Positions 1-44,587 of a stretch of DNA of 44,587 nt are shown here, piece by piece. Position numbers and translations under genes: made by a program. Source of the stretch: a virus; IMG/VR virus record IMGVR_UViG_3300009136_000011, positions 1-44,587 of that record. The stretch is one strand, 5' to 3'. Numbering within the stretch: the first letter of the stretch is position 1; each line of letters begins with the position of its first letter. Below the pieces are notes generated by a model that ran no database searches, was not told the DNA's origin, and saw only the letters and a program-made list of their open reading frames with translations.

Positions 1-103
1 TGTCGAGCCTGCGGATCCTGATGGTCGGCACGTTGGCCAGACCAACGGCAGGCACACCCGGCGCTGTCTCCCAGTACGCTGTAATCGGGACGGCCTTAGA
101 CAT
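1..103 (-). CDS. N-terminal fragment of a tail/fibre gene cut by the contig edge
   Basis: The leftward frame opens at an ATG at 103-101 and runs off the window after 34 codons, beginning MSKAVPITAYWET. Its start overlaps the stop of the preceding gene by 8 bases, as elsewhere in this operon. Short N-termini of the type 'PITAYWETAP...VPTIRIRR' are seen in phage baseplate or fibre attachment domains, but the piece is too short to assign. The missing remainder is probably the frame at 44200-44536 on the same strand at the other end of the contig. The join is not exact: the reading frames need 3n+1 extra bases between position 1 and position 44536. Confidence 0.6.
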   Translation of the reverse strand, partial: MSKAVPITAYWETAPGVPAVGLANVPTIRIRRLD

Positions 104-578
104 CGCCTATCCCCTTGAGTTGATCCTTCACGCTTTCCTTGTAGCCGCGCAGTTGGTCGACGCCAAGCTGCAGCGCCTCCCTGACCTGACGATTCTGGCC
201 AACCTTGAGCCCCTGCATCGTGACGATGTTGCCGTCGATCTGATCGCGCTCCTCGCGCAGGTAAAGGATCTGGATGCCCTCGCTGATCGGGAAGGTCTCC
301 GGCAGCAAGTTGATTGTAGCTGCGAGCGCCGCGAACAGGGCCATCGAGACAGTCTTGCCCTCAGCCACGATCTCATTGCGCATTGCTGAGTAGGTGCCAT
401 TGTTGAGGACGCCGATGGTCTCGTACCCGACCGCTATTGCGTCCAGCCATGCGCGAGCTTCGGGCCCGGAGATGTTCGCTCCGAAAGGTGTAATCAGGTC
501 GGCAGCATCGCCCTTGCTGAGAGTTGGGTCAGCTATCGCTGCGTCAACGAAGGCCTCAAATGCAGGTACGGTGCTCAT
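96..578 (-). CDS. Hypothetical protein in the tail-fibre operon
   Basis: This 160-residue protein is not recognised. It is soluble looking, with an alanine-rich N-terminal half and a C-terminal half rich in charged residues and glutamine (roughly 100-155) that could form a helix or short coiled coil. It follows the large fibre gene with no gap: the fibre stop is at 582-580 and this ATG is at 578-576. It overlaps the following gene by 8 bases. The position, at the end of the fibre genes, suggests a virion accessory, fibre chaperone or assembly protein. That role is inferred from context only. Confidence 0.75.
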   Translation of the reverse strand: MSTVPAFEAFVDAAIADPTLSKGDAADLITPFGANISGPEARAWLDAIAVGYETIGVLNNGTYSAMRNEIVAEGKTVSMALFAALAATINLLPETFPISEGIQILYLREERDQIDGNIVTMQGLKVGQNRQVREALQLGVDQLRGYKESVKDQLKGIGDV

Positions 579-579
579 A

Positions 580-3141
580 TTATGACCTCAGTGCTGTGTA
601 GATCAGGTCGCCGTCGATCAGGTGGATCGCCGCGACTCCGGTAGTGTTAGTCAGATGAATCTCGAAAGCCAATCCCACCGCAGCCGCCAGCGGATTGGTC
701 GCATCGCCAGCCGTGAACGTAATGTCCATGACGTAGATGTCGCCTGCCGCCAGCCGGCCAGTGACGGCCGTGAACTGTCCAGTGACCTGAGTGCTGGCCT
801 TGGCTATGCCGCCACCAGTGGCCAGCGTTGGTGCCACGTAGTCGCAAGTGAAATCGCAGGTATCGCCATTGGTCTCAGCAGCAGCCAGCGAGAACTGCAG
901 CCGCAGAATGATGTCCTGTGTCAGATCAGTGTCAACCGGCAGCGAGTGATACAGGCTGGCGAGCTCATTGGTGGCATCGAACAGGAGCGCCGGCACAGTC
1001 GGAGTCGTGCCGATCGTGACGTCAGTCGGAGCGGTTGCGCCTTTGCGGAACTGGTCGCCCGAGAGATGCAATGTTCTGAGCGGGTGATCCATGGTGCTGT
1101 CGACGCGCCAGCGATCGACGCCCTGATCGTCATACCAGATCCAGACCGTGCGATCCGGGTGAATGACATAGGGCAGGCCCTCGGGACAGATGAACCGATT
1201 AGCAGCCGCGCTGTTGGTGTCCTGATGCGTCAGCGAGATGTCGAACGTGCCGATATTGCGAATCGCAATATACTCGCCAATGGCCCCGAAGCCGAAACTC
1301 GAGTCGATGCCAGAGAGATCGAAGTCAGCAGTCGCGTCGATCAGGTTCATCGTGCGAGCCGCGTTATTCGGGCCAAGCTGCAGGTCGTTGGTATTTACAC
1401 CAATGCTGCCCTCATCGTGGCTACCGAGATTGAGAGGACCGTCGATGCGACCGCGGCCCAGGACGCGGAGTGACTGTGTCCGCGTGGCACCGAAGGAGGG
1501 CATCGCTTGGACAAACAAATTGCTGATGTCGTCGATCGTGCCGCCGTTCAGGAGGATCGAAGGACTATTGATTTTGAAGGCTTGCAGGTCAGAGACCGTG
1601 TGGCCGGCGACGTTGATGCTGCCGCCAGCGGTCCACAGCACATCTGAGTATTCGCCGTTGAGAAAAACCTCGCGCTGGTTCGGGCCGGAGAACATGACGA
1701 ACCAGTTGTTACTGTTGGGCACAGGGTCAATGACGCCAAACGATACCGCGTTGACGTTGAAGCCGAGGCCGATGTCCGCGGCGCCGCCGTTGTGGTGCTG
1801 GAATGTCCATGTGTCCGTGGCCGATGGCCGCAGGTAGAGAGACTCAGCCCCGACGCCGAAGGTATTGTTCCAGCGCAATGCTGCCTGCGTGTCGTCCCAG
1901 TAGTGCAGGATGCTGACAGGCGTGTCACCAAACTGGACACCGAATCCATCGTTAAAGTGTATCCACGAATTGTTGAACTCAGAGAGCGCATTCGAGTTTT
2001 GGTACAGGAAGTATTTGCCTGTGCCGGCTGACATGCTCGATCGGACGACTGCTCGCTCTGTCACACCACCGAACGTGATGTCGTCGCAGTCAACCAGCGC
2101 ATAGCGCGTCATTATTTCCGCGCCATTTCCGGGCTGGAACAGTCCCGGCAGGATGTTCTGGCCGTGGATGCCCCGGACTGTGCCGAAGTTGACCGTGCTG
2201 CCAGCGGCCGTCGAATACTTCGGCGCCCAGATAAAGCCGGTCATGTTGGTGCAGTTCATCGTTGCACCGTTCACGGTCGTTCTCAGTTGTGGCGAGCCAT
2301 TGATGACCCCGCTGGTTGCCACCGTGCGAGTGCCGGCGAAGCCGTTGACTACAGTCGGTGCGCAGTTGACCACCAGCGGATTGAGCGGGTTGTGTCCGGC
2401 GCCGCTGCCAGCGTTAAGCTGCGGAAGCGCCTGCAGCACCGTGTATGCAGCGAAGCCGGGATTGACGGCTGTGGTGATCGTCGGTGAGCCACGGAACGAT
2501 TCGTAGATGAACGTGCCATTGCTGAATGTGTGTGTGCCGCTGAAATTCAAACCGCCGCCGATGAAGGCGCCAGTGAAGGTCTCGACAGGATCGTAGTCGA
2601 ATCCATACAGGGCCGTTGAGCTCGAGTACGGGCCAAGCACCACGCCGGTATTGATGTTGATTCGGCCGGCACCAGAATTCGGGACGTTGCCCTGCAGCGT
2701 GATGCCGTCAGCAGGGTTAGTGCCGCCGATCATGGACTGGCCACCAGCACGGCCCAGGGCGAAGAAGTAGTTGATGTGGTCGTCGTCAGCCAGACCCAGA
2801 AGGTCGCCGTGGTCGATCGTCGGGCCGATGACACCGCCCTGCGATGCCAGCGTCACCCATGCGTTGTCCTCTCTGACATACGGGATTCCGTCGACTCCGG
2901 TGTCAGCAAAGTGGATCGTGCCGTCTGCAATGTGTGTGTCGATCGCAGCGTGACTGTTGACGCCGATGTTCTGAATCGCCGTGTGGTCGATCGAGCCCTC
3001 AGTGAAGTGGATCGTGCCGTCCGCGATATGAGCGTCGATGACGAGATGCGAATTGACGCCAATGTCCTGAATGTTCAGGTGGCTGATCGCGCTCTCGTCC
3101 AGCAGGTTTAGCGGCTGGAGATGAAGGCCTCCGGGCTGCAT
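580..3141 (-). CDS. Large tail fibre or tail spike protein
   Basis: This 853-residue protein has the composition of a phage fibre: rich in Gly, Asn, Thr and Ser, poor in Lys, with long stretches of short beta-like segments. Residues about 12-80 hold two copies of a 32-residue unit containing 'IGVNSH..ID.HIADGTIHF', a repeat type common near the N-termini of phage structural and fibre proteins. The C-terminal 120 residues look like a compact trimer or receptor domain. The ATG at 3141-3139 overlaps the upstream stop as TGATG; a TTG one codon earlier is also open but less likely. It probably binds the host receptor. No enzymatic motif is visible. Confidence 0.75.
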   Translation of the reverse strand: MQPGGLHLQPLNLLDESAISHLNIQDIGVNSHLVIDAHIADGTIHFTEGSIDHTAIQNIGVNSHAAIDTHIADGTIHFADTGVDGIPYVREDNAWVTLASQGGVIGPTIDHGDLLGLADDDHINYFFALGRAGGQSMIGGTNPADGITLQGNVPNSGAGRININTGVVLGPYSSSTALYGFDYDPVETFTGAFIGGGLNFSGTHTFSNGTFIYESFRGSPTITTAVNPGFAAYTVLQALPQLNAGSGAGHNPLNPLVVNCAPTVVNGFAGTRTVATSGVINGSPQLRTTVNGATMNCTNMTGFIWAPKYSTAAGSTVNFGTVRGIHGQNILPGLFQPGNGAEIMTRYALVDCDDITFGGVTERAVVRSSMSAGTGKYFLYQNSNALSEFNNSWIHFNDGFGVQFGDTPVSILHYWDDTQAALRWNNTFGVGAESLYLRPSATDTWTFQHHNGGAADIGLGFNVNAVSFGVIDPVPNSNNWFVMFSGPNQREVFLNGEYSDVLWTAGGSINVAGHTVSDLQAFKINSPSILLNGGTIDDISNLFVQAMPSFGATRTQSLRVLGRGRIDGPLNLGSHDEGSIGVNTNDLQLGPNNAARTMNLIDATADFDLSGIDSSFGFGAIGEYIAIRNIGTFDISLTHQDTNSAAANRFICPEGLPYVIHPDRTVWIWYDDQGVDRWRVDSTMDHPLRTLHLSGDQFRKGATAPTDVTIGTTPTVPALLFDATNELASLYHSLPVDTDLTQDIILRLQFSLAAAETNGDTCDFTCDYVAPTLATGGGIAKASTQVTGQFTAVTGRLAAGDIYVMDITFTAGDATNPLAAAVGLAFEIHLTNTTGVAAIHLIDGDLIYTALRS
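2908..3099 (-). repeat. Two tandem 96-bp units coding the fibre N-terminal repeat
   Basis: Two units with a period of exactly 96 bases (32 codons) start near 2908 and 3004. Both carry the stretch encoding HIADGTIHF, with near-identical DNA. The in-frame period and synonymous differences indicate an old coding duplication. Confidence 0.75.
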
Positions 3142-3521
3142 CAAGCGACCTGCGGAGTGGCTGTGATCTTGTCGATCAGTTGCGTGGTCTGGTTGCGCTC
3201 GATGGAGAACACGTAGACAGGGTTCGGCTCCTTCTCAGGACGCTGTCCGAGCTGCACGATGAGATCCTCGAGGACCGTCTGACTTACTCCTTTGCCGCCA
3301 GAGCTAGAAGCCAATTTCTGTACGGCAGCAATAAGAGCGGACTGTGTCTCCGAGCGGAGCATGTCAGCTCCCGCGTTGGCCCTTTGCGCTTCGACAAGTG
3401 ATCTGATTTCCGCAACGAGCGCATCAAGTCCTTCGATGGATCGTCGGCCGTCATCAATTTGCTCGAACGCATCACCGTCCTCCCGATATTCGTGCATCTG
3501 TGTTGGAGTTAAATCACCCAC
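3141..3521 (-). CDS. Hypothetical virion-region protein
   Basis: This 126-residue acidic protein has no family I recognise. Residues about 20-75 are charged and alanine-rich and probably helical, and a glycine/serine break (SSSGGKG) precedes the C-terminal third. The GTG start at 3521-3519 overlaps the stop of the large virion protein upstream by 8 bases. It lies between the core proteins and the fibre, where many podoviruses keep small fibre adaptors. That assignment is positional. Confidence 0.7.
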   Translation of the reverse strand: MGDLTPTQMHEYREDGDAFEQIDDGRRSIEGLDALVAEIRSLVEAQRANAGADMLRSETQSALIAAVQKLASSSGGKGVSQTVLEDLIVQLGQRPEKEPNPVYVFSIERNQTTQLIDKITATPQVA

Positions 3522-6111
3522 CGAGGCAGTCCTTTAGTTTTTCGAGCAATGTTTTGCGCATCGTCGCGCGCCTGAATTCCTGATTCGCTGACCGAGTATG
3601 CAGCATCGGCTTGCCCTTGACAGTAACCGGGTCAGTGAACTGGATGTCACCAAACTCCTGAATCGGGGCTATGTGCGGCAGCATCGCAGCGGCCCTGGCC
3701 AGCATTTGCGGGTCATGCTCTGCCGACAGGAACACAAAGTCACCGAGATCACCAAGCGTTTCGGTGTCGATCTTAGTGTCGTCCTGATGGTAGGTATCGA
3801 GCTCCTCCATGGCAGCCCTGACCTCAGCGTTGGTCATGTCAGCGATGTCGATGCCGTTCTGGTCGAGGATATTGGAGAGCTCCTCGAGCCGGCTGAGTAG
3901 CTCCTGCTGGTCCTGCTTAACGTCAAAGGCGCTGCCGAATACAGGATCACCACCGGCCTCAGCCTCCAAGGCATCGAGCAGCAGTTGCGGATCTCGCTCT
4001 GCAATGTAGCCCTGCTCATGTGCAATCTCGGCAGCGCCATCGAGCGTATCGCCACCATCCCTGACAAGGCCGCGGGTCATCTTTTTCAGGTCCCGAGCAT
4101 CGATCTCTGCATCCATGGCTATGCCGCCGCGAGCTCTCATCGCCTCGATCAGCGACGGCCCAAAGATCTCCCGTTGTGATGGAAGATCTCCAGCCCTGAT
4201 CTTGTCGAGGTACGGGTCAACGAACGGAGAGAAGTCCTCCTTGTCGGCTCGCATCTGCGCGTTGGTTGTCGCAACGATACCGCCGAAGCGTTCATTGAAA
4301 AACTGCTGCGGATCCTTGCCGGCACGGCGAGCGAGGTTCGGGATGCCGACCATGATCTGCGCCTGAAAATCAGCAGCCTCCGGTGACGTTCCGGTCTCGA
4401 CCAGTCGTGTCTTGACCTTCTCGATCAGCTCCGAATCGATCCGGGCCTGCTCGGGATCCTCACTGGCTGCGAGGTCCTGAATCTCTTTGAGCGTGAGCTT
4501 AATGTTCTGGCGATAGATCTGAGCCTCGTTCTGGCTCATCGAATCCGGGCCCTCTTTGATGTCAGCCTTCAAGCCATTGTGGTGTGGGCTCGGAGCAATC
4601 TTCGCGAGGTACTGGCCGGCAGGGATCTCGATGTCCAAACCGTTGACCTCGGCATCTCCGAGGTTTTCTACGCCTACACTCTGAGCGACCTGATCGGCGT
4701 CCATCCCCTGCTCTTGGAAGTAGTCGATAAATCTCCGAGCCTCGATAAGGATTTTCTTGCCATCACCAGCGACCTTGTCGACGAATGCCTCATACGTGGT
4801 CGGCGCATTCTTGCGGGTCTCCGACTTCTCGGCCGCATCGCCCAGGACGTCCAGAGCCGCGCCATATTTCTCGGCCTTGTTTGCTCGGCCTGCGTCCCTG
4901 ATGAAGCTGGAGGTCGGGCCTACGCCACCGATCAGGACTGTGCTGTACAGCGTGTGCGCAGCGATGTCTCCCACTCGGTCCCAGAATTCCCCACTACTTT
5001 TGGTGAACGGGACGCCAACAGTCATGGCCTCCATCGAAGGATCCAGATTGCCGCGGCCCCGCTCGTTTGCTTTGAGCAGCTCGCCGGCAGCGATGAGCGT
5101 GGATTCCTGCAGGACCTCGGTGACGAGCTCGGTTGCCACGCCTTCGCCGTACTGCAGGGATGCGCGAGCCACCGCCTGCTTCATGGTCGGCTTGGTCAAA
5201 ACGCTGTTGATGACGCCGCCGACCTTGTCATTCATTATCCGGTCGAAGCCGGGAATGCGTTTGGTCAGGGCGCCAGCACCAATGGACTCGAGAGCAGCAT
5301 TCACACCGCCGACTGCAGTTGCAGCCCACCGTGCCTCCTCCTCGTTCAGGCCCATGCCGAGATATTCGTCGTAGGCCAGACCGCGCTCAAGCCTGAATGC
5401 GGCCTCAGTCCTGCCAACCATCAGACCGCGGCCAGCACCATAAAGGGCGCCAGTCGCAGCACCGGGCAGCGCACCGACACCGCCAGCAGCAGCGCCAGTC
5501 GCGGCACCGTAGGCAGCGCCTACGCCCGTACCGATGGCAACCTCGTCAAGAGATTCGCCAAGCAGCCACGCCTGAATCGGGACCTGCTGCGCCGTGCCGG
5601 TAAGCACCTTTGCGTACCATGAGTCAGCGCCAAACATGCCGCCCTCGGTGAGCTGGCTGAGTTGCTCGAGGCGAGCCTTGTCAGCCTCGTTATCGGGATT
5701 CTCGAAATTGGTGAGCTGTCTGTCACGAATTTCGGCAATCTCGGTCATCGCCCAACCAGACTGCCAACTGAGCGACATTTGACGGTACGTGCGCTCGAGC
5801 CTTGTGAGCTCAGCGTGATCTCGCTCAAGGACTGACAAGTGGAAAGGGTTTTCAGCAACGAATCGATTGAACGCCGGGGCGCCATTGATCCGGTCGGTGT
5901 AGTCGTCGTAGTTGAACTCGTCGGCCTTGACCTTTTTTAGCAGGTTCGGGAGATCAGCAGCGACCACTTCTGCAGGCAAGTTGGTGACGGCCTGCACCCC
6001 GAAGATCTGGGCAGATTTCTCGGGGTCGTGCTGCTGCCGATTAGAGGCCTCGAGGCGAGCTCTCCTCTGTTTCTCGAGTAGGTCCTCGACATATTCCTTG
6101 GTCGCGCCCAT
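3514..6111 (-). CDS. Large internal virion protein (DNA ejection, gp16-like position)
   Basis: This 865-residue protein is the largest in the core cluster. Its first ~200 residues are charged and helical. Around residues 190-235 there is a long Gly/Ala-rich stretch with small-residue spacing (GTGVGAAYGAATG...) of the kind that inserts into membranes. The rest is again helical and charged. In T7-like viruses the third and largest core protein, gp16, forms the ejection channel across the cell envelope, and gene order and size match. I do not see a lysozyme-like transglycosylase motif at the N-terminus, so it may lack the murein-degrading domain of T7 gp16. The start overlaps the upstream stop as TAATG. 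Confidence 0.65.
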   Translation of the reverse strand: MGATKEYVEDLLEKQRRARLEASNRQQHDPEKSAQIFGVQAVTNLPAEVVAADLPNLLKKVKADEFNYDDYTDRINGAPAFNRFVAENPFHLSVLERDHAELTRLERTYRQMSLSWQSGWAMTEIAEIRDRQLTNFENPDNEADKARLEQLSQLTEGGMFGADSWYAKVLTGTAQQVPIQAWLLGESLDEVAIGTGVGAAYGAATGAAAGGVGALPGAATGALYGAGRGLMVGRTEAAFRLERGLAYDEYLGMGLNEEEARWAATAVGGVNAALESIGAGALTKRIPGFDRIMNDKVGGVINSVLTKPTMKQAVARASLQYGEGVATELVTEVLQESTLIAAGELLKANERGRGNLDPSMEAMTVGVPFTKSSGEFWDRVGDIAAHTLYSTVLIGGVGPTSSFIRDAGRANKAEKYGAALDVLGDAAEKSETRKNAPTTYEAFVDKVAGDGKKILIEARRFIDYFQEQGMDADQVAQSVGVENLGDAEVNGLDIEIPAGQYLAKIAPSPHHNGLKADIKEGPDSMSQNEAQIYRQNIKLTLKEIQDLAASEDPEQARIDSELIEKVKTRLVETGTSPEAADFQAQIMVGIPNLARRAGKDPQQFFNERFGGIVATTNAQMRADKEDFSPFVDPYLDKIRAGDLPSQREIFGPSLIEAMRARGGIAMDAEIDARDLKKMTRGLVRDGGDTLDGAAEIAHEQGYIAERDPQLLLDALEAEAGGDPVFGSAFDVKQDQQELLSRLEELSNILDQNGIDIADMTNAEVRAAMEELDTYHQDDTKIDTETLGDLGDFVFLSAEHDPQMLARAAAMLPHIAPIQEFGDIQFTDPVTVKGKPMLHTRSANQEFRRATMRKTLLEKLKDCLGG

Positions 6112-8027
6112 TACCTGCCCCGGAGCCTGCGCTTGATCTCCAGATCAACGTCAGTCATCTCTGCGTCAGTGATCGTGTGGATGTTGTATCGCTGGCCGTT
6201 GGTGCCGAGCAGATTAACCATCGCGAAGTTGGCTCGCTCATAGTCATTCTCAGAGATGTCATCAGGCGCGAGCGAGATGCCGTCTGCCATCTGCCGGAAC
6301 TTCTGCCTGTGTGTCATCGGAACACCGCCGACGCTAGTCATCCTGCCAGTGAGCGGCTCGCGACCTAAGTTCAGCTTCTCAGGTGACATCGTAGCGATCG
6401 GCTGCTTCTTGTCCGGGTCATCTTCCGCGCCGCGCCAGTATTCACCCTGCATGAAGGTATCGGTGTATGCCGTGGCCTCCATCATTCGAGCGTACACCAA
6501 CTCCTCCTCGTCGGTCGTCAGCCTGCCATTCTTGGCATCCTCGGCCACCTGAATTGCAACGTGATAGTTCGCCACCGTTGACCAGTAGAGCTCATTGTCC
6601 TTCGCGTCCCGCCCGGTCGCAGGAATCCTGCCGGTCTTGATGAGATCTGCCTGTACTCGCTGCATCGGTGTCGGGCCCGGAGTGCGAGGCGTTGCTTTCG
6701 CAGGCTGGCGCTGCTCCTCCGCGATTCTCTCTTGCTCTTTCTTCATCGATGCCCACTGTGTCGCCGTGAACGACATCTTCCAGGCTGGATCCTCAAGCGT
6801 AACCGCTGGCTTCTGATCGTCTGGAATGCTCGCCCAGACTGAGTAGCTCATGCCCTCCTCGCCTATCGGACGATCCCAGACATTGAACTTGCCAAATTCT
6901 CGACCCTCCATGGTGGCGTTGAACTGCTCTTTGAGCGCCTGTCGTTGGAACCCTTGCAGCTTTCTCCATTGCTCACCGGGCATGGTCTCTGGATTTGTTC
7001 CGTTCAGCGCGAGCTCGCCGCCAGCGAGCATGATGTCTGCGATCTCAGCGTCCTCTTCCGCTTTGATGTCCTGCCGATACTGAGTGGTCAGGGTCCGAAG
7101 GGCTGAGCGAGCGTCTGGATCCATACCCCTGCCAGCCTCGCGAGCGGCTGCAGCGACCTTGCCGGGATCGGTGTAGCGAGAGCGAATCTCGTCAAAAGCG
7201 GTGTAGGCCTGATCCATGGTCTCATCGTGCTCGTTGCCATTGCGGGTTTCCTCGAGCATTTTCACGCGAATGTCCAGACCCAGGAAGTCAGCGATCGAGC
7301 CTGAGCCCTCGCCGTTGCGGATCTGTTCCTGCGTGATGGGCTCGCCTTTCGTCTTGGTGTGCGTGATGGACCGCTCCAGCAGGATCTCGCGCTCCTTCGG
7401 GTCCATGGCAGTCAGGCGCTTGAATGCGGTATCTGAAACAAACGTCTGCATCTTGAGCTGATACTCCTCCTCAGATAGGTAGCCACGCTCTCTGAGAGCC
7501 GCTCCCTGCTCCATAACGCCGAACATCGCATCCTGAGCAGTCTGGGCATCGCCGGCAGCCATGATGACGCCCTGAGCAGCCAGCAGGTTCTTGTTGAACT
7601 GGCCCACATTCCAGTCGATCTCCTTGGTCCGAGCGTTGTCGCCTACCGCGACAGAGCCGCGCGCATCCATCAGACGCGCCTCAGCGTCGAATAGGTGCTG
7701 ATCTCTGGCAGACCTTACCGTTGGGAACAGGCGCTCGTAGTGGCCTTTCATGGCCGTCCTGTACCGCTCATCGTGCGTGGCAAAGTCCTGATCGTCGGCC
7801 AGCCTCTCACGCTCCTGAATGTCAGCGATAAGATATTCGTTCTTGGCGTTCGAGTAGCTGAGCGCGTCGTCCTTGTCCTTGTGCTCGATCGCCATTTGTA
7901 CGAACGTGCCAGCAGCTCGCTCGAGAGAGTTGGCTACAGCCATCTCGCCCTGTCCTGGGATGTCAACACGGCTGGAGCGCAGAGCGACTCGAGGCCCGTA
8001 GTCAGATGCTTGCGGTAGTGTTCCCAT
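6111..8027 (-). CDS. Internal virion protein (gp15-like position)
   Basis: This 638-residue, highly charged and mostly helical protein is rich in Glu, Arg and Gln, with no membrane segment. It sits between the short core protein and the 865-residue protein, which is where T7 gp15, a subunit of the ejection tube, lies. The composition (long helices, few cysteines, many 'AAREAGR'-like segments) fits, but I cannot show homology by eye. ATG at 8027-8025 overlaps the upstream TAA. Confidence 0.6.
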   Translation of the reverse strand: MGTLPQASDYGPRVALRSSRVDIPGQGEMAVANSLERAAGTFVQMAIEHKDKDDALSYSNAKNEYLIADIQERERLADDQDFATHDERYRTAMKGHYERLFPTVRSARDQHLFDAEARLMDARGSVAVGDNARTKEIDWNVGQFNKNLLAAQGVIMAAGDAQTAQDAMFGVMEQGAALRERGYLSEEEYQLKMQTFVSDTAFKRLTAMDPKEREILLERSITHTKTKGEPITQEQIRNGEGSGSIADFLGLDIRVKMLEETRNGNEHDETMDQAYTAFDEIRSRYTDPGKVAAAAREAGRGMDPDARSALRTLTTQYRQDIKAEEDAEIADIMLAGGELALNGTNPETMPGEQWRKLQGFQRQALKEQFNATMEGREFGKFNVWDRPIGEEGMSYSVWASIPDDQKPAVTLEDPAWKMSFTATQWASMKKEQERIAEEQRQPAKATPRTPGPTPMQRVQADLIKTGRIPATGRDAKDNELYWSTVANYHVAIQVAEDAKNGRLTTDEEELVYARMMEATAYTDTFMQGEYWRGAEDDPDKKQPIATMSPEKLNLGREPLTGRMTSVGGVPMTHRQKFRQMADGISLAPDDISENDYERANFAMVNLLGTNGQRYNIHTITDAEMTDVDLEIKRRLRGR

Positions 8028-8320
8028 TATTCGTCCTTGAAGAATCTCTCGACGGTTGTCAGCGGATCATTCTCTCGGTCACGCGCCTCCATCTCGTAAG
8101 GGTGATCCATGTAGCCAAACTTGTAGAGATGCCACAGATACTTGGCGTAGAACGTCCACCAGCCATCGCGCTGGACCTGATATACGTGTTCCATCTCATG
8201 CCGAAAAAGACGGTCAGAACAGTCCTCTTTGGCATGGCGAATGAACATGAACGGATACAGGACCCATCCGGTGTAGCCCTTGCGGACCAGCCTGCTGCTA
8301 TAGCGGACTCTCAATTTCAC
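8027..8320 (-). CDS. Small HExxH protein, putative zinc metallopeptidase
   Basis: The GTG at 8320-8318 overlaps the fibre stop as GTGA, giving 97 residues; an ATG at 8344 would add eight. The motif HEMEH at residues 41-45 matches the zinc-binding HExxH of metallopeptidases and is preceded by a hydrophobic/aromatic stretch. About 30 residues later comes 'YEMEAR', a possible third-ligand region. Tiny proteins of this form occur in phage structural operons and are often annotated as putative peptidases without proof. A second HExxH gene lies at 22425-22850. Possible roles are virion protein processing or envelope penetration. Confidence 0.65.
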   Translation of the reverse strand: MKLRVRYSSRLVRKGYTGWVLYPFMFIRHAKEDCSDRLFRHEMEHVYQVQRDGWWTFYAKYLWHLYKFGYMDHPYEMEARDRENDPLTTVERFFKDE

Positions 8321-9810
8321 TCGATTATTTCCATCTCGAACCATGTCTCACTGGACTCAGCATTAAGGTTGCCGCCAGATCCCTGACGCACCAGAAGCTC
8401 GAAATAATCTGTGGCTGCCACTGTAATTACCCCGGTGTCGATCTGCTGATCCCACGAATTCGGCCCAACATTGGCCGTCATCTCTGCCCTTGGCTGCCAG
8501 ATCATAGCGTCATCAATGGTGCCGCCTGCTCCGTTCTTCCTCATCGTGATGGAGCGATAGCTTGAGGAGCTCGCTTGCCACCGGATGTTGCCGCGGAGTT
8601 TGATTCGAGTGACGCCAGCAGGAACCGTCAGCCGGCTGTTGTTGGTGACAGTGTCGTGGATCGTGGCGGTGTCGTAGGCCTCTTGGTTAAAGGCAAGCAC
8701 CACATCAGCACCAGCGCCACCGATCACCTGATTCGCATTGTGATAGGCCTTGGCCCCTGATACGCCAGAGACAACGGAATTCAGGACGGAATCGACGCCA
8801 GCCTGACTGGTGTACATCGGCGCATCGTCTGTGCTTCTTACCCAGAACTGGCCCTGGCCAGTAAAGTCGGCAGCGGGAGTCGCCCGGTCTGCGATGTAAA
8901 GCGAGCCTGCTCCTAAGCCGAAGCCATTGTCATCGTCGCCAATAAACAGGATCGTTCTGACAGCAGCGCCAAGGGGATTCGACAGCACTTGTCTGGTGCC
9001 GTTGTCCCAAAGCTCAGCGGTCAGGTTGATGTCTTGGTCGTCATCATTGGTGAATATCAGTTCATTCGGAGCCGATGTTGAGAGGACCCATATCTGAGCG
9101 AAGCCGGGGATGCTTGCCGTAGCAGCAGGGCGCTCCTCGAATACCAGTGCTGGCCCGGTGGCACCACCATTTCCAAGCAGCCGTAAATATTCCGTCAGCC
9201 CCTCGAACTGGAAGCCAGTAACGAGTCCAGTTGCAGACAAGCGCATCGTGGTAGAGGCGCTGTGGCCCATCGTTATGCCGCCAGTATCAAGCGAATTCGC
9301 CAATGAGAGCAGGCCGCCAGTATCAAGCGCGAGCATGGTTGTGGCAGGGCCGGGAGGATTGAGGGTAATCGGGACGTCAGTGGTGGCACCGCGGTCGGTG
9401 ACGCTCTGCAGCGTGTCGATCTCCACACTCGATGACGGATCGTAGTAGAGCGTGAACAGCAGCGGATCTACGCCGACCGTTTTGGCGTCTGGATCGCCTG
9501 ACAGATTCCACAGGACGATGTCGGCCAAGCCCGGATTCCAGACCGGGACAATCGTGCCGCCAACGAAATCGCGGTTGCCGTCAGCATCGCCATCGCGGAT
9601 CCATGCTGATGTCCGGGCCGAGTAGATGCCGTTGTCGATCGGATTGGTTTGAGCGGTCACTAAGACGCGATCGAAAGCCCCCACAATCCAGCCGTTGATG
9701 TTCTGTCCGACCCCGGTCAGCACCGGGATATTGGCCGTCAATACAGTGTGAACTGGCGACTTGATGGCCAGCCCGGTGACGAATCCATCTACTCTGAAAT
9801 TGTTAGCCAT
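8317..9810 (-). CDS. Virion fibre-like structural protein
   Basis: The protein has 497 residues. The N-terminal ~120 residues carry a pattern often seen in phage fibres ('...VGAFDRVLVTAQTNPIDNGIY...AWIRDGDADG'), a domain found at the base of many tail or head fibres. The middle is Gly/Asn/Thr-rich. The C-terminal ~130 residues, from 'AYHNANQVI', look like a beta-sandwich tip. It lies just after the short core protein gene; ATG 9810 directly follows the previous TAA. It is probably a second fibre or head decoration. The receptor is unknown. Confidence 0.7.
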   Translation of the reverse strand: MANNFRVDGFVTGLAIKSPVHTVLTANIPVLTGVGQNINGWIVGAFDRVLVTAQTNPIDNGIYSARTSAWIRDGDADGNRDFVGGTIVPVWNPGLADIVLWNLSGDPDAKTVGVDPLLFTLYYDPSSSVEIDTLQSVTDRGATTDVPITLNPPGPATTMLALDTGGLLSLANSLDTGGITMGHSASTTMRLSATGLVTGFQFEGLTEYLRLLGNGGATGPALVFEERPAATASIPGFAQIWVLSTSAPNELIFTNDDDQDINLTAELWDNGTRQVLSNPLGAAVRTILFIGDDDNGFGLGAGSLYIADRATPAADFTGQGQFWVRSTDDAPMYTSQAGVDSVLNSVVSGVSGAKAYHNANQVIGGAGADVVLAFNQEAYDTATIHDTVTNNSRLTVPAGVTRIKLRGNIRWQASSSSYRSITMRKNGAGGTIDDAMIWQPRAEMTANVGPNSWDQQIDTGVITVAATDYFELLVRQGSGGNLNAESSETWFEMEIIE

Positions 9811-10395
9811 TTACCCCTCCCAGAGAACGCGCGGCTTGACCGGCGAATAGAGGCCGGAGCTCGGTATTTGGCCCGGAGGAGTCCACAGCTTGCCGACATT
9901 CTCGGCGCCGGGAACAGGCGAATACATGGTGCCCGGTGTGGTGTTCATCGTTGCCCCGCCACCCGGAGGCTTGGTTCCACCGCCCATGCCGACATAAGCG
10001 GACACGGCCGATGTGACTCCGTCGATGATGCCTGCGGTCTGGGCAGCTTTGCCCTCGCGCTCAGCCGCGTCAGCTCGATACTGCAGACCCTCAGCCTCGT
10101 TCAGGCCGTTCCACAGAACCGACATGACGCGGTACTCGCCTTCGGTGTTCAGATCTCCGAGAAGTTTGGTGATGCCATCGGTGCCGGCGCCTGACATGCC
10201 AGCGACAACAATGGCGCGCGAGTGCATGAGCTCCTTGTTGCGGATCTCCTCTGCCATCTCGCGAGAGGTAATGGCCATCTGCCGGCCAGCAGCGTCACGG
10301 TAGCCCTGGGCCTCCTCGTCCTTGAGCTTTTTCGCCATGTAGCCCTTGTAGGCTCCGGCGACAAGCATTACTGCTGCGACTGCTATCTGTGCCAT
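9811..10395 (-). CDS. Short internal virion protein (gp14-like position)
   Basis: This 194-residue protein begins with a hydrophobic segment (MAQIAVAAVMLVAGAYKGY) followed by a long charged helix containing 'AAGRQMAITSREMAEEIRNKE'-type sequence, then a Gly/Pro-rich tail. This layout matches the smallest ejection protein of T7-like and BPP-1-like phages, which forms the outer-membrane pore during infection. The ATG overlaps the end of the upstream acetyltransferase-like gene. Confidence 0.65.
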   Translation of the reverse strand: MAQIAVAAVMLVAGAYKGYMAKKLKDEEAQGYRDAAGRQMAITSREMAEEIRNKELMHSRAIVVAGMSGAGTDGITKLLGDLNTEGEYRVMSVLWNGLNEAEGLQYRADAAEREGKAAQTAGIIDGVTSAVSAYVGMGGGTKPPGGGATMNTTPGTMYSPVPGAENVGKLWTPPGQIPSSGLYSPVKPRVLWEG

Positions 10396-10865
10396 TTGTC
10401 AAACCATCCGTAGTAGACGCCATATAGGTGCTCAAAACCCAGTCGATTCAGTGCCATGCAGCCCTCGACGCTCTCGGCAATTGATACAACTGGACCGCGA
10501 TACGCCCTGCACCAATCCATGCTGGCCTTTAATGCTCGGCCGATGGTAATGGAATTCAGGTAGGGCTGCAGCTCAGGCGTGTATTCCGTGAAAAACTTTC
10601 CGATGCCGCCCTCGCGCATTACGCCAATGATTCCGGCGACTTCGCCATCCATCAGAATGACATACGCGCGCATCGTGCCGAGCTTCTGATCGCCGTAAAA
10701 ATCTTTGATGTCCGCGGCTGTCGCGAACCTTGACTCAATCAGCGGCGAGCGCGTCGTTTCGTGTTGCTTCTTTTCTCGACCGACTCGAACTCCGCTAACA
10801 TTGCCAGGATCGTCGCAGGCCGCGGTGACGCTGCTTGCAGGCATATTCTTGAATCCGGTATCCAC
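10383..10865 (-). CDS. GNAT-type N-acyltransferase-like protein, start uncertain
   Basis: The recognisable part begins near 'ESRFATAADIKDFYGDQ' and continues through 'AYVILMDGEVAGIIGVM', a typical GNAT beta4/beta5 segment, to 'CMALNRLGFEHLYGVYYGW', a typical C-terminal GNAT motif. Such proteins sit next to tail genes in several podoviruses. The frame is open from 10865 (GTG), but that would overlap the tail gene by about 127 bases. No ATG, GTG or TTG lies in frame near the natural domain start at about 10745, where only CTG and ATT are available. Real initiation may be non-canonical or depend on the overlap. The substrate is unknown. Confidence 0.6.
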   Translation of the reverse strand: MDTGFKNMPASSVTAACDDPGNVSGVRVGREKKQHETTRSPLIESRFATAADIKDFYGDQKLGTMRAYVILMDGEVAGIIGVMREGGIGKFFTEYTPELQPYLNSITIGRALKASMDWCRAYRGPVVSIAESVEGCMALNRLGFEHLYGVYYGWFDKWHR

Positions 10866-13573
10866 TCCCCGCCGAACGAGAAGTTGTCCTCATGGTAATC
10901 CTCCCAGATCTGGCCGGTTGCCGTGATTTGGCCCTGTTCAACGAGAGGCATATCGTACAAATTGTTAAAATCCGGGCCGTACTGCAGCCCTTGGTAATGC
11001 AGGTTCTCAGCGATGAATCCGATCTTGTTGACCTTCTTGCGCTCGAGCAGGCCGATGCCATCGAGGGCGCCGAGCTTGGCGCTCTTGAATTGCGCGGTGT
11101 AGGCCAGTCCGTAGACGACATTCGAGTACGGCGCGTTGTCGACCGGGACGCCGTCGAGCACAGTGGCCGTCAGATCTATCTCGCCCGGTGTGCCAAATTG
11201 GGAAACCTGCACGGTGCCGCGATCCTCGCCGTCAGCCCAGATTGATACCGTCACGCCAGCCAGTCGCTCGACGCCGGTTATCAGGCTGGTCGGGGCGGCA
11301 TCATACTGGCCCCACGCATCAGACAAGTAATTGTTCAGGCCGCCGATGGCTTCATTCTCCATTGACCACTTGAGCAGGAATCGCTCCTCGTTGTTGACGG
11401 AATTGAATCCCTTGACCGTGTAGTAGACCTGATCCTCGACCACGCCCGGAAGCACCGCAACGTCCTCGACACACCAACTGCCGGGACCGCCGAGCACGAT
11501 CTCATTCCAGCAGATGACATTCTCGAGCCGGTCGTAGACCAGCATCCCGACAGTGCCGTCGAGCCGCACACAATGGACGCGGACGTCAGGCTTCATCTGC
11601 ACAGCGATCTGCTTGATGCCGGCATCGTTGTAGTCAGGCGCAAAGATCGACAGATCCACGCTCAAGTAATCGGCCGCACCGCTTTCGTAGCTGAGCTCGT
11701 AGAGCCGCTGCTTGGTCCGGTCGACGAATACGCCCTTGCTGGCGATCGTCTTGATGTTGAAGTTGGTCGGCGTCAGGGCCTCGTCGAAGGAGCTCGAGCG
11801 CACACCCAGAGGATGATTGCCGTCAATCTTGGCAGCGTCCATATCAGCGGAAGTCTCGCTCGTACCCAACAGCATCCGGCCCATGGCCTTTAACCAGTTG
11901 ATAACACGGATCGGTCCCGAGCCGATGTTGCGATTGATCGGACCTGAGTCACCCTCGACCTCATCATCAAACGACTCGTAGTTGTCTGAAACCGACCCAT
12001 AGATGCGATCGTTGCCGGTAAACCAGATTCGATTCTCATGGATGTCAGTAGCAGACGGATAGCCAGTGGCCAACGACCACTCACCGAGCTCCCAGTCTGT
12101 TGTCCCAACCAGCGAGCCGAAAGGCACCAGCACCTTGGCAGAGATGGTTTGCTCGTCGGTGAAGCCAGTCATCCGGGCGATGCCAGCGATCGAGCCGTTG
12201 GTGTAGCTCAGGGTGCAGTTGATCGTGCTGGCCGTATGGTCGCCAGCCTTGGCGCCGATCCGGTAGAAAATGATCTGGCCGTCCTGCTCATCGAGGAAGG
12301 TCGTATTGGTGTTGGTCGTGTACTGAGGCGTCAGGTCATTCCATGGCCCTGCGTCAGATCCGATAGAGAACTGCACCGTAATGGTGCCGGAGCCCGGAGG
12401 GATGTTCTCGATGATGATGCCGAACCGTCTGGCCTCACCGTTGCCGGAAACTCTGATCGGGTCCGAAAACTGGGGATCGCCAGTGACCTGCTCGGTCACG
12501 ACCTGACCCTGGGACTGAGCTCGAATCAATATGCCAGCACCGAAGATGGAGGCTCCCATCGTTTGCTCGAATATAGGCTCGCTTGATGTGATGGTGATGT
12601 CGCCCTCGATGGCGCTCACCGTGACCGTGGTGGCCGATGTGTTGAGCTTCTGGAACGGGCCGTCCTCGGGGCCGTAGTCGACAATCGACCATGATCTTGG
12701 ATAGGACGTACCAAGATCGACGTAATCCCGGCGCTCGATCTTTTTCATGTTGGTGTCGCGACAGATCGCATAGATGACGTCACCGGACTGAGTCCACCGG
12801 ACATTGGCAATCTGATTCTCGGTCGACCAGCCAGTGCCGAATATAACCTCGCCTGCGCTGGCAACAGAACAGCCATTGACCAGTACGTTGTAGCTTCGAT
12901 CGTTGGCCAGCTCAATGAAAAAAGATGAGCCCTGCGGGATGAAGGCGATGTTGTGAACGCCCTTGCCGAGCTGTGTTTCTCTGACCAGATCATCGTCGTT
13001 GACCGATGTACCGACGCGGAGCCGGCAAAACTCAGTCTGCACAGTGATGGCGAGCGCGTGTTCGATCAGCTCCTCGCCACCAGTGACAGCGACCTCTTGC
13101 GTCACCTTGGCATATTCATCGCCTGTGCCGAGCAGGTTGAGGACGTTTGGCACCGTGGCGCCTGCACCGGACGCGGCAGTTGCGCCGGGATCTGAGTCAT
13201 CCTGCCAGTCGTTGACACCGACACCCAGGGGCGCGTTGAAACCGCCATCTGTGACAGTTGCGCCGACAGCCACCCGAGCCACCACGACATCGTCGACGCG
13301 AATTCGCATCAGACTGCCGCTGTCGATCTCGATTAGGGCTGTATCGTCGACGCCGAAAACAAACGGCATCTGGCGAACGAGCTGCAGATCCTCGAGCATT
13401 GTGTCGATGTATTTCAGACCGGGCCTGAGCATCATCGAGCCGAGGATCCGCGGGACGAAATTGGTCTGCTGCGCGGCCGACATGGCCATGCGTTCGAGAT
13501 CCTGACGAGCCAGACCGCGTTTGGAAATTACCCCTCGATTGAAGGCGAGGAGAGTCTTTTCGCCAGTAGCCAT
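10739..13573 (-). CDS. Tail tubular protein B-like (tail nozzle)
   Basis: The protein has 944 residues. The N-terminal pattern 'NRGVISKRGLARQDLERMAMSAAQQTNFVPRILGSMMLRPGLKY' is characteristic of the large podoviral nozzle protein (T7 gp12 and its BPP-1-type counterparts), which closes the tail tube and is released on adsorption. Further short motifs such as 'NRIWFTGNDRIYGSVSDNYESF' are also typical of these tail proteins. It follows tail tubular protein A after a 3-base gap, in the conserved gene order. Confidence 0.85.
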   Translation of the reverse strand: MATGEKTLLAFNRGVISKRGLARQDLERMAMSAAQQTNFVPRILGSMMLRPGLKYIDTMLEDLQLVRQMPFVFGVDDTALIEIDSGSLMRIRVDDVVVARVAVGATVTDGGFNAPLGVGVNDWQDDSDPGATAASGAGATVPNVLNLLGTGDEYAKVTQEVAVTGGEELIEHALAITVQTEFCRLRVGTSVNDDDLVRETQLGKGVHNIAFIPQGSSFFIELANDRSYNVLVNGCSVASAGEVIFGTGWSTENQIANVRWTQSGDVIYAICRDTNMKKIERRDYVDLGTSYPRSWSIVDYGPEDGPFQKLNTSATTVTVSAIEGDITITSSEPIFEQTMGASIFGAGILIRAQSQGQVVTEQVTGDPQFSDPIRVSGNGEARRFGIIIENIPPGSGTITVQFSIGSDAGPWNDLTPQYTTNTNTTFLDEQDGQIIFYRIGAKAGDHTASTINCTLSYTNGSIAGIARMTGFTDEQTISAKVLVPFGSLVGTTDWELGEWSLATGYPSATDIHENRIWFTGNDRIYGSVSDNYESFDDEVEGDSGPINRNIGSGPIRVINWLKAMGRMLLGTSETSADMDAAKIDGNHPLGVRSSSFDEALTPTNFNIKTIASKGVFVDRTKQRLYELSYESGAADYLSVDLSIFAPDYNDAGIKQIAVQMKPDVRVHCVRLDGTVGMLVYDRLENVICWNEIVLGGPGSWCVEDVAVLPGVVEDQVYYTVKGFNSVNNEERFLLKWSMENEAIGGLNNYLSDAWGQYDAAPTSLITGVERLAGVTVSIWADGEDRGTVQVSQFGTPGEIDLTATVLDGVPVDNAPYSNVVYGLAYTAQFKSAKLGALDGIGLLERKKVNKIGFIAENLHYQGLQYGPDFNNLYDMPLVEQGQITATGQIWEDYHEDNFSFGGEWIPDSRICLQAASPRPATILAMLAEFESVEKRSNTKRRARR

Positions 13574-13576
13574 GGA

Positions 13577-14221
13577 TTACCCGATCAGTTGATTGCGTGA
13601 ACCACCATCGAAGTCGGCGTTGCGGAACCCTTGCCGAGACCGAGCCCAACCGCCTTTGGGCGGGAACTTCGCCGGCTCCTCCATGGCGTCTGTCGCCTTG
13701 GCTTCACCGAGCCACATCTTGTACCAGCGAGCGAGCTCGTTGTCGTCGTAGTCGAGGCCGGTCAGGCGTGGCGCCACTTTCATGGCCATGTAGTGCTCGA
13801 CCATCTCCGTGAAATTCGGAGGCCACAAGGAAAAGTCGGATCCGAACTGGATGTCATTGGACACGTATTTCACGTAGATCGGGTCTGCGTCCGAAAACCA
13901 CCAAGAGCCCTCGCGGGAATAGCGGGTAATCGGGATCTGGAAATACTCGTCGTAACAGACGGCCATCGTCCTGAGCCAGTCCACCGGACTGTCAAAGGCG
14001 TAGATATAACCGAAGGACGGCGTCACCGAGGGACTCGAGTCGAGCTGCACTGTGCGCTGTGCGAATTGCCACTGGCCCATCTGCAAAACACGGTCAACCA
14101 TGTTGTTGTCGAAGATGTCGTCCAGCTTGTAGCGAGGCTCACGATTCTCGGTAAGATTCGCCAGTTTCCGCTCACCAAGGATGGTCAGAGCGCCGTTGTA
14201 GAGAGAGAGCTTGTCAGTCAT
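13577..14221 (-). CDS. Tail tubular protein A (gp11-like adaptor)
   Basis: The protein has 214 residues. The N-terminus 'LSLYNGALTILGERKLANLTENREPRYKLDDIFDN', followed by '...GQWQFAQRTVQL', is characteristic of the T7 gp11/TTPA family. This family forms the ring between portal and nozzle. Length is in the family range (about 190-220). It lies immediately upstream of the nozzle gene. Confidence 0.88.
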   Translation of the reverse strand: MTDKLSLYNGALTILGERKLANLTENREPRYKLDDIFDNNMVDRVLQMGQWQFAQRTVQLDSSPSVTPSFGYIYAFDSPVDWLRTMAVCYDEYFQIPITRYSREGSWWFSDADPIYVKYVSNDIQFGSDFSLWPPNFTEMVEHYMAMKVAPRLTGLDYDDNELARWYKMWLGEAKATDAMEEPAKFPPKGGWARSRQGFRNADFDGGSRNQLIG

Positions 14222-14272
14222 TTCATACTCCAGGCCTGCGCATCCCTGCGCAAATGTTCATTCCTTGATCGG

Positions 14273-14761
14273 CTATCGTTGTACGGCTGACTCATGGTTA
14301 GCCGCGTAACGCCGAGCAAGTCCTTCTGTCTCGAATCCATCCTTGAGAGGTTTGCTCTCACGGATGACACCCCATTTGTGATGACTGCCAAGGAACTTGA
14401 CCTCGTAGATCGAGGGCAATTTGATCGCCTGCTCGAGAGGGGCGAATTCGTAGAAATCCTGCTTTGCCACATGCGCAAAAAGCCGGCCAGCACCGACTAC
14501 GTGCAGCACCAGTTTCCATGCCATGTTGTCAGGCATAACAACGATCTCATCGCCGGGACGGAATTTCACGGCAACGTGCTGCCAGAAATCAGCCTCCATC
14601 ACATCTTCGGGCGTGGTGCCCATCGGGACATTTACGCGCCAGCGGTTCGACATCTCATCGGCAAGCGATAGACGGCTCTCCGGTACTGGCTTCGCGGTGC
14701 GGCTCTCAGGCGGCGCCGCGTCCTGCTCGGGTAGTTTTTCTGCTGTTGCTGCTTCGGACAT
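14273..14761 (-). CDS. Hypothetical head-region protein
   Basis: The ATG at 14761-14759 has GGAG seven bases upstream and gives 162 residues. A TTG six codons earlier is less likely. The first ~45 residues are Ala/Pro/Glu-rich and look disordered. The remainder looks like a compact alpha/beta domain with 'KFRPGDEIVVMPDNMAWKLVLHV'. I do not recognise the family. It lies between a terminator-like hairpin after the capsid genes and tail tubular protein A, so it may be a connector or virion protein. Confidence 0.72.
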   Translation of the reverse strand: MSEAATAEKLPEQDAAPPESRTAKPVPESRLSLADEMSNRWRVNVPMGTTPEDVMEADFWQHVAVKFRPGDEIVVMPDNMAWKLVLHVVGAGRLFAHVAKQDFYEFAPLEQAIKLPSIYEVKFLGSHHKWGVIRESKPLKDGFETEGLARRYAANHESAVQR

Positions 14762-14777
14762 TTTCAGTCTCCGTGAC

Positions 14778-14807
14778 AAGAAAGGGCGAGCCCGGATGAG
14801 CTCGCCC
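14778..14807 (-). terminator. Intrinsic terminator after the capsid genes
   Basis: The leftward strand reads GGGCGAGC, an 8-base loop, GCTCGCCC, then TTTCTTGT. It has a perfect 8-bp GC-rich stem and a short pyrimidine tract. It sits in the gap between the capsid-accessory gene (14843) and the next gene (14761), matching the partial terminator that T7-like phages place after the capsid gene to set expression ratios. Confidence 0.7.
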
Positions 14808-14842
14808 TCGCATTGTCGCGCTGCGTACTGACCTACGTCAAC

Positions 14843-15121
14843 TTAGGTGAAGATCAACCAAGTCGCGCCGGTAGCTGCAATAGCCGTGCAATGGTAAAGG
14901 CCGGCTGCTACGCCAGTCTCGATGATCTCAATGGTGTCACCTACCTGAACTCCGGCGTCAAGCGCCCCAGTCATGTAAGTAGCGCCAATCATCGTCGCAA
15001 GAACATCGCCACCAGTATCGCGATATGTCCACTTGGCAGAGCTGTAGCCAGCGTTGGCAAGGTTTTCGCCTGATCCTACTCGAGGTGAGCAGAGGACGAG
15101 TGAGCTTTGATTAAAAGCCAT
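14843..15121 (-). CDS. Small protein after the capsid gene, possible head decoration protein
   Basis: This 92-residue protein starts 18 bases after the capsid gene. It is Gly/Ala/Thr-rich with beta-like segments (TYRDTGGDVLATMIGATYM) and no strong charge. Size, composition and place directly after the major capsid gene resemble capsid decoration or head fibre-base proteins. The function is inferred; no family motif is seen. Confidence 0.65.
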   Translation of the reverse strand: MAFNQSSLVLCSPRVGSGENLANAGYSSAKWTYRDTGGDVLATMIGATYMTGALDAGVQVGDTIEIIETGVAAGLYHCTAIAATGATWLIFT

Positions 15122-15139
15122 TTCAGATTCTCCTCAGCC

Positions 15140-15988
15140 TTAAACAATCAGCGTGTCGTCGACTACGTTCACGACAACAACACCGCTGTTCTGCAGCAAT
15201 TGTGAGCCCATGTAGATCGAGCAGCGAGACCAACTGTAGTCCTGCTCCTCGTCATACCCCGCGCGCGCCTCGATGTTATCGGCGTTGTAAGCATGGCCGA
15301 TAGAGTTTCGATGGTACGCATAACACTCGCCAGTGGCCGTCGCGTTACCCGGCAGATCTGGATGTACTATCCAGTTCATTCCGAGCCACTTGTACGTCTG
15401 TTGACGATCGCGCCACGCCTGCGGCACATTGTCGATCGGGCCGTTTTGCGTGAAATCGCGAGAAGTGAAGGATGCCAGCGTGAGCATGACGCCTTCAAAG
15501 TTTGGCGTGACCAGCATCGTGATGCGGCCGTCATACGGAACGTCAGCCTGACCGAGGCGAGTCTTAGCCTCGAGGCAGAGGTTCAGCGTAGGAGCTACGG
15601 CTGCGCCAGTGTTGATCGTACCAGTGGCCAGCTCGCCAATGATGTCCTGGTCAATCTTTCGATTGATGACTGCCATACAGGTCATTTGCATGATCGCGCG
15701 CTGGTTGCCCTGCGAAGCGAAGATATTGAAATCCGTCTTGCGTACCAGATCATGCCATTCGACCAGCGTAGCAACAGGCTGCTGGAGATCGTCGCCGCGA
15801 GCAGGAATTAACCCGTTCACGCCGCGTGTCTTGGCGGTCGCGCCGCCAGAACCGGCTACAAGAAACGTCGCCTGATTGCCTTTGATGACAGCTTCCGTGG
15901 TCGTGCTCTCCCGTAGGAGCGACTGGTGCTGCTCAAAAGCGGCGATGAATTCCTGCCGGTATTGAATTTGAAACGCTGTTTCAGCCAT
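15140..15988 (-). CDS. Major capsid protein
   Basis: This 282-residue protein has HK97-fold-like traits: a helical N-arm ('QYRQEFIAAFEQHQSLLRES'), then an E-loop-like glycine-rich piece, and a C-terminal part with 'CSIYMGSQLLQNSGVVVVN'. It resembles the podoviral capsid family often labelled Phage_capsid_2. It lies downstream of the scaffold gene and is the first gene after a 173-base intergenic region with repeats, which would suit separate high-level expression. Confidence 0.8.
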   Translation of the reverse strand: MAETAFQIQYRQEFIAAFEQHQSLLRESTTTEAVIKGNQATFLVAGSGGATAKTRGVNGLIPARGDDLQQPVATLVEWHDLVRKTDFNIFASQGNQRAIMQMTCMAVINRKIDQDIIGELATGTINTGAAVAPTLNLCLEAKTRLGQADVPYDGRITMLVTPNFEGVMLTLASFTSRDFTQNGPIDNVPQAWRDRQQTYKWLGMNWIVHPDLPGNATATGECYAYHRNSIGHAYNADNIEARAGYDEEQDYSWSRCSIYMGSQLLQNSGVVVVNVVDDTLIV

Positions 15989-16033
15989 TTGGCTTCTCCC
16001 AGATAAGTTGAATAGGTCCGTTATTCGACTGGT

Positions 16034-16133
16034 CGGGTTAGCCTGACTTGCGGCTCGAGGGTTGACCTTGCGGGGCCTCGAGGGTCGGCATCAGGAGCCG
16101 GGGGTGCGCTGGAGCCGCGAGAGCGGGTTAGCC
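16034..16133 (-). promoter_or_regulatory. Repeat-bearing leader before the capsid gene
   Basis: The 173-base gap (15989-16161) holds two copies of CGGGTTAGCC at 16034-16043 and 16124-16133. Between them are two tandem imperfect copies of TGAC(C)TTGCGG(GGC)CTCGAGGGT at 16044-16062 and 16063-16085. This is the largest gap in the leftward structural operon and immediately precedes the capsid gene. It may be a promoter or an mRNA-processing or translation leader. No clear -35/-10 pair was found. Confidence 0.5.
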
Positions 16134-16161
16134 AGCTAATGTCGTGGGGCTGAATATAATC

Positions 16162-16395
16162 CTACGAGTAACGCTCTGTCAACGGTGTTCTCGTTGTGGG
16201 CGAGCTCTTTGCCGACTCTCGGGCACGATATTCGTCCTTCTGCTGCTTGGTCATGTTCTTACCCATGCCAGCCAGATTTTTGAATTCGCCGCGTTTTCCC
16301 TTACGACTGGAATCAAACGCGCCCTGACCCCAGTGGTGCATCATTGGATCAAAGATGTTCAGCGTGGCTGCTTGCTTGAATAGCTTGCCCATCAT
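16162..16395 (-). CDS. Small basic protein of the scaffold-capsid interval
   Basis: This 77-residue basic protein begins MMGKLFKQAATLNIFDPMMHHW and has a Lys/Arg-rich centre. Two adjacent ATG codons (16395 and 16392) follow an AGGAGG. The upstream stop overlaps as ATGA. Similar short N-termini ('...LFDP.....') occur in hypothetical phage proteins near the capsid. The function is unknown; it could be a minor virion component binding DNA. Confidence 0.7.
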   Translation of the reverse strand: MMGKLFKQAATLNIFDPMMHHWGQGAFDSSRKGKRGEFKNLAGMGKNMTKQQKDEYRARESAKSSPTTRTPLTERYS

Positions 16396-16547
16396 GCTCC
16401 TCCTGAGCTGGTGGTAATGGAGCCTGAATGCTTGGTGCCGCCAGTGGTGGCTTTCTTCTTCTTGAAAACCGTCCTCGCTGGTGGCTTGCGATAGCTGCCG
16501 GGGTGCTTCTTGCCGGCGTAAGTTTTGACTGGAGCCGACTCAGCCAT
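16392..16547 (-). CDS. Very small Lys-rich protein
   Basis: This 51-codon frame begins MAESAPVKTYAGKK and has a central run of four lysines and a Gly/Ser/Thr-rich end. It is tied to both neighbours by stop/start overlaps: TAATG upstream at 16547 and ATGA downstream at 16395. The unbroken chain of overlaps is the main evidence that it is expressed. The protein looks unstructured and is not recognised. Confidence 0.65.
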   Translation of the reverse strand: MAESAPVKTYAGKKHPGSYRKPPARTVFKKKKATTGGTKHSGSITTSSGGA

Positions 16548-16765
16548 TAGAGCCTCCGGCCACCCTTGGGTCCAAGCGGAGTGTCAGCGCCTCGACGCCC
16601 AGGGCGACGATTGCGGTTGTCTCGACGTCCATCATTGCTGCCCTCGACGCCAACAGCCAGACCAGTGACGGCACCGGAACTCAAGTCATCCGGCGCACCG
16701 GGTCGCGTGGTTCGGTTTCGCTTGTCACGTATCCGACCAAAAAACTTTCTCAATCCACCAGCCAT
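16547..16765 (-). CDS. Small Arg-rich protein
   Basis: This 72-residue protein begins MAGGLRKFFGRIRDKRNR and ends in a Gly/Arg-rich tail. It is strongly basic and suited to nucleic-acid contact. It overlaps the upstream stop as TGATG. No family is recognised. It is part of the run of five small genes between scaffold and capsid. Confidence 0.65.
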   Translation of the reverse strand: MAGGLRKFFGRIRDKRNRTTRPGAPDDLSSGAVTGLAVGVEGSNDGRRDNRNRRPGRRGADTPLGPKGGRRL

Positions 16766-16932
16766 CAGTAACTCCTTGCCGTAGAGACCGCCGACTTCAC
16801 TTTGCCGTAGGTCCGCTTGACTCGTTTGGCGACCTTTTTCTTGACGTCATCCATAACCGTTGTCAGGCCGCTGCTCTCCAGCCTTGCCGCGTAGGAAGCT
16901 GCACCCTTGGGGCCTTTCTTTTTCTTGGCCAT
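16765..16932 (-). CDS. Very small Lys-rich protein
   Basis: This 55-codon frame begins MAKKKKGPKGAASYAARLE and carries a second Lys/Arg cluster (VKKKVAKRVKR) in its second half. The ATG at 16932-16930 is two bases after the previous stop, and the end overlaps the next start as TGATG. It is probably a DNA-binding or capsid-lumen protein. This is inferred from charge only. Confidence 0.65.
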   Translation of the reverse strand: MAKKKKGPKGAASYAARLESSGLTTVMDDVKKKVAKRVKRTYGKVKSAVSTARSY

Positions 16933-16934
16933 GA

Positions 16935-17042
16935 CTAAATTATGCTGTCGCCGGGTTGGACCGGGCCGGTGCTGTTGACGGACTCGGGCTGATTGTCATT
17001 ATCAGTCTCGATGTCCTCAAATGGTTGTAATACGTCTGCCAT
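16935..17042 (-). CDS. Tiny protein sharing the LQPxEDI motif with its neighbour
   Basis: This 35-codon frame begins MADVLQPFEDIET and ends PVQPGDSII. It has AAGGAG about 6 bases before the ATG. The N-terminus matches that of the next gene upstream in the operon (MGCVLQPGEDIP, 17059-17595), and 'VQPGDSI' matches its 'VQPGQDI'. It may be a duplicated anchoring tag or a remnant of a larger paralog. The acidic, unstructured sequence between the two motifs has no known match. Confidence 0.6.
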   Translation of the reverse strand: MADVLQPFEDIETDNDNQPESVNSTGPVQPGDSII

Positions 17043-17058
17043 CTCGCTCTCCTTGCGA

Positions 17059-17595
17059 TTAAACCTCGTTTGTTTCTAACGTAATGTTGGCTGTGTCCAC
17101 TGTGCTCGATCCACCATCCTCACTGAGCTCTGCTGTGCCTTGCCAGTCTTGGAAGCCAGCCCCGTTGGGTTGCTCTATCGTGATAAGGGTCGAGGCAACA
17201 CCGATTTCCAGCCAAACATTCAACGTGCCCTGCGCGATCGATGCGCTGCCGCCAGTTTGTGTGAACCGGACATGGTAGGTCCCTGCTCCCGGCTTCGGAT
17301 CGACAAAATCTGTCGGGACAGGCTGAGCGAAGTTCGGAGGGCCAGCACCATCGTCATCGGATTTGATCGTGAAGGCGCCGCCGTTGCTCTGGAGCTCGTA
17401 GCCGGCGACCTTGTTGCCAATGGCCGGAGCCGTCGAGAACTCCTGAATCGTGAGGTCAGTGAGGTTCAGGGTCTCCACTGGCGCAACGAAACAATCGTCG
17501 ATGTCCTGACCGGGCTGCACCGCTTCCGATGTCGTGTCGCCGGGTTTCAGCGCCGATGTCGGAATGTCCTCACCGGGTTGTAATACACAGCCCAT
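17059..17595 (-). CDS. Hypothetical protein with N-terminal QPG repeats, possible virion protein
   Basis: The protein has 178 residues. The first 35 contain three short related motifs: LQPGEDI, LKPGDTT and VQPGQDI. Residues 45-178 look like a beta-sandwich, with alternating polar/hydrophobic strands and 'GTYHVRFTQTGGSASIAQGTLNVWLEIG'. That domain type is common in fibre tips and decoration proteins. It lies between scaffold and the small basic genes. I do not recognise the family. Confidence 0.65.
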   Translation of the reverse strand: MGCVLQPGEDIPTSALKPGDTTSEAVQPGQDIDDCFVAPVETLNLTDLTIQEFSTAPAIGNKVAGYELQSNGGAFTIKSDDDGAGPPNFAQPVPTDFVDPKPGAGTYHVRFTQTGGSASIAQGTLNVWLEIGVASTLITIEQPNGAGFQDWQGTAELSEDGGSSTVDTANITLETNEV

Positions 17596-17604
17596 CTCGT
17601 TCTC

Positions 17605-18555
17605 CTACGTCCCTGTTTTGCGAGCCTCATGGTCAATGCGAATCTGTAGCAGTTCGCGGTATCGGGCTTGCGTCTTTTCGTCCTTGTTGTACTTCTCGCG
17701 ATCATCGCGCATCAGCTTCTCAATGTCTGCAATTTCATCATCGAGCGTCTGCTGAGCCGTGCCGCCAGACTTCGGCGCTATCTGTGCCACCGGATTGAGC
17801 TTGCGTGAAATACCAGCCAGTCCCTCGAGCACACCGGGAATGTTCATAATTGCGCGGCCGTCACCGTCGCGAGCATTCAGGATGGCGTTGGCATTCTCTT
17901 CGCCAAATGTGCTCTCGATCAAGGATCCGACCAAGTTGATGTTGGCGCGATAGTCGGTGCCCCATTCAGCCCGGAGCGTGTCCTCGGTCTCGGTGTGGTG
18001 CTCGTTGTCCATCTCGGCCATCTGGTCTTGCTGTTGCTCGGCAAAGCCGTTGTACCAGTCGATGACCTTGTGCATCACGGCAGGCTCGACGTTCATTTCG
18101 TGCATGGCGCCTGCGAAGTCTCCGAAGATTTCCTTGTCCTCTGCGCCAATGACCAGCCCCTCGGGCAGGTTCTCGAGATAGCCGGCCGCTTCTGCCGGGA
18201 TACCGTTTGCAGTTCGGTATGCCGCCAGATCCTCGGGCGTAGCATTCTCGTCTGGAGCCTGTCTCAGGTTGCCGCTGGAGATCTTGCCCTGCGCTTCGCG
18301 GAAGGCCTTGCCCATATCGGCAGGCGTCTGGAAACGCTCGAGCTGGCTCTTGAATTTGTCGTCATCGCCTGCGTAGGCGTCACGCCAGTTGGCATTCTTA
18401 GCGGTCTGCGCCGAGTCGATCAGCGCGTCCTGGGTGTCGAAGCTCTTGAGGAATTCGACACGCTCGGGCGGGGTGTCGTCTGTGACCATATCCTTGAACC
18501 AGTCAGGCTCAGTGGGATTGGTGATCGGATTGGTAATCGGGTCTGTTTCAGCCAT
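17605..18555 (-). CDS. Capsid scaffolding/assembly protein
   Basis: This 316-residue acidic protein is rich in Asp, Glu, Gln and Ala, with long predicted helices and a flexible N-terminus. 'DMGKAFREAQGKISSG', then 'NGIPAEAAGYLENLPEGL', and a C-terminal charged helix ('IEKLMRDDREKYNKDEKTQARYRELLQ') are typical of phage capsid-assembly proteins placed between portal and major capsid genes. It overlaps the upstream Bbp19-like gene by 8 bases. Confidence 0.75.
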   Translation of the reverse strand: MAETDPITNPITNPTEPDWFKDMVTDDTPPERVEFLKSFDTQDALIDSAQTAKNANWRDAYAGDDDKFKSQLERFQTPADMGKAFREAQGKISSGNLRQAPDENATPEDLAAYRTANGIPAEAAGYLENLPEGLVIGAEDKEIFGDFAGAMHEMNVEPAVMHKVIDWYNGFAEQQQDQMAEMDNEHHTETEDTLRAEWGTDYRANINLVGSLIESTFGEENANAILNARDGDGRAIMNIPGVLEGLAGISRKLNPVAQIAPKSGGTAQQTLDDEIADIEKLMRDDREKYNKDEKTQARYRELLQIRIDHEARKTGT

Positions 18556-18883
18556 CTTCTAATTCTCTCGCTGCTATTTTGTCGGGGTCAGTCCTTGCCG
18601 TGGCCGACTTTAGCATCCATACCAAAGTGGTTCCTACAAATCGCTTGCCTTCTGCGAACGCTGTCGCGTGTGAATCTCCGGGCCGATAACTCAGGTCATG
18701 CGTCCCGGCTGCTCGAATAATATACGGGAGTATAGCCTCTTGCTGTCGTTTCGATGCGGTGCCGTTGTACAGGGCCCGAATCGCTTGCACTTCAAACTCG
18801 GTGTAATCCGGCCGCATGATCGGGTTCTCATGCGGCAAGCACTCCTCGACGCGGTCCTTCTGTTCTGTCTTGCGCTCGGTCAT
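18548..18883 (-). CDS. Bbp19-like structural protein
   Basis: This 111-residue protein has 'AIRALYNGTASKRQQEAILPYIIRAAGTHDLSY' followed by 'GDSHATAFAEGKRFVG'. This arrangement resembles the small Bbp19-type proteins encoded directly after the portal in BPP-1-like podoviruses. It overlaps the portal stop as ATGA and the scaffold start by 8 bases. The role in the virion is not established. Confidence 0.65.
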   Translation of the reverse strand: MTERKTEQKDRVEECLPHENPIMRPDYTEFEVQAIRALYNGTASKRQQEAILPYIIRAAGTHDLSYRPGDSHATAFAEGKRFVGTTLVWMLKSATARTDPDKIAARELEDG

Positions 18884-20529
18884 GCAGCGTTAGCTTGCGC
18901 CATACTGGCCTCGGCCTGACCGACATCCCTTGCGGCCTCGCCGGCCGTTCTGGCGAGCTCGGCCTCTTCCTGCATTTTCGCTGCTTGCTGTGCTTCGGCA
19001 ACCTGCTCGTTGACCACATCCAGCGGTACGAGGTTTCTGGCCGGCAAGCCAATACCCTCGAGAGCATCTCTGAGAGTGCCGGTGAGGTCGACGTTGAAGG
19101 CTGCGCTCGGATCCATTGCCATGGCCTGCTCCAGCAGTCCTGCAGTTTCCATGAATACGGACGCATTCTTGCGCTCGATCGCATCGTGCAGCGGTGATAC
19201 AAATTTGAAGTGGACCTCACGGCCCTGCAGCTCGCGCGGCATGTCCTGCACGGAGCCGAATGTGCCAGCGCGCAGAAGCAGATCAAAGGTATCTTCGCAA
19301 AGTTGGCCGTTGTATTCATGCTCCATCGGCTCGAATAGTGGAAGGGCTGCCCTGACATACTCTTCTACGCGCTGACCAACCTCGAACGCGGTCATCTCGG
19401 CACCGTCAGACGGCGGTAGCGTCAATTTATTCAGATAGAACGCATCGGCAATCAGCGACATCTGCGCATCGCGCGAGTCGTAGCCCATCGGCAAACCACG
19501 GCGATCCTGATTGATCGGCCGCAGCACATCGCCCTTGCGCTCGTCGTACTCATGGTCGGCCCAGGTGATGCCGCCAGCGAATAGCTGGATGTCCGATCGA
19601 ACGGCATCCTGCGTGGCAATCATCGGCGGTCGGACTGACATCTCGCCTGCTTCAAGCAGGGTCAGGCTCATGGCCTGTAGCAAACGCGCGTCGGGAAGTC
19701 CTGCGACAGTGGCAGGGCTATACGCATATTGGGAGCCCGACACGGTCTGCCACCGCGGAAGGGTGAAACCGCGATTGGTAGCAGGCATCTCGGACATGAT
19801 GTGATTGTTGAGCACATCCAGATAGACGATCATCCATGGATAGCCCTCGCCCTCGCCGTTCTGGCCGCGGTACAGATCCGTGGAAATGACCAGCCGCATA
19901 CATTCGGTTTTCTGCAGATTCTCGATGCCGGTTGCCCATCGACGGATATTCGGGTGCAAAGCGTCCTCGCCAAACATCTCGACGAGCTGCTTAATCATCG
20001 GCTTCCACTTCACGTAGATCTCACCGATCTTGCCAGTCTCGTCCTCAGCCCAACAGACGTCGCGCAAATGCCAGCACCGATACAGCAAGTGCGGCTGAGC
20101 CATGGCCCAGTTGATCTCTTGCGAGATGCAACACTGGCCGAAGGCTGCGAAATCCGCATCGCCCTCAGTGGTGGCCCGGATGAATTGCGCGTTGCGATCG
20201 TACATCGCCCACTTCTGGCGCTTGGTGGCCCACTCGAGCCATTCCTTGCCGGCCTGGGTCAGCTTGTCAGCCTCGTCAACCGAGACCGAAAACCACTCTT
20301 TCGCGCGCGGCCTGAGCATCGCTGCAAAACTGGTGGAGAGCTCGCGATGCACAATAATCGGATAACTCGAATAGAGATGTTCCGCGAACTCCTCACCGAT
20401 GTAGCGCGTCAGAGTAAAGTCGGCACGTTGCGGATAGAAGTTTTCCGCAATTTCCTGCCAGAGTGTCGTGATCGCCTTGCGCTCGTTCTGCAATTGCATC
20501 CCACGCATTATCAGATCGCGCGGATTCAT
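18880..20529 (-). CDS. Portal (head-tail connector) protein
   Basis: The protein has 549 residues, close to podoviral portals (500-560). The N-terminus 'ERKAITTLWQEIAENFYPQRADF', then 'LSTSFAAMLRPRAKEWFSV', the segment 'NAQFIRATTEGDADFAAFGQCC', and the C-terminal helical Ala/Gln-rich tail are hallmarks of the T7 gp8/Head-tail_con family. It forms the dodecameric ring through which DNA is packaged. It lies directly after a small basic gene and the large terminase. Confidence 0.9.
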   Translation of the reverse strand: MNPRDLIMRGMQLQNERKAITTLWQEIAENFYPQRADFTLTRYIGEEFAEHLYSSYPIIVHRELSTSFAAMLRPRAKEWFSVSVDEADKLTQAGKEWLEWATKRQKWAMYDRNAQFIRATTEGDADFAAFGQCCISQEINWAMAQPHLLYRCWHLRDVCWAEDETGKIGEIYVKWKPMIKQLVEMFGEDALHPNIRRWATGIENLQKTECMRLVISTDLYRGQNGEGEGYPWMIVYLDVLNNHIMSEMPATNRGFTLPRWQTVSGSQYAYSPATVAGLPDARLLQAMSLTLLEAGEMSVRPPMIATQDAVRSDIQLFAGGITWADHEYDERKGDVLRPINQDRRGLPMGYDSRDAQMSLIADAFYLNKLTLPPSDGAEMTAFEVGQRVEEYVRAALPLFEPMEHEYNGQLCEDTFDLLLRAGTFGSVQDMPRELQGREVHFKFVSPLHDAIERKNASVFMETAGLLEQAMAMDPSAAFNVDLTGTLRDALEGIGLPARNLVPLDVVNEQVAEAQQAAKMQEEAELARTAGEAARDVGQAEASMAQANAA

Positions 20530-20771
20530 CCCCCGAGGCCTGTGCGATTCGTGAGCACGGTCTGTGCTCTGGCTGATGTGCGCTTGGCCGCTTTTCGACG
20601 CTCGACCAGACGGATCTCTTCCTCGTCAGGGAGTGCGGCATCCTGAAACATTTTGTCTTTTTTCTTTTTCGACTTGGCTGCCTTCGCCTTCCGGCGCTCG
20701 TCGTTGGTCATGTAGCCTCGACCGACTGATGCGTTGGCGATGCGCTTGGCCGTGTTCTTTAATCCACCCAT
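20526..20771 (-). CDS. Small Lys-rich protein between terminase and portal
   Basis: The ATG at 20771-20769, with GAGGA upstream, gives 81 residues beginning MGGLKNTAKRIANASVG. The centre is a Lys-rich helix (RRKAKAAKSKKKKDK) followed by an acidic patch. The stop overlaps the portal start as ATGA. Many podoviruses carry a small basic gene here. The function is unknown. Confidence 0.7.
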   Translation of the reverse strand: MGGLKNTAKRIANASVGRGYMTNDERRKAKAAKSKKKKDKMFQDAALPDEEEIRLVERRKAAKRTSARAQTVLTNRTGLGG

Positions 20772-20781
20772 GTCGCAGTCC

Positions 20782-22428
20782 TCATCGGTTCCTTCTCCTT
20801 GGTCCCATATTGACAGATGGCCGTCGATTGACGTTGCCGAGCATCGTACCCGCCATTTGGTCTTTTCGCCACTCATGCAAGTGCGTGACCGACCGAGGAC
20901 CCGAGCTCCAGCTCTGCACCACAGCATCGCCGCGGTCTGGCGAGCGGCCGAGCAATTTGACCGCATCCTTCTTGGTCATCACCTTGATGCCGTTCGGCGT
21001 AAGTTCCCACGTTAAAATGGTCAGATCGGCTTTCAGCATGAGATCGTCAGGCAGCGCGATCGGAGATCCACCGTCCTGATTTGGGTCCAGCGCCTCCATG
21101 AATTTCCAGTAGACCTCGGCGCGCTTGTTGAAAAACTTGAGCTGCTTTTCCTTGGTCCGGGCGACCGATGAATCCATGCCGACATGACGCATACACTCGA
21201 CGCCGTTTTCCTCGAGATGCGCGAAGGCTTCGGCGCCAGTGCGCTCGCCGCAGTCGATCACCGGGATGGCCGAATGCTTGCGGTGTTTCAGGACTAAGGC
21301 AGCAAGATCTCGTCCATGCGGAGTCTCACTACCCGGAGTGGCGATGACGGCCGGGTAGAATCCATCGTAACGCGGAGCCAGGACTGCCTCGTCACGTTTG
21401 CTGGCTCCATCCACTCCGATGGCACACATCGGGACATTAAGCGGCGGTGAGCCGAAGAAATCTTGTTGCCATCGGTTTTGCGCGGCGATGATCCAGTCGG
21501 TTGGAATAAGCTGGTCTGGCTCGTCTTGTCGAGCAGCCATGAAGTTACCATCGCGGATTGCGGAGCGCAGGGGTTCCTGCAGGCTGTCAAGTTTCGCGGC
21601 GTATTTGCCATCGGCAGCAAGGAACGGATTGTCGTCGAGTCGCCCTGGGATGAAGGTGCGGGACTCGGGCTTGAGCATTTTCGGTGAGCCGTCATCGTTG
21701 TTTCTCCCTGATGGAATGCGAACATCTGGCCCCTCGACCCAGTGATCGAAGGACTTGCCTGAATCATTGACCAGTGTCACGACCCATCGGAGCTCACCGG
21801 GCTCAGCCGGTCGCTCGTAGCGGTTATCCAGCCACGGCGCAAACATCGGAATGATCCAGTCGCCGGCCGAGGTCGTCGGTGGATTCGAGGCGAGGATGAC
21901 GCGACAGCGTTGCTCATCGTCTGCCGATCGCACCCAACCCATGAGAAAGCGGATTGCCGCCTCGCGGTTCTGCACAACCTCATCGATGGCCAGCAAATCG
22001 TGCGGCCTGCCCTGCCAGTGATCCTCGTCGCCCGGTTTTGCGATACCGCCGAAATCGATAATGCGGCCCTCGGCTGTCGTCAGCCGTGGCTTGGATCCGT
22101 TGTAACCCTTATCCGAGCCATTGATCTCGATGGCGCGATCGGTCAGGCCGGTCAGATCTGTATAGAATTTTCGGATGATGAGCGTTTTCTGATGCTCAGT
22201 GAATGCAAGCCCCAGGATCAGATCTGTTTTGCCCGATCCACCGGATCCTCCGTAGAGCAGCACATCAGCCTGACACTTGACCGCGTCGAGTTGCGGCCCC
22301 GGCGTTGGAAACCAGAGTCGCCCCTGAGACCTTTCCTCAACCTGTCGATCGATCTCGGCCTTCTTGTCATCCGGCAAAGCGTCGTATTTTCCGACCAGCT
22401 CGTCTATCAGTGCGGACTCTTGCGTCAT
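20782..22428 (-). CDS. terL: Terminase large subunit
   Basis: This 548-residue packaging motor has a Walker A-like motif GGSGGSGKT at residues 60-68 after 'ADVLLY', and a Walker B 'LLAIDE' ending at D149-E150. The C-terminal half contains acidic residues in 'CAIGVDGASKRDEAV' and 'VIDCGERTGA' that fit the RNase-H-like nuclease domain. It drives DNA translocation into the prohead and cuts concatemers. The ATG overlaps the upstream stop as ATGA. Confidence 0.93.
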   Translation of the reverse strand: MTQESALIDELVGKYDALPDDKKAEIDRQVEERSQGRLWFPTPGPQLDAVKCQADVLLYGGSGGSGKTDLILGLAFTEHQKTLIIRKFYTDLTGLTDRAIEINGSDKGYNGSKPRLTTAEGRIIDFGGIAKPGDEDHWQGRPHDLLAIDEVVQNREAAIRFLMGWVRSADDEQRCRVILASNPPTTSAGDWIIPMFAPWLDNRYERPAEPGELRWVVTLVNDSGKSFDHWVEGPDVRIPSGRNNDDGSPKMLKPESRTFIPGRLDDNPFLAADGKYAAKLDSLQEPLRSAIRDGNFMAARQDEPDQLIPTDWIIAAQNRWQQDFFGSPPLNVPMCAIGVDGASKRDEAVLAPRYDGFYPAVIATPGSETPHGRDLAALVLKHRKHSAIPVIDCGERTGAEAFAHLEENGVECMRHVGMDSSVARTKEKQLKFFNKRAEVYWKFMEALDPNQDGGSPIALPDDLMLKADLTILTWELTPNGIKVMTKKDAVKLLGRSPDRGDAVVQSWSSGPRSVTHLHEWRKDQMAGTMLGNVNRRPSVNMGPRRRNR

Positions 22429-22850
22429 CGGATCGCCTTCATCGCTTCATTGACCGTGATAATACCGCCATACATGGGAGCTGCCAAACGCTGCCCCAGT
22501 GCTCTCAAATGCTGCGCCATCTGATTGCGGTCCTTGTGCATCCGACAAAAAGCGGCGTGTTCAGCCTTGTGCGCCGGGATCTCCTGAGACAAACGGAACT
22601 CAGGATCCTCGAGAAACCGATCCCACCAGACCTCAACACCGATCTCGTCCTGCTGCGCAAAATGAACCTTCTCATGCGCCAGCAGCTCGAGCGGCAAAAT
22701 GCCACCGCCCGGATTGTAGATGGTGTGCCCGTAAGCAAAGATATTGCGCTCGGTAACTGGCAGTTTCGCGCGTATTGCTGAGATATTCGGCGGCCAGTCA
22801 TTCACCACATTCACATCACGCGCCGGCAGGCTCAATTTTTTTTTCGTCAT
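22425..22850 (-). CDS. HExxH protein, putative zinc metallopeptidase
   Basis: This 141-residue protein has HEKVH at residues 59-63 within 'LPLELLAHEKVHFAQQ', and 'SQEIPAHKAEHAAF' about 30 residues later, where a third zinc ligand would be expected. The pattern is that of small phage proteins annotated as putative metallopeptidases. The second such gene is at 8027-8320, with the same spacing between the two motifs. It lies just before the large terminase in the operon. A role in head maturation is possible but unproven. Confidence 0.7.
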   Translation of the reverse strand: MTKKKLSLPARDVNVVNDWPPNISAIRAKLPVTERNIFAYGHTIYNPGGGILPLELLAHEKVHFAQQDEIGVEVWWDRFLEDPEFRLSQEIPAHKAEHAAFCRMHKDRNQMAQHLRALGQRLAAPMYGGIITVNEAMKAIR

Positions 22851-23032
22851 TTCGGCACTTCAACACACCGGGCCACACCCTCAAACTGAAAACCGTCCGC
22901 AGGATTGGCCACAAAAAACGACTCAGCCACCGCCTCGCAATCCGCGATCGACCGCCAACCATCAAACTCGACCGGCTCCAATAACCGCCCATCCGGGCCC
23001 AGGACCCACAACAACATCACAACCTTAATCAT
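22847..23032 (-). CDS. Small protein with hydrophobic N-terminus
   Basis: This 61-residue protein begins MIKVVMLLWVLGPDGR, followed by 'SIADCEAVAESFF' and two cysteines (positions near 32 and 56) that could form a disulfide if the protein is exported. It starts with an ATGA overlap and ends with one. The general layout resembles small periplasmic phage proteins. No function can be assigned. Confidence 0.6.
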   Translation of the reverse strand: MIKVVMLLWVLGPDGRLLEPVEFDGWRSIADCEAVAESFFVANPADGFQFEGVARCVEVPK

Positions 23033-23241
23033 TTCTTCTCTCCTCGAGGCCGGCGCGGCCTCAAATTTTTTTGTCGGGCACCAGATACCTTTGCCACAGC
23101 CGCCAACCTATCCGGTATTTCGGGCCTCTCAAATCCTTCGGGCTCATTGCCGGTGAGGCGAAACCAGCGGGACTTCCACCCCTCCGCGGGGATCCGATCC
23201 AACGCTGTAAAGCTAGATATGGGACGGATAAACGACTTCAT
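23029..23241 (-). CDS. Small basic hypothetical protein
   Basis: This 70-residue protein begins MKSFIRPISSFTALDRIPAE and ends in an Arg/Lys-rich tail. The overlap with the next gene (ATGA at 23032-23029) supports translation. No good Shine-Dalgarno sequence is visible before the ATG, whose upstream bases are A-rich. The family is not recognised. Confidence 0.55.
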   Translation of the reverse strand: MKSFIRPISSFTALDRIPAEGWKSRWFRLTGNEPEGFERPEIPDRLAAVAKVSGARQKNLRPRRPRGEKK

Positions 23242-23407
23242 TTATTTTTTTCTGGAAAATCGTGGGGAGATGCCCCATACCCCGCGCGTCGATCGCGCTC
23301 AGCGGGGCCCCATCGCATATAAGGCACCCCCCACCTCGATCGTTTCGGGCGAGCTCGGCGCCGACCGGAATGATTCCGGTTCTGTTCCTTAATGGGCGGC
23401 GAATCAA
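23213..23407 (-). CDS. Doubtful TTG-initiated frame downstream of the small terminase
   Basis: A 64-codon frame starts at a TTG just after the small terminase stop and contains a CxxC pair (CLIC). It has no Shine-Dalgarno sequence and its third codon positions are less GC-rich than in its neighbours. The same bases (23242-23403) hold several palindromes, including the 17-bp one at 23364. The stretch could be a non-coding packaging or regulatory site instead of a gene. Confidence 0.25.
   Translation of the reverse strand: MIRRPLRNRTGIIPVGAELARNDRGGGCLICDGAPLSAIDARGMGHLPTIFQKKINEVVYPSHI
23364..23380. repeat. 17-bp palindrome, copy 1
   Basis: The sequence ACCGGAAT-G-ATTCCGGT has perfect 8-base arms around one central base. 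The identical sequence (reverse orientation) occurs at 39867-39883, and its core GGAATCATTCC also occurs at 28811-28821. It lies just downstream of the small terminase gene, where recognition sites for packaging often lie. Confidence 0.7.
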
Positions 23408-24015
23408 TCACTTGGCGTCGGGCTATCCGATGTGTCTACAGTGGTTGACTGGCCTTCAATGGTGGCGCCTGCTGCCTTGTCCTCCAGCATGAACAGGGCC
23501 AAGCGCCGCATCTTCTCTCGGGCTGACAGGGCTGTGATGTCCACTTTGACGCCGACCTCGCCGCTGACCTCATGCTCGACCCGGTCGCCGTAGACCTTGG
23601 GCTGCAGCTTGCCGAGGAGCCATTGCCGGCTGTGGATCCTGAGCCGATCGCGCTGGACATTGGCATGGTTCGGCACCATGACCTCGTCGCCGTACTTGTT
23701 GAGCCCCGGCACCATGTCGTTGGTGCCATCGTCCGCAATCTCGAGGATGTCCGAGGCCCAGTACTCAAGCAGATCGTCGCGCGCATCGCGATATTGGTCG
23801 CGGAGCTCAGGCTTTTCACGAAGCCACCGCAGCACTGTTGACTTGTGCGGCATTTCCGGGTCCCGGCAGACCTCCCTCAGGGAATTGCCGTGGCTGATCC
23901 TGTCGCAGATGGTCGTCCACAGCGCAGGAGTGAAGATACTCACAGCGCCACCCTTGTTTGCTCCTATAGGGGCAGTCTCTACATCCTGCGCACTTTCTGG
24001 TGATGTTGCCTGCAA
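23404..24015 (-). CDS. terS: Terminase small subunit (Sf6-like)
   Basis: The protein has 203 residues. The segment 'CDRISHGNSLREVCRDPEMPHKSTVLRWLREKPELRDQYRDAR' is the helix-turn-helix region of the Sf6 gp1 type of small terminase. It is followed by 'LRIHSRQWLLGKLQPKVYGDR', also characteristic. It recognises viral DNA and activates TerL. The start is a TTG at 24015 without a clear ribosome site. An internal start is possible but would remove part of a plausible leader. It is the first gene of the leftward late block. Confidence 0.82.
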   Translation of the reverse strand: MQATSPESAQDVETAPIGANKGGAVSIFTPALWTTICDRISHGNSLREVCRDPEMPHKSTVLRWLREKPELRDQYRDARDDLLEYWASDILEIADDGTNDMVPGLNKYGDEVMVPNHANVQRDRLRIHSRQWLLGKLQPKVYGDRVEHEVSGEVGVKVDITALSAREKMRRLALFMLEDKAAGATIEGQSTTVDTSDSPTPSD

Positions 24016-24160
24016 GGTCGCTCTCCGAGGCCAGTAGGTCCGCGGATTCTAGCCTAATTTGCTCTGGCCTGTTGACAGCGGAAAGGATTTCCGGCTAAGG
24101 TGGCCTTCGGCCAACCCGGAAGCGGGATGGCACTGACAACAACCGCGAGGAAACGAGACC
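24016..24160. promoter_or_regulatory. Divergent promoter region between late and rightward blocks
   Basis: Rightward: TTGACA at 24072-24077 is a perfect -35, followed after 18 bases by a weaker TAAGGT. The spacer contains the inverted repeat GGAAA-GGA-TTTCC, suggesting an operator between the two boxes. Leftward: TAGAAT at 24051-24046 is a good -10, with TCAACA 18 bases upstream. The two -35 elements overlap. A TGGCC-TTC-GGCCA hairpin follows at about 24103-24115. Promoter calls are by eye only. Confidence 0.5.
24144..24152 (+). promoter_or_regulatory. CGCGAGGAA leader/ribosome site 1
   Basis: CGCGAGGAA lies 8 bases before the ATG at 24161. It is one of six copies placed 3-8 bases before rightward starts. 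It extends the ordinary GAGGA ribosome site with a conserved CGC. Confidence 0.7.
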
Positions 24161-24688
24161 ATGCTAGATACCAACTCCAAAGCTCTCTGGGATGCCATGA
24201 CCGTCGAGGCTGGCAAACACAACGAGACCAACGACTGCACTGTCCGCTGCCTGACAGCTTCGACAGGGCTGCCATACGATGTCTGCCACGCTCAGCTCAA
24301 GAAGCAGGGCCGCAAAAACCGCAAGGGCTGTCACTGGTTCATCGAGGGTCCGAAGGCTGCCAAGGCCCTTGGATTCACGATGCGCAAATTGGGCCGTGAC
24401 GAGTACCGGGCCAAGACGATGATAACCGCCGAGCGGGATCGCAAGCTGCAGTCTGGCAGCTACGCTGTTCTGGTCCGAGGCCACGTTGCCGCGATGGTCG
24501 ATGGCAAGGTCATCGACTGGAGCCAAGGTCGCCGCCACAGAATCGCAGCGATCTACGAAGTCACCAAAGACGCCAATGTCCCGGCACCAGTTCCGGCCAA
24601 GCCGAAACGCAGCAGGATGCCCAAGGGCTCGACGACATGGCAGTCATTCCGCAAGTACAAGAAAGCTGACAATCTGGAGCTGTTCTGA
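24161..24688 (+). CDS. Papain/C39-like cysteine peptidase-fold protein
   Basis: The protein has 175 residues. 'NETNDCTVRCLTASTGLPYDVCHAQLKKQGR' places a candidate nucleophile Cys26 in the 'DC.VR.L' motif of small phage C39-like proteins. 'SGSYAVLVRGHVAAMVDGKVIDW' supplies the matching His108 and Asp119 of a Cys-His-Asp triad. The C-terminal ~40 residues are basic and look disordered. It is the first gene of the rightward block, so it is probably expressed early. A host-directed protease or deubiquitinase-like activity is possible; the substrate is unknown. Confidence 0.7.
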   Translation: MLDTNSKALWDAMTVEAGKHNETNDCTVRCLTASTGLPYDVCHAQLKKQGRKNRKGCHWFIEGPKAAKALGFTMRKLGRDEYRAKTMITAERDRKLQSGSYAVLVRGHVAAMVDGKVIDWSQGRRHRIAAIYEVTKDANVPAPVPAKPKRSRMPKGSTTWQSFRKYKKADNLELF

Positions 24689-25689
24689 TGCCAGCACAAG
24701 CTGACTTGTTTCCCGTATCCCGCCCCGGCCGGATCGAGCTCCCTGAGGGCTCTCCGGTCGTGGTCTGTTACGGAGCTGGCGTCGACTCGACGGCCATGCT
24801 GATCGCCCTGCACCGGGCAGGAATCACCCCGGACCTAATCACGTTCGCTGATGTCGGAGCTGAGAAGCCAGAGACATACGCGATGGTCGAAACGATGAAC
24901 CAGTGGTGCCGCTCAGTCGGCTTCCCTGAGGTCGTGACCTGCACCAAACTGACTCTGCCGACGACAGGCTACGACACGCTGACCGGCAACTGCACCAGCA
25001 ACGAAACGCTGCCTTCACTGGCCTTCGGAATGAAGTCCTGCAGCATCAAATGGAAGCAGGGACCGCAGGACCAATATCTGCGAGGATGCGCTTCCGGTCC
25101 AAACAAACGAGACCCGCACCCCGTATGGTCTGCGGCCCAGGATCGCGGCGTAAAACCAGTGAAGCTGATCGGCTACGATGCCGGCCCTGCAGATCTGCGC
25201 CGATCCAAGAAACTCAAGGAGGCCGATGCTCACTTCGAGTACCGCTATCCGCTGCAACAACTCGGCATGGCTCGAGGCGAGTGCATCGCACTGATCGTCG
25301 ACGAGGGCCTGCCAGTTCCGATCAAGAGCGCCTGCTACTTCTGCCCCGCATCCCAGAAATGGGAATTGTGGTGGCTGGCCGGCGAGCATCCTGAGCTGTT
25401 CGAGAAGGCTCTCGAGATGGAGGTCACAGCGATGACTGGCCATCACACAAGATTCGACGAGATCGAGATGGGCGCCGGCTTCATGGAGCTGATCGGATCT
25501 GGAAAACGCTGGCCGTCGACGAGCACCACTGTCGGACTCGGCCGGTCGTTTGCTTGGAACCACTGGGCACGAATGAACAACGTCTGTGACAGCGCCGGCA
25601 AGGTCATTGCTGACCGCGAATGGTGTCTGGCACAGGCCAGTAAACTGAAAGCCTCAGGCGGCAATGCTGCCGACCTGAGAACCTGCTAA
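24688..25689 (+). CDS. PP-loop ATP pyrophosphatase, PAPS reductase-like (first copy)
   Basis: The protein has 333 residues. The PP-loop is GAGVDSTA at residues 29-36 (canonical SGGxDS with Ala for the first Gly pair), after 'GSPVVVCY'. Cysteine motifs follow: 'GMKSCSIKWKQGP', similar to the CysH-family 'C...K..P', and 'ACYFCPAS', about 100 residues apart. Family members activate a substrate by adenylation and often add or remove sulfur (PAPS reductase, DndC, tRNA thiolases). It lacks the catalytic C-terminal ECGLH of true CysH, so assimilatory sulfate reduction is unlikely. The start overlaps the upstream stop as TGATG. Confidence 0.8.
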   Translation: MPAQADLFPVSRPGRIELPEGSPVVVCYGAGVDSTAMLIALHRAGITPDLITFADVGAEKPETYAMVETMNQWCRSVGFPEVVTCTKLTLPTTGYDTLTGNCTSNETLPSLAFGMKSCSIKWKQGPQDQYLRGCASGPNKRDPHPVWSAAQDRGVKPVKLIGYDAGPADLRRSKKLKEADAHFEYRYPLQQLGMARGECIALIVDEGLPVPIKSACYFCPASQKWELWWLAGEHPELFEKALEMEVTAMTGHHTRFDEIEMGAGFMELIGSGKRWPSTSTTVGLGRSFAWNHWARMNNVCDSAGKVIADREWCLAQASKLKASGGNAADLRTC

Positions 25690-25690
25690 C

Positions 25691-25699
25691 CGCGAGGAA
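25691..25699 (+). promoter_or_regulatory. CGCGAGGAA leader/ribosome site 2
   Basis: This exact copy lies five bases before the ATG at 25705, in the short gap after the first PP-loop gene, and is preceded by AAC as in copies 1 and 3. Confidence 0.7.
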
Positions 25700-25704
25700 A
25701 TACC

Positions 25705-26148
25705 ATGAACTACGAAGAAATAGCACTGAACGCAATCGACGCAGCCGACAAGCTGCACAGCGACAACAAGGCACCAGCTCGCAAACAGGGCTGCCGCATA
25801 TTCTCCAGAGGTTTCGAGTTCCTATCGCTCGACGCCAAGGGCGAGCGGGACGAGCAAGTCGTCGACTACTGCGACCGCAACGAGATGACCGCCGAGATGG
25901 TCAAGGAACAGGCCGAGGACTGCATCAGGTCTGGCTCTGCTTTTCTGGCCATCGGCTACGGTGTCGATGCCAGCGAATCTCAGGAGTATTACGACGCTGG
26001 AGACTATGAGCCGATGTACGACTGGATAGACTTGGACAACGTCCCGCTGGCGGCACCAGCACCGGACTGCTTCATGTGTCCCGCCAAGGCCGAGTACGTG
26101 GTCCATGGCCATGACGTCTGCGAGACCTGCGCCGGAGAGATTGCGTGA
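25705..26148 (+). CDS. Hypothetical protein with C-terminal zinc ribbon
   Basis: This 147-residue acidic protein has a C-terminus containing CFMC and CETC about 20 residues apart, a likely four-cysteine zinc site. The N-terminal 110 residues are helical and acidic. It lies between the PP-loop gene and a small membrane protein. It could be a partner or adaptor of the modification enzymes. This is inferred from position only. Confidence 0.65.
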   Translation: MNYEEIALNAIDAADKLHSDNKAPARKQGCRIFSRGFEFLSLDAKGERDEQVVDYCDRNEMTAEMVKEQAEDCIRSGSAFLAIGYGVDASESQEYYDAGDYEPMYDWIDLDNVPLAAPAPDCFMCPAKAEYVVHGHDVCETCAGEIA

Positions 26149-26330
26149 AGGGCCACCAACGCTCAGTAGCTTGGCAGGCCGCGGCGCTCGTCGCCGTGGT
26201 CTCTGTCATGCCGCGCTGGTTCCTGATCCCTGAGGACATGCTCCAGCATACCGTCAACAACTACCTGAGCCTGTCAGTGTTCGCACTGTGCATTCTGGCG
26301 GCTTGGTACAGCAGCACTGATGAGGCCTAG
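26145..26330 (+). CDS. Small two-helix membrane protein
   Basis: This 61-residue protein has two hydrophobic segments, 'AWQAAALVAVVSVM' and 'YLSLSVFALCILAAWY', separated by a short polar loop. The GTG start overlaps the upstream stop as GTGA. Single or double-helix membrane proteins in early phage blocks often act in superinfection exclusion or host inhibition, but no specific evidence is visible. Confidence 0.6.
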   Translation: MKGHQRSVAWQAAALVAVVSVMPRWFLIPEDMLQHTVNNYLSLSVFALCILAAWYSSTDEA

Positions 26331-26338
26331 TGGCCGAA

Positions 26339-26356
26339 ACTGGGAGAGGTCCCAGT
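26339..26356 (+). other. Hairpin between operon segments
   Basis: The sequence ACTGGGA-GAGG-TCCCAGT makes a perfect 7-bp stem with a 4-base loop in the 63-base gap after the membrane protein. The following bases (CTGTTGCAATTT) are only mildly U-rich, so termination would be weak. It may stabilise an mRNA end. Confidence 0.5.
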
Positions 26357-26378
26357 CTGTTGCAATTTCGCAGCTAAC

Positions 26379-26387
26379 CGCGAGGAA
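26379..26387 (+). promoter_or_regulatory. CGCGAGGAA leader/ribosome site 3
   Basis: This exact copy lies six bases before the ATG at 26394. It is preceded by AAC and stands after the hairpin at 26339. Confidence 0.7.
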
Positions 26388-26393
26388 AAGAAA

Positions 26394-26762
26394 ATGACAC
26401 GACAACCAAAATGGACCCCTGAGGAGAACAACGCCGTTTGCGGCTTGTATTTCATCATGTCCGAGCACGTACTGATCGATGCCGAGTACAACAAGGCCGC
26501 CATGATCCGGGCCGCTCAGGGCATCAGGCTCGACGGCTCCATCTCGAACCCCGACGCACAGCTCAGGCTTCGCAGCCGGGGCAGCATCGAGGCCAAGCTG
26601 ATGAACGTCACGGCATGTCTGCGTGACCTTGGCGGCGCCTTCACCGAGCGCAGCCTCGAGGAGCACGGCTACCGAGCCATGTCGAACTATCAGGCTGACC
26701 TGAAACAGGTCGTCGCCCGGTTCTTCGATCCGATCGATGTGTCTGGCGAGCACGTAGCATGA
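26394..26762 (+). CDS. Domain known from restriction-associated (DUF3883-type) proteins, standing alone
   Basis: This 122-residue protein matches, from memory, the N-terminal domain of many restriction-like and DUF3883 proteins. The shared features are 'WTPEENNAVCGLYF' at residues 7-20, 'RSRGSIEAKLMNVTACLRDLG' at about 60-80, and 'GYRAMSNYQADLKQVV' at about 92-107. In those proteins the domain is fused to nuclease modules; here no nuclease is attached. It may bind DNA or target the modification enzymes encoded beside it. The next gene overlaps as ATGA. Confidence 0.6.
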   Translation: MTRQPKWTPEENNAVCGLYFIMSEHVLIDAEYNKAAMIRAAQGIRLDGSISNPDAQLRLRSRGSIEAKLMNVTACLRDLGGAFTERSLEEHGYRAMSNYQADLKQVVARFFDPIDVSGEHVA

Positions 26763-27748
26763 TCGAGCGCCTTCATCGGCTCGATGTCACTCGTCTGGCC
26801 GCGGACTTTTCCGCGGCCGTTCGAGCGGCACACTCCGAGGCTGAGCTGCAAGCGATCCGAGATCGCAACGCCGCGGAGACCGACCCTGCAATCGACCATG
26901 TCCACGACTACACCGACGCCAACGATCTGATGGCCGAGGCGATCAATTGTCAGTGGTCTGGCCTGCAGGATTTCACCGGGAACGACTGGAGCTGGTCCGA
27001 CTTTGCCGACGAGATCGAGGACGCTTGGAGCCGCGCGAAAGCGACCGGCTTCAAGCTGAGCCGCATCCTGATCGGCTGCGAATTCTCGGGCACAGTTCGA
27101 GATGCTTTCGCCGCTCGAGGCCACTCGGTTATGAGCTGCGACATCATCGACACCGAGGCACCGGGACCGCACCACATTGGCGACGTCAGGGAGATTATGA
27201 ACGATGGCTGGCACATGGCCATCATGCACCCGCCCTGCACTTACATCGCCGCCTGCCAGCTCTGGAGATGCCTGCCGAAACATGCGGCCAAGCACCCCGG
27301 CCGAGCTGCCAAGAAAGCCGAGGCGATCGAGTTTGTCCGAGATCTGGGCACGGCTGACGTCGAGCAGATGTGCGTCGAGAATCCAAAGAGCTGCATCGGC
27401 ACCGAGGGAGCACTTCCCGGCTTCGATCCTCAGCTCGTCCAGCCGTACCACTACGGCCACGACCACAGCAAAGAGACCTACCTCTGGCGCAAGAACCTGC
27501 CGGAGCTGGTCGACGATCCGGCTGACCACATCGCACCGCGGCAGGTCATGTACAACGGCAAGCTGCGCGATCGCTGGTCCAACCAGAGCCCCTGTGGCGC
27601 TGACAACCGAGGACCCAGTGCAACCCGAGGCCACGATCGCTCGCGGTTCTTCTCGGGCTTTGCAGACGCCATGGCAGACCAGTGGGGCGGTATCGCCCGG
27701 AAGCTGACGGCCAAGGCCGAGGTCGTTCAATTGGAGATGTTCGCATGA
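26759..27748 (+). CDS. C5-cytosine DNA methyltransferase-like protein
   Basis: The protein has 329 residues. Residues 103-130 ('ILIGCEFSGTVRDAFAARGHSVMSCDI') form the SAM-binding motif I region. 'MHPPC' at 156-160 supplies the motif IV PPC with the catalytic cysteine. 'CVENP' at 205-209 matches motif VI ENV/ENP. Target-recognition and motif VIII-X regions are short or divergent. The N-terminal ~100 residues are an extra acidic domain. It may methylate cytosine for protection against host restriction, or act on a modified base together with the neighbouring PP-loop enzymes. Confidence 0.75.
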   Translation: MIERLHRLDVTRLAADFSAAVRAAHSEAELQAIRDRNAAETDPAIDHVHDYTDANDLMAEAINCQWSGLQDFTGNDWSWSDFADEIEDAWSRAKATGFKLSRILIGCEFSGTVRDAFAARGHSVMSCDIIDTEAPGPHHIGDVREIMNDGWHMAIMHPPCTYIAACQLWRCLPKHAAKHPGRAAKKAEAIEFVRDLGTADVEQMCVENPKSCIGTEGALPGFDPQLVQPYHYGHDHSKETYLWRKNLPELVDDPADHIAPRQVMYNGKLRDRWSNQSPCGADNRGPSATRGHDRSRFFSGFADAMADQWGGIARKLTAKAEVVQLEMFA

Positions 27749-28509
27749 ACCACATCGAAGCCATCGAGGCCGGCGCGGTTGTCTTTGTTTCCCACTCGGG
27801 AGGCAAGGACAGCCAAGCCATGTATGCACATCTCCGGGGCATCGTCCCGGCTGACCAGATCGTCGTCGTCCACGCTAATCTGGGCGAGGTCGAATGGTCT
27901 GGCGTCATCGACCACATCGAGGAGAACATCAGTCACGACCTGAACATCGTGAAGGCTGGCAAGACGTTTCTCGAGATGGTCGAGAGCCGCTTCGAGAAGC
28001 GCCCGGAGGTTCCCTGCTGGCCGAGCCCGAAGCACCGGCAATGCACCAGCGATCTCAAGCGAGGACCGATCCAGAAGTTCATACGGGCCGAGATGAAACG
28101 GCGCGGATCTCTGCTGGCGATCAACGCCATGGGGCTCCGGGCCGAGGAGTCCAGCGCGAGGGCCAAGCGACCTGACTGGCAGCTCAACAAGATGCTGAGC
28201 AAAGCCGGCCGCGAGGTCTACGACTGGAGCCCGATCCACGACTGGAGCACGGCCAAGGTGTTCAACACGATCAGCGACTACGGCCAGTCACCGTTCTGGG
28301 CATACGCCAAGGGCAACGAAAGGCTGAGCTGCGTGTTCTGCATCATGGGCTGCGAGGGCGACCTGAGGAACGGCGCCGAGCAGAACCCGGAGCTGGCTCG
28401 CAAGTACATCGAGCTCGAGGAGCGCACCGGCTACACGATGTTCGCCTCGGGATCTCTGGCCGAGAAGCTGGCACCAAAATCACCAACGCAACAGGAGTTA
28501 TTCAAATGA
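27745..28509 (+). CDS. PP-loop ATP pyrophosphatase, PAPS reductase-like (second copy)
   Basis: ATG at 27745 overlaps the methyltransferase stop as ATGA, giving 254 residues. The classic PP-loop SGGKDS is at 18-23 after 'AVVFVSH'. 'HRQCTSDLKRGP' is the CysH-type substrate/Cys motif, and 'CVFCIMGC' is a likely metal or sulfur site. It is clearly different in sequence from the first PP-loop protein, so it is not a recent duplicate. No ECGLH-type C-terminus is present. Like DndC-type proteins, it could supply adenylation chemistry for nucleic-acid thiolation; this is a hypothesis. Confidence 0.82.
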   Translation: MNHIEAIEAGAVVFVSHSGGKDSQAMYAHLRGIVPADQIVVVHANLGEVEWSGVIDHIEENISHDLNIVKAGKTFLEMVESRFEKRPEVPCWPSPKHRQCTSDLKRGPIQKFIRAEMKRRGSLLAINAMGLRAEESSARAKRPDWQLNKMLSKAGREVYDWSPIHDWSTAKVFNTISDYGQSPFWAYAKGNERLSCVFCIMGCEGDLRNGAEQNPELARKYIELEERTGYTMFASGSLAEKLAPKSPTQQELFK

Positions 28510-28763
28510 GATCTGACAAATTGAAAGCAATACACCAGCAACAGATCCAGTACGTGCAGGACAGCGGCATCAGCGTCGAGGTCGTGGAGATCTACGGCCA
28601 AGTCACGATGACCAAAGAGGACGAGTCGACGTTCTGCTACCTCGAGGGATTCGAGGCCGAGGTGTTCATCAGCGCAGCCAAGCACGACTGGCACACGTTC
28701 GAGGACATCACCATGGCCGAGGCCTACGAGCTGCAGGCGTACAAGTTCGCTGACATCGAGTGA
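28506..28763 (+). CDS. Small acidic hypothetical protein
   Basis: This 85-residue protein is rich in Glu and Asp, with beta-like segments (ISVEVVEIYGQVTMTKEDE). It overlaps the PP-loop stop as ATGA and is the last gene of the cassette before a structured gap. Acidic DNA-mimic antirestriction proteins have this size and charge, but there is no specific match. Confidence 0.6.
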   Translation: MRSDKLKAIHQQQIQYVQDSGISVEVVEIYGQVTMTKEDESTFCYLEGFEAEVFISAAKHDWHTFEDITMAEAYELQAYKFADIE

Positions 28764-28809
28764 CCGCTTCGAGCGCACTGGGCCGCCACCCTGGGCCAGT
28801 GTTCTCGGA

Positions 28810-28841
28810 GGGAATCATTCCCAAGGTCCCAATGCGGGACC
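28810..28841. repeat. Palindrome core and hairpin before the next gene
   Basis: The sequence GGGAAT-C-ATTCCC at 28810-28822 shares the core GGAATCATTCC with the palindromes at 23364 and 39867. It is followed by the hairpin GGTCCC-AATGC-GGGACC at 28825-28841. Both lie in the 102-base gap upstream of the gene at 28866, which suggests a control point. Confidence 0.6.
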
Positions 28842-28851
28842 CAACTTGAAA

Positions 28852-28860
28852 CGCGAGGAA
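28852..28860 (+). promoter_or_regulatory. CGCGAGGAA leader/ribosome site 4
   Basis: This exact copy lies five bases before the ATG at 28866, directly after the structured gap. Confidence 0.7.
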
Positions 28861-28865
28861 CGAAA

Positions 28866-29441
28866 ATGAAAACTGAAAAGCACATCATCAACGGCGCAAG
28901 CCTGAGCAACATCGAAGAGATGGCCGACGAGCTTGGTCACGACTGCAAACCTGACTGGGTCCCGTACCTCGTCGGCATCGAAGGCACCGAGACCAGCAAC
29001 CTCGACGCCGCCATGGTCGAGACCAAAGACTTCTCGGGCCTGCTGCGAGAGTGCAGCCGATCTGACTTTGTCGAGGACGGCCAGAACATCGTCGACGAGG
29101 ACGGCAAGCTGCACGATCTGGGAGGGCTCCTCGACGACGCAGCCGAGCGGCTCGACCAAGCGCAGGAGGAATGGATGGACGGCAAGCTGCAGGACCGCAA
29201 GACCAAGGCCCAGACCAACGTGCTCGACATCGAGGTCCGCAACGTCTACGGCATCGATCGATTCTACCCGGCCAACGACAAGGCCAAGGCCATGGCCGAG
29301 ATGCTCTACGGTCGCAAGACTCTGAATCAGGAGGATCTCATCAAGCTGCATGAGCAGTTCCACTTTGAGATCCGACTGACCAATGCGGTAGCGCACAACT
29401 GGCTGCCGGGAGCTACCAGCAAACTGGCGGTGACATCGTGA
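28866..29441 (+). CDS. Hypothetical acidic early protein
   Basis: This 191-residue protein is Asp/Glu-rich, with 'EEMADELGHDCKPDWVPYLVGIEG' near the N-terminus and an Asp-rich mid-section. It is not recognised. It is the first gene of a four-gene overlapping chain ending in an HTH protein. Confidence 0.65.
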   Translation: MKTEKHIINGASLSNIEEMADELGHDCKPDWVPYLVGIEGTETSNLDAAMVETKDFSGLLRECSRSDFVEDGQNIVDEDGKLHDLGGLLDDAAERLDQAQEEWMDGKLQDRKTKAQTNVLDIEVRNVYGIDRFYPANDKAKAMAEMLYGRKTLNQEDLIKLHEQFHFEIRLTNAVAHNWLPGATSKLAVTS

Positions 29442-29815
29442 GCTCCGACAGCTACAGCGCCCCGGTCAATGCCGAGCGCCGGGAGAAGGCTCGCCGGATG
29501 ATCGAGAACGTGGCCGGATGGTCGGCGCGAAACCTCGACGGCCATTTCGACAGCATCGCGCTGCATGGTGTGGCCGAGGAGCTCGAGGGCATGAGCCGGC
29601 AGTTCCGTGCCATGTCCGAGAGGAGCGTCGACGAGTATCAGGATCCGACGCCGCGCAAGTACCGGGTCGTCGTGAGCTCGACGTCGAAGTACGAGACCGA
29701 GATCGAGTGCCTCGACTGCGACAAGTGGGCCGAGGCCAGAGCCAGAGATGGCGGCGAGTTCACCGAGATCGGTGAGGGCACTTGGCACATCGAGTCAGTG
29801 GAGGTGGTCGAATGA
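29438..29815 (+). CDS. Hypothetical protein
   Basis: This 125-residue protein starts at a GTG that overlaps the upstream stop as GTGA. The N-terminal half is helical and charged; the C-terminal half (YRVVVSSTSKYETEIECLDCDKWAEARA) looks like a small alpha/beta domain with one CxxC. No family is recognised. Confidence 0.6.
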   Translation: MSSDSYSAPVNAERREKARRMIENVAGWSARNLDGHFDSIALHGVAEELEGMSRQFRAMSERSVDEYQDPTPRKYRVVVSSTSKYETEIECLDCDKWAEARARDGGEFTEIGEGTWHIESVEVVE

Positions 29816-29997
29816 ATGTCACGGCGAACCTAATCAGGCAAGTCGTCGAGGGCGAGGACGCGAAAGGCTGCGTGATTGTGGCCGACGCGCTCCGAGCTCA
29901 CGGCTTCAACTACAGCAGGACATGGCGCATGGTGAGCAACCTCACCGGCATCAGTCAGGCTGACTGGGATGAACTACTACAGGAGGGAGAGCAATGA
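29812..29997 (+). CDS. Small hypothetical protein
   Basis: This 61-residue protein begins MNVTANLIRQVVEGED and ends GISQADWDELLQEGEQ. The ATG overlaps the upstream stop as ATGA and the gene end overlaps the next start. It is helical and may be a partner of the HTH protein that follows. Confidence 0.6.
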   Translation: MNVTANLIRQVVEGEDAKGCVIVADALRAHGFNYSRTWRMVSNLTGISQADWDELLQEGEQ

Positions 29998-30191
29998 AAC
30001 CAGACGCGAGCACCTACGACCCTCGGCCAGAGTATCTGGCTGAGCTGGTCGGCTCGACTGGGCTGAGTCAACCAGCCCTGGGCCGGCTTCTGGGAGTTAC
30101 AGACAAGACGCTGCGCAATTGGCTGAGTGGCCGGAACCCGTTTCCGTACACCGCTCAGTTCGCGCTTGAGTGCTTGGTTCTTAGTGTCTGA
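29994..30191 (+). CDS. Small helix-turn-helix (XRE/Cro-like) protein
   Basis: The protein has 65 residues. 'YLAELVGSTGLSQPALGRLLGVTDKTLRNWLSGRNPFPY' has the spacing of a Cro/XRE helix-turn-helix, with 'LSQPALGRLLGV' and 'TDKTLRNWLSG' as the two helices. It closes the rightward block and overlaps the end of the convergent gene by 11 bases. It probably regulates early or late transcription by binding one of the palindromes in this window. Confidence 0.7.
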   Translation: MKPDASTYDPRPEYLAELVGSTGLSQPALGRLLGVTDKTLRNWLSGRNPFPYTAQFALECLVLSV

Positions 30192-30546
30192 GGTCGGGGT
30201 CCATGTAACCGGCCTCGCCCTTTTTGAAGTCGTCAGGATCATCAGACTCTCGGAACTTCTCCGACTCTGGGATTCTGACGACGCCGAGCTGGCCGTTGTT
30301 CAGGACAAGGACGTCACCGGGGCTGACCTGCAGATCCATGCCGGTCAGGGCTCCCTGAATCAAAAGCTGGTCGCCGGGTATCGGCTTGATGCGGACCATG
30401 AAGTCCTCGAGGAACCGAGCGACCTCCTCCTGATTCTCGACGCGCCACTGGACATAGGCGTCGACCTGCGGCAGATCTCTGGGCAGCGCAATCCCTGCTG
30501 CTACGCCGCGACCTCTAAGGGACACCACTTTTTTTCGATCAGGCAT
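30181..30546 (-). CDS. Hypothetical protein
   Basis: This 121-residue protein has a basic N-terminus (MPDRKKVVSLRGRG), a middle 'QWRVENQEEVARFLEDFMVRIKPIPGDQLLIQGALTG' and an acidic C-terminus. It is the last gene of the leftward replication block and overlaps the convergent HTH gene tail-to-tail. The family is not recognised. Confidence 0.6.
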   Translation of the reverse strand: MPDRKKVVSLRGRGVAAGIALPRDLPQVDAYVQWRVENQEEVARFLEDFMVRIKPIPGDQLLIQGALTGMDLQVSPGDVLVLNNGQLGVVRIPESEKFRESDDPDDFKKGEAGYMDPDLRH

Positions 30547-30619
30547 TCAGGAACCTCCGAAGGAGACCGGATTCTGTGGACCTCTCCGCATATCAATCGA
30601 TACTTGGGCCAAGCTGGAT

Positions 30620-31093
30620 TCAGCTTGACGGTGATCGGTCGGTACACAGTGATCGTTTTGCATTCAATTTTATCCATGTTTTCCGGGTGCGCCTTACGGC
30701 GTGTCTGTTGATATTGTGCTCAGGCCAAGGGCTCTGGTCAAACTGAGCGATGAGAAAATTCTGCACAGGCAGTAGGATCTTGAGCTCATCCCCGAAATGA
30801 TCCTCGAAGAGATGCCGACCATGTGCCAATGCGGGACCCAGTTCTGAGGTCATCGGCGCCATCTGCTGTCCAGGGTCGCAAACCCCGAAGTGATGCCACA
30901 TACAGAGCCCTATCGTATTTTTGTGCTCGTCGGATTTGATGCCGACCCGGCGCCCGTTCTCCGTGATGTGCTCGATGGTCGTCCAGCGATCCATGTGGCC
31001 CATCAGCAGGCAAGGCAGGCAGCCACAAAATACCTTGATGACCCGCAGCCGCTCGCGCTCGTCCTTGAGAATGCGCGGAGTTTTACCGACCAT
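30620..31093 (-). CDS. Ref-like HNH nuclease (P1 Ref family)
   Basis: ATG at 31093 overlaps the upstream gene by 11 bases and gives 157 residues. The zinc/nuclease layout fits the P1 Ref recombination nuclease family: 'CGCLPCLL' first, 'TIEHIT' as the HNH-like His, 'GLCMWHHFGV' with the His pair, then 'GPALAHGRHLFEDHFGDELKIL'. P1 Ref is a RecA-dependent nuclease that stimulates recombination. This fits the ERF/YqaJ genes elsewhere in the window. Confidence 0.75.
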   Translation of the reverse strand: MVGKTPRILKDERERLRVIKVFCGCLPCLLMGHMDRWTTIEHITENGRRVGIKSDEHKNTIGLCMWHHFGVCDPGQQMAPMTSELGPALAHGRHLFEDHFGDELKILLPVQNFLIAQFDQSPWPEHNINRHAVRRTRKTWIKLNAKRSLCTDRSPSS

Positions 31094-31370
31094 CCGTATG
31101 CCAGACCCGGTACAGATGCCAGACGTAGGTGCCATCCATCATCAGACAACTGAATCTGTGCTCGGCCTCGATGCCGACTGGCGGCTCGACTGGCTGGCCC
31201 GTTGCGAACACACGGTAGCCGATGTTTGCTACAGGCTGGCTCGGATCAAACTCGACCCAAGCGCAGAGCTGCTGACCCTGGGCCGCGAAGTGAACAAACT
31301 CGGCGCCCTCGGTCGCGACGATCTGGCCGGCATCTCCAACAATGACCGGGTGCTTGTGAATCAGACGCAT
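31083..31370 (-). CDS. DUF7352-like hypothetical protein
   Basis: The protein has 95 residues. The order 'VIVGDAGQIVATEGAEFVHFAAQGQQLCAWVEFDP' followed by 'YRVFATGQPV' and 'YVWHLYRV' resembles a common small phage family of unknown function that I know as DUF7352. It overlaps both neighbours. Confidence 0.65.
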   Translation of the reverse strand: MRLIHKHPVIVGDAGQIVATEGAEFVHFAAQGQQLCAWVEFDPSQPVANIGYRVFATGQPVEPPVGIEAEHRFSCLMMDGTYVWHLYRVWHTDGR

Positions 31371-31540
31371 GGCCCTCTCCCACGATCAAAGAACGGAACC
31401 ACTTTCAAGACTGGATTGATCTGTTGACGCCGACCTATCCAGCCAACCTGAATGAACAGATCGCGGATCTGCTCCGAGGTCAGTGATCGGTGCGCCTGTT
31501 TGTTCTGGGCCTTCACGTAGTTTTTCGTTGGTGTCCTCAT
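31361..31540 (-). CDS. Small basic hypothetical protein
   Basis: This 59-residue frame begins MRTPTKNYVKAQNKQ and contains 'SLTSEQIRDLFIQVGWIGRRQQ'. It is joined by ATGA to the DUF1064 gene upstream and overlaps the next gene by 10 bases. It is too short for typical ORF cut-offs, but the overlaps and GC-rich third positions support it. The function is unknown. Confidence 0.6.
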   Translation of the reverse strand: MRTPTKNYVKAQNKQAHRSLTSEQIRDLFIQVGWIGRRQQINPVLKVVPFFDRGRGPCV

Positions 31541-31961
31541 GTGTACTCCTCGATGTTGTGGCCCATTGCTCTCATCAGGGCCTTCTTGATTTTGTAGGTC
31601 TCCGTGCGATGACCGCTGGCCATCTTCACATCCTCGATGACGGTCTCGCCGTCACGCATGTAGGTGAAGTCAGCTTCGTAGGTCAGGTGCCGGCCGTTCT
31701 TGTGGTATCGCTTTGAGTAAATTCGGATCTCGACGCCGGCAATCGTGATCGGGTATTTCGGATGGACCTTGATGTCCGAGATCTCGCCAGCCTTCTCGAG
31801 CAGCTTGAGATCCATGTAGCGCAGGAACTCCCGCTTGCTATCGAACCGGATGCCATCGTGAACTGGCTTGCGGACGTTTCCGTATCGGCCCTTGCTGCGA
31901 GTCTTGCCGACCGAGGTCTTGCCGAGATCCTCCTCAGTCCATCGTTTTTGCTTTACCATCG
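31537..31961 (-). CDS. DUF1064-type phage nuclease-like protein
   Basis: ATG 31961 gives 141 residues beginning MVKQKRWTEEDL, as in the family; an upstream GTG at 32001 is also open. 'GIRFDSKREFLRYMDLKLLEKAGEISDIKVHPKYPI', then 'YEADFTYMRDGETVIEDVKMASGHRTETYKIKK' match the DUF1064 family, which has a PD-(D/E)xK-like core (D...EDVK). These are thought to act as nucleases in phage replication or Holliday junction processing. Confidence 0.78.
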
Positions 31962-32056
31962 GCCTGTCATCCACGGAAGGTATGGCGGCAAGCTGCGCCA
32001 CGGTGTAGCAAATTCTGCACTTGGAACCAGCGGCCTAGAGCCACCGTGGATGGCAC

Positions 32057-32314
32057 TCATTTTTCCCGCTCCATTCTGGTGATGAATAATTTGACCATGT
32101 CCTTGGCAACCTTGTAGTCAGTCCAGTCGCGGATCTCGTCACCCAGGGAGTCATCTGCATCCCAACAGTCCTCCTTGAACCATGGCAGCCAGTCGGTTCC
32201 GTGGCGCTGCTTGAGCACGACGAGAGCGATGGCCAGCCGGTCAGCCAGTAACGAGATCCGCTTATCTGATTTTGCCTTGTGCGCGCAATTTTCGTTGCAT
32301 TGCTCCATACGCAT
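32057..32314 (-). CDS. Small hypothetical protein overlapping the helicase end
   Basis: ATG at 32314 (or 32308) gives about 85 residues beginning MRMEQCNENCAHK, with a CxxxC-H cluster, then 'LADRLAIALVVLKQRHG'. It overlaps the helicase C-terminus by about 50 bases in another frame. No family is recognised. Confidence 0.55.
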   Translation of the reverse strand: MRMEQCNENCAHKAKSDKRISLLADRLAIALVVLKQRHGTDWLPWFKEDCWDADDSLGDEIRDWTDYKVAKDMVKLFITRMEREK

Positions 32315-33833
32315 AGTTCCTCGACTTGATGAAGTTACGCACCCGAATGTCGGGCGGGATGGTCGACTGGCCATCCCACTCTGGCAGCGGGAAGCTCAGT
32401 GTCTTTTTCTTAAATTGATTCCGGGCCCAGTTGTCGCTCTGGTTGTTGGCCTTGGAGTAATGCCGGAGCATGGCGTAGAACTGCTCATGGTTGACCCAAC
32501 CCTCAGGCAGGGCCTTGACCAGATTCTTGCCGAGCCTGACGAGGTCGGCCTCCTGCACTGAGACATCGCGCTTCGAGAGCGGGACCTCCCAACCACACTT
32601 GGGGCAGATCCTCATGCCGGAAAATATGTGGCTGCACTCGGCGCATACCTGCTCGCGCTTCTCATGCTCGCCAGATTGCGGGTCCTTGGTCCAGTTCTCG
32701 CAGGCCTTCTTGCCCTCGTCGAGGCGCCAGCGGAATAGATCGTCAGCCATGCCGAGCGAGGTCACGTTGCCGGCGTGGTCGAGGACCATGCAGGTCTTAA
32801 AGCCGGGATGATCTGGCTTCTTGATGACATAGCCCTCATCGGAGACTGCTGGCCTCATGCCGCGGCCGATCATCTGTAGGTGCAGGACAATCGACTTGGT
32901 CGGTCGAGCGATGACAATGCAATCGACGCTTGGCGCGTCGAATCCGTAGCTCGCGATGGACACGTTGACGAGGACCTGGACCTGACCGCACTTGAACCGC
33001 TCGACGATCTCATCGCGCTGCTCGTCCGTTTTCTTGTGGTGCAGGCTGGCGCTGCGCACACCGAGCTCACGGAACCGATCATGCAGGGCCTCGCAATGGG
33101 CGATGTCGACAGCGAACACGATTGTATGGCGGTCTGGGGCCAGCCTGAGCCAGTTATCGACCACATCCCCGACCAGCTCGACGCAGGCAGCGGACAGCGG
33201 AGCATTCACGTAGTCACCGCGCGACACCTTGATGCCGGTCAGGTCAGGCGTGGCGCCTCCCCAATACTCGCAGGGCGCCAGCCAGCCATCAGCGATCAAT
33301 CGCCTGACACTGGTGACATGCTTGATCTCAGTGAAAAAGCTCCCGAGACCCTTTCCGGTCTGCCTTGCCGGCGTGGCTGTATAGCCATCTATCCGGGCCT
33401 TGGGAGCGTAATGCTCGAGGATCTCCAAGATCTTGGGCGCCATCGCCAGATGACACTCGTCGACCAGCACTCGCTTGACCTTGGGGAAGTAGAAATTGGA
33501 ACGCTTGGCGCGCGAGATCATCGTATGCCAGCTCACGATATGCACAGGAGCGACAGGGTCCCACCGTTCGCCGGCTCGCTTGGCCCGGAGGATGCCAACA
33601 TTCTGGACACCAACCTGATCGGCCACCACCTTGGCGGTCTGATTGAAAATGATGTCTCGCGGAGTGAGGATCGCCGTGCTGTCACCGCGATCGAGCTCGC
33701 GCTTGGCGATCAGGGCTTGGATGATTGTCTTGCCGGATCCGGTAGGCGAGCAATGGATGATCCGATCGTCCGTGCCATGGTGCATGGCGTAGTTGACGTC
33801 ATCGTCCTGGTACTGGCGCGGCGTGATTATCAT
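32262..33833 (-). CDS. SF2 DEAD/DEAH-type helicase
   Basis: This 523-residue protein has motif I SPTGSGKT at 29-36, motif II DECH near 124, motif III-like 'GYTATPAR', and motif VI 'QMIGRGMRP' near residue 330, so both RecA-like lobes are present. The C-terminal region has a zinc ribbon (CAECSHIF...CPKCGW). Such SF2 enzymes occur in place of replicative helicases in many podoviruses lacking a DNA polymerase gene. It may remodel origins, branch points or R-loops. Confidence 0.88.
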   Translation of the reverse strand: MIITPRQYQDDDVNYAMHHGTDDRIIHCSPTGSGKTIIQALIAKRELDRGDSTAILTPRDIIFNQTAKVVADQVGVQNVGILRAKRAGERWDPVAPVHIVSWHTMISRAKRSNFYFPKVKRVLVDECHLAMAPKILEILEHYAPKARIDGYTATPARQTGKGLGSFFTEIKHVTSVRRLIADGWLAPCEYWGGATPDLTGIKVSRGDYVNAPLSAACVELVGDVVDNWLRLAPDRHTIVFAVDIAHCEALHDRFRELGVRSASLHHKKTDEQRDEIVERFKCGQVQVLVNVSIASYGFDAPSVDCIVIARPTKSIVLHLQMIGRGMRPAVSDEGYVIKKPDHPGFKTCMVLDHAGNVTSLGMADDLFRWRLDEGKKACENWTKDPQSGEHEKREQVCAECSHIFSGMRICPKCGWEVPLSKRDVSVQEADLVRLGKNLVKALPEGWVNHEQFYAMLRHYSKANNQSDNWARNQFKKKTLSFPLPEWDGQSTIPPDIRVRNFIKSRNYAYGAMQRKLRAQGKIR

Positions 33834-34165
33834 GGCTGCTCCGGCAACCGGCGCCAGTGTGTGAAATGTACCTCGCTTGGATGCGGCAGCATGTTCGAGT
33901 TGCTCCGATTGCTGGAGAACATATCGATCTTGAAGCCGTACTCTTTGGAGAATGTCAGCAGGTTCACCTCCTCGGGCACCGCCTCCTCCTTGACATGCCA
34001 GTCGTCTGGATTCGGCACCAGATCAAACGAGATCTGGGCCCATTCCCAGATCCCTACCCGACACGTACAGCAGAAGGCGAAGGGCACCAGCCCGACGAAG
34101 CCCTCGCAGCCAACCTCGTCCACATTGAACGAGGAGCTGCAGATGGAGCAATAGCGGACGTTCAC
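33830..34165 (-). CDS. Zinc-ribbon hypothetical protein
   Basis: The GTG at 34165 overlaps the ParB-like stop as GTGA, giving 111 residues beginning MNVRYCSICSSSF. Two CxxC-type pairs (CSIC and CCTC, about 25 residues apart) form a probable zinc site. The C-terminal half is polar. The function is unknown. Confidence 0.6.
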   Translation of the reverse strand: MNVRYCSICSSSFNVDEVGCEGFVGLVPFAFCCTCRVGIWEWAQISFDLVPNPDDWHVKEEAVPEEVNLLTFSKEYGFKIDMFSSNRSNSNMLPHPSEVHFTHWRRLPEQP

Positions 34166-34902
34166 TTGGCCTTTCGCCGTATCAGCACGGCATGACTGCA
34201 CCACGCTGCCACGTACTCGAGATCCGCTGTGTCGTCTGCGCTGAGGTCGACGAACTGGCTGTTGACATCCTCACCACCAAACGGGAAGGCCTTGATTGCG
34301 GACAGAGCCTCGCGGAGCTCGGTCGTGTTGACCTCCTCCTGAGTAGGCGCCGGCCGCGTTGGCCGCTCGTCATCCGGGCTCGGGTCCTCGCCTTTTCCGG
34401 GCTTGTTACCTTTGCCCTTCTTGCGCTTGCCGAGGTTCAGATCCAGATTGTCGCGGATATTGCGCACCGTGCGCTCATTCACCCGACAGATGTCGGCAAT
34501 CTCTATGACCTTGAGCGTGGAGATCTCCGGGTCCTTGAGTGCTACCTCAACAGAGTTTCGCTTGTCGGCATTGGTGCGCCGCAGGCCGTGCTCGTCGTTG
34601 CAGCCCAGAGCCCAGAGCAGGGCCTCATGCAAACCGCCCTCATGGACCTCGACCTTGCACTTCGGGATCTCGGCATTCACGTAGGCGTGATGCCTGTGAA
34701 ACCCATCGGCCAGAATGTAGCGGTCGGAGTCAGTCTCCGCGAACACAACCAGCGCCGGCATCTGCGCGCCATTCTTGAGCGCCTCCGTGTACTCGTCGAT
34801 TGTGGTCTTGTCCAGTTTCTTGCGAACCTGGGTCGCGGCCGAGGCGAGGATGTTGTCCGTCGCCAGTTCCATTTTCCTAATCTTCTTTTTGGTCGGCATC
34901 AT
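34162..34902 (-). CDS. ParB/Srx-domain protein
   Basis: ATG 34902 or 34899 follows AAGGAGG and gives about 246 residues. The ParB N-terminal pattern is visible: 'ALVVFAETDSDRYILADGFHRHHAYVN', then 'ALLWALGCNDEHGLRRTNADKRNSVEVAL', then an HTH 'VIEIADICRVNERTVRNIRDNL'. The tail is Lys/Gly- and Pro-rich. Phage ParB-like proteins act as nucleases or DNA-binding regulators. It sits beside the helicase. Confidence 0.75.
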   Translation of the reverse strand: MMPTKKKIRKMELATDNILASAATQVRKKLDKTTIDEYTEALKNGAQMPALVVFAETDSDRYILADGFHRHHAYVNAEIPKCKVEVHEGGLHEALLWALGCNDEHGLRRTNADKRNSVEVALKDPEISTLKVIEIADICRVNERTVRNIRDNLDLNLGKRKKGKGNKPGKGEDPSPDDERPTRPAPTQEEVNTTELREALSAIKAFPFGGEDVNSQFVDLSADDTADLEYVAAWCSHAVLIRRKAK

Positions 34903-35191
34903 CGTCCTCCTTGGTGCCAAAACTTAGGTCCTGCTGGCTGTTGTAGATGTACTCGAGCGTGGCCTCCTTCTCGTTGGCCAGTTCAGTGATGACCGCCTCC
35001 TCGAGAGTCTTGGTCTGACCGCCTGCCAGCAGCTTGAATATGTCGCGCTTCTCGATGCCGGTGTTCTCGGCAATCACTACCTGCTCGCAGGCTTCCTCGA
35101 ATTTCAGCTTGAGCGCATACAGTTGCTCGGCCGCGTCGTTGCGGAGCCGCTGCCTGAATGACAGCTTTTTCTTCTTAGCTTTCTTCGCCAC
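34877..35191 (-). CDS. Small basic helical protein
   Basis: The GTG at 35191 with GAGG upstream gives 104 residues beginning MAKKAKKKKLSFRQRLRND. The N-terminus is Lys/Arg-rich; the rest is acidic and helical, ending in an Asp/Glu-rich tail. It overlaps both neighbours. It is possibly a DNA-associated partner of the ParB-like protein. Confidence 0.55.
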   Translation of the reverse strand: MAKKAKKKKLSFRQRLRNDAAEQLYALKLKFEEACEQVVIAENTGIEKRDIFKLLAGGQTKTLEEAVITELANEKEATLEYIYNSQQDLSFGTKEDDDADQKED

Positions 35192-35423
35192 TTTCCTCTC
35201 TCCTCGATAGTTCAACCTCGGCCGACTTGAGAAACTCGCTCATCGCGCGCTTCATCTCGTTGACCTCCTCGACAGTTTTCTGACTGCCGTCCTCGTTCTT
35301 CTGGTACTGGGGCAACGGCATCGGATCAATTGTCTTGACCGCCCACCGCAGATAACCGCTCGGGATCTCGCCCATCGGAGTCCCTTCATGCTTGCCGAAA
35401 TGGCATACCAATTCCTCACCCAT
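35175..35423 (-). CDS. ExoX-C/DUF3820-like small protein
   Basis: ATG 35423 with GGAGA upstream gives 82 residues. 'HFGKHEGTPMGEIPSGYLRWAVKTI' matches the short module found at the end of exonuclease X-like proteins and as stand-alone DUF3820 proteins. The rest is a charged helix. A role in DNA metabolism is likely; the enzymatic function is unknown. Confidence 0.7.
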   Translation of the reverse strand: MGEELVCHFGKHEGTPMGEIPSGYLRWAVKTIDPMPLPQYQKNEDGSQKTVEEVNEMKRAMSEFLKSAEVELSRREESGEES

Positions 35424-35757
35424 CGTTGCTCTCCTTTTTCGGAATACCGTTCTTGTTGTACTGAGGCCAGAAGCCTCGCCTGTGCATGAAGTCGACGACC
35501 TCACGCAATGTTTTTCTGCCGACGCCATCAAGCCTCAGCAGCTCAATAGTGTTGTGCTCGCTGAGTAGTACGCCGATCGCCCACCACGCCCTTAACGACA
35601 GCCTCGGGTGCCGGCCAGCTCGCAGGTCGTTGCGGTGCTTGTAGACGATCTGCCTGACGCGCTCGAGGCTGATGTCAAACCGCTCTCCGATCTCTCGGAA
35701 GCTGGCCTTGTCCAGCCTCATCGAAATAATCTCAGCGTTTCGCTCTCTCAGTTCCAT
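35416..35757 (-). CDS. Putative transcription regulator: sigma-4-like HTH plus RNAP alpha-CTD-like HhH
   Basis: ATG 35757 gives 113 residues. 'ISMRLDKASFREIGERFDISLERVRQIVYKH' has the pattern of a sigma region-4 helix-turn-helix. The C-terminal 'TIELLRLDGVGRKTLREVVDFMHRRGFWP' strongly resembles the second helix-hairpin-helix of the RNA polymerase alpha C-terminal domain. The combination in one small protein suggests a factor that imitates or contacts RNA polymerase. It could redirect host polymerase to phage promoters, as the phage has no polymerase of its own. Confidence 0.6.
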   Translation of the reverse strand: MELRERNAEIISMRLDKASFREIGERFDISLERVRQIVYKHRNDLRAGRHPRLSLRAWWAIGVLLSEHNTIELLRLDGVGRKTLREVVDFMHRRGFWPQYNKNGIPKKESNDG

Positions 35758-35911
35758 CGTCTGCCCTCCCAATTTCCTCGCCGTCTTTGAAACGGATGCC
35801 CACCAGCCGGCAGTTCGGAAACAGCTCCTTGATGGCATCCAAAAAATCTCGGTCCTCGTCGCTCAATTTTGCGCGTATGCGCATTCGTTCAACTGTTCGA
35901 TCTGTTTTCAT
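35732..35911 (-). CDS. Small charged hypothetical protein
   Basis: ATG 35911 gives 59 residues beginning MKTDRTVERMRIRAKLSDED. It overlaps the next gene by 26 bases. No family is recognised. A 27-30-codon frame upstream (GTG or TTG start near 35994-36003) ends in a TGATG overlap with this start, but it is too weak to annotate. Confidence 0.55.
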   Translation of the reverse strand: MKTDRTVERMRIRAKLSDEDRDFLDAIKELFPNCRLVGIRFKDGEEIGRADDGTERAKR

Positions 35912-36091
35912 CAGACACAACTCCGGGCCTTTGGCCTGCTTGGAAGCACAGCTACTCGGCTCACCTTTGTCTGCTCGTTGCGCCTAATGGCCACGCAGAT
36001 CAACGGACAGCCCGTAGGTCCTCCCTGCGATTTTTGCCTGCTTCGAGTTTCGGTCGAGTGTGGGAATAGCACCGCTGGTTGCGGTCTGCTG

Positions 36092-36120
36092 TTGTCATAG
36101 ACACAAGATCTTGTGATAAG
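36092..36120. promoter_or_regulatory. Promoter-like site containing a 14-bp operator palindrome
   Basis: The perfect palindrome CACAAGATCTTGTG is at 36102-36115. On the plus strand TTGTCA (36092-36097), 17 bases, then GATAAG (36115-36120) would place the palindrome between -35 and -10. The minus strand has no equally good pair, although the leftward genes from 35911 need a promoter here. The surroundings are AT-richer than neighbouring genes. A dimeric repressor site is likely; the promoter direction is unresolved. Confidence 0.5.
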
Positions 36121-36162
36121 ATTCTTGCATCTGGTTCAGGCGGCAAACCGATAACCAGATTC

Positions 36163-36195
36163 GAGGCCTCACTGTCCTGTCGGGAGTGAGGCCTC
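36163..36195. terminator. Strong 11-bp-stem hairpin between two leftward operons
   Basis: The sequence GAGGCCTCACT, an 11-base loop, then AGTGAGGCCTC forms a perfect 11-bp stem. It lies between the small membrane gene ending at 36224 and the operator site at 36102, so it probably ends the upstream leftward transcript. No clear U-run follows on either strand, so termination may need a factor. The short palindrome CGTGATTCACG is at 36212-36222 just before it. Confidence 0.5.
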
Positions 36196-36223
36196 ATTCG
36201 TTCTGAAACTACGTGATTCACGA

Positions 36224-36337
36224 TCAGTCTGCAACCATGAAAGGCCAGACCGTCCAAACGACCCAAGCGATCATCGCCCAGTCGTTCCAGCTCAGCACCA
36301 GCAGCGAAAACCACACAAGAGCGTAGAGCTGGAACAT
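36224..36337 (-). CDS. Very small two-helix membrane protein
   Basis: This 37-codon frame begins MFQLYALVWFSLLVLSW, followed by a short polar turn and 'AMIAWVVWTVWPFMV', giving two Trp-rich hydrophobic segments. GGAGG lies 12 bases before the ATG, inside the end of the previous gene. It is the last gene of the operon starting at 37337. Its function is unknown; exclusion or envelope effects are possible. Confidence 0.5.
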   Translation of the reverse strand: MFQLYALVWFSLLVLSWNDWAMIAWVVWTVWPFMVAD

Positions 36338-36339
36338 GG

Positions 36340-36543
36340 CTAGTGCGCGCCTCCGGGGCACAGGAATCGATCCTCGGGAATGTCCGAGGCAGGGAAACCG
36401 TCACCAAGCCTGATGTAGTTCTGCCGACCGTCCTGCGATTGCAGGATGTAGTCGCCGGGAGACTCGATACGCTGGTCGCGGATCTCGAGCAGCGTGGATG
36501 CGAACAGGGCTCTGCGCGCAAATGATGTTGATGGATCTGACAT
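36340..36543 (-). CDS. Small hypothetical protein
   Basis: The second of two close ATGs (36543) has AAGGAG seven bases upstream and gives 67 residues beginning MSDPSTSFARRALF. 'SPGDYILQSQDGRQNYIRLGDGFPASDIPEDRFLCPGG' resembles no family I know. It lies in a chain of short genes. Confidence 0.55.
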   Translation of the reverse strand: MSDPSTSFARRALFASTLLEIRDQRIESPGDYILQSQDGRQNYIRLGDGFPASDIPEDRFLCPGGAH

Positions 36544-36545
36544 TC

Positions 36546-36770
36546 TCATTCTCCTTCTCTTGGTTTTAGCATCAGCTCCCGCTCATGGCAGAACTGACAC
36601 TGGAAATGGTCGTGGTCGTCGGCGTAGCCCTCACTGATAACACCGTCGACGCAATGCGCGTTCGGGCACTTGGCCACGCGCAGCAGCTCCTTGGCGTGGG
36701 CCAGGGCGAGCTCGGTCTCGGTGTACTTCTTGTTTGCGCCAGTCGCAGCAACCTCGAAGTCATCGCTCAT
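36546..36770 (-). CDS. Small zinc-finger protein
   Basis: This 74-residue protein has 'KCPNAHCVDGVI' and 'HFQCQFCHEREL', a C-x4-C...C-x2-C arrangement likely to bind zinc. The N-terminal half is helical. It overlaps the upstream stop as ATGA. Such proteins are common in early phage regions and may bind nucleic acids or act as adaptors. Confidence 0.62.
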   Translation of the reverse strand: MSDDFEVAATGANKKYTETELALAHAKELLRVAKCPNAHCVDGVISEGYADDHDHFQCQFCHERELMLKPREGE

Positions 36771-36904
36771 CGGAACCTCCAGTATTCGTCATCCTCCGCT
36801 CGCCTACGACCTATCCAGCGGCCGAGCTCCATGGCTCCGATCGCGGAAAAGATGCCGGCGCCGTAGCAGGTCAGGCCGAGCATGAACAGGTCAAAGCCTG
36901 TCAC
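36767..36904 (-). CDS. Very small membrane protein
   Basis: This 45-codon frame with a GTG start overlaps the upstream stop as GTGA and the next start as ATGA. It contains one hydrophobic segment, 'DLFMLGLTCYGAGIFSAIGAM', followed by a basic 'GRWIGRRRAEDDEYW', so the C-terminus is probably cytoplasmic. The function is unknown. Confidence 0.58.
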   Translation of the reverse strand: MTGFDLFMLGLTCYGAGIFSAIGAMELGRWIGRRRAEDDEYWRFR

Positions 36905-37188
36905 AGCTCCACCACTACGTTGATGACATTGCCGATCTTCTCGGTCAGCTCGCGGTAGCTCGAGATCTGGTACTGCAGCTCCTCGAGGTCGTTGCGCACT
37001 GGCTCAGGAGGGCAGTCGGTGATCGGATTGAGGCGCTCCTCGTTCTGGCCGTACATCCTGATCTGCACTGACGTCAGCCGATTGAGCTGCAGTTCGAGGT
37101 TGCTGTTTACATCGCTGAGCTCGCTGGCCTGTCGGCGTATCACGCCCTCCGCGCTTGCTGTGGCCACTTGGCCCATTGCTTCACTCAT
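36901..37188 (-). CDS. Coiled-coil hypothetical protein
   Basis: This 95-residue protein begins MSEAMGQVATASAEGVIRR and has heptad-like helical stretches ('LSDVNSNLELQLNRL' and 'LEELQYQISSYRELTEKIG'). It overlaps the ribbon-helix-helix gene upstream by 4 bases. No family is recognised. Confidence 0.58.
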   Translation of the reverse strand: MSEAMGQVATASAEGVIRRQASELSDVNSNLELQLNRLTSVQIRMYGQNEERLNPITDCPPEPVRNDLEELQYQISSYRELTEKIGNVINVVVEL

Positions 37189-37337
37189 ACTGGAATCCTC
37201 TTCTTTTTGGCTTGGTTGCGAATAAAGTTCCGCAAGTAGTTGGATTTGCTCACGCCTTCGCGTTTTGCCAGTGCTTCCAGGGCATTGTTCTCGCGAGGGC
37301 TGAGCCGCATGTGGAACTGCTTGTCTTTAATCTCCAT
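37185..37337 (-). CDS. CopG/Arc-like ribbon-helix-helix protein
   Basis: ATG 37337 gives 50 residues. 'KQFHMRLSPRENNALEALAKREGVSKSNYLRNFI' is a typical ribbon-helix-helix pattern: a short strand followed by two helices. No Shine-Dalgarno sequence precedes the ATG. It is the first gene of the leftward block and faces the recombination operon across a short shared regulatory gap, so it probably autoregulates both. Confidence 0.68.
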   Translation of the reverse strand: MEIKDKQFHMRLSPRENNALEALAKREGVSKSNYLRNFIRNQAKKKRIPV

Positions 37338-37394
37338 ACGGGCTACAGTAAACACGTTTGTAAACACAGTCAAATAAACTTACGCGAGGAAAAA
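37338..37394. promoter_or_regulatory. Divergent control region with GTGTTTAC repeats
   Basis: On the minus strand two direct GTGTTTAC copies stand 12 bases apart, between TTGACT (-35) and TACTGT, with 17 bases of spacing. A transcript from this promoter would start at or next to the ATG of the ribbon-helix-helix gene, i.e. be leaderless. On the plus strand the gap ends with the CGCGAGGAA site. The repeats are likely operators for the ribbon-helix-helix protein. Confidence 0.5.
37383..37391 (+). promoter_or_regulatory. CGCGAGGAA leader/ribosome site 5
   Basis: This exact copy lies three bases before the ATG at 37395, the shortest spacing of the set. Confidence 0.7.
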
Positions 37395-38411
37395 ATGGAT
37401 ACCGAAAATCAAGAATCTGTCCGTGAGGACGAAGCATCAGAAGGGCTCGAAAACCGAGTCATAACTTTCAACATCAACGACGCTGCCATCGCTGAGATCA
37501 AAGAGGATCTCGGAGAGGTCGACGCCTATAAGGATCTGGCTGGCGCCAAGGCTGCGAAGAAAACCTTGACCAAGATGCGCACCACCCTGGGCGAGGCTCA
37601 CAAGGCAGCCAAGGCAGACGCGCTGGCCTACGGTCGACGCTGTGACGGCGAGAAGAATCGCCTGCTCGAGCTCATCGCTGAGATCGAGGACCCGATCACC
37701 GAGCAGCTCGACGAGATCAAGAACGCCGAGGCTCGCGAGGAGCAGCAGCGACAGGACAAGATCATGGAGGGCATCGAACAGATCCAAGCCTTCGCTCTTG
37801 ACCGTCACGATCTGACGTTCGACCAGCTCAACGAGCGACTCGACACCCTGCTATCCCTCAAGGTTGACCCGGATTTTTACGCCGAGCACACCGAGGATGC
37901 AGAGAATGCCAAGGAGGTAGCCGAATCCAAGCTGCGCATCGCCATCATCAATGAGCAGTCGCGGCTCGAAGAGGTAGCCAAGAACGAGGCCATCGAGGCT
38001 GAGAACAAGGAGCTGCGCGAGAAACTGGCCAAGTCTGAGGCCGAGCAGGCCGAGAAGGATGCAGCCCAGAAGGTCATCGACGATGCCGCTGCTGCTGAGC
38101 AGAAGGAGAAGGATGACGCTCGCCAGAAGGAGCTCGACGATCAGGCCGAAGAGCAGCGCATCGCTCAGGAAAAGATCGACGCCGACGCTGCCGAGAAGGC
38201 CCAGAAGGAGGCCGACGACGAGGCTGCTGCGCTCGCCGCCATTCAGGCACCAGACCGAGAGAAGCTGACGCTGTTCGCTGATGCCGTTGGCCATCTGGTC
38301 AATGTGAAACCCACGCTGCAGTCGGACGCCGGCAACCAGATCCTATTGGACGCGGTCGCCAGCCTGCTGCAGGTCAAGAGCTACATCGAAACCAAACGCG
38401 AGGAACTGTAA
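37395..38411 (+). CDS. Coiled-coil protein of the recombination operon
   Basis: This 338-residue, highly charged protein has a central and C-terminal region (about 180-290) that is a long Glu/Lys/Ala coiled coil. The N-terminal 'ITFNINDAAIAEIKEDLGEVDAYKDLAGAKAAKKTLTKMRTTLGEAHKAAKADALAYGRRCDGEKNRLLELI' resembles phage proteins encoded with annealing proteins. It lies directly upstream of ERF, with ATG overlap. It is probably an accessory of recombination. Initiation is at 37395, where the CGCGAGGAA site lies. Confidence 0.7.
   Translation: MDTENQESVREDEASEGLENRVITFNINDAAIAEIKEDLGEVDAYKDLAGAKAAKKTLTKMRTTLGEAHKAAKADALAYGRRCDGEKNRLLELIAEIEDPITEQLDEIKNAEAREEQQRQDKIMEGIEQIQAFALDRHDLTFDQLNERLDTLLSLKVDPDFYAEHTEDAENAKEVAESKLRIAIINEQSRLEEVAKNEAIEAENKELREKLAKSEAEQAEKDAAQKVIDDAAAAEQKEKDDARQKELDDQAEEQRIAQEKIDADAAEKAQKEADDEAAALAAIQAPDREKLTLFADAVGHLVNVKPTLQSDAGNQILLDAVASLLQVKSYIETKREEL
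38397..38405 (+). promoter_or_regulatory. CGCGAGGAA leader/ribosome site 6
   Basis: This exact copy lies inside the end of the coiled-coil gene, five bases before the ERF ATG at 38411. It therefore encodes Arg-Glu-Glu there while serving as a ribosome site. Confidence 0.7.
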
Positions 38412-39184
38412 TGTCAGAAGATCATCCAGAGTACAACACCGAGTCCGAGGACCCGATCATCAACAAGGACGGCGAGCAGGTCGGAGTGCTGCGCCATGTA
38501 TTCCAGACGCCGGCAGCACCGCTACCGCCAGAGCGCGACAAGCTGTTCGCTGCACTGGCCAAGGCCCAGGGCGAGATCCAGTCCGCGATCGCAGACAAAG
38601 AGAACACGCATTTCAATTTCAAGTACGCGGATCTCGATGCCTGTTGGGAGGCTTGCCGCAAGCCATTGAGTGACAACGAGCTGGCGGTCATCCAACTGCC
38701 AGAGGTAGGCGAGAACAGCGCCGTGACCATGCGCACGATCCTTGGCCACAGCTCAGGACAGTCGATCTCCAGCGTCTACACGATGCACCCCGACAAGACG
38801 ACACCGCAGGGCATCGCGTCCTGCATGACGTACCTCAGACGCTACATGCTGTGCGCCATGGTCGGGATCTCGCAGGAGGATGACGACGCCAACCGGGCGA
38901 GCGCAGATCCAGACGAGTACGACCGCATCAGCAAGACGCAGGTCGACGAGCTGCTGGTGCTGGCTGACAACCTGTTCAAGAAGTCTGCCGATGCCGTGGT
39001 CGAGAGGATGCTGGCCAAGGTGTTCGAGCTGACCGCGCTCAAGGACATCCCCGCGGAGCTCTTCGAGCAGGCCAAGACGCTACTGGAGAATCAGGCCAAG
39101 CGTGAGAACAAGGCAGCCAAGCCGACGCCGAAAGCCAAGACCGACAAGGAGAAGCTGGCCGAGCTCGAAGCGGACAAGAAGTAA
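38411..39184 (+). CDS. erf: ERF-family single-strand annealing protein
   Basis: The protein has 257 residues. 'KLFAALAKAQGEIQSAIADKENTHFNFKYADLDACWEACRKPLSDNELAVIQ' and 'GIASCMTYLRRYMLCAMVGISQEDDDAN' are hallmark ERF motifs. The C-terminal tail is Lys/Ala-rich. ERF anneals complementary strands and pairs with an exonuclease; the next gene is YqaJ-type. It may serve genome circularisation or concatemer formation after entry. The gene overlaps the downstream start. Confidence 0.88.
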   Translation: MSEDHPEYNTESEDPIINKDGEQVGVLRHVFQTPAAPLPPERDKLFAALAKAQGEIQSAIADKENTHFNFKYADLDACWEACRKPLSDNELAVIQLPEVGENSAVTMRTILGHSSGQSISSVYTMHPDKTTPQGIASCMTYLRRYMLCAMVGISQEDDDANRASADPDEYDRISKTQVDELLVLADNLFKKSADAVVERMLAKVFELTALKDIPAELFEQAKTLLENQAKRENKAAKPTPKAKTDKEKLAELEADKK

Positions 39185-39861
39185 TGGACTGCCGGATCAT
39201 CCGAGTCGAGCAGGGATCTGACGAGTGGCTGGACCTACGCCGCTCGCGGATCACCGCCTCGAGACTGGGCGATGTCATGGCAGACCCCAAGACCAAACGC
39301 TACCAGAAATACCGCAAGGAAAAGGTCCTCGAGCTGCTCGGCCACAAGAATGTCGAGGAGGCTCCCGAGTGGGCGCGGCATGGCAGGGAGAACGAGCCCA
39401 AGGCCATCGCCGGCTACGAGTGGAAGTACGAGATCGACGTCGAGCACAATGTATTCCTGATCTCGAAGGAGTACGACTGGCTCGGCGCCAGCCCGGACAT
39501 GCTGCATCTCGTTGACCCGATGCCACCGGAGGCCAGCGAGCCGGAGTACGACGAGGGAGGAGAGATCAAATGCCGCGCGCTGTTCAAGAACTACAAGGCA
39601 GCGCGCGAGCAGGCCGAGCGATACAAGGGCATGAAGCTGGCGGTCCCGGCCTGCGATCGGCACCAGATGCAGGGCAATATGTGGCTGACTGGTTGGGACC
39701 GCTGGTGGTACGTGAATTTCTACATCGGTGACGACCTGGAGGGTGGCCTGACACAGAAGGTCCACCGGGTAGCGTATGCTCGCGACCAGAAACTAATCGA
39801 CGCCATGGAGATCCGCTGTTTGAAATTCATGGCTGAGTGTTACGAGAGGGCTGGACTGTAA
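39184..39861 (+). CDS. YqaJ-type phage exonuclease
   Basis: The protein has 225 residues. 'EQGSDEWLDLRRSRITASRLGDVMA' is the standard YqaJ N-terminus. 'GASPDML' supplies the catalytic Asp and 'GGEIKCR' the E-x-K of the PD-(D/E)xK nuclease core. It degrades dsDNA 5'-3' to supply single strands for ERF. The adjacent gene order (ERF then YqaJ) is the usual Red-like pair. Confidence 0.88.
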   Translation: MDCRIIRVEQGSDEWLDLRRSRITASRLGDVMADPKTKRYQKYRKEKVLELLGHKNVEEAPEWARHGRENEPKAIAGYEWKYEIDVEHNVFLISKEYDWLGASPDMLHLVDPMPPEASEPEYDEGGEIKCRALFKNYKAAREQAERYKGMKLAVPACDRHQMQGNMWLTGWDRWWYVNFYIGDDLEGGLTQKVHRVAYARDQKLIDAMEIRCLKFMAECYERAGL

Positions 39862-39866
39862 TCAAA

Positions 39867-39883
39867 ACCGGAATCATTCCGGT
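39867..39883. repeat. 17-bp palindrome, copy 2
   Basis: The sequence ACCGGAAT-C-ATTCCGGT is identical to the copy at 23364 on the other strand. It lies in the 41-base gap between the YqaJ gene and the Lar-like gene, just before that gene's ribosome site. Confidence 0.7.
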
Positions 39884-39902
39884 CTACAAATCGGAGAGAA
39901 AT

Positions 39903-40253
39903 GTGAGTGAAAGCAACGAAGAACAGAACGACTTTGAAGATGTACCTGCAGTAGAAACGCCGGCAGAAGAGACCGCGCCTACGGCACAGCCAGAGCCATC
40001 GGCCGTGCATGAGGGCGTCAAGAAAGCGATCGCAGAGCAGGCCGCCAAGCAAATACAGCTCGCGCCATGCCCTTGCGGTAGCCCCGAGTCAAACCTGATG
40101 CTGGACGTTCCGCAGGGCAGCAAGATAGGCCGCGCGTCATGCGGAGCTTGTGGTGTCTGGGGAGTCGACTTCTTGGTGCCGAGAGTTCAGGACCAAGAGC
40201 TCGTCGGCAAGTACGCAGCGAAGGCATGGAACGAAGCGCCTCGGGCTGTATGA
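39903..40253 (+). CDS. Lar-like restriction alleviation protein with acidic N-terminal extension
   Basis: The GTG at 39903 follows GGAGA and gives 116 residues beginning MSESNEEQNDFED. The C-terminal half matches Lar proteins: 'CPCGSPES...', 'ASCGACGVWG', 'YAAKAWNEA' (two CxxC zinc pairs and the final AW/WN). The N-terminal ~55 residues are Glu/Pro/Ala-rich and disordered, unlike short Lar proteins. Lar modulates type I restriction. It is the last gene of the recombination operon. Confidence 0.72.
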   Translation: MSESNEEQNDFEDVPAVETPAEETAPTAQPEPSAVHEGVKKAIAEQAAKQIQLAPCPCGSPESNLMLDVPQGSKIGRASCGACGVWGVDFLVPRVQDQELVGKYAAKAWNEAPRAV

Positions 40254-40263
40254 TGTAGATTCT

Positions 40264-40272
40264 TTCCTCGCG
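40264..40272 (-). other. Orphan CGCGAGGAA copy
   Basis: A seventh exact copy lies on the minus strand in the gap after the Lar-like gene. It has no start codon in the expected distance downstream on that strand, so it may be accidental or a relic. Confidence 0.4.
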
Positions 40273-40312
40273 GAGAGAGCACCGGAGGCCGACCGGACTT
40301 AACTCAGGCATT

Positions 40313-40345
40313 AAGGGGCTGCTCATCGAGCGGCCCTTTTTTATT
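40313..40345 (+). terminator. Intrinsic terminator of the recombination operon
   Basis: AAGGG-(G)-CTGCTC, loop ATC, GAGCGG-CCCTT then TTTTATT on the plus strand: a stem of about 11 pairs with one bulge and one G-U pair, and a clear U-tract. It ends the rightward operon and overlaps the stop of the convergent gene (40341). On the minus strand the following sequence is only weakly T-rich. Confidence 0.75.
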
Positions 40346-40631
40346 CCGCTGCGAGAATGCCGACCGAGTCCTCGAGGTCGTCGATGTCCTCTTTGATGGC
40401 ACCGATGCTGGTATTGATCTGGCCAATTGAAACGTCGATCGATGCGAGCGAGGCCGCATACGTGGCGCCAGTGTCTCGGATCAGTACCTCCTCGACGACC
40501 GCCTTGATCTGCGCCTCGTTGAGAGCGTCCGAGCCGGCGCTGAATACTCCCATCGCCCAACCAATCACACCCAGGACGCCTGCAGTCACAACGGCTGTGA
40601 CTACGTTACTTATCAAGGCTTTCTGGTCCAT
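40341..40631 (-). CDS. Membrane-anchored coiled-coil protein
   Basis: The protein has 96 residues. One hydrophobic segment ([21 protein letters not shown]) near the N-terminus is followed by an Ile/Leu-heptad region rich in Ile, Asp and Glu. AGGAGG lies before the ATG. It overlaps the collagen-like gene by 26 bases. It could be a second holin or an inner-membrane spanin-like protein. It is the last gene of the lysis block. Confidence 0.6.
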
Positions 40632-41550
40632 CAGACTCCTCCTTTTCCTCGTACTTGGCTCGAACCTTGGCGCGTCTGGCGTCAGCCTCAGCTACCTCGT
40701 CCTCCACCCTTTTTTTTAGCGCGTCGATCTCAAGCTGATCGGCCTCATGGTCATCCTCGAGGGACTCGATCAGGTGTTGCTGCTGCACGTAGCGATACTC
40801 GGCCTGCTCCGCGTAGTCTGCCAGCTCCTCCTCATGGTCCTCGCAGCAATCCTCGGCCTGTGCAACCAGCATCGCGTACTCGGTCTCGGTCAGCAGGACG
40901 CTATCGGGCGGGGGTGTATAGGTAGGGGTAGGGGTCTGGGTCGGGGTGACTGTTACCGCTTCGGCCAAGTCGACCGTCATGCTGCGCGAGCCACCAAACT
41001 CAAAACCGACAGATCCTTGGACTGCAGTCTCGCTGCCAGCCATACCGACCGCCACTGTGAATGCGGTGTTGCGATCGTTGTCCATCATGTAGGCATAGCC
41101 GATCGCGTAGCCAGTCGTGTTGCCGATCCTGCTGATGCCGCCAGTCATGCGGGAGTGCTGGTCCCGCGGCAAGTGAACCTGCATCGCAGTCTGGGCAGCA
41201 ATGACCTCGCGCGCTGACTGATACCACTTGTTGACGGTGCTGTGATTGTTGTTGACCGTGGTGATCCACTCGGTAGGGATCTCGCCGGGAGGGCCCTGCT
41301 CACCCTGCTCACCCTGGGGGCCGGCTGGACCCGGAGGCCCTTGCGGACCCGGAGGTCCCTGCTCGCCATCCTCACCCGGAGGACCTTGTGGACCGGGAGG
41401 GCCCTGATCGTAGTGGCCGCACTGTTGATGTGCTTCATGGCAGACCTTGTCGTCGCCACCGCCAGCCTGAGCTCGCTGCGAGTACAGGACCGCCATGCTC
41501 AGGAGTAGCAGGCCGACCAGCGTCCAGCTTACTTTGCTGCTCAGTCTCAT
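40606..41550 (-). CDS. Secreted collagen-like protein with YadA-like segment
   Basis: The protein has 314 residues. An N-terminal signal peptide ([18 protein letters not shown]) is followed by ~14 Gly-X-Y triplets (about 48-90: [13 protein letters not shown]...). Next comes '[55 protein letters not shown]', with the alternating pattern of a YadA-type anchor. A Thr/Pro stretch ([15 protein letters not shown]) and a C-terminal acidic coiled coil with 'EDCCEDHEE' follow. It may be exported to the cell surface or form a trimeric fibre on the virion. The gene is tied to the spanin-like gene by ATGA. Confidence 0.62.
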
Positions 41551-41984
41551 AACGCCACCGCTATCAGTCCGAGAGCGATCAGCCCTCTGTAGAACCAGTT
41601 GTCCATCTCATGTGCCCTCCGCTCCCGCTGGAGCTGCTCGTCCCTGACCTGCGTGAACTGCATCTGCAGCTTGCCGGCCTCGATTAAATGATTGTACGAC
41701 CTGCTGAGCGCCTCGAGAGCTGCTGCATTCTCAAGCGCGATGTCCGTATTGCCGCCTGCGACGATCGTGTACTGCACCAGCGCAGCGAACTGCTCCTTGG
41801 TGAATGTCACGCTGTCCTCAGTAGCGGACGCGGGAGAGGGGATCTCAGGCAGCCTGAGTGGCTGCTGGATCTCGACAGTTGCCGGCGTCAGATCCCAGTC
41901 TGGCAGATCAACCGGGTTTTGACTGGCGCACCCGCTCAGACTCAAAAGCACTGAGCAGATCATCCATCGAAGTGTCCTTGTCAC
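41547..41984 (-). CDS. Candidate unimolecular spanin (lipoprotein with C-terminal TM)
   Basis: The GTG at 41984 has GGAG upstream and gives 145 residues beginning [19 protein letters not shown], a lipoprotein signal with lipobox LSGC. The last ~16 residues ([16 protein letters not shown]) are hydrophobic and form a probable inner-membrane segment. The centre is helical and charged. An outer-membrane lipid anchor plus a C-terminal transmembrane segment is the u-spanin layout of T1 gp11, used to fuse the membranes at lysis. It overlaps the preceding membrane protein gene by about 77 bases in another frame. Confidence 0.68.
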
Positions 41985-42216
41985 TGACTGTCTCCAGCTT
42001 GGCGAGTGTGGCCTCGGCCGCGAGTTTAGCACCAGCTTTGTGCTTCTCCGCTTTTTTGTTCAGCTTCTCAGCCTTGTCCTGATCTTTCTTGATGGCCGTG
42101 CCGAGGAGATGGTCACGATTGGCCTCGGTTTTGCGCAGCGCCCTGCCATCCCTGCCAAGGATGGCGAGCGCCAGACCCAGGAGAAAAACTCCGAGGCCTA
42201 TGATCCAGCCCTTCAC
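41908..42216 (-). CDS. Small membrane protein with coiled-coil (i-spanin-like)
   Basis: The GTG at 42216 overlaps the upstream stop as GTGA, giving 102 residues. An N-terminal transmembrane segment (MKGWIIGLGVFLLGLALAILG) is followed by a Lys/Glu/Ala-rich helix. The layout resembles an i-spanin, and it overlaps a lipoprotein gene as in Rz/Rz1. The lipoprotein also has its own C-terminal TM, so either a two-part or a one-part spanin is possible. Confidence 0.6.
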   Translation of the reverse strand: MKGWIIGLGVFLLGLALAILGRDGRALRKTEANRDHLLGTAIKKDQDKAEKLNKKAEKHKAGAKLAAEATLAKLETVSDKDTSMDDLLSAFESERVRQSKPG

Positions 42217-42392
42217 CGGATCACCTTTTCCTTTTTGAGGTAGCCGACTGCGGCAGACGCGAGGGCTGTGGATCCTGCGATCAGGCCAGCAGTAGGTGAG
42301 ATCTCAGTGAATGTTGCGACCATTTCCCAGACTACGGCCGCGGCCATGCCGGCGATCGTCGCGGCGGTGATGGTACTTGATGGTTTATTCAT
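42213..42392 (-). CDS. Small two-TM protein, candidate holin
   Basis: This 59-codon frame begins MNKPSSTITAATIAGMAAAVVW and has two hydrophobic segments ('AGMAAAVVWEMVATF' and 'GLIAGSTALASAVGYL') with Lys at both ends. A strong AAGGAGG precedes the ATG at 42392. Size, layout and place between the endolysin and spanin-like genes fit a holin. No known family was matched. Confidence 0.62.
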   Translation of the reverse strand: MNKPSSTITAATIAGMAAAVVWEMVATFTEISPTAGLIAGSTALASAAVGYLKKEKVIR

Positions 42393-42416
42393 GGCAGCCT
42401 CCTTGCTGTCAGAATC

Positions 42417-42617
42417 TTACGAGCACACTCCATCAGCGAGTGTGGTGTCACCGTCACCGACCGAGCGGCAGTCGCCGTAGGTATCGACGTCCGGTGTCTC
42501 TCCGACAGGGCAGGAGACAAGGGTATTGTCAGCGCCACACTCGAAGAAGTCCTTTTGTGCTACCGGCGCAGGACAGCCGGCCAAGCAGAGAGTCAGAACG
42601 ATCAGAAGATATTTCAT
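42417..42617 (-). CDS. Small cysteine-rich lipoprotein
   Basis: This 66-residue protein has lipobox LAGC after MKYLLIVLTLC and five further cysteines in the mature part. It overlaps the endolysin stop as ATGA. It may be an o-spanin-like or envelope protein; the cysteine-rich sequence does not match typical spanins. Its place in the lysis cassette is the main clue. Confidence 0.65.
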   Translation of the reverse strand: MKYLLIVLTLCLAGCPAPVAQKDFFECGADNTLVSCPVGETPDVDTYGDCRSVGDGDTTLADGVCS

Positions 42618-43069
42618 GTCAGTCTCCGTACTCCAAGAAGTCGGTCGCGAGGATAGCGCGAAATCTTCACGGTGTCAGACTGGTTGCCGCCGAGGATCTC
42701 GATGAGATTCCCGCTGACGCCAGAGTAGAAACCGACATGGCCCTGGGCCGTAGTGTTCTCGGGCCCCGGCTGATCTCCCTTGCCTCGCTTGATGATGACG
42801 ATGTCACCGGGCTCGGCCTGATCGAGGGTGATGCCGATGCCAATGTTCAGCCACGATCGCGCGCGCAGATCCTTGGACCTCGGCAGGCGAGCGAGCCAGC
42901 AGATGTAGTTCGCAAAGGCTGAGCACCACGGAACCTCGTCCTCACTGGGCCAGTCGTTGTCGAGCTTGAGCATGGCCATGATCTGTGGATTGTCGACGTT
43001 GCCACCGACCTCCTTGATGCCAGTGAACCGTTGCGCCAAGTCGTAAGCATGTCCGTGTGAAAATCTCAT
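42614..43069 (-). CDS. NlpC/P60-like endolysin
   Basis: This 151-residue protein matches the TIGR02594/NlpC-P60-like family of phage lysins. 'EVPWCSAFANYICW' carries the catalytic Cys49, 'GHVGFYSG' the His111, and 'LGGNQSD' the Asn129 of a Cys-His-Asn triad. 'EPGDIVIIKRG' is the usual preceding strand. It probably cleaves a peptide bond in peptidoglycan. No signal peptide is present, so a holin is expected. The ATG overlaps the previous stop as ATGA. Confidence 0.8.
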   Translation of the reverse strand: MRFSHGHAYDLAQRFTGIKEVGGNVDNPQIMAMLKLDNDWPSEDEVPWCSAFANYICWLARLPRSKDLRARSWLNIGIGITLDQAEPGDIVIIKRGKGDQPGPENTTAQGHVGFYSGVSGNLIEILGGNQSDTVKISRYPRDRLLGVRRLT

Positions 43070-43239
43070 CGTTTTCTCCTGAATTTTTCGCGCCTTATCG
43101 CCAGCATCTCATCAGCGGTTGCAGCACACTCCTCGAGCGTCGGCTTGGTTGCGTTGTCACGATAGTAGCCGGGGTGAAACGTCCAGCCAGTTACCTCGGC
43201 AAAAAATATATCCCATGCTGCTTTTTCTTCTTCGGTCAT
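43066..43239 (-). CDS. Small hypothetical protein
   Basis: This 57-codon frame begins MTEEEKAAWDIFFAEVTGW, contains 'TFHPGYYRDNATKPTLEECAATADEMLAIRR' and ends basic. It is joined by ATGA overlaps at both ends. A short Cys and Trp-rich N-terminal half suggests a folded domain. It is not recognised. Confidence 0.62.
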   Translation of the reverse strand: MTEEEKAAWDIFFAEVTGWTFHPGYYRDNATKPTLEECAATADEMLAIRREKFRRKR

Positions 43240-43526
43240 TGTCCATCCTCAAGGTCGGCTGCAGCCTGATCGTAGTCGTGCAGGAAGTCCTCGATCTCAT
43301 CTCGAATCAGGCTGAGCATGTTGGCTGCGCGAGCACGGCCACCGGGCCGAGCTCCATCGCCAGCCCAGAACTCGAAACTGATCTGACTATCACAGTCTCG
43401 AAAGTGCAGCTCTCCCCTGAGCTCGTTGCCATCCTTGGTGATTAGCGTGTGCATTGATGTCATTGCACCGGCCGGGTAGTCCTCGATCGGCCGGGTGAAA
43501 AATCTCTTGTTCCTGATGACTACCAC
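43236..43526 (-). CDS. Hypothetical protein upstream of the lysis genes
   Basis: The GTG at 43526 overlaps the end of the upstream gene and gives 96 residues beginning MVVIRNKRFF. 'LITKDGNELRGELHFRDCDSQISFEFWAGDGAR' looks like a small beta domain, then a charged helix. The long open frame upstream of this GTG is in a different frame from the 228-residue gene and is not coding. An internal ATG is also possible. Confidence 0.58.
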   Translation of the reverse strand: MVVIRNKRFFTRPIEDYPAGAMTSMHTLITKDGNELRGELHFRDCDSQISFEFWAGDGARPGGRARAANMLSLIRDEIEDFLHDYDQAAADLEDGQ

Positions 43527-44203
43527 GGCCTGCGATTCTGCCCCGCGGAATCCCACCGCCAGCCGGTCAAGGTCTCGGCGCCTGTGTCCCAGGTTACATC
43601 CAGCCGAGCCATGTCGCTGTTGCCCATCTCGAGATCCTGACCGGGTACTGGGTTGTAGCTTGGGTCGATGACCTTGTGAGCATTGATGACCCACTGGCGA
43701 GCGTTCGAGAGCATGAAGCGTGGCGAGACCTCGATGATCTTGTCGCCCAACATCTCGAGCATCATGTACTTGGAGATCCCCTGCAGGCTGGCCGGCAATG
43801 CCGGCGCCGTGACCGCAGCGCCATCGTTGTTGCGCACGACCGAGCTGGCCATCACGCCATTGGTGACAGGGTTCTCCGAATAGATGACAGGCACATCGTC
43901 GATGTACTGCACCCAGATGTGATCGCCGGGGAACCACTCGCACCAGAAATATCCGGGCAGGTTTTGAAAGTTGCGCGGAGGTCCTCCCGCCACTGTCTCC
44001 TTGAAGTAGCCGCCAGCGCCTTGGCCATAGAGATTCATTATCGGCCTGACGCAGTAGTCTCCGGGCGGCACGATCATGCCGGCAGGTCCGCAGCTATAGC
44101 CGAGGCTCTCGGCCAGCATCAGCTTGTTCATTATCCAGCGGTCAGCCAGCGGCAGCTTGTGGTAGACCTCGCGGTCTGAGATGTACGGTGCTTCGGTAAT
44201 CAT
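43520..44203 (-). CDS. Glycine-rich hypothetical protein, possible ATP-grasp-like
   Basis: ATG 44203 (ATGA overlap) gives 227 residues beginning MITEAPYISDREVYHKLPL. 'SCGPAGMIVPPGDYCVRPIMNLYGQGAGGYFKE' is a Gly-rich stretch with 'VRPIMN' that recalls proteins near the lysis/tail genes of some podoviruses; an ATP-grasp relation has been suggested for such proteins, but I cannot confirm it here. 'CEWFPGDHIWVQYIDDVPVIYS' follows. The function is unknown. Confidence 0.6.
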   Translation of the reverse strand: MITEAPYISDREVYHKLPLADRWIMNKLMLAESLGYSCGPAGMIVPPGDYCVRPIMNLYGQGAGGYFKETVAGGPPRNFQNLPGYFWCEWFPGDHIWVQYIDDVPVIYSENPVTNGVMASSVVRNNDGAAVTAPALPASLQGISKYMMLEMLGDKIIEVSPRFMLSNARQWVINAHKVIDPSYNPVPGQDLEMGNSDMARLDVTWDTGAETLTGWRWDSAGQNRRPW

Positions 44204-44536
44204 GTGCCTATTGCCTCCAAGAAAACTGCGTGACTGGCCACCGCCGAACCTGATCCGGTAGCCCTGATCTCGGTATCGACATCCGTGTTGCCGTTGCCGG
44301 TCGATGGAGACTTGGCTACGCCGTTGTTGCGGTTGACGCCGAGGCACCCGTTGGTGACGCCGTCGCCGGCATCATTGGAAACGGTGTCCAGCAAGTACCA
44401 TACATCGACTGTCCTATCGACCGCGCCGCCAGTCCTGAATAAGTACCGAGCCGTGACCGTGCCGGATGAATTGTTGTTGGTGTACCGGATGTCCCAGTTC
44501 AGGCCCTCGTTGACGTCTGGCTGGTCTGGCCACCAT
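44200..44536 (-). CDS. C-terminal fragment of the fibre gene cut by the contig end
   Basis: 112 codons remain, ending 'AVFLEAIGT' with a TGA that overlaps the next start. The open frame appears to extend to 44565, but its first residues, MGSEMCIRDR, are translation of the sequencing adapter and are not real. The true part begins near WWPDQPDVNEG. It is Gly/Asn/Thr-rich (NNNSSGTVTARYLFRTGG) like a fibre tip. It probably belongs with the fragment at 1-103. Confidence 0.65.
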
Positions 44537-44587
44537 CTGTCTCTTATACACATCTCCGAGCCCACGAGACGTAGAGGAATCTCGTAT
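44537..44587. other. Illumina Nextera adapter contamination
   Basis: CTGTCTCTTATACACATCT is the Nextera transposase end. It is followed by CCGAGCCCACGAGAC, an 8-base index (GTAGAGGA at 44571-44578, which I recall as N712) and ATCTCGTAT, the start of the P7 sequence. This is read-through sequence that was not trimmed before assembly. It should be removed. Confidence 0.97.

Follow-up and report, generated by a model that had tools for sequence, protein, structure and literature searches.

A recurrent pair of SspD/DndC-like PP-loop proteins in a modular viral gene block with a possible role in DNA modification

A compact block of mostly overlapping genes

The window, by which we mean the whole stretch of virus DNA analysed (44,587 nt), holds a putative DNA-modification block which, with its flanking genes, spans 24161..28763 (+). 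Among phage records, a nucleotide search turned up no close relative. The genes and their principal features are as follows.

24161..24688, +: 175-aa protein; PHROG 3754 (function unknown), E=7e-16; kept upstream of PP1 in related loci L010-L017
24688..25689, +: PP1, SspD-like PP-loop ATP-pyrophosphatase, 333 aa; GAGVDS loop, CSxKxK and CxFCP centre
25705..26148, +: 147-aa protein; two CxxC motifs, perhaps forming a zinc ribbon at the C-terminus; homologues in L010, L011, L012 and L016
26145..26330, +: short ORF of 61 aa, hydrophobic and probably a membrane peptide; a weak gene call from the ORF list alone, overlapping the preceding gene's stop
26394..26762, +: D122, stand-alone N-terminal part of candidate defence family PDC-S36 (PADLOC E=6.5e-13); probable MT partner
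26759..27748, +: MT, predicted compact DNA cytosine-C5 methyltransferase, 329 aa; PHROG 757, E=4e-43; 100 additional residues at the N-terminus; catalytic C160 and E207
27745..28509, +: PP2, PP-loop ATP-pyrophosphatase of SspD/DndC type; SGGKDS, RxCTxxLK and CxFC; PF01507, E=4e-10
28506..28763, +: 85-aa protein, function unknown; start overlaps the PP2 stop (ATGA); homologue behind PP2 in L016

This arrangement agrees with the original prediction, made from the DNA letters, of two PP-loop proteins flanking a C5-methyltransferase-like protein (PP1 at 24688-25689, MT at 26759-27748, PP2 ending at 28509). Most junctions in the block overlap: the stop of the 175-aa gene and the start of PP1 share one base (junction TGATG), and PP2 probably begins at ATG 27745, which would give an ATGA overlap with the MT stop. 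Packed in this way, the genes are probably co-translated. Relatives whose proteins are roughly 50-90% identical retain the block, some of them in a shuffled order, and we therefore do not attribute it to chance.

Two PP-loop families and their companions

Database names place both PP-loop proteins among PAPS reductases: PP1 matches PHROG 424 ('PAPS reductase') at E=3e-23 and Pfam PAPS_reduct at 12 bits, under the cut-off, and PP2 matches Pfam PF01507 above the cut-off. In PADLOC, the best match of PP1 is SspD (1e-10), and PP2 matches BrxP (1e-17), SspD (2e-10) and DndC (7e-9); a separate search for BrxP references yielded a single fragment. Profile-profile comparison, in which the SspD reference profile was built from four sequences only, gave SspD as the best match of both proteins, with PP1 at E=1.3e-17 versus E=0.019 for CysH, and PP2 at 3.4e-15, followed by DndC (6.4e-13) and CysH (7e-7).

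Residue conservation points in the same direction. C118, C216 and C219 of PP1 are invariant among 58 aligned sequences, as are C102, C198 and C201 of PP2 among 49, and alignment places these cysteines at SspD/DndC positions. The ECG(L/I)H catalytic tail, found in four host CysH references, is absent from all aligned PP1- and PP2-family members, so that the CxxC-type cysteine centres and the lack of a CysH ending noticed at the outset prove to be family-wide. In the tree, the CysH and CysD branch is separate (support 100/98) and PP1 and PP2 each form their own clade, with long-branch joins flagged between PP1 and SspD. An AF2 model of PP1 (pLDDT 90.5) has as its nearest PDB folds TtuA and NcsA, which are [4Fe-4S] tRNA thiolases, at low TM-scores of 0.3-0.5; against PDB chains the PP1 sequence had no match and the PP2 sequence only weak PP-loop matches, TtuA being among the weak PP2 profile matches. 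Judged by sequence, PP1 and PP2 are thus two distinct families of PP-loop ATP-pyrophosphatases that are closer to the DNA-thiolation enzymes SspD and DndC than to CysH, an assignment to the SspD/DndC type that we regard as very probably correct and that answers the comparison with DndC and CysH profiles proposed with the original prediction.

Resemblance to these enzymes does not extend to the systems in which they work. SspD (SspABCD, single-strand DNA phosphorothioation) and BrxP (BREX type 4) share the PP-loop, CTxxLK-type and CxFC motifs over ~210 aligned columns, but here two families lie side by side, each in its own clade, PP1 has a variant loop, and no SspA/B/C or BREX partners were found. 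PP2 aligns with DndC of Dnd phosphorothioation over ~200 columns, with the cysteines of RWCTDRLK and GCWxCT at matching places, but it is shorter, no DndA/D/E accompanies it, and it scores 31.6 bits against the TIGR03183 (DndC) curated cut-off of 290.4 bits; PP1 has no match to that model. CasCysH, the CysH-like protein of type IV-B CRISPR, likewise has a PP-loop, occurs on mobile elements and has been speculated to act like DndC (PMC8175902), but there are no csf genes here.

PADLOC and Pfam scans of 37 other proteins of the window (those at ~1-8300 and some small ORFs lay outside the scan) found no Dnd or Ssp partner, including SspA, SspB, SspC, DndA, DndD and DndE, and no sulfur donor. A standard Dnd or Ssp system is rejected, since none of its partners is among the scanned proteins, as had been anticipated from the missing DndA/B/D/E; with no sulfur donor, SspB/SspC or DndD/DndE found in the window, thiolation would need to run without known partners. 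The scanned proteins also gave no DpdA or CmoA-like Pfam match, a window search with the DpdA profile of locus L193 found no DpdA, and neither a DUF6884 protein nor a tRNA gene was seen in the window.

The methyltransferase-like protein models with a C5-methyltransferase fold, carries the catalytic Cys and Glu motifs and is predicted to methylate cytosine: the top 50 PDB matches of the model are all C5-methyltransferases (best E=3.9e-7), its PPC and ENP motifs, as originally noted, are invariant, and C160 and E207-N208-P209 are conserved in 53 relatives. By sequence it has no match at cut-off in Pfam, including PF00145, and none among PDB chains; it belongs with PHROG 757, 'DNA methyltransferase', as a diverged compact form. 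In fold and motifs it resembles the orphan C5-methyltransferases of phages and plasmids (PHROG 757), and the main text of PMC11541004 describes orphan methyltransferases in a comparable anti-defence context among plasmid leading-region genes; what differs here is the PP-loop pair beside MT, and PP1/PP2-type genes are not named in that main text. D122, which matches positions 1-92 of the 280 in PDC-S36 and fits the stand-alone domain noticed earlier, lies directly upstream of MT at every locus showing both. For the zinc ribbon proposed in the 147-aa protein there are two CxxC motifs and a match to Pfam Zn_Ribbon_YjdM that is weak (E=0.006) and below cut-off.

Linkage and neighbours on other elements

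PP2 lies within 4 kb of PP1 in 13 of 48 PP1 clusters, compared with none of 20 MT-anchored control clusters (p=0.007), and is farther away or absent in the other 35; a second control, an ERF-gene scan, gave 11 loci only and was left out of the comparison. Relatives carry the same gene set in different orders, and MT-PP2 adjacency arises independently in loci L003 and L108 and on a Serratia plasmid. The parts are nonetheless separable. A 56.7-kb relative (G382) has PP1 and MT without PP2, a 56-kb relative (G384) has MT and PP2 without PP1, and PP1 and PP2 also recur without MT. Because the three are lost independently, an obligate three-gene cassette is rejected, and with it the earlier view of the PP-loop pair and methyltransferase as one dedicated cassette. 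What recurs as a unit is the PP1-PP2 pair; MT belongs to a set of DNA-modifying neighbours that seem to replace one another, the others being DpdA, DUF6884 proteins and canonical C5-methyltransferases.

DpdA (PF23859, up to E=3.7e-41) directly follows PP1 in L210, L228 and L216, with PP1 overlapping or immediately preceding it, and the order in L193 is PP1-PP2-DpdA. Seven loci have a DUF6884-type protein near PP1; those of L249 and L199 score above the Pfam cut-off. A C5-methyltransferase (WP_011005869) is near PP1 on the TOL plasmid pWW0, where the PP1 homologue (WP_011005867) is annotated just as hypothetical, and another on a P. kurunegalensis plasmid; on the Serratia plasmid PP2 and a canonical C5-methyltransferase share a single base. 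C5-methyltransferases are ~12x denser at distances of up to 1.5 kb from PP genes than at more than 4 kb, a figure in which related loci are counted more than once, and only 4 of 53 PP1 clusters have one within 1.5 kb. The order ArdC-PP1-PP2 occurs on a Shinella plasmid, and anti-CRISPR genes also lie ~2 kb from PP1. Hosts of PP1 elements carry their own members of the PAPS-reductase-type family, several with ECG(L/I)H.

The Mesorhizobium plasmid MesoLjLa5 encodes a methyltransferase-PP1 fusion (WP_342216486.1; C5 residues 15-130, PP1-like residues 177-386), which was kept out of the evidence because it is the sole example and its methyltransferase is truncated.

Possible functions of the block

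The PP enzymes turn up repeatedly next to anti-restriction genes, on a large number of phages and plasmids, so they probably tag incoming DNA and hide it from host nucleases. We hold with moderate confidence that PP1 and PP2 protect element DNA through nucleic-acid modification, and it is an evenly balanced judgement that the locus is a modular counter-restriction DNA-modification island. In such an island PP1 and PP2 would bind ATP and adenylate a nucleic-acid target, and sulfur held at a Cys/Fe-S centre, with a host cysteine desulfurase as its source, might then be passed to that target; that the added atom is sulfur we consider possible, leaning somewhat against it. D122 may help steer the compact MT to DNA, where cytosine methylation would form a separate protective layer, and the product would be element DNA resisting host nucleases. 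That the PP-loop enzymes share a pathway and a target base with MT is improbable. More specifically, and tentatively, PP1 and PP2 could form the core pair of a nucleic-acid hypermodification pathway not yet described, carried by mobile elements (phages, chromosomal elements and conjugative plasmids, pWW0 for one). Without the ATPase-nickase machinery of Dnd/Ssp, the pair would place sulfur or some other group on the base or the backbone of DNA, and an exchangeable enzyme acting on DNA (C5-methyltransferase, DpdA or DUF6884 protein) would prepare or finish the site; we think this unlikely.

PP-loop enzymes of the QueC, nitrile-synthetase and amide-ligase types adenylate a carbonyl or carboxylate. 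Instead of transferring sulfur, PP1 and PP2 could do the same on a modified base, together with the transglycosylase DpdA, a YaaA-like DUF6884 protein or a C5-alkyltransferase, an unlikely reading to which the DpdA and DUF6884 neighbours on other elements lend weight. It would recall the 7-deazaguanine (Dpd) system, whose DpdC is DUF328/PF03883 (PMC12839542), a family to which DUF6884 is distantly related (PMC11701544). It would also recall the CmoX/CmoY carboxymethylcytosine hypermodification of phage S-B43, which pairs a C5-methyltransferase homologue with an ATP-dependent activating enzyme, an amide ligase of asparagine-synthetase type (PMC12783734). PP1 and PP2, unlike that ligase, are of PAPS-reductase type, and their profiles resemble sulfur-transfer enzymes; MT has HPPC whereas CmoX has SPPC; and the DpdA, DUF6884 and CmoA-type proteins that this chemistry calls on were not seen in the window.

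That PP1, MT and PP2 have no function in common and are unrelated accessory genes gathered in one variable region of phages and plasmids would fit the general tendency of such regions to collect accessory genes and the occurrence of each part without the others. We judge this improbable in view of the PP1-PP2 proximity relative to control clusters, the overlapping genes, the recurrence of one gene set in differing orders and the independent MT-PP2 neighbours. Less probable still is an RNA target, with PP1 and PP2 thiolating or otherwise modifying tRNA or phage RNA like TtuA, NcsA and TtcA, and MT acting independently on DNA: the nearest folds of PP1 and the weak TtuA matches of PP2 speak for it, but sequence profiles favour SspD/DndC, the genes repeatedly found nearby are for DNA enzymes and for anti-restriction or anti-CRISPR functions, and the window has no tRNA genes. 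Auxiliary sulfur assimilation, in which PAPS/APS reductases feed host cysteine synthesis during infection, has the database names in its favour and is ruled out, as extremely improbable, by the missing catalytic tail, the profiles, the separate CysH and CysD branch and the hosts' own family members.

Phage 'PAPS reductases' and orphan methyltransferases are already known, and the literature searched contained no description of the PP1-PP2 pair with a DNA-modification context. Many such 'PAPS reductase' proteins of phages and plasmids are treated as metabolic; two of these subfamilies are placed here with DNA-thiolation enzymes and lie near genes for DNA modification, ArdC and anti-CRISPR proteins. 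One of these settings is the classic TOL plasmid pWW0, a tractable laboratory plasmid for testing whether they modify DNA. If they are DNA modifiers, a good many genes now annotated as 'sulfur metabolism' would in fact serve counter-defence.

The gene block and its methyltransferase

The window, an IMG/VR virus record of 44,587 bases, encodes a phage head-tail connector, an Sf6-type small terminase, capsid, and the recombination proteins ERF and YqaJ, together with helicase, CHAP and collagen-like tail genes. The original prediction described a block in which two PP-loop proteins (PP1 and PP2) flank a C5-methyltransferase-like protein (MT), and this arrangement was borne out; the interpretation given to it was supported in part.

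Gene block of the window (all on the + strand)
24161-28763, +, whole gene block, from the 175-aa to the 85-aa protein
start of block, 5' of PP1, +, 175-aa protein
24688-25689, +, PP1
between PP1 and D122, +, 147-aa protein, possible zinc ribbon
between the 147-aa protein and D122, +, short hydrophobic ORF
26394-26762, +, D122, the protein directly 5' of MT
26759-27748, +, MT
27745-28509, +, PP2
directly 3' of PP2, end of block, +, 85-aa protein

Start/stop overlaps at 24688, 26145, 26759, 27745 and 28506 suggest that most adjacent genes of the block are probably translationally coupled. MT matches PHROG 757 (E=4e-43) and no Pfam family above cut-off. The PPC cysteine (C160) and ENP (207-209) are invariant in 53 relatives, and the 50 top PDB matches of its structure model (pLDDT above 90 in the core, poor over the first 100 residues) are all C5-methyltransferases, including DNMT3A, M.HaeIII and M.HhaI. 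The match of D122 to PDC-S36 covers the first third of that family. Wherever both genes are visible in a relative, D122 lies directly 5' of MT, also in relatives without PP1; D122 is therefore best read as a partner of MT, and perhaps serves as its DNA-recognition part.

Elsewhere in the window are a ParB-like partition protein (PHROG 1033; 34162-34920, -), ParB-domain proteins also accompanying phage C5-alkyltransferases (PMC12783734), and a 418-aa protein (37155-38411, +) that adjoins the ERF and YqaJ genes and matches only the unknown PHROG 16469.

Family placement of PP1 and PP2

PP2 exceeds the Pfam PAPS_reduct cut-off (E=4e-10); PP1 falls below it and matches PHROG 424 (E=3e-23). Among PADLOC profiles, PP1 matches SspD (1e-10), and PP2 matches BrxP of BREX type 4 (1e-17), SspD (2e-10) and DndC (7e-9), SspD and DndC being the ATP-pyrophosphatases of the phosphorothioation systems Ssp and Dnd. 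We compared family alignments of PP1 (58 sequences) and PP2 (49), as profiles, with CysH, CysD, DndC and SspD proteins from bacterial genomes. PP1 was closest to SspD (E=1.3e-17 over 209 columns, vs 0.019 for CysH), and PP2 ranked SspD (3e-15) before DndC (6e-13) and CysH (7e-7), where the ranking weighs more than the exact values because each reference profile holds 3-4 sequences. PP1 (100/99), PP2 (94/80) and CysH+CysD (100/98) are separate in a maximum-likelihood tree, in which flagged long-branch joins leave the exact sister of PP1 open. The ECG(L/I)H tail present in four host CysH references is absent from PP1 and PP2. Together, the profile ranking, the tree and the missing tail place neither protein among ordinary CysH enzymes, the outcome that would have refuted the original prediction.

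Motifs GxG(V/T)xS, CSxKxK and CxFCP in PP1, and SxGKDS, RxCTxxLK, GxRxxES and CxFC in PP2, are invariant or nearly so. Among PP-loop structures, the PP1 model (pLDDT 90.5) is best matched by the [4Fe-4S] tRNA thiolases TtuA and NcsA, followed by CysH and LarE, with low TM-scores throughout; by analogy with the relatives TtuA and NcsA, the cysteines of PP1 and PP2 may hold an Fe-S cluster. Other viral contigs (L030, L036, L043, L051) carry a third PP-loop subfamily, with SGGRTS or SGGRSS loops, at most about 2.3 kb from PHROG 757 methyltransferases.

Linkage and neighbours on other elements

PP1, D122, MT and PP2 are kept together in relatives of the phage, as PP1-D122-MT-PP2 (L012, L016) or D122-MT-PP2-PP1 (L023, L116, L126). 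The 56.7-kb record of L011 has PP1, D122 and MT without PP2, and the 56-kb record of L268 has D122, MT and PP2 without PP1, although either record may be incomplete; the suggested PP1-MT-PP2 cassette is thus not an obligate unit, its parts being lost separately. Outside the lineage of this phage, 13 of 48 PP1 clusters (70% identity; phages and bacterial genomes) have PP2 no more than 4 kb from PP1, vs none of 20 MT-anchored control clusters processed alike (Fisher p=0.007). Other lineages also have C5-methyltransferases close to PP2: L003, MT836451.1 (L108) and a Serratia plasmid, whose canonical enzyme overlaps PP2 by one base. The density of C5-methyltransferases within 1.5 kb of PP genes is ~12x that at distances above 4 kb, with related loci counted repeatedly.

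Bacterial-genome PP1 (50-60% identity) often adjoins plasmid or ICE genes. PP1 overlaps a DpdA-family protein by 4 bases in L210 and L228 and has one directly 3' in L216 (E=3e-18 to 4.5e-17); L193 reads PP1-PP2-DpdA (DpdA E=4e-41).

Selected PP1 loci
L193:7680-11008, L210:341-2583 and L228:7929-10171, PP1 (in L193 with PP2) coupled to a DpdA-type DNA transglycosylase, in Hyphomicrobiales and Burkholderiales genomes
L381:7914-9005 (NC_003350.1 12857-13948), PP1 homologue of TOL plasmid pWW0
L382:3316-7062 (NZ_CP077979.1), PP1 homologue of a P. aeruginosa plasmid, with the anti-CRISPR genes acrE1 and acrF3 about 2 kb upstream

By profile, a DUF6884-type protein lies near PP1 in seven further loci; Pfam places it above the cut-off in L249 (5e-12) and L199 (2e-15) but does not confirm it for the L226 and L184 ORFs that were tested. 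YaaA/DUF328 proteins, the family of DpdC (PMC12839542), are distant relatives of DUF6884 (PMC11701544). On pWW0, a small gene and then a DNA cytosine methyltransferase come after the PP1 homologue WP_011005867 (57% identity, annotated hypothetical), and RecX, SSB and DUF932 genes lie further along; a P. kurunegalensis plasmid shares this order. A Shinella plasmid reads ArdC-PP1-PP2 and an Agrobacterium plasmid ArdC-X-PP1, with ArdC confirmed by Pfam. Among 72,556 plasmids, 136 carry PP1 relatives and 361 PP2 relatives. Plasmid leading regions are enriched in orphan methyltransferases and anti-defence genes (PMC11541004); the main text of that study contains neither 'phosphosulfate' nor 'phosphoadenosine'. 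Given their proximity and their separable, varying neighbours, PP1 and PP2 are a recurrent unit whose DNA-modifying partner differs between elements.

In a single case, WP_342216486.1 (L385:2491-3810), a truncated canonical C5-methyltransferase and a PP1-like domain form one protein; relatives of the PP1-like part are widespread both on Agrobacterium plasmids and in Gordonia and Mycobacterium phages. Pseudoalteromonas phage KB12-38 has an independent block (L112:4234-10797) of a methyltransferase, a PP1-like protein, an NAD-dependent ligase, a second PAPS reductase and a C5-methyltransferase.

Proposed function

Dnd and Ssp systems have DndD/E or SspB/C as partners, whereas none was found among the window proteins scanned; the block therefore cannot be classified as either. 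The best-supported reading is counter-restriction through nucleic-acid modification, in which PP1 and PP2 would provide SspD-like ATP-pyrophosphatase chemistry and the host would supply sulfur, the target being backbone, base or RNA. Housekeeping desulfurases are documented to replace a dedicated one in phosphorothioation systems in some cases (PMC12839542). For at least some elements, the association with DpdA or DUF6884 speaks for chemistry at the level of the base.

A 2025 study reported PADLOC matches to SspD alongside MTase_II in prophages of Sinorhizobium and left them for verification (PMC12429752), and a DndC-like role has been speculated for type IV-B CysH-like proteins (PMC8175902); among the open-licence papers searched, we found no description of the PP1-PP2 pair or of its DpdA, DUF6884 or ArdC context. 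The main interest of these results is that they offer a concrete, testable function for a family whose widely used name is probably wrong.
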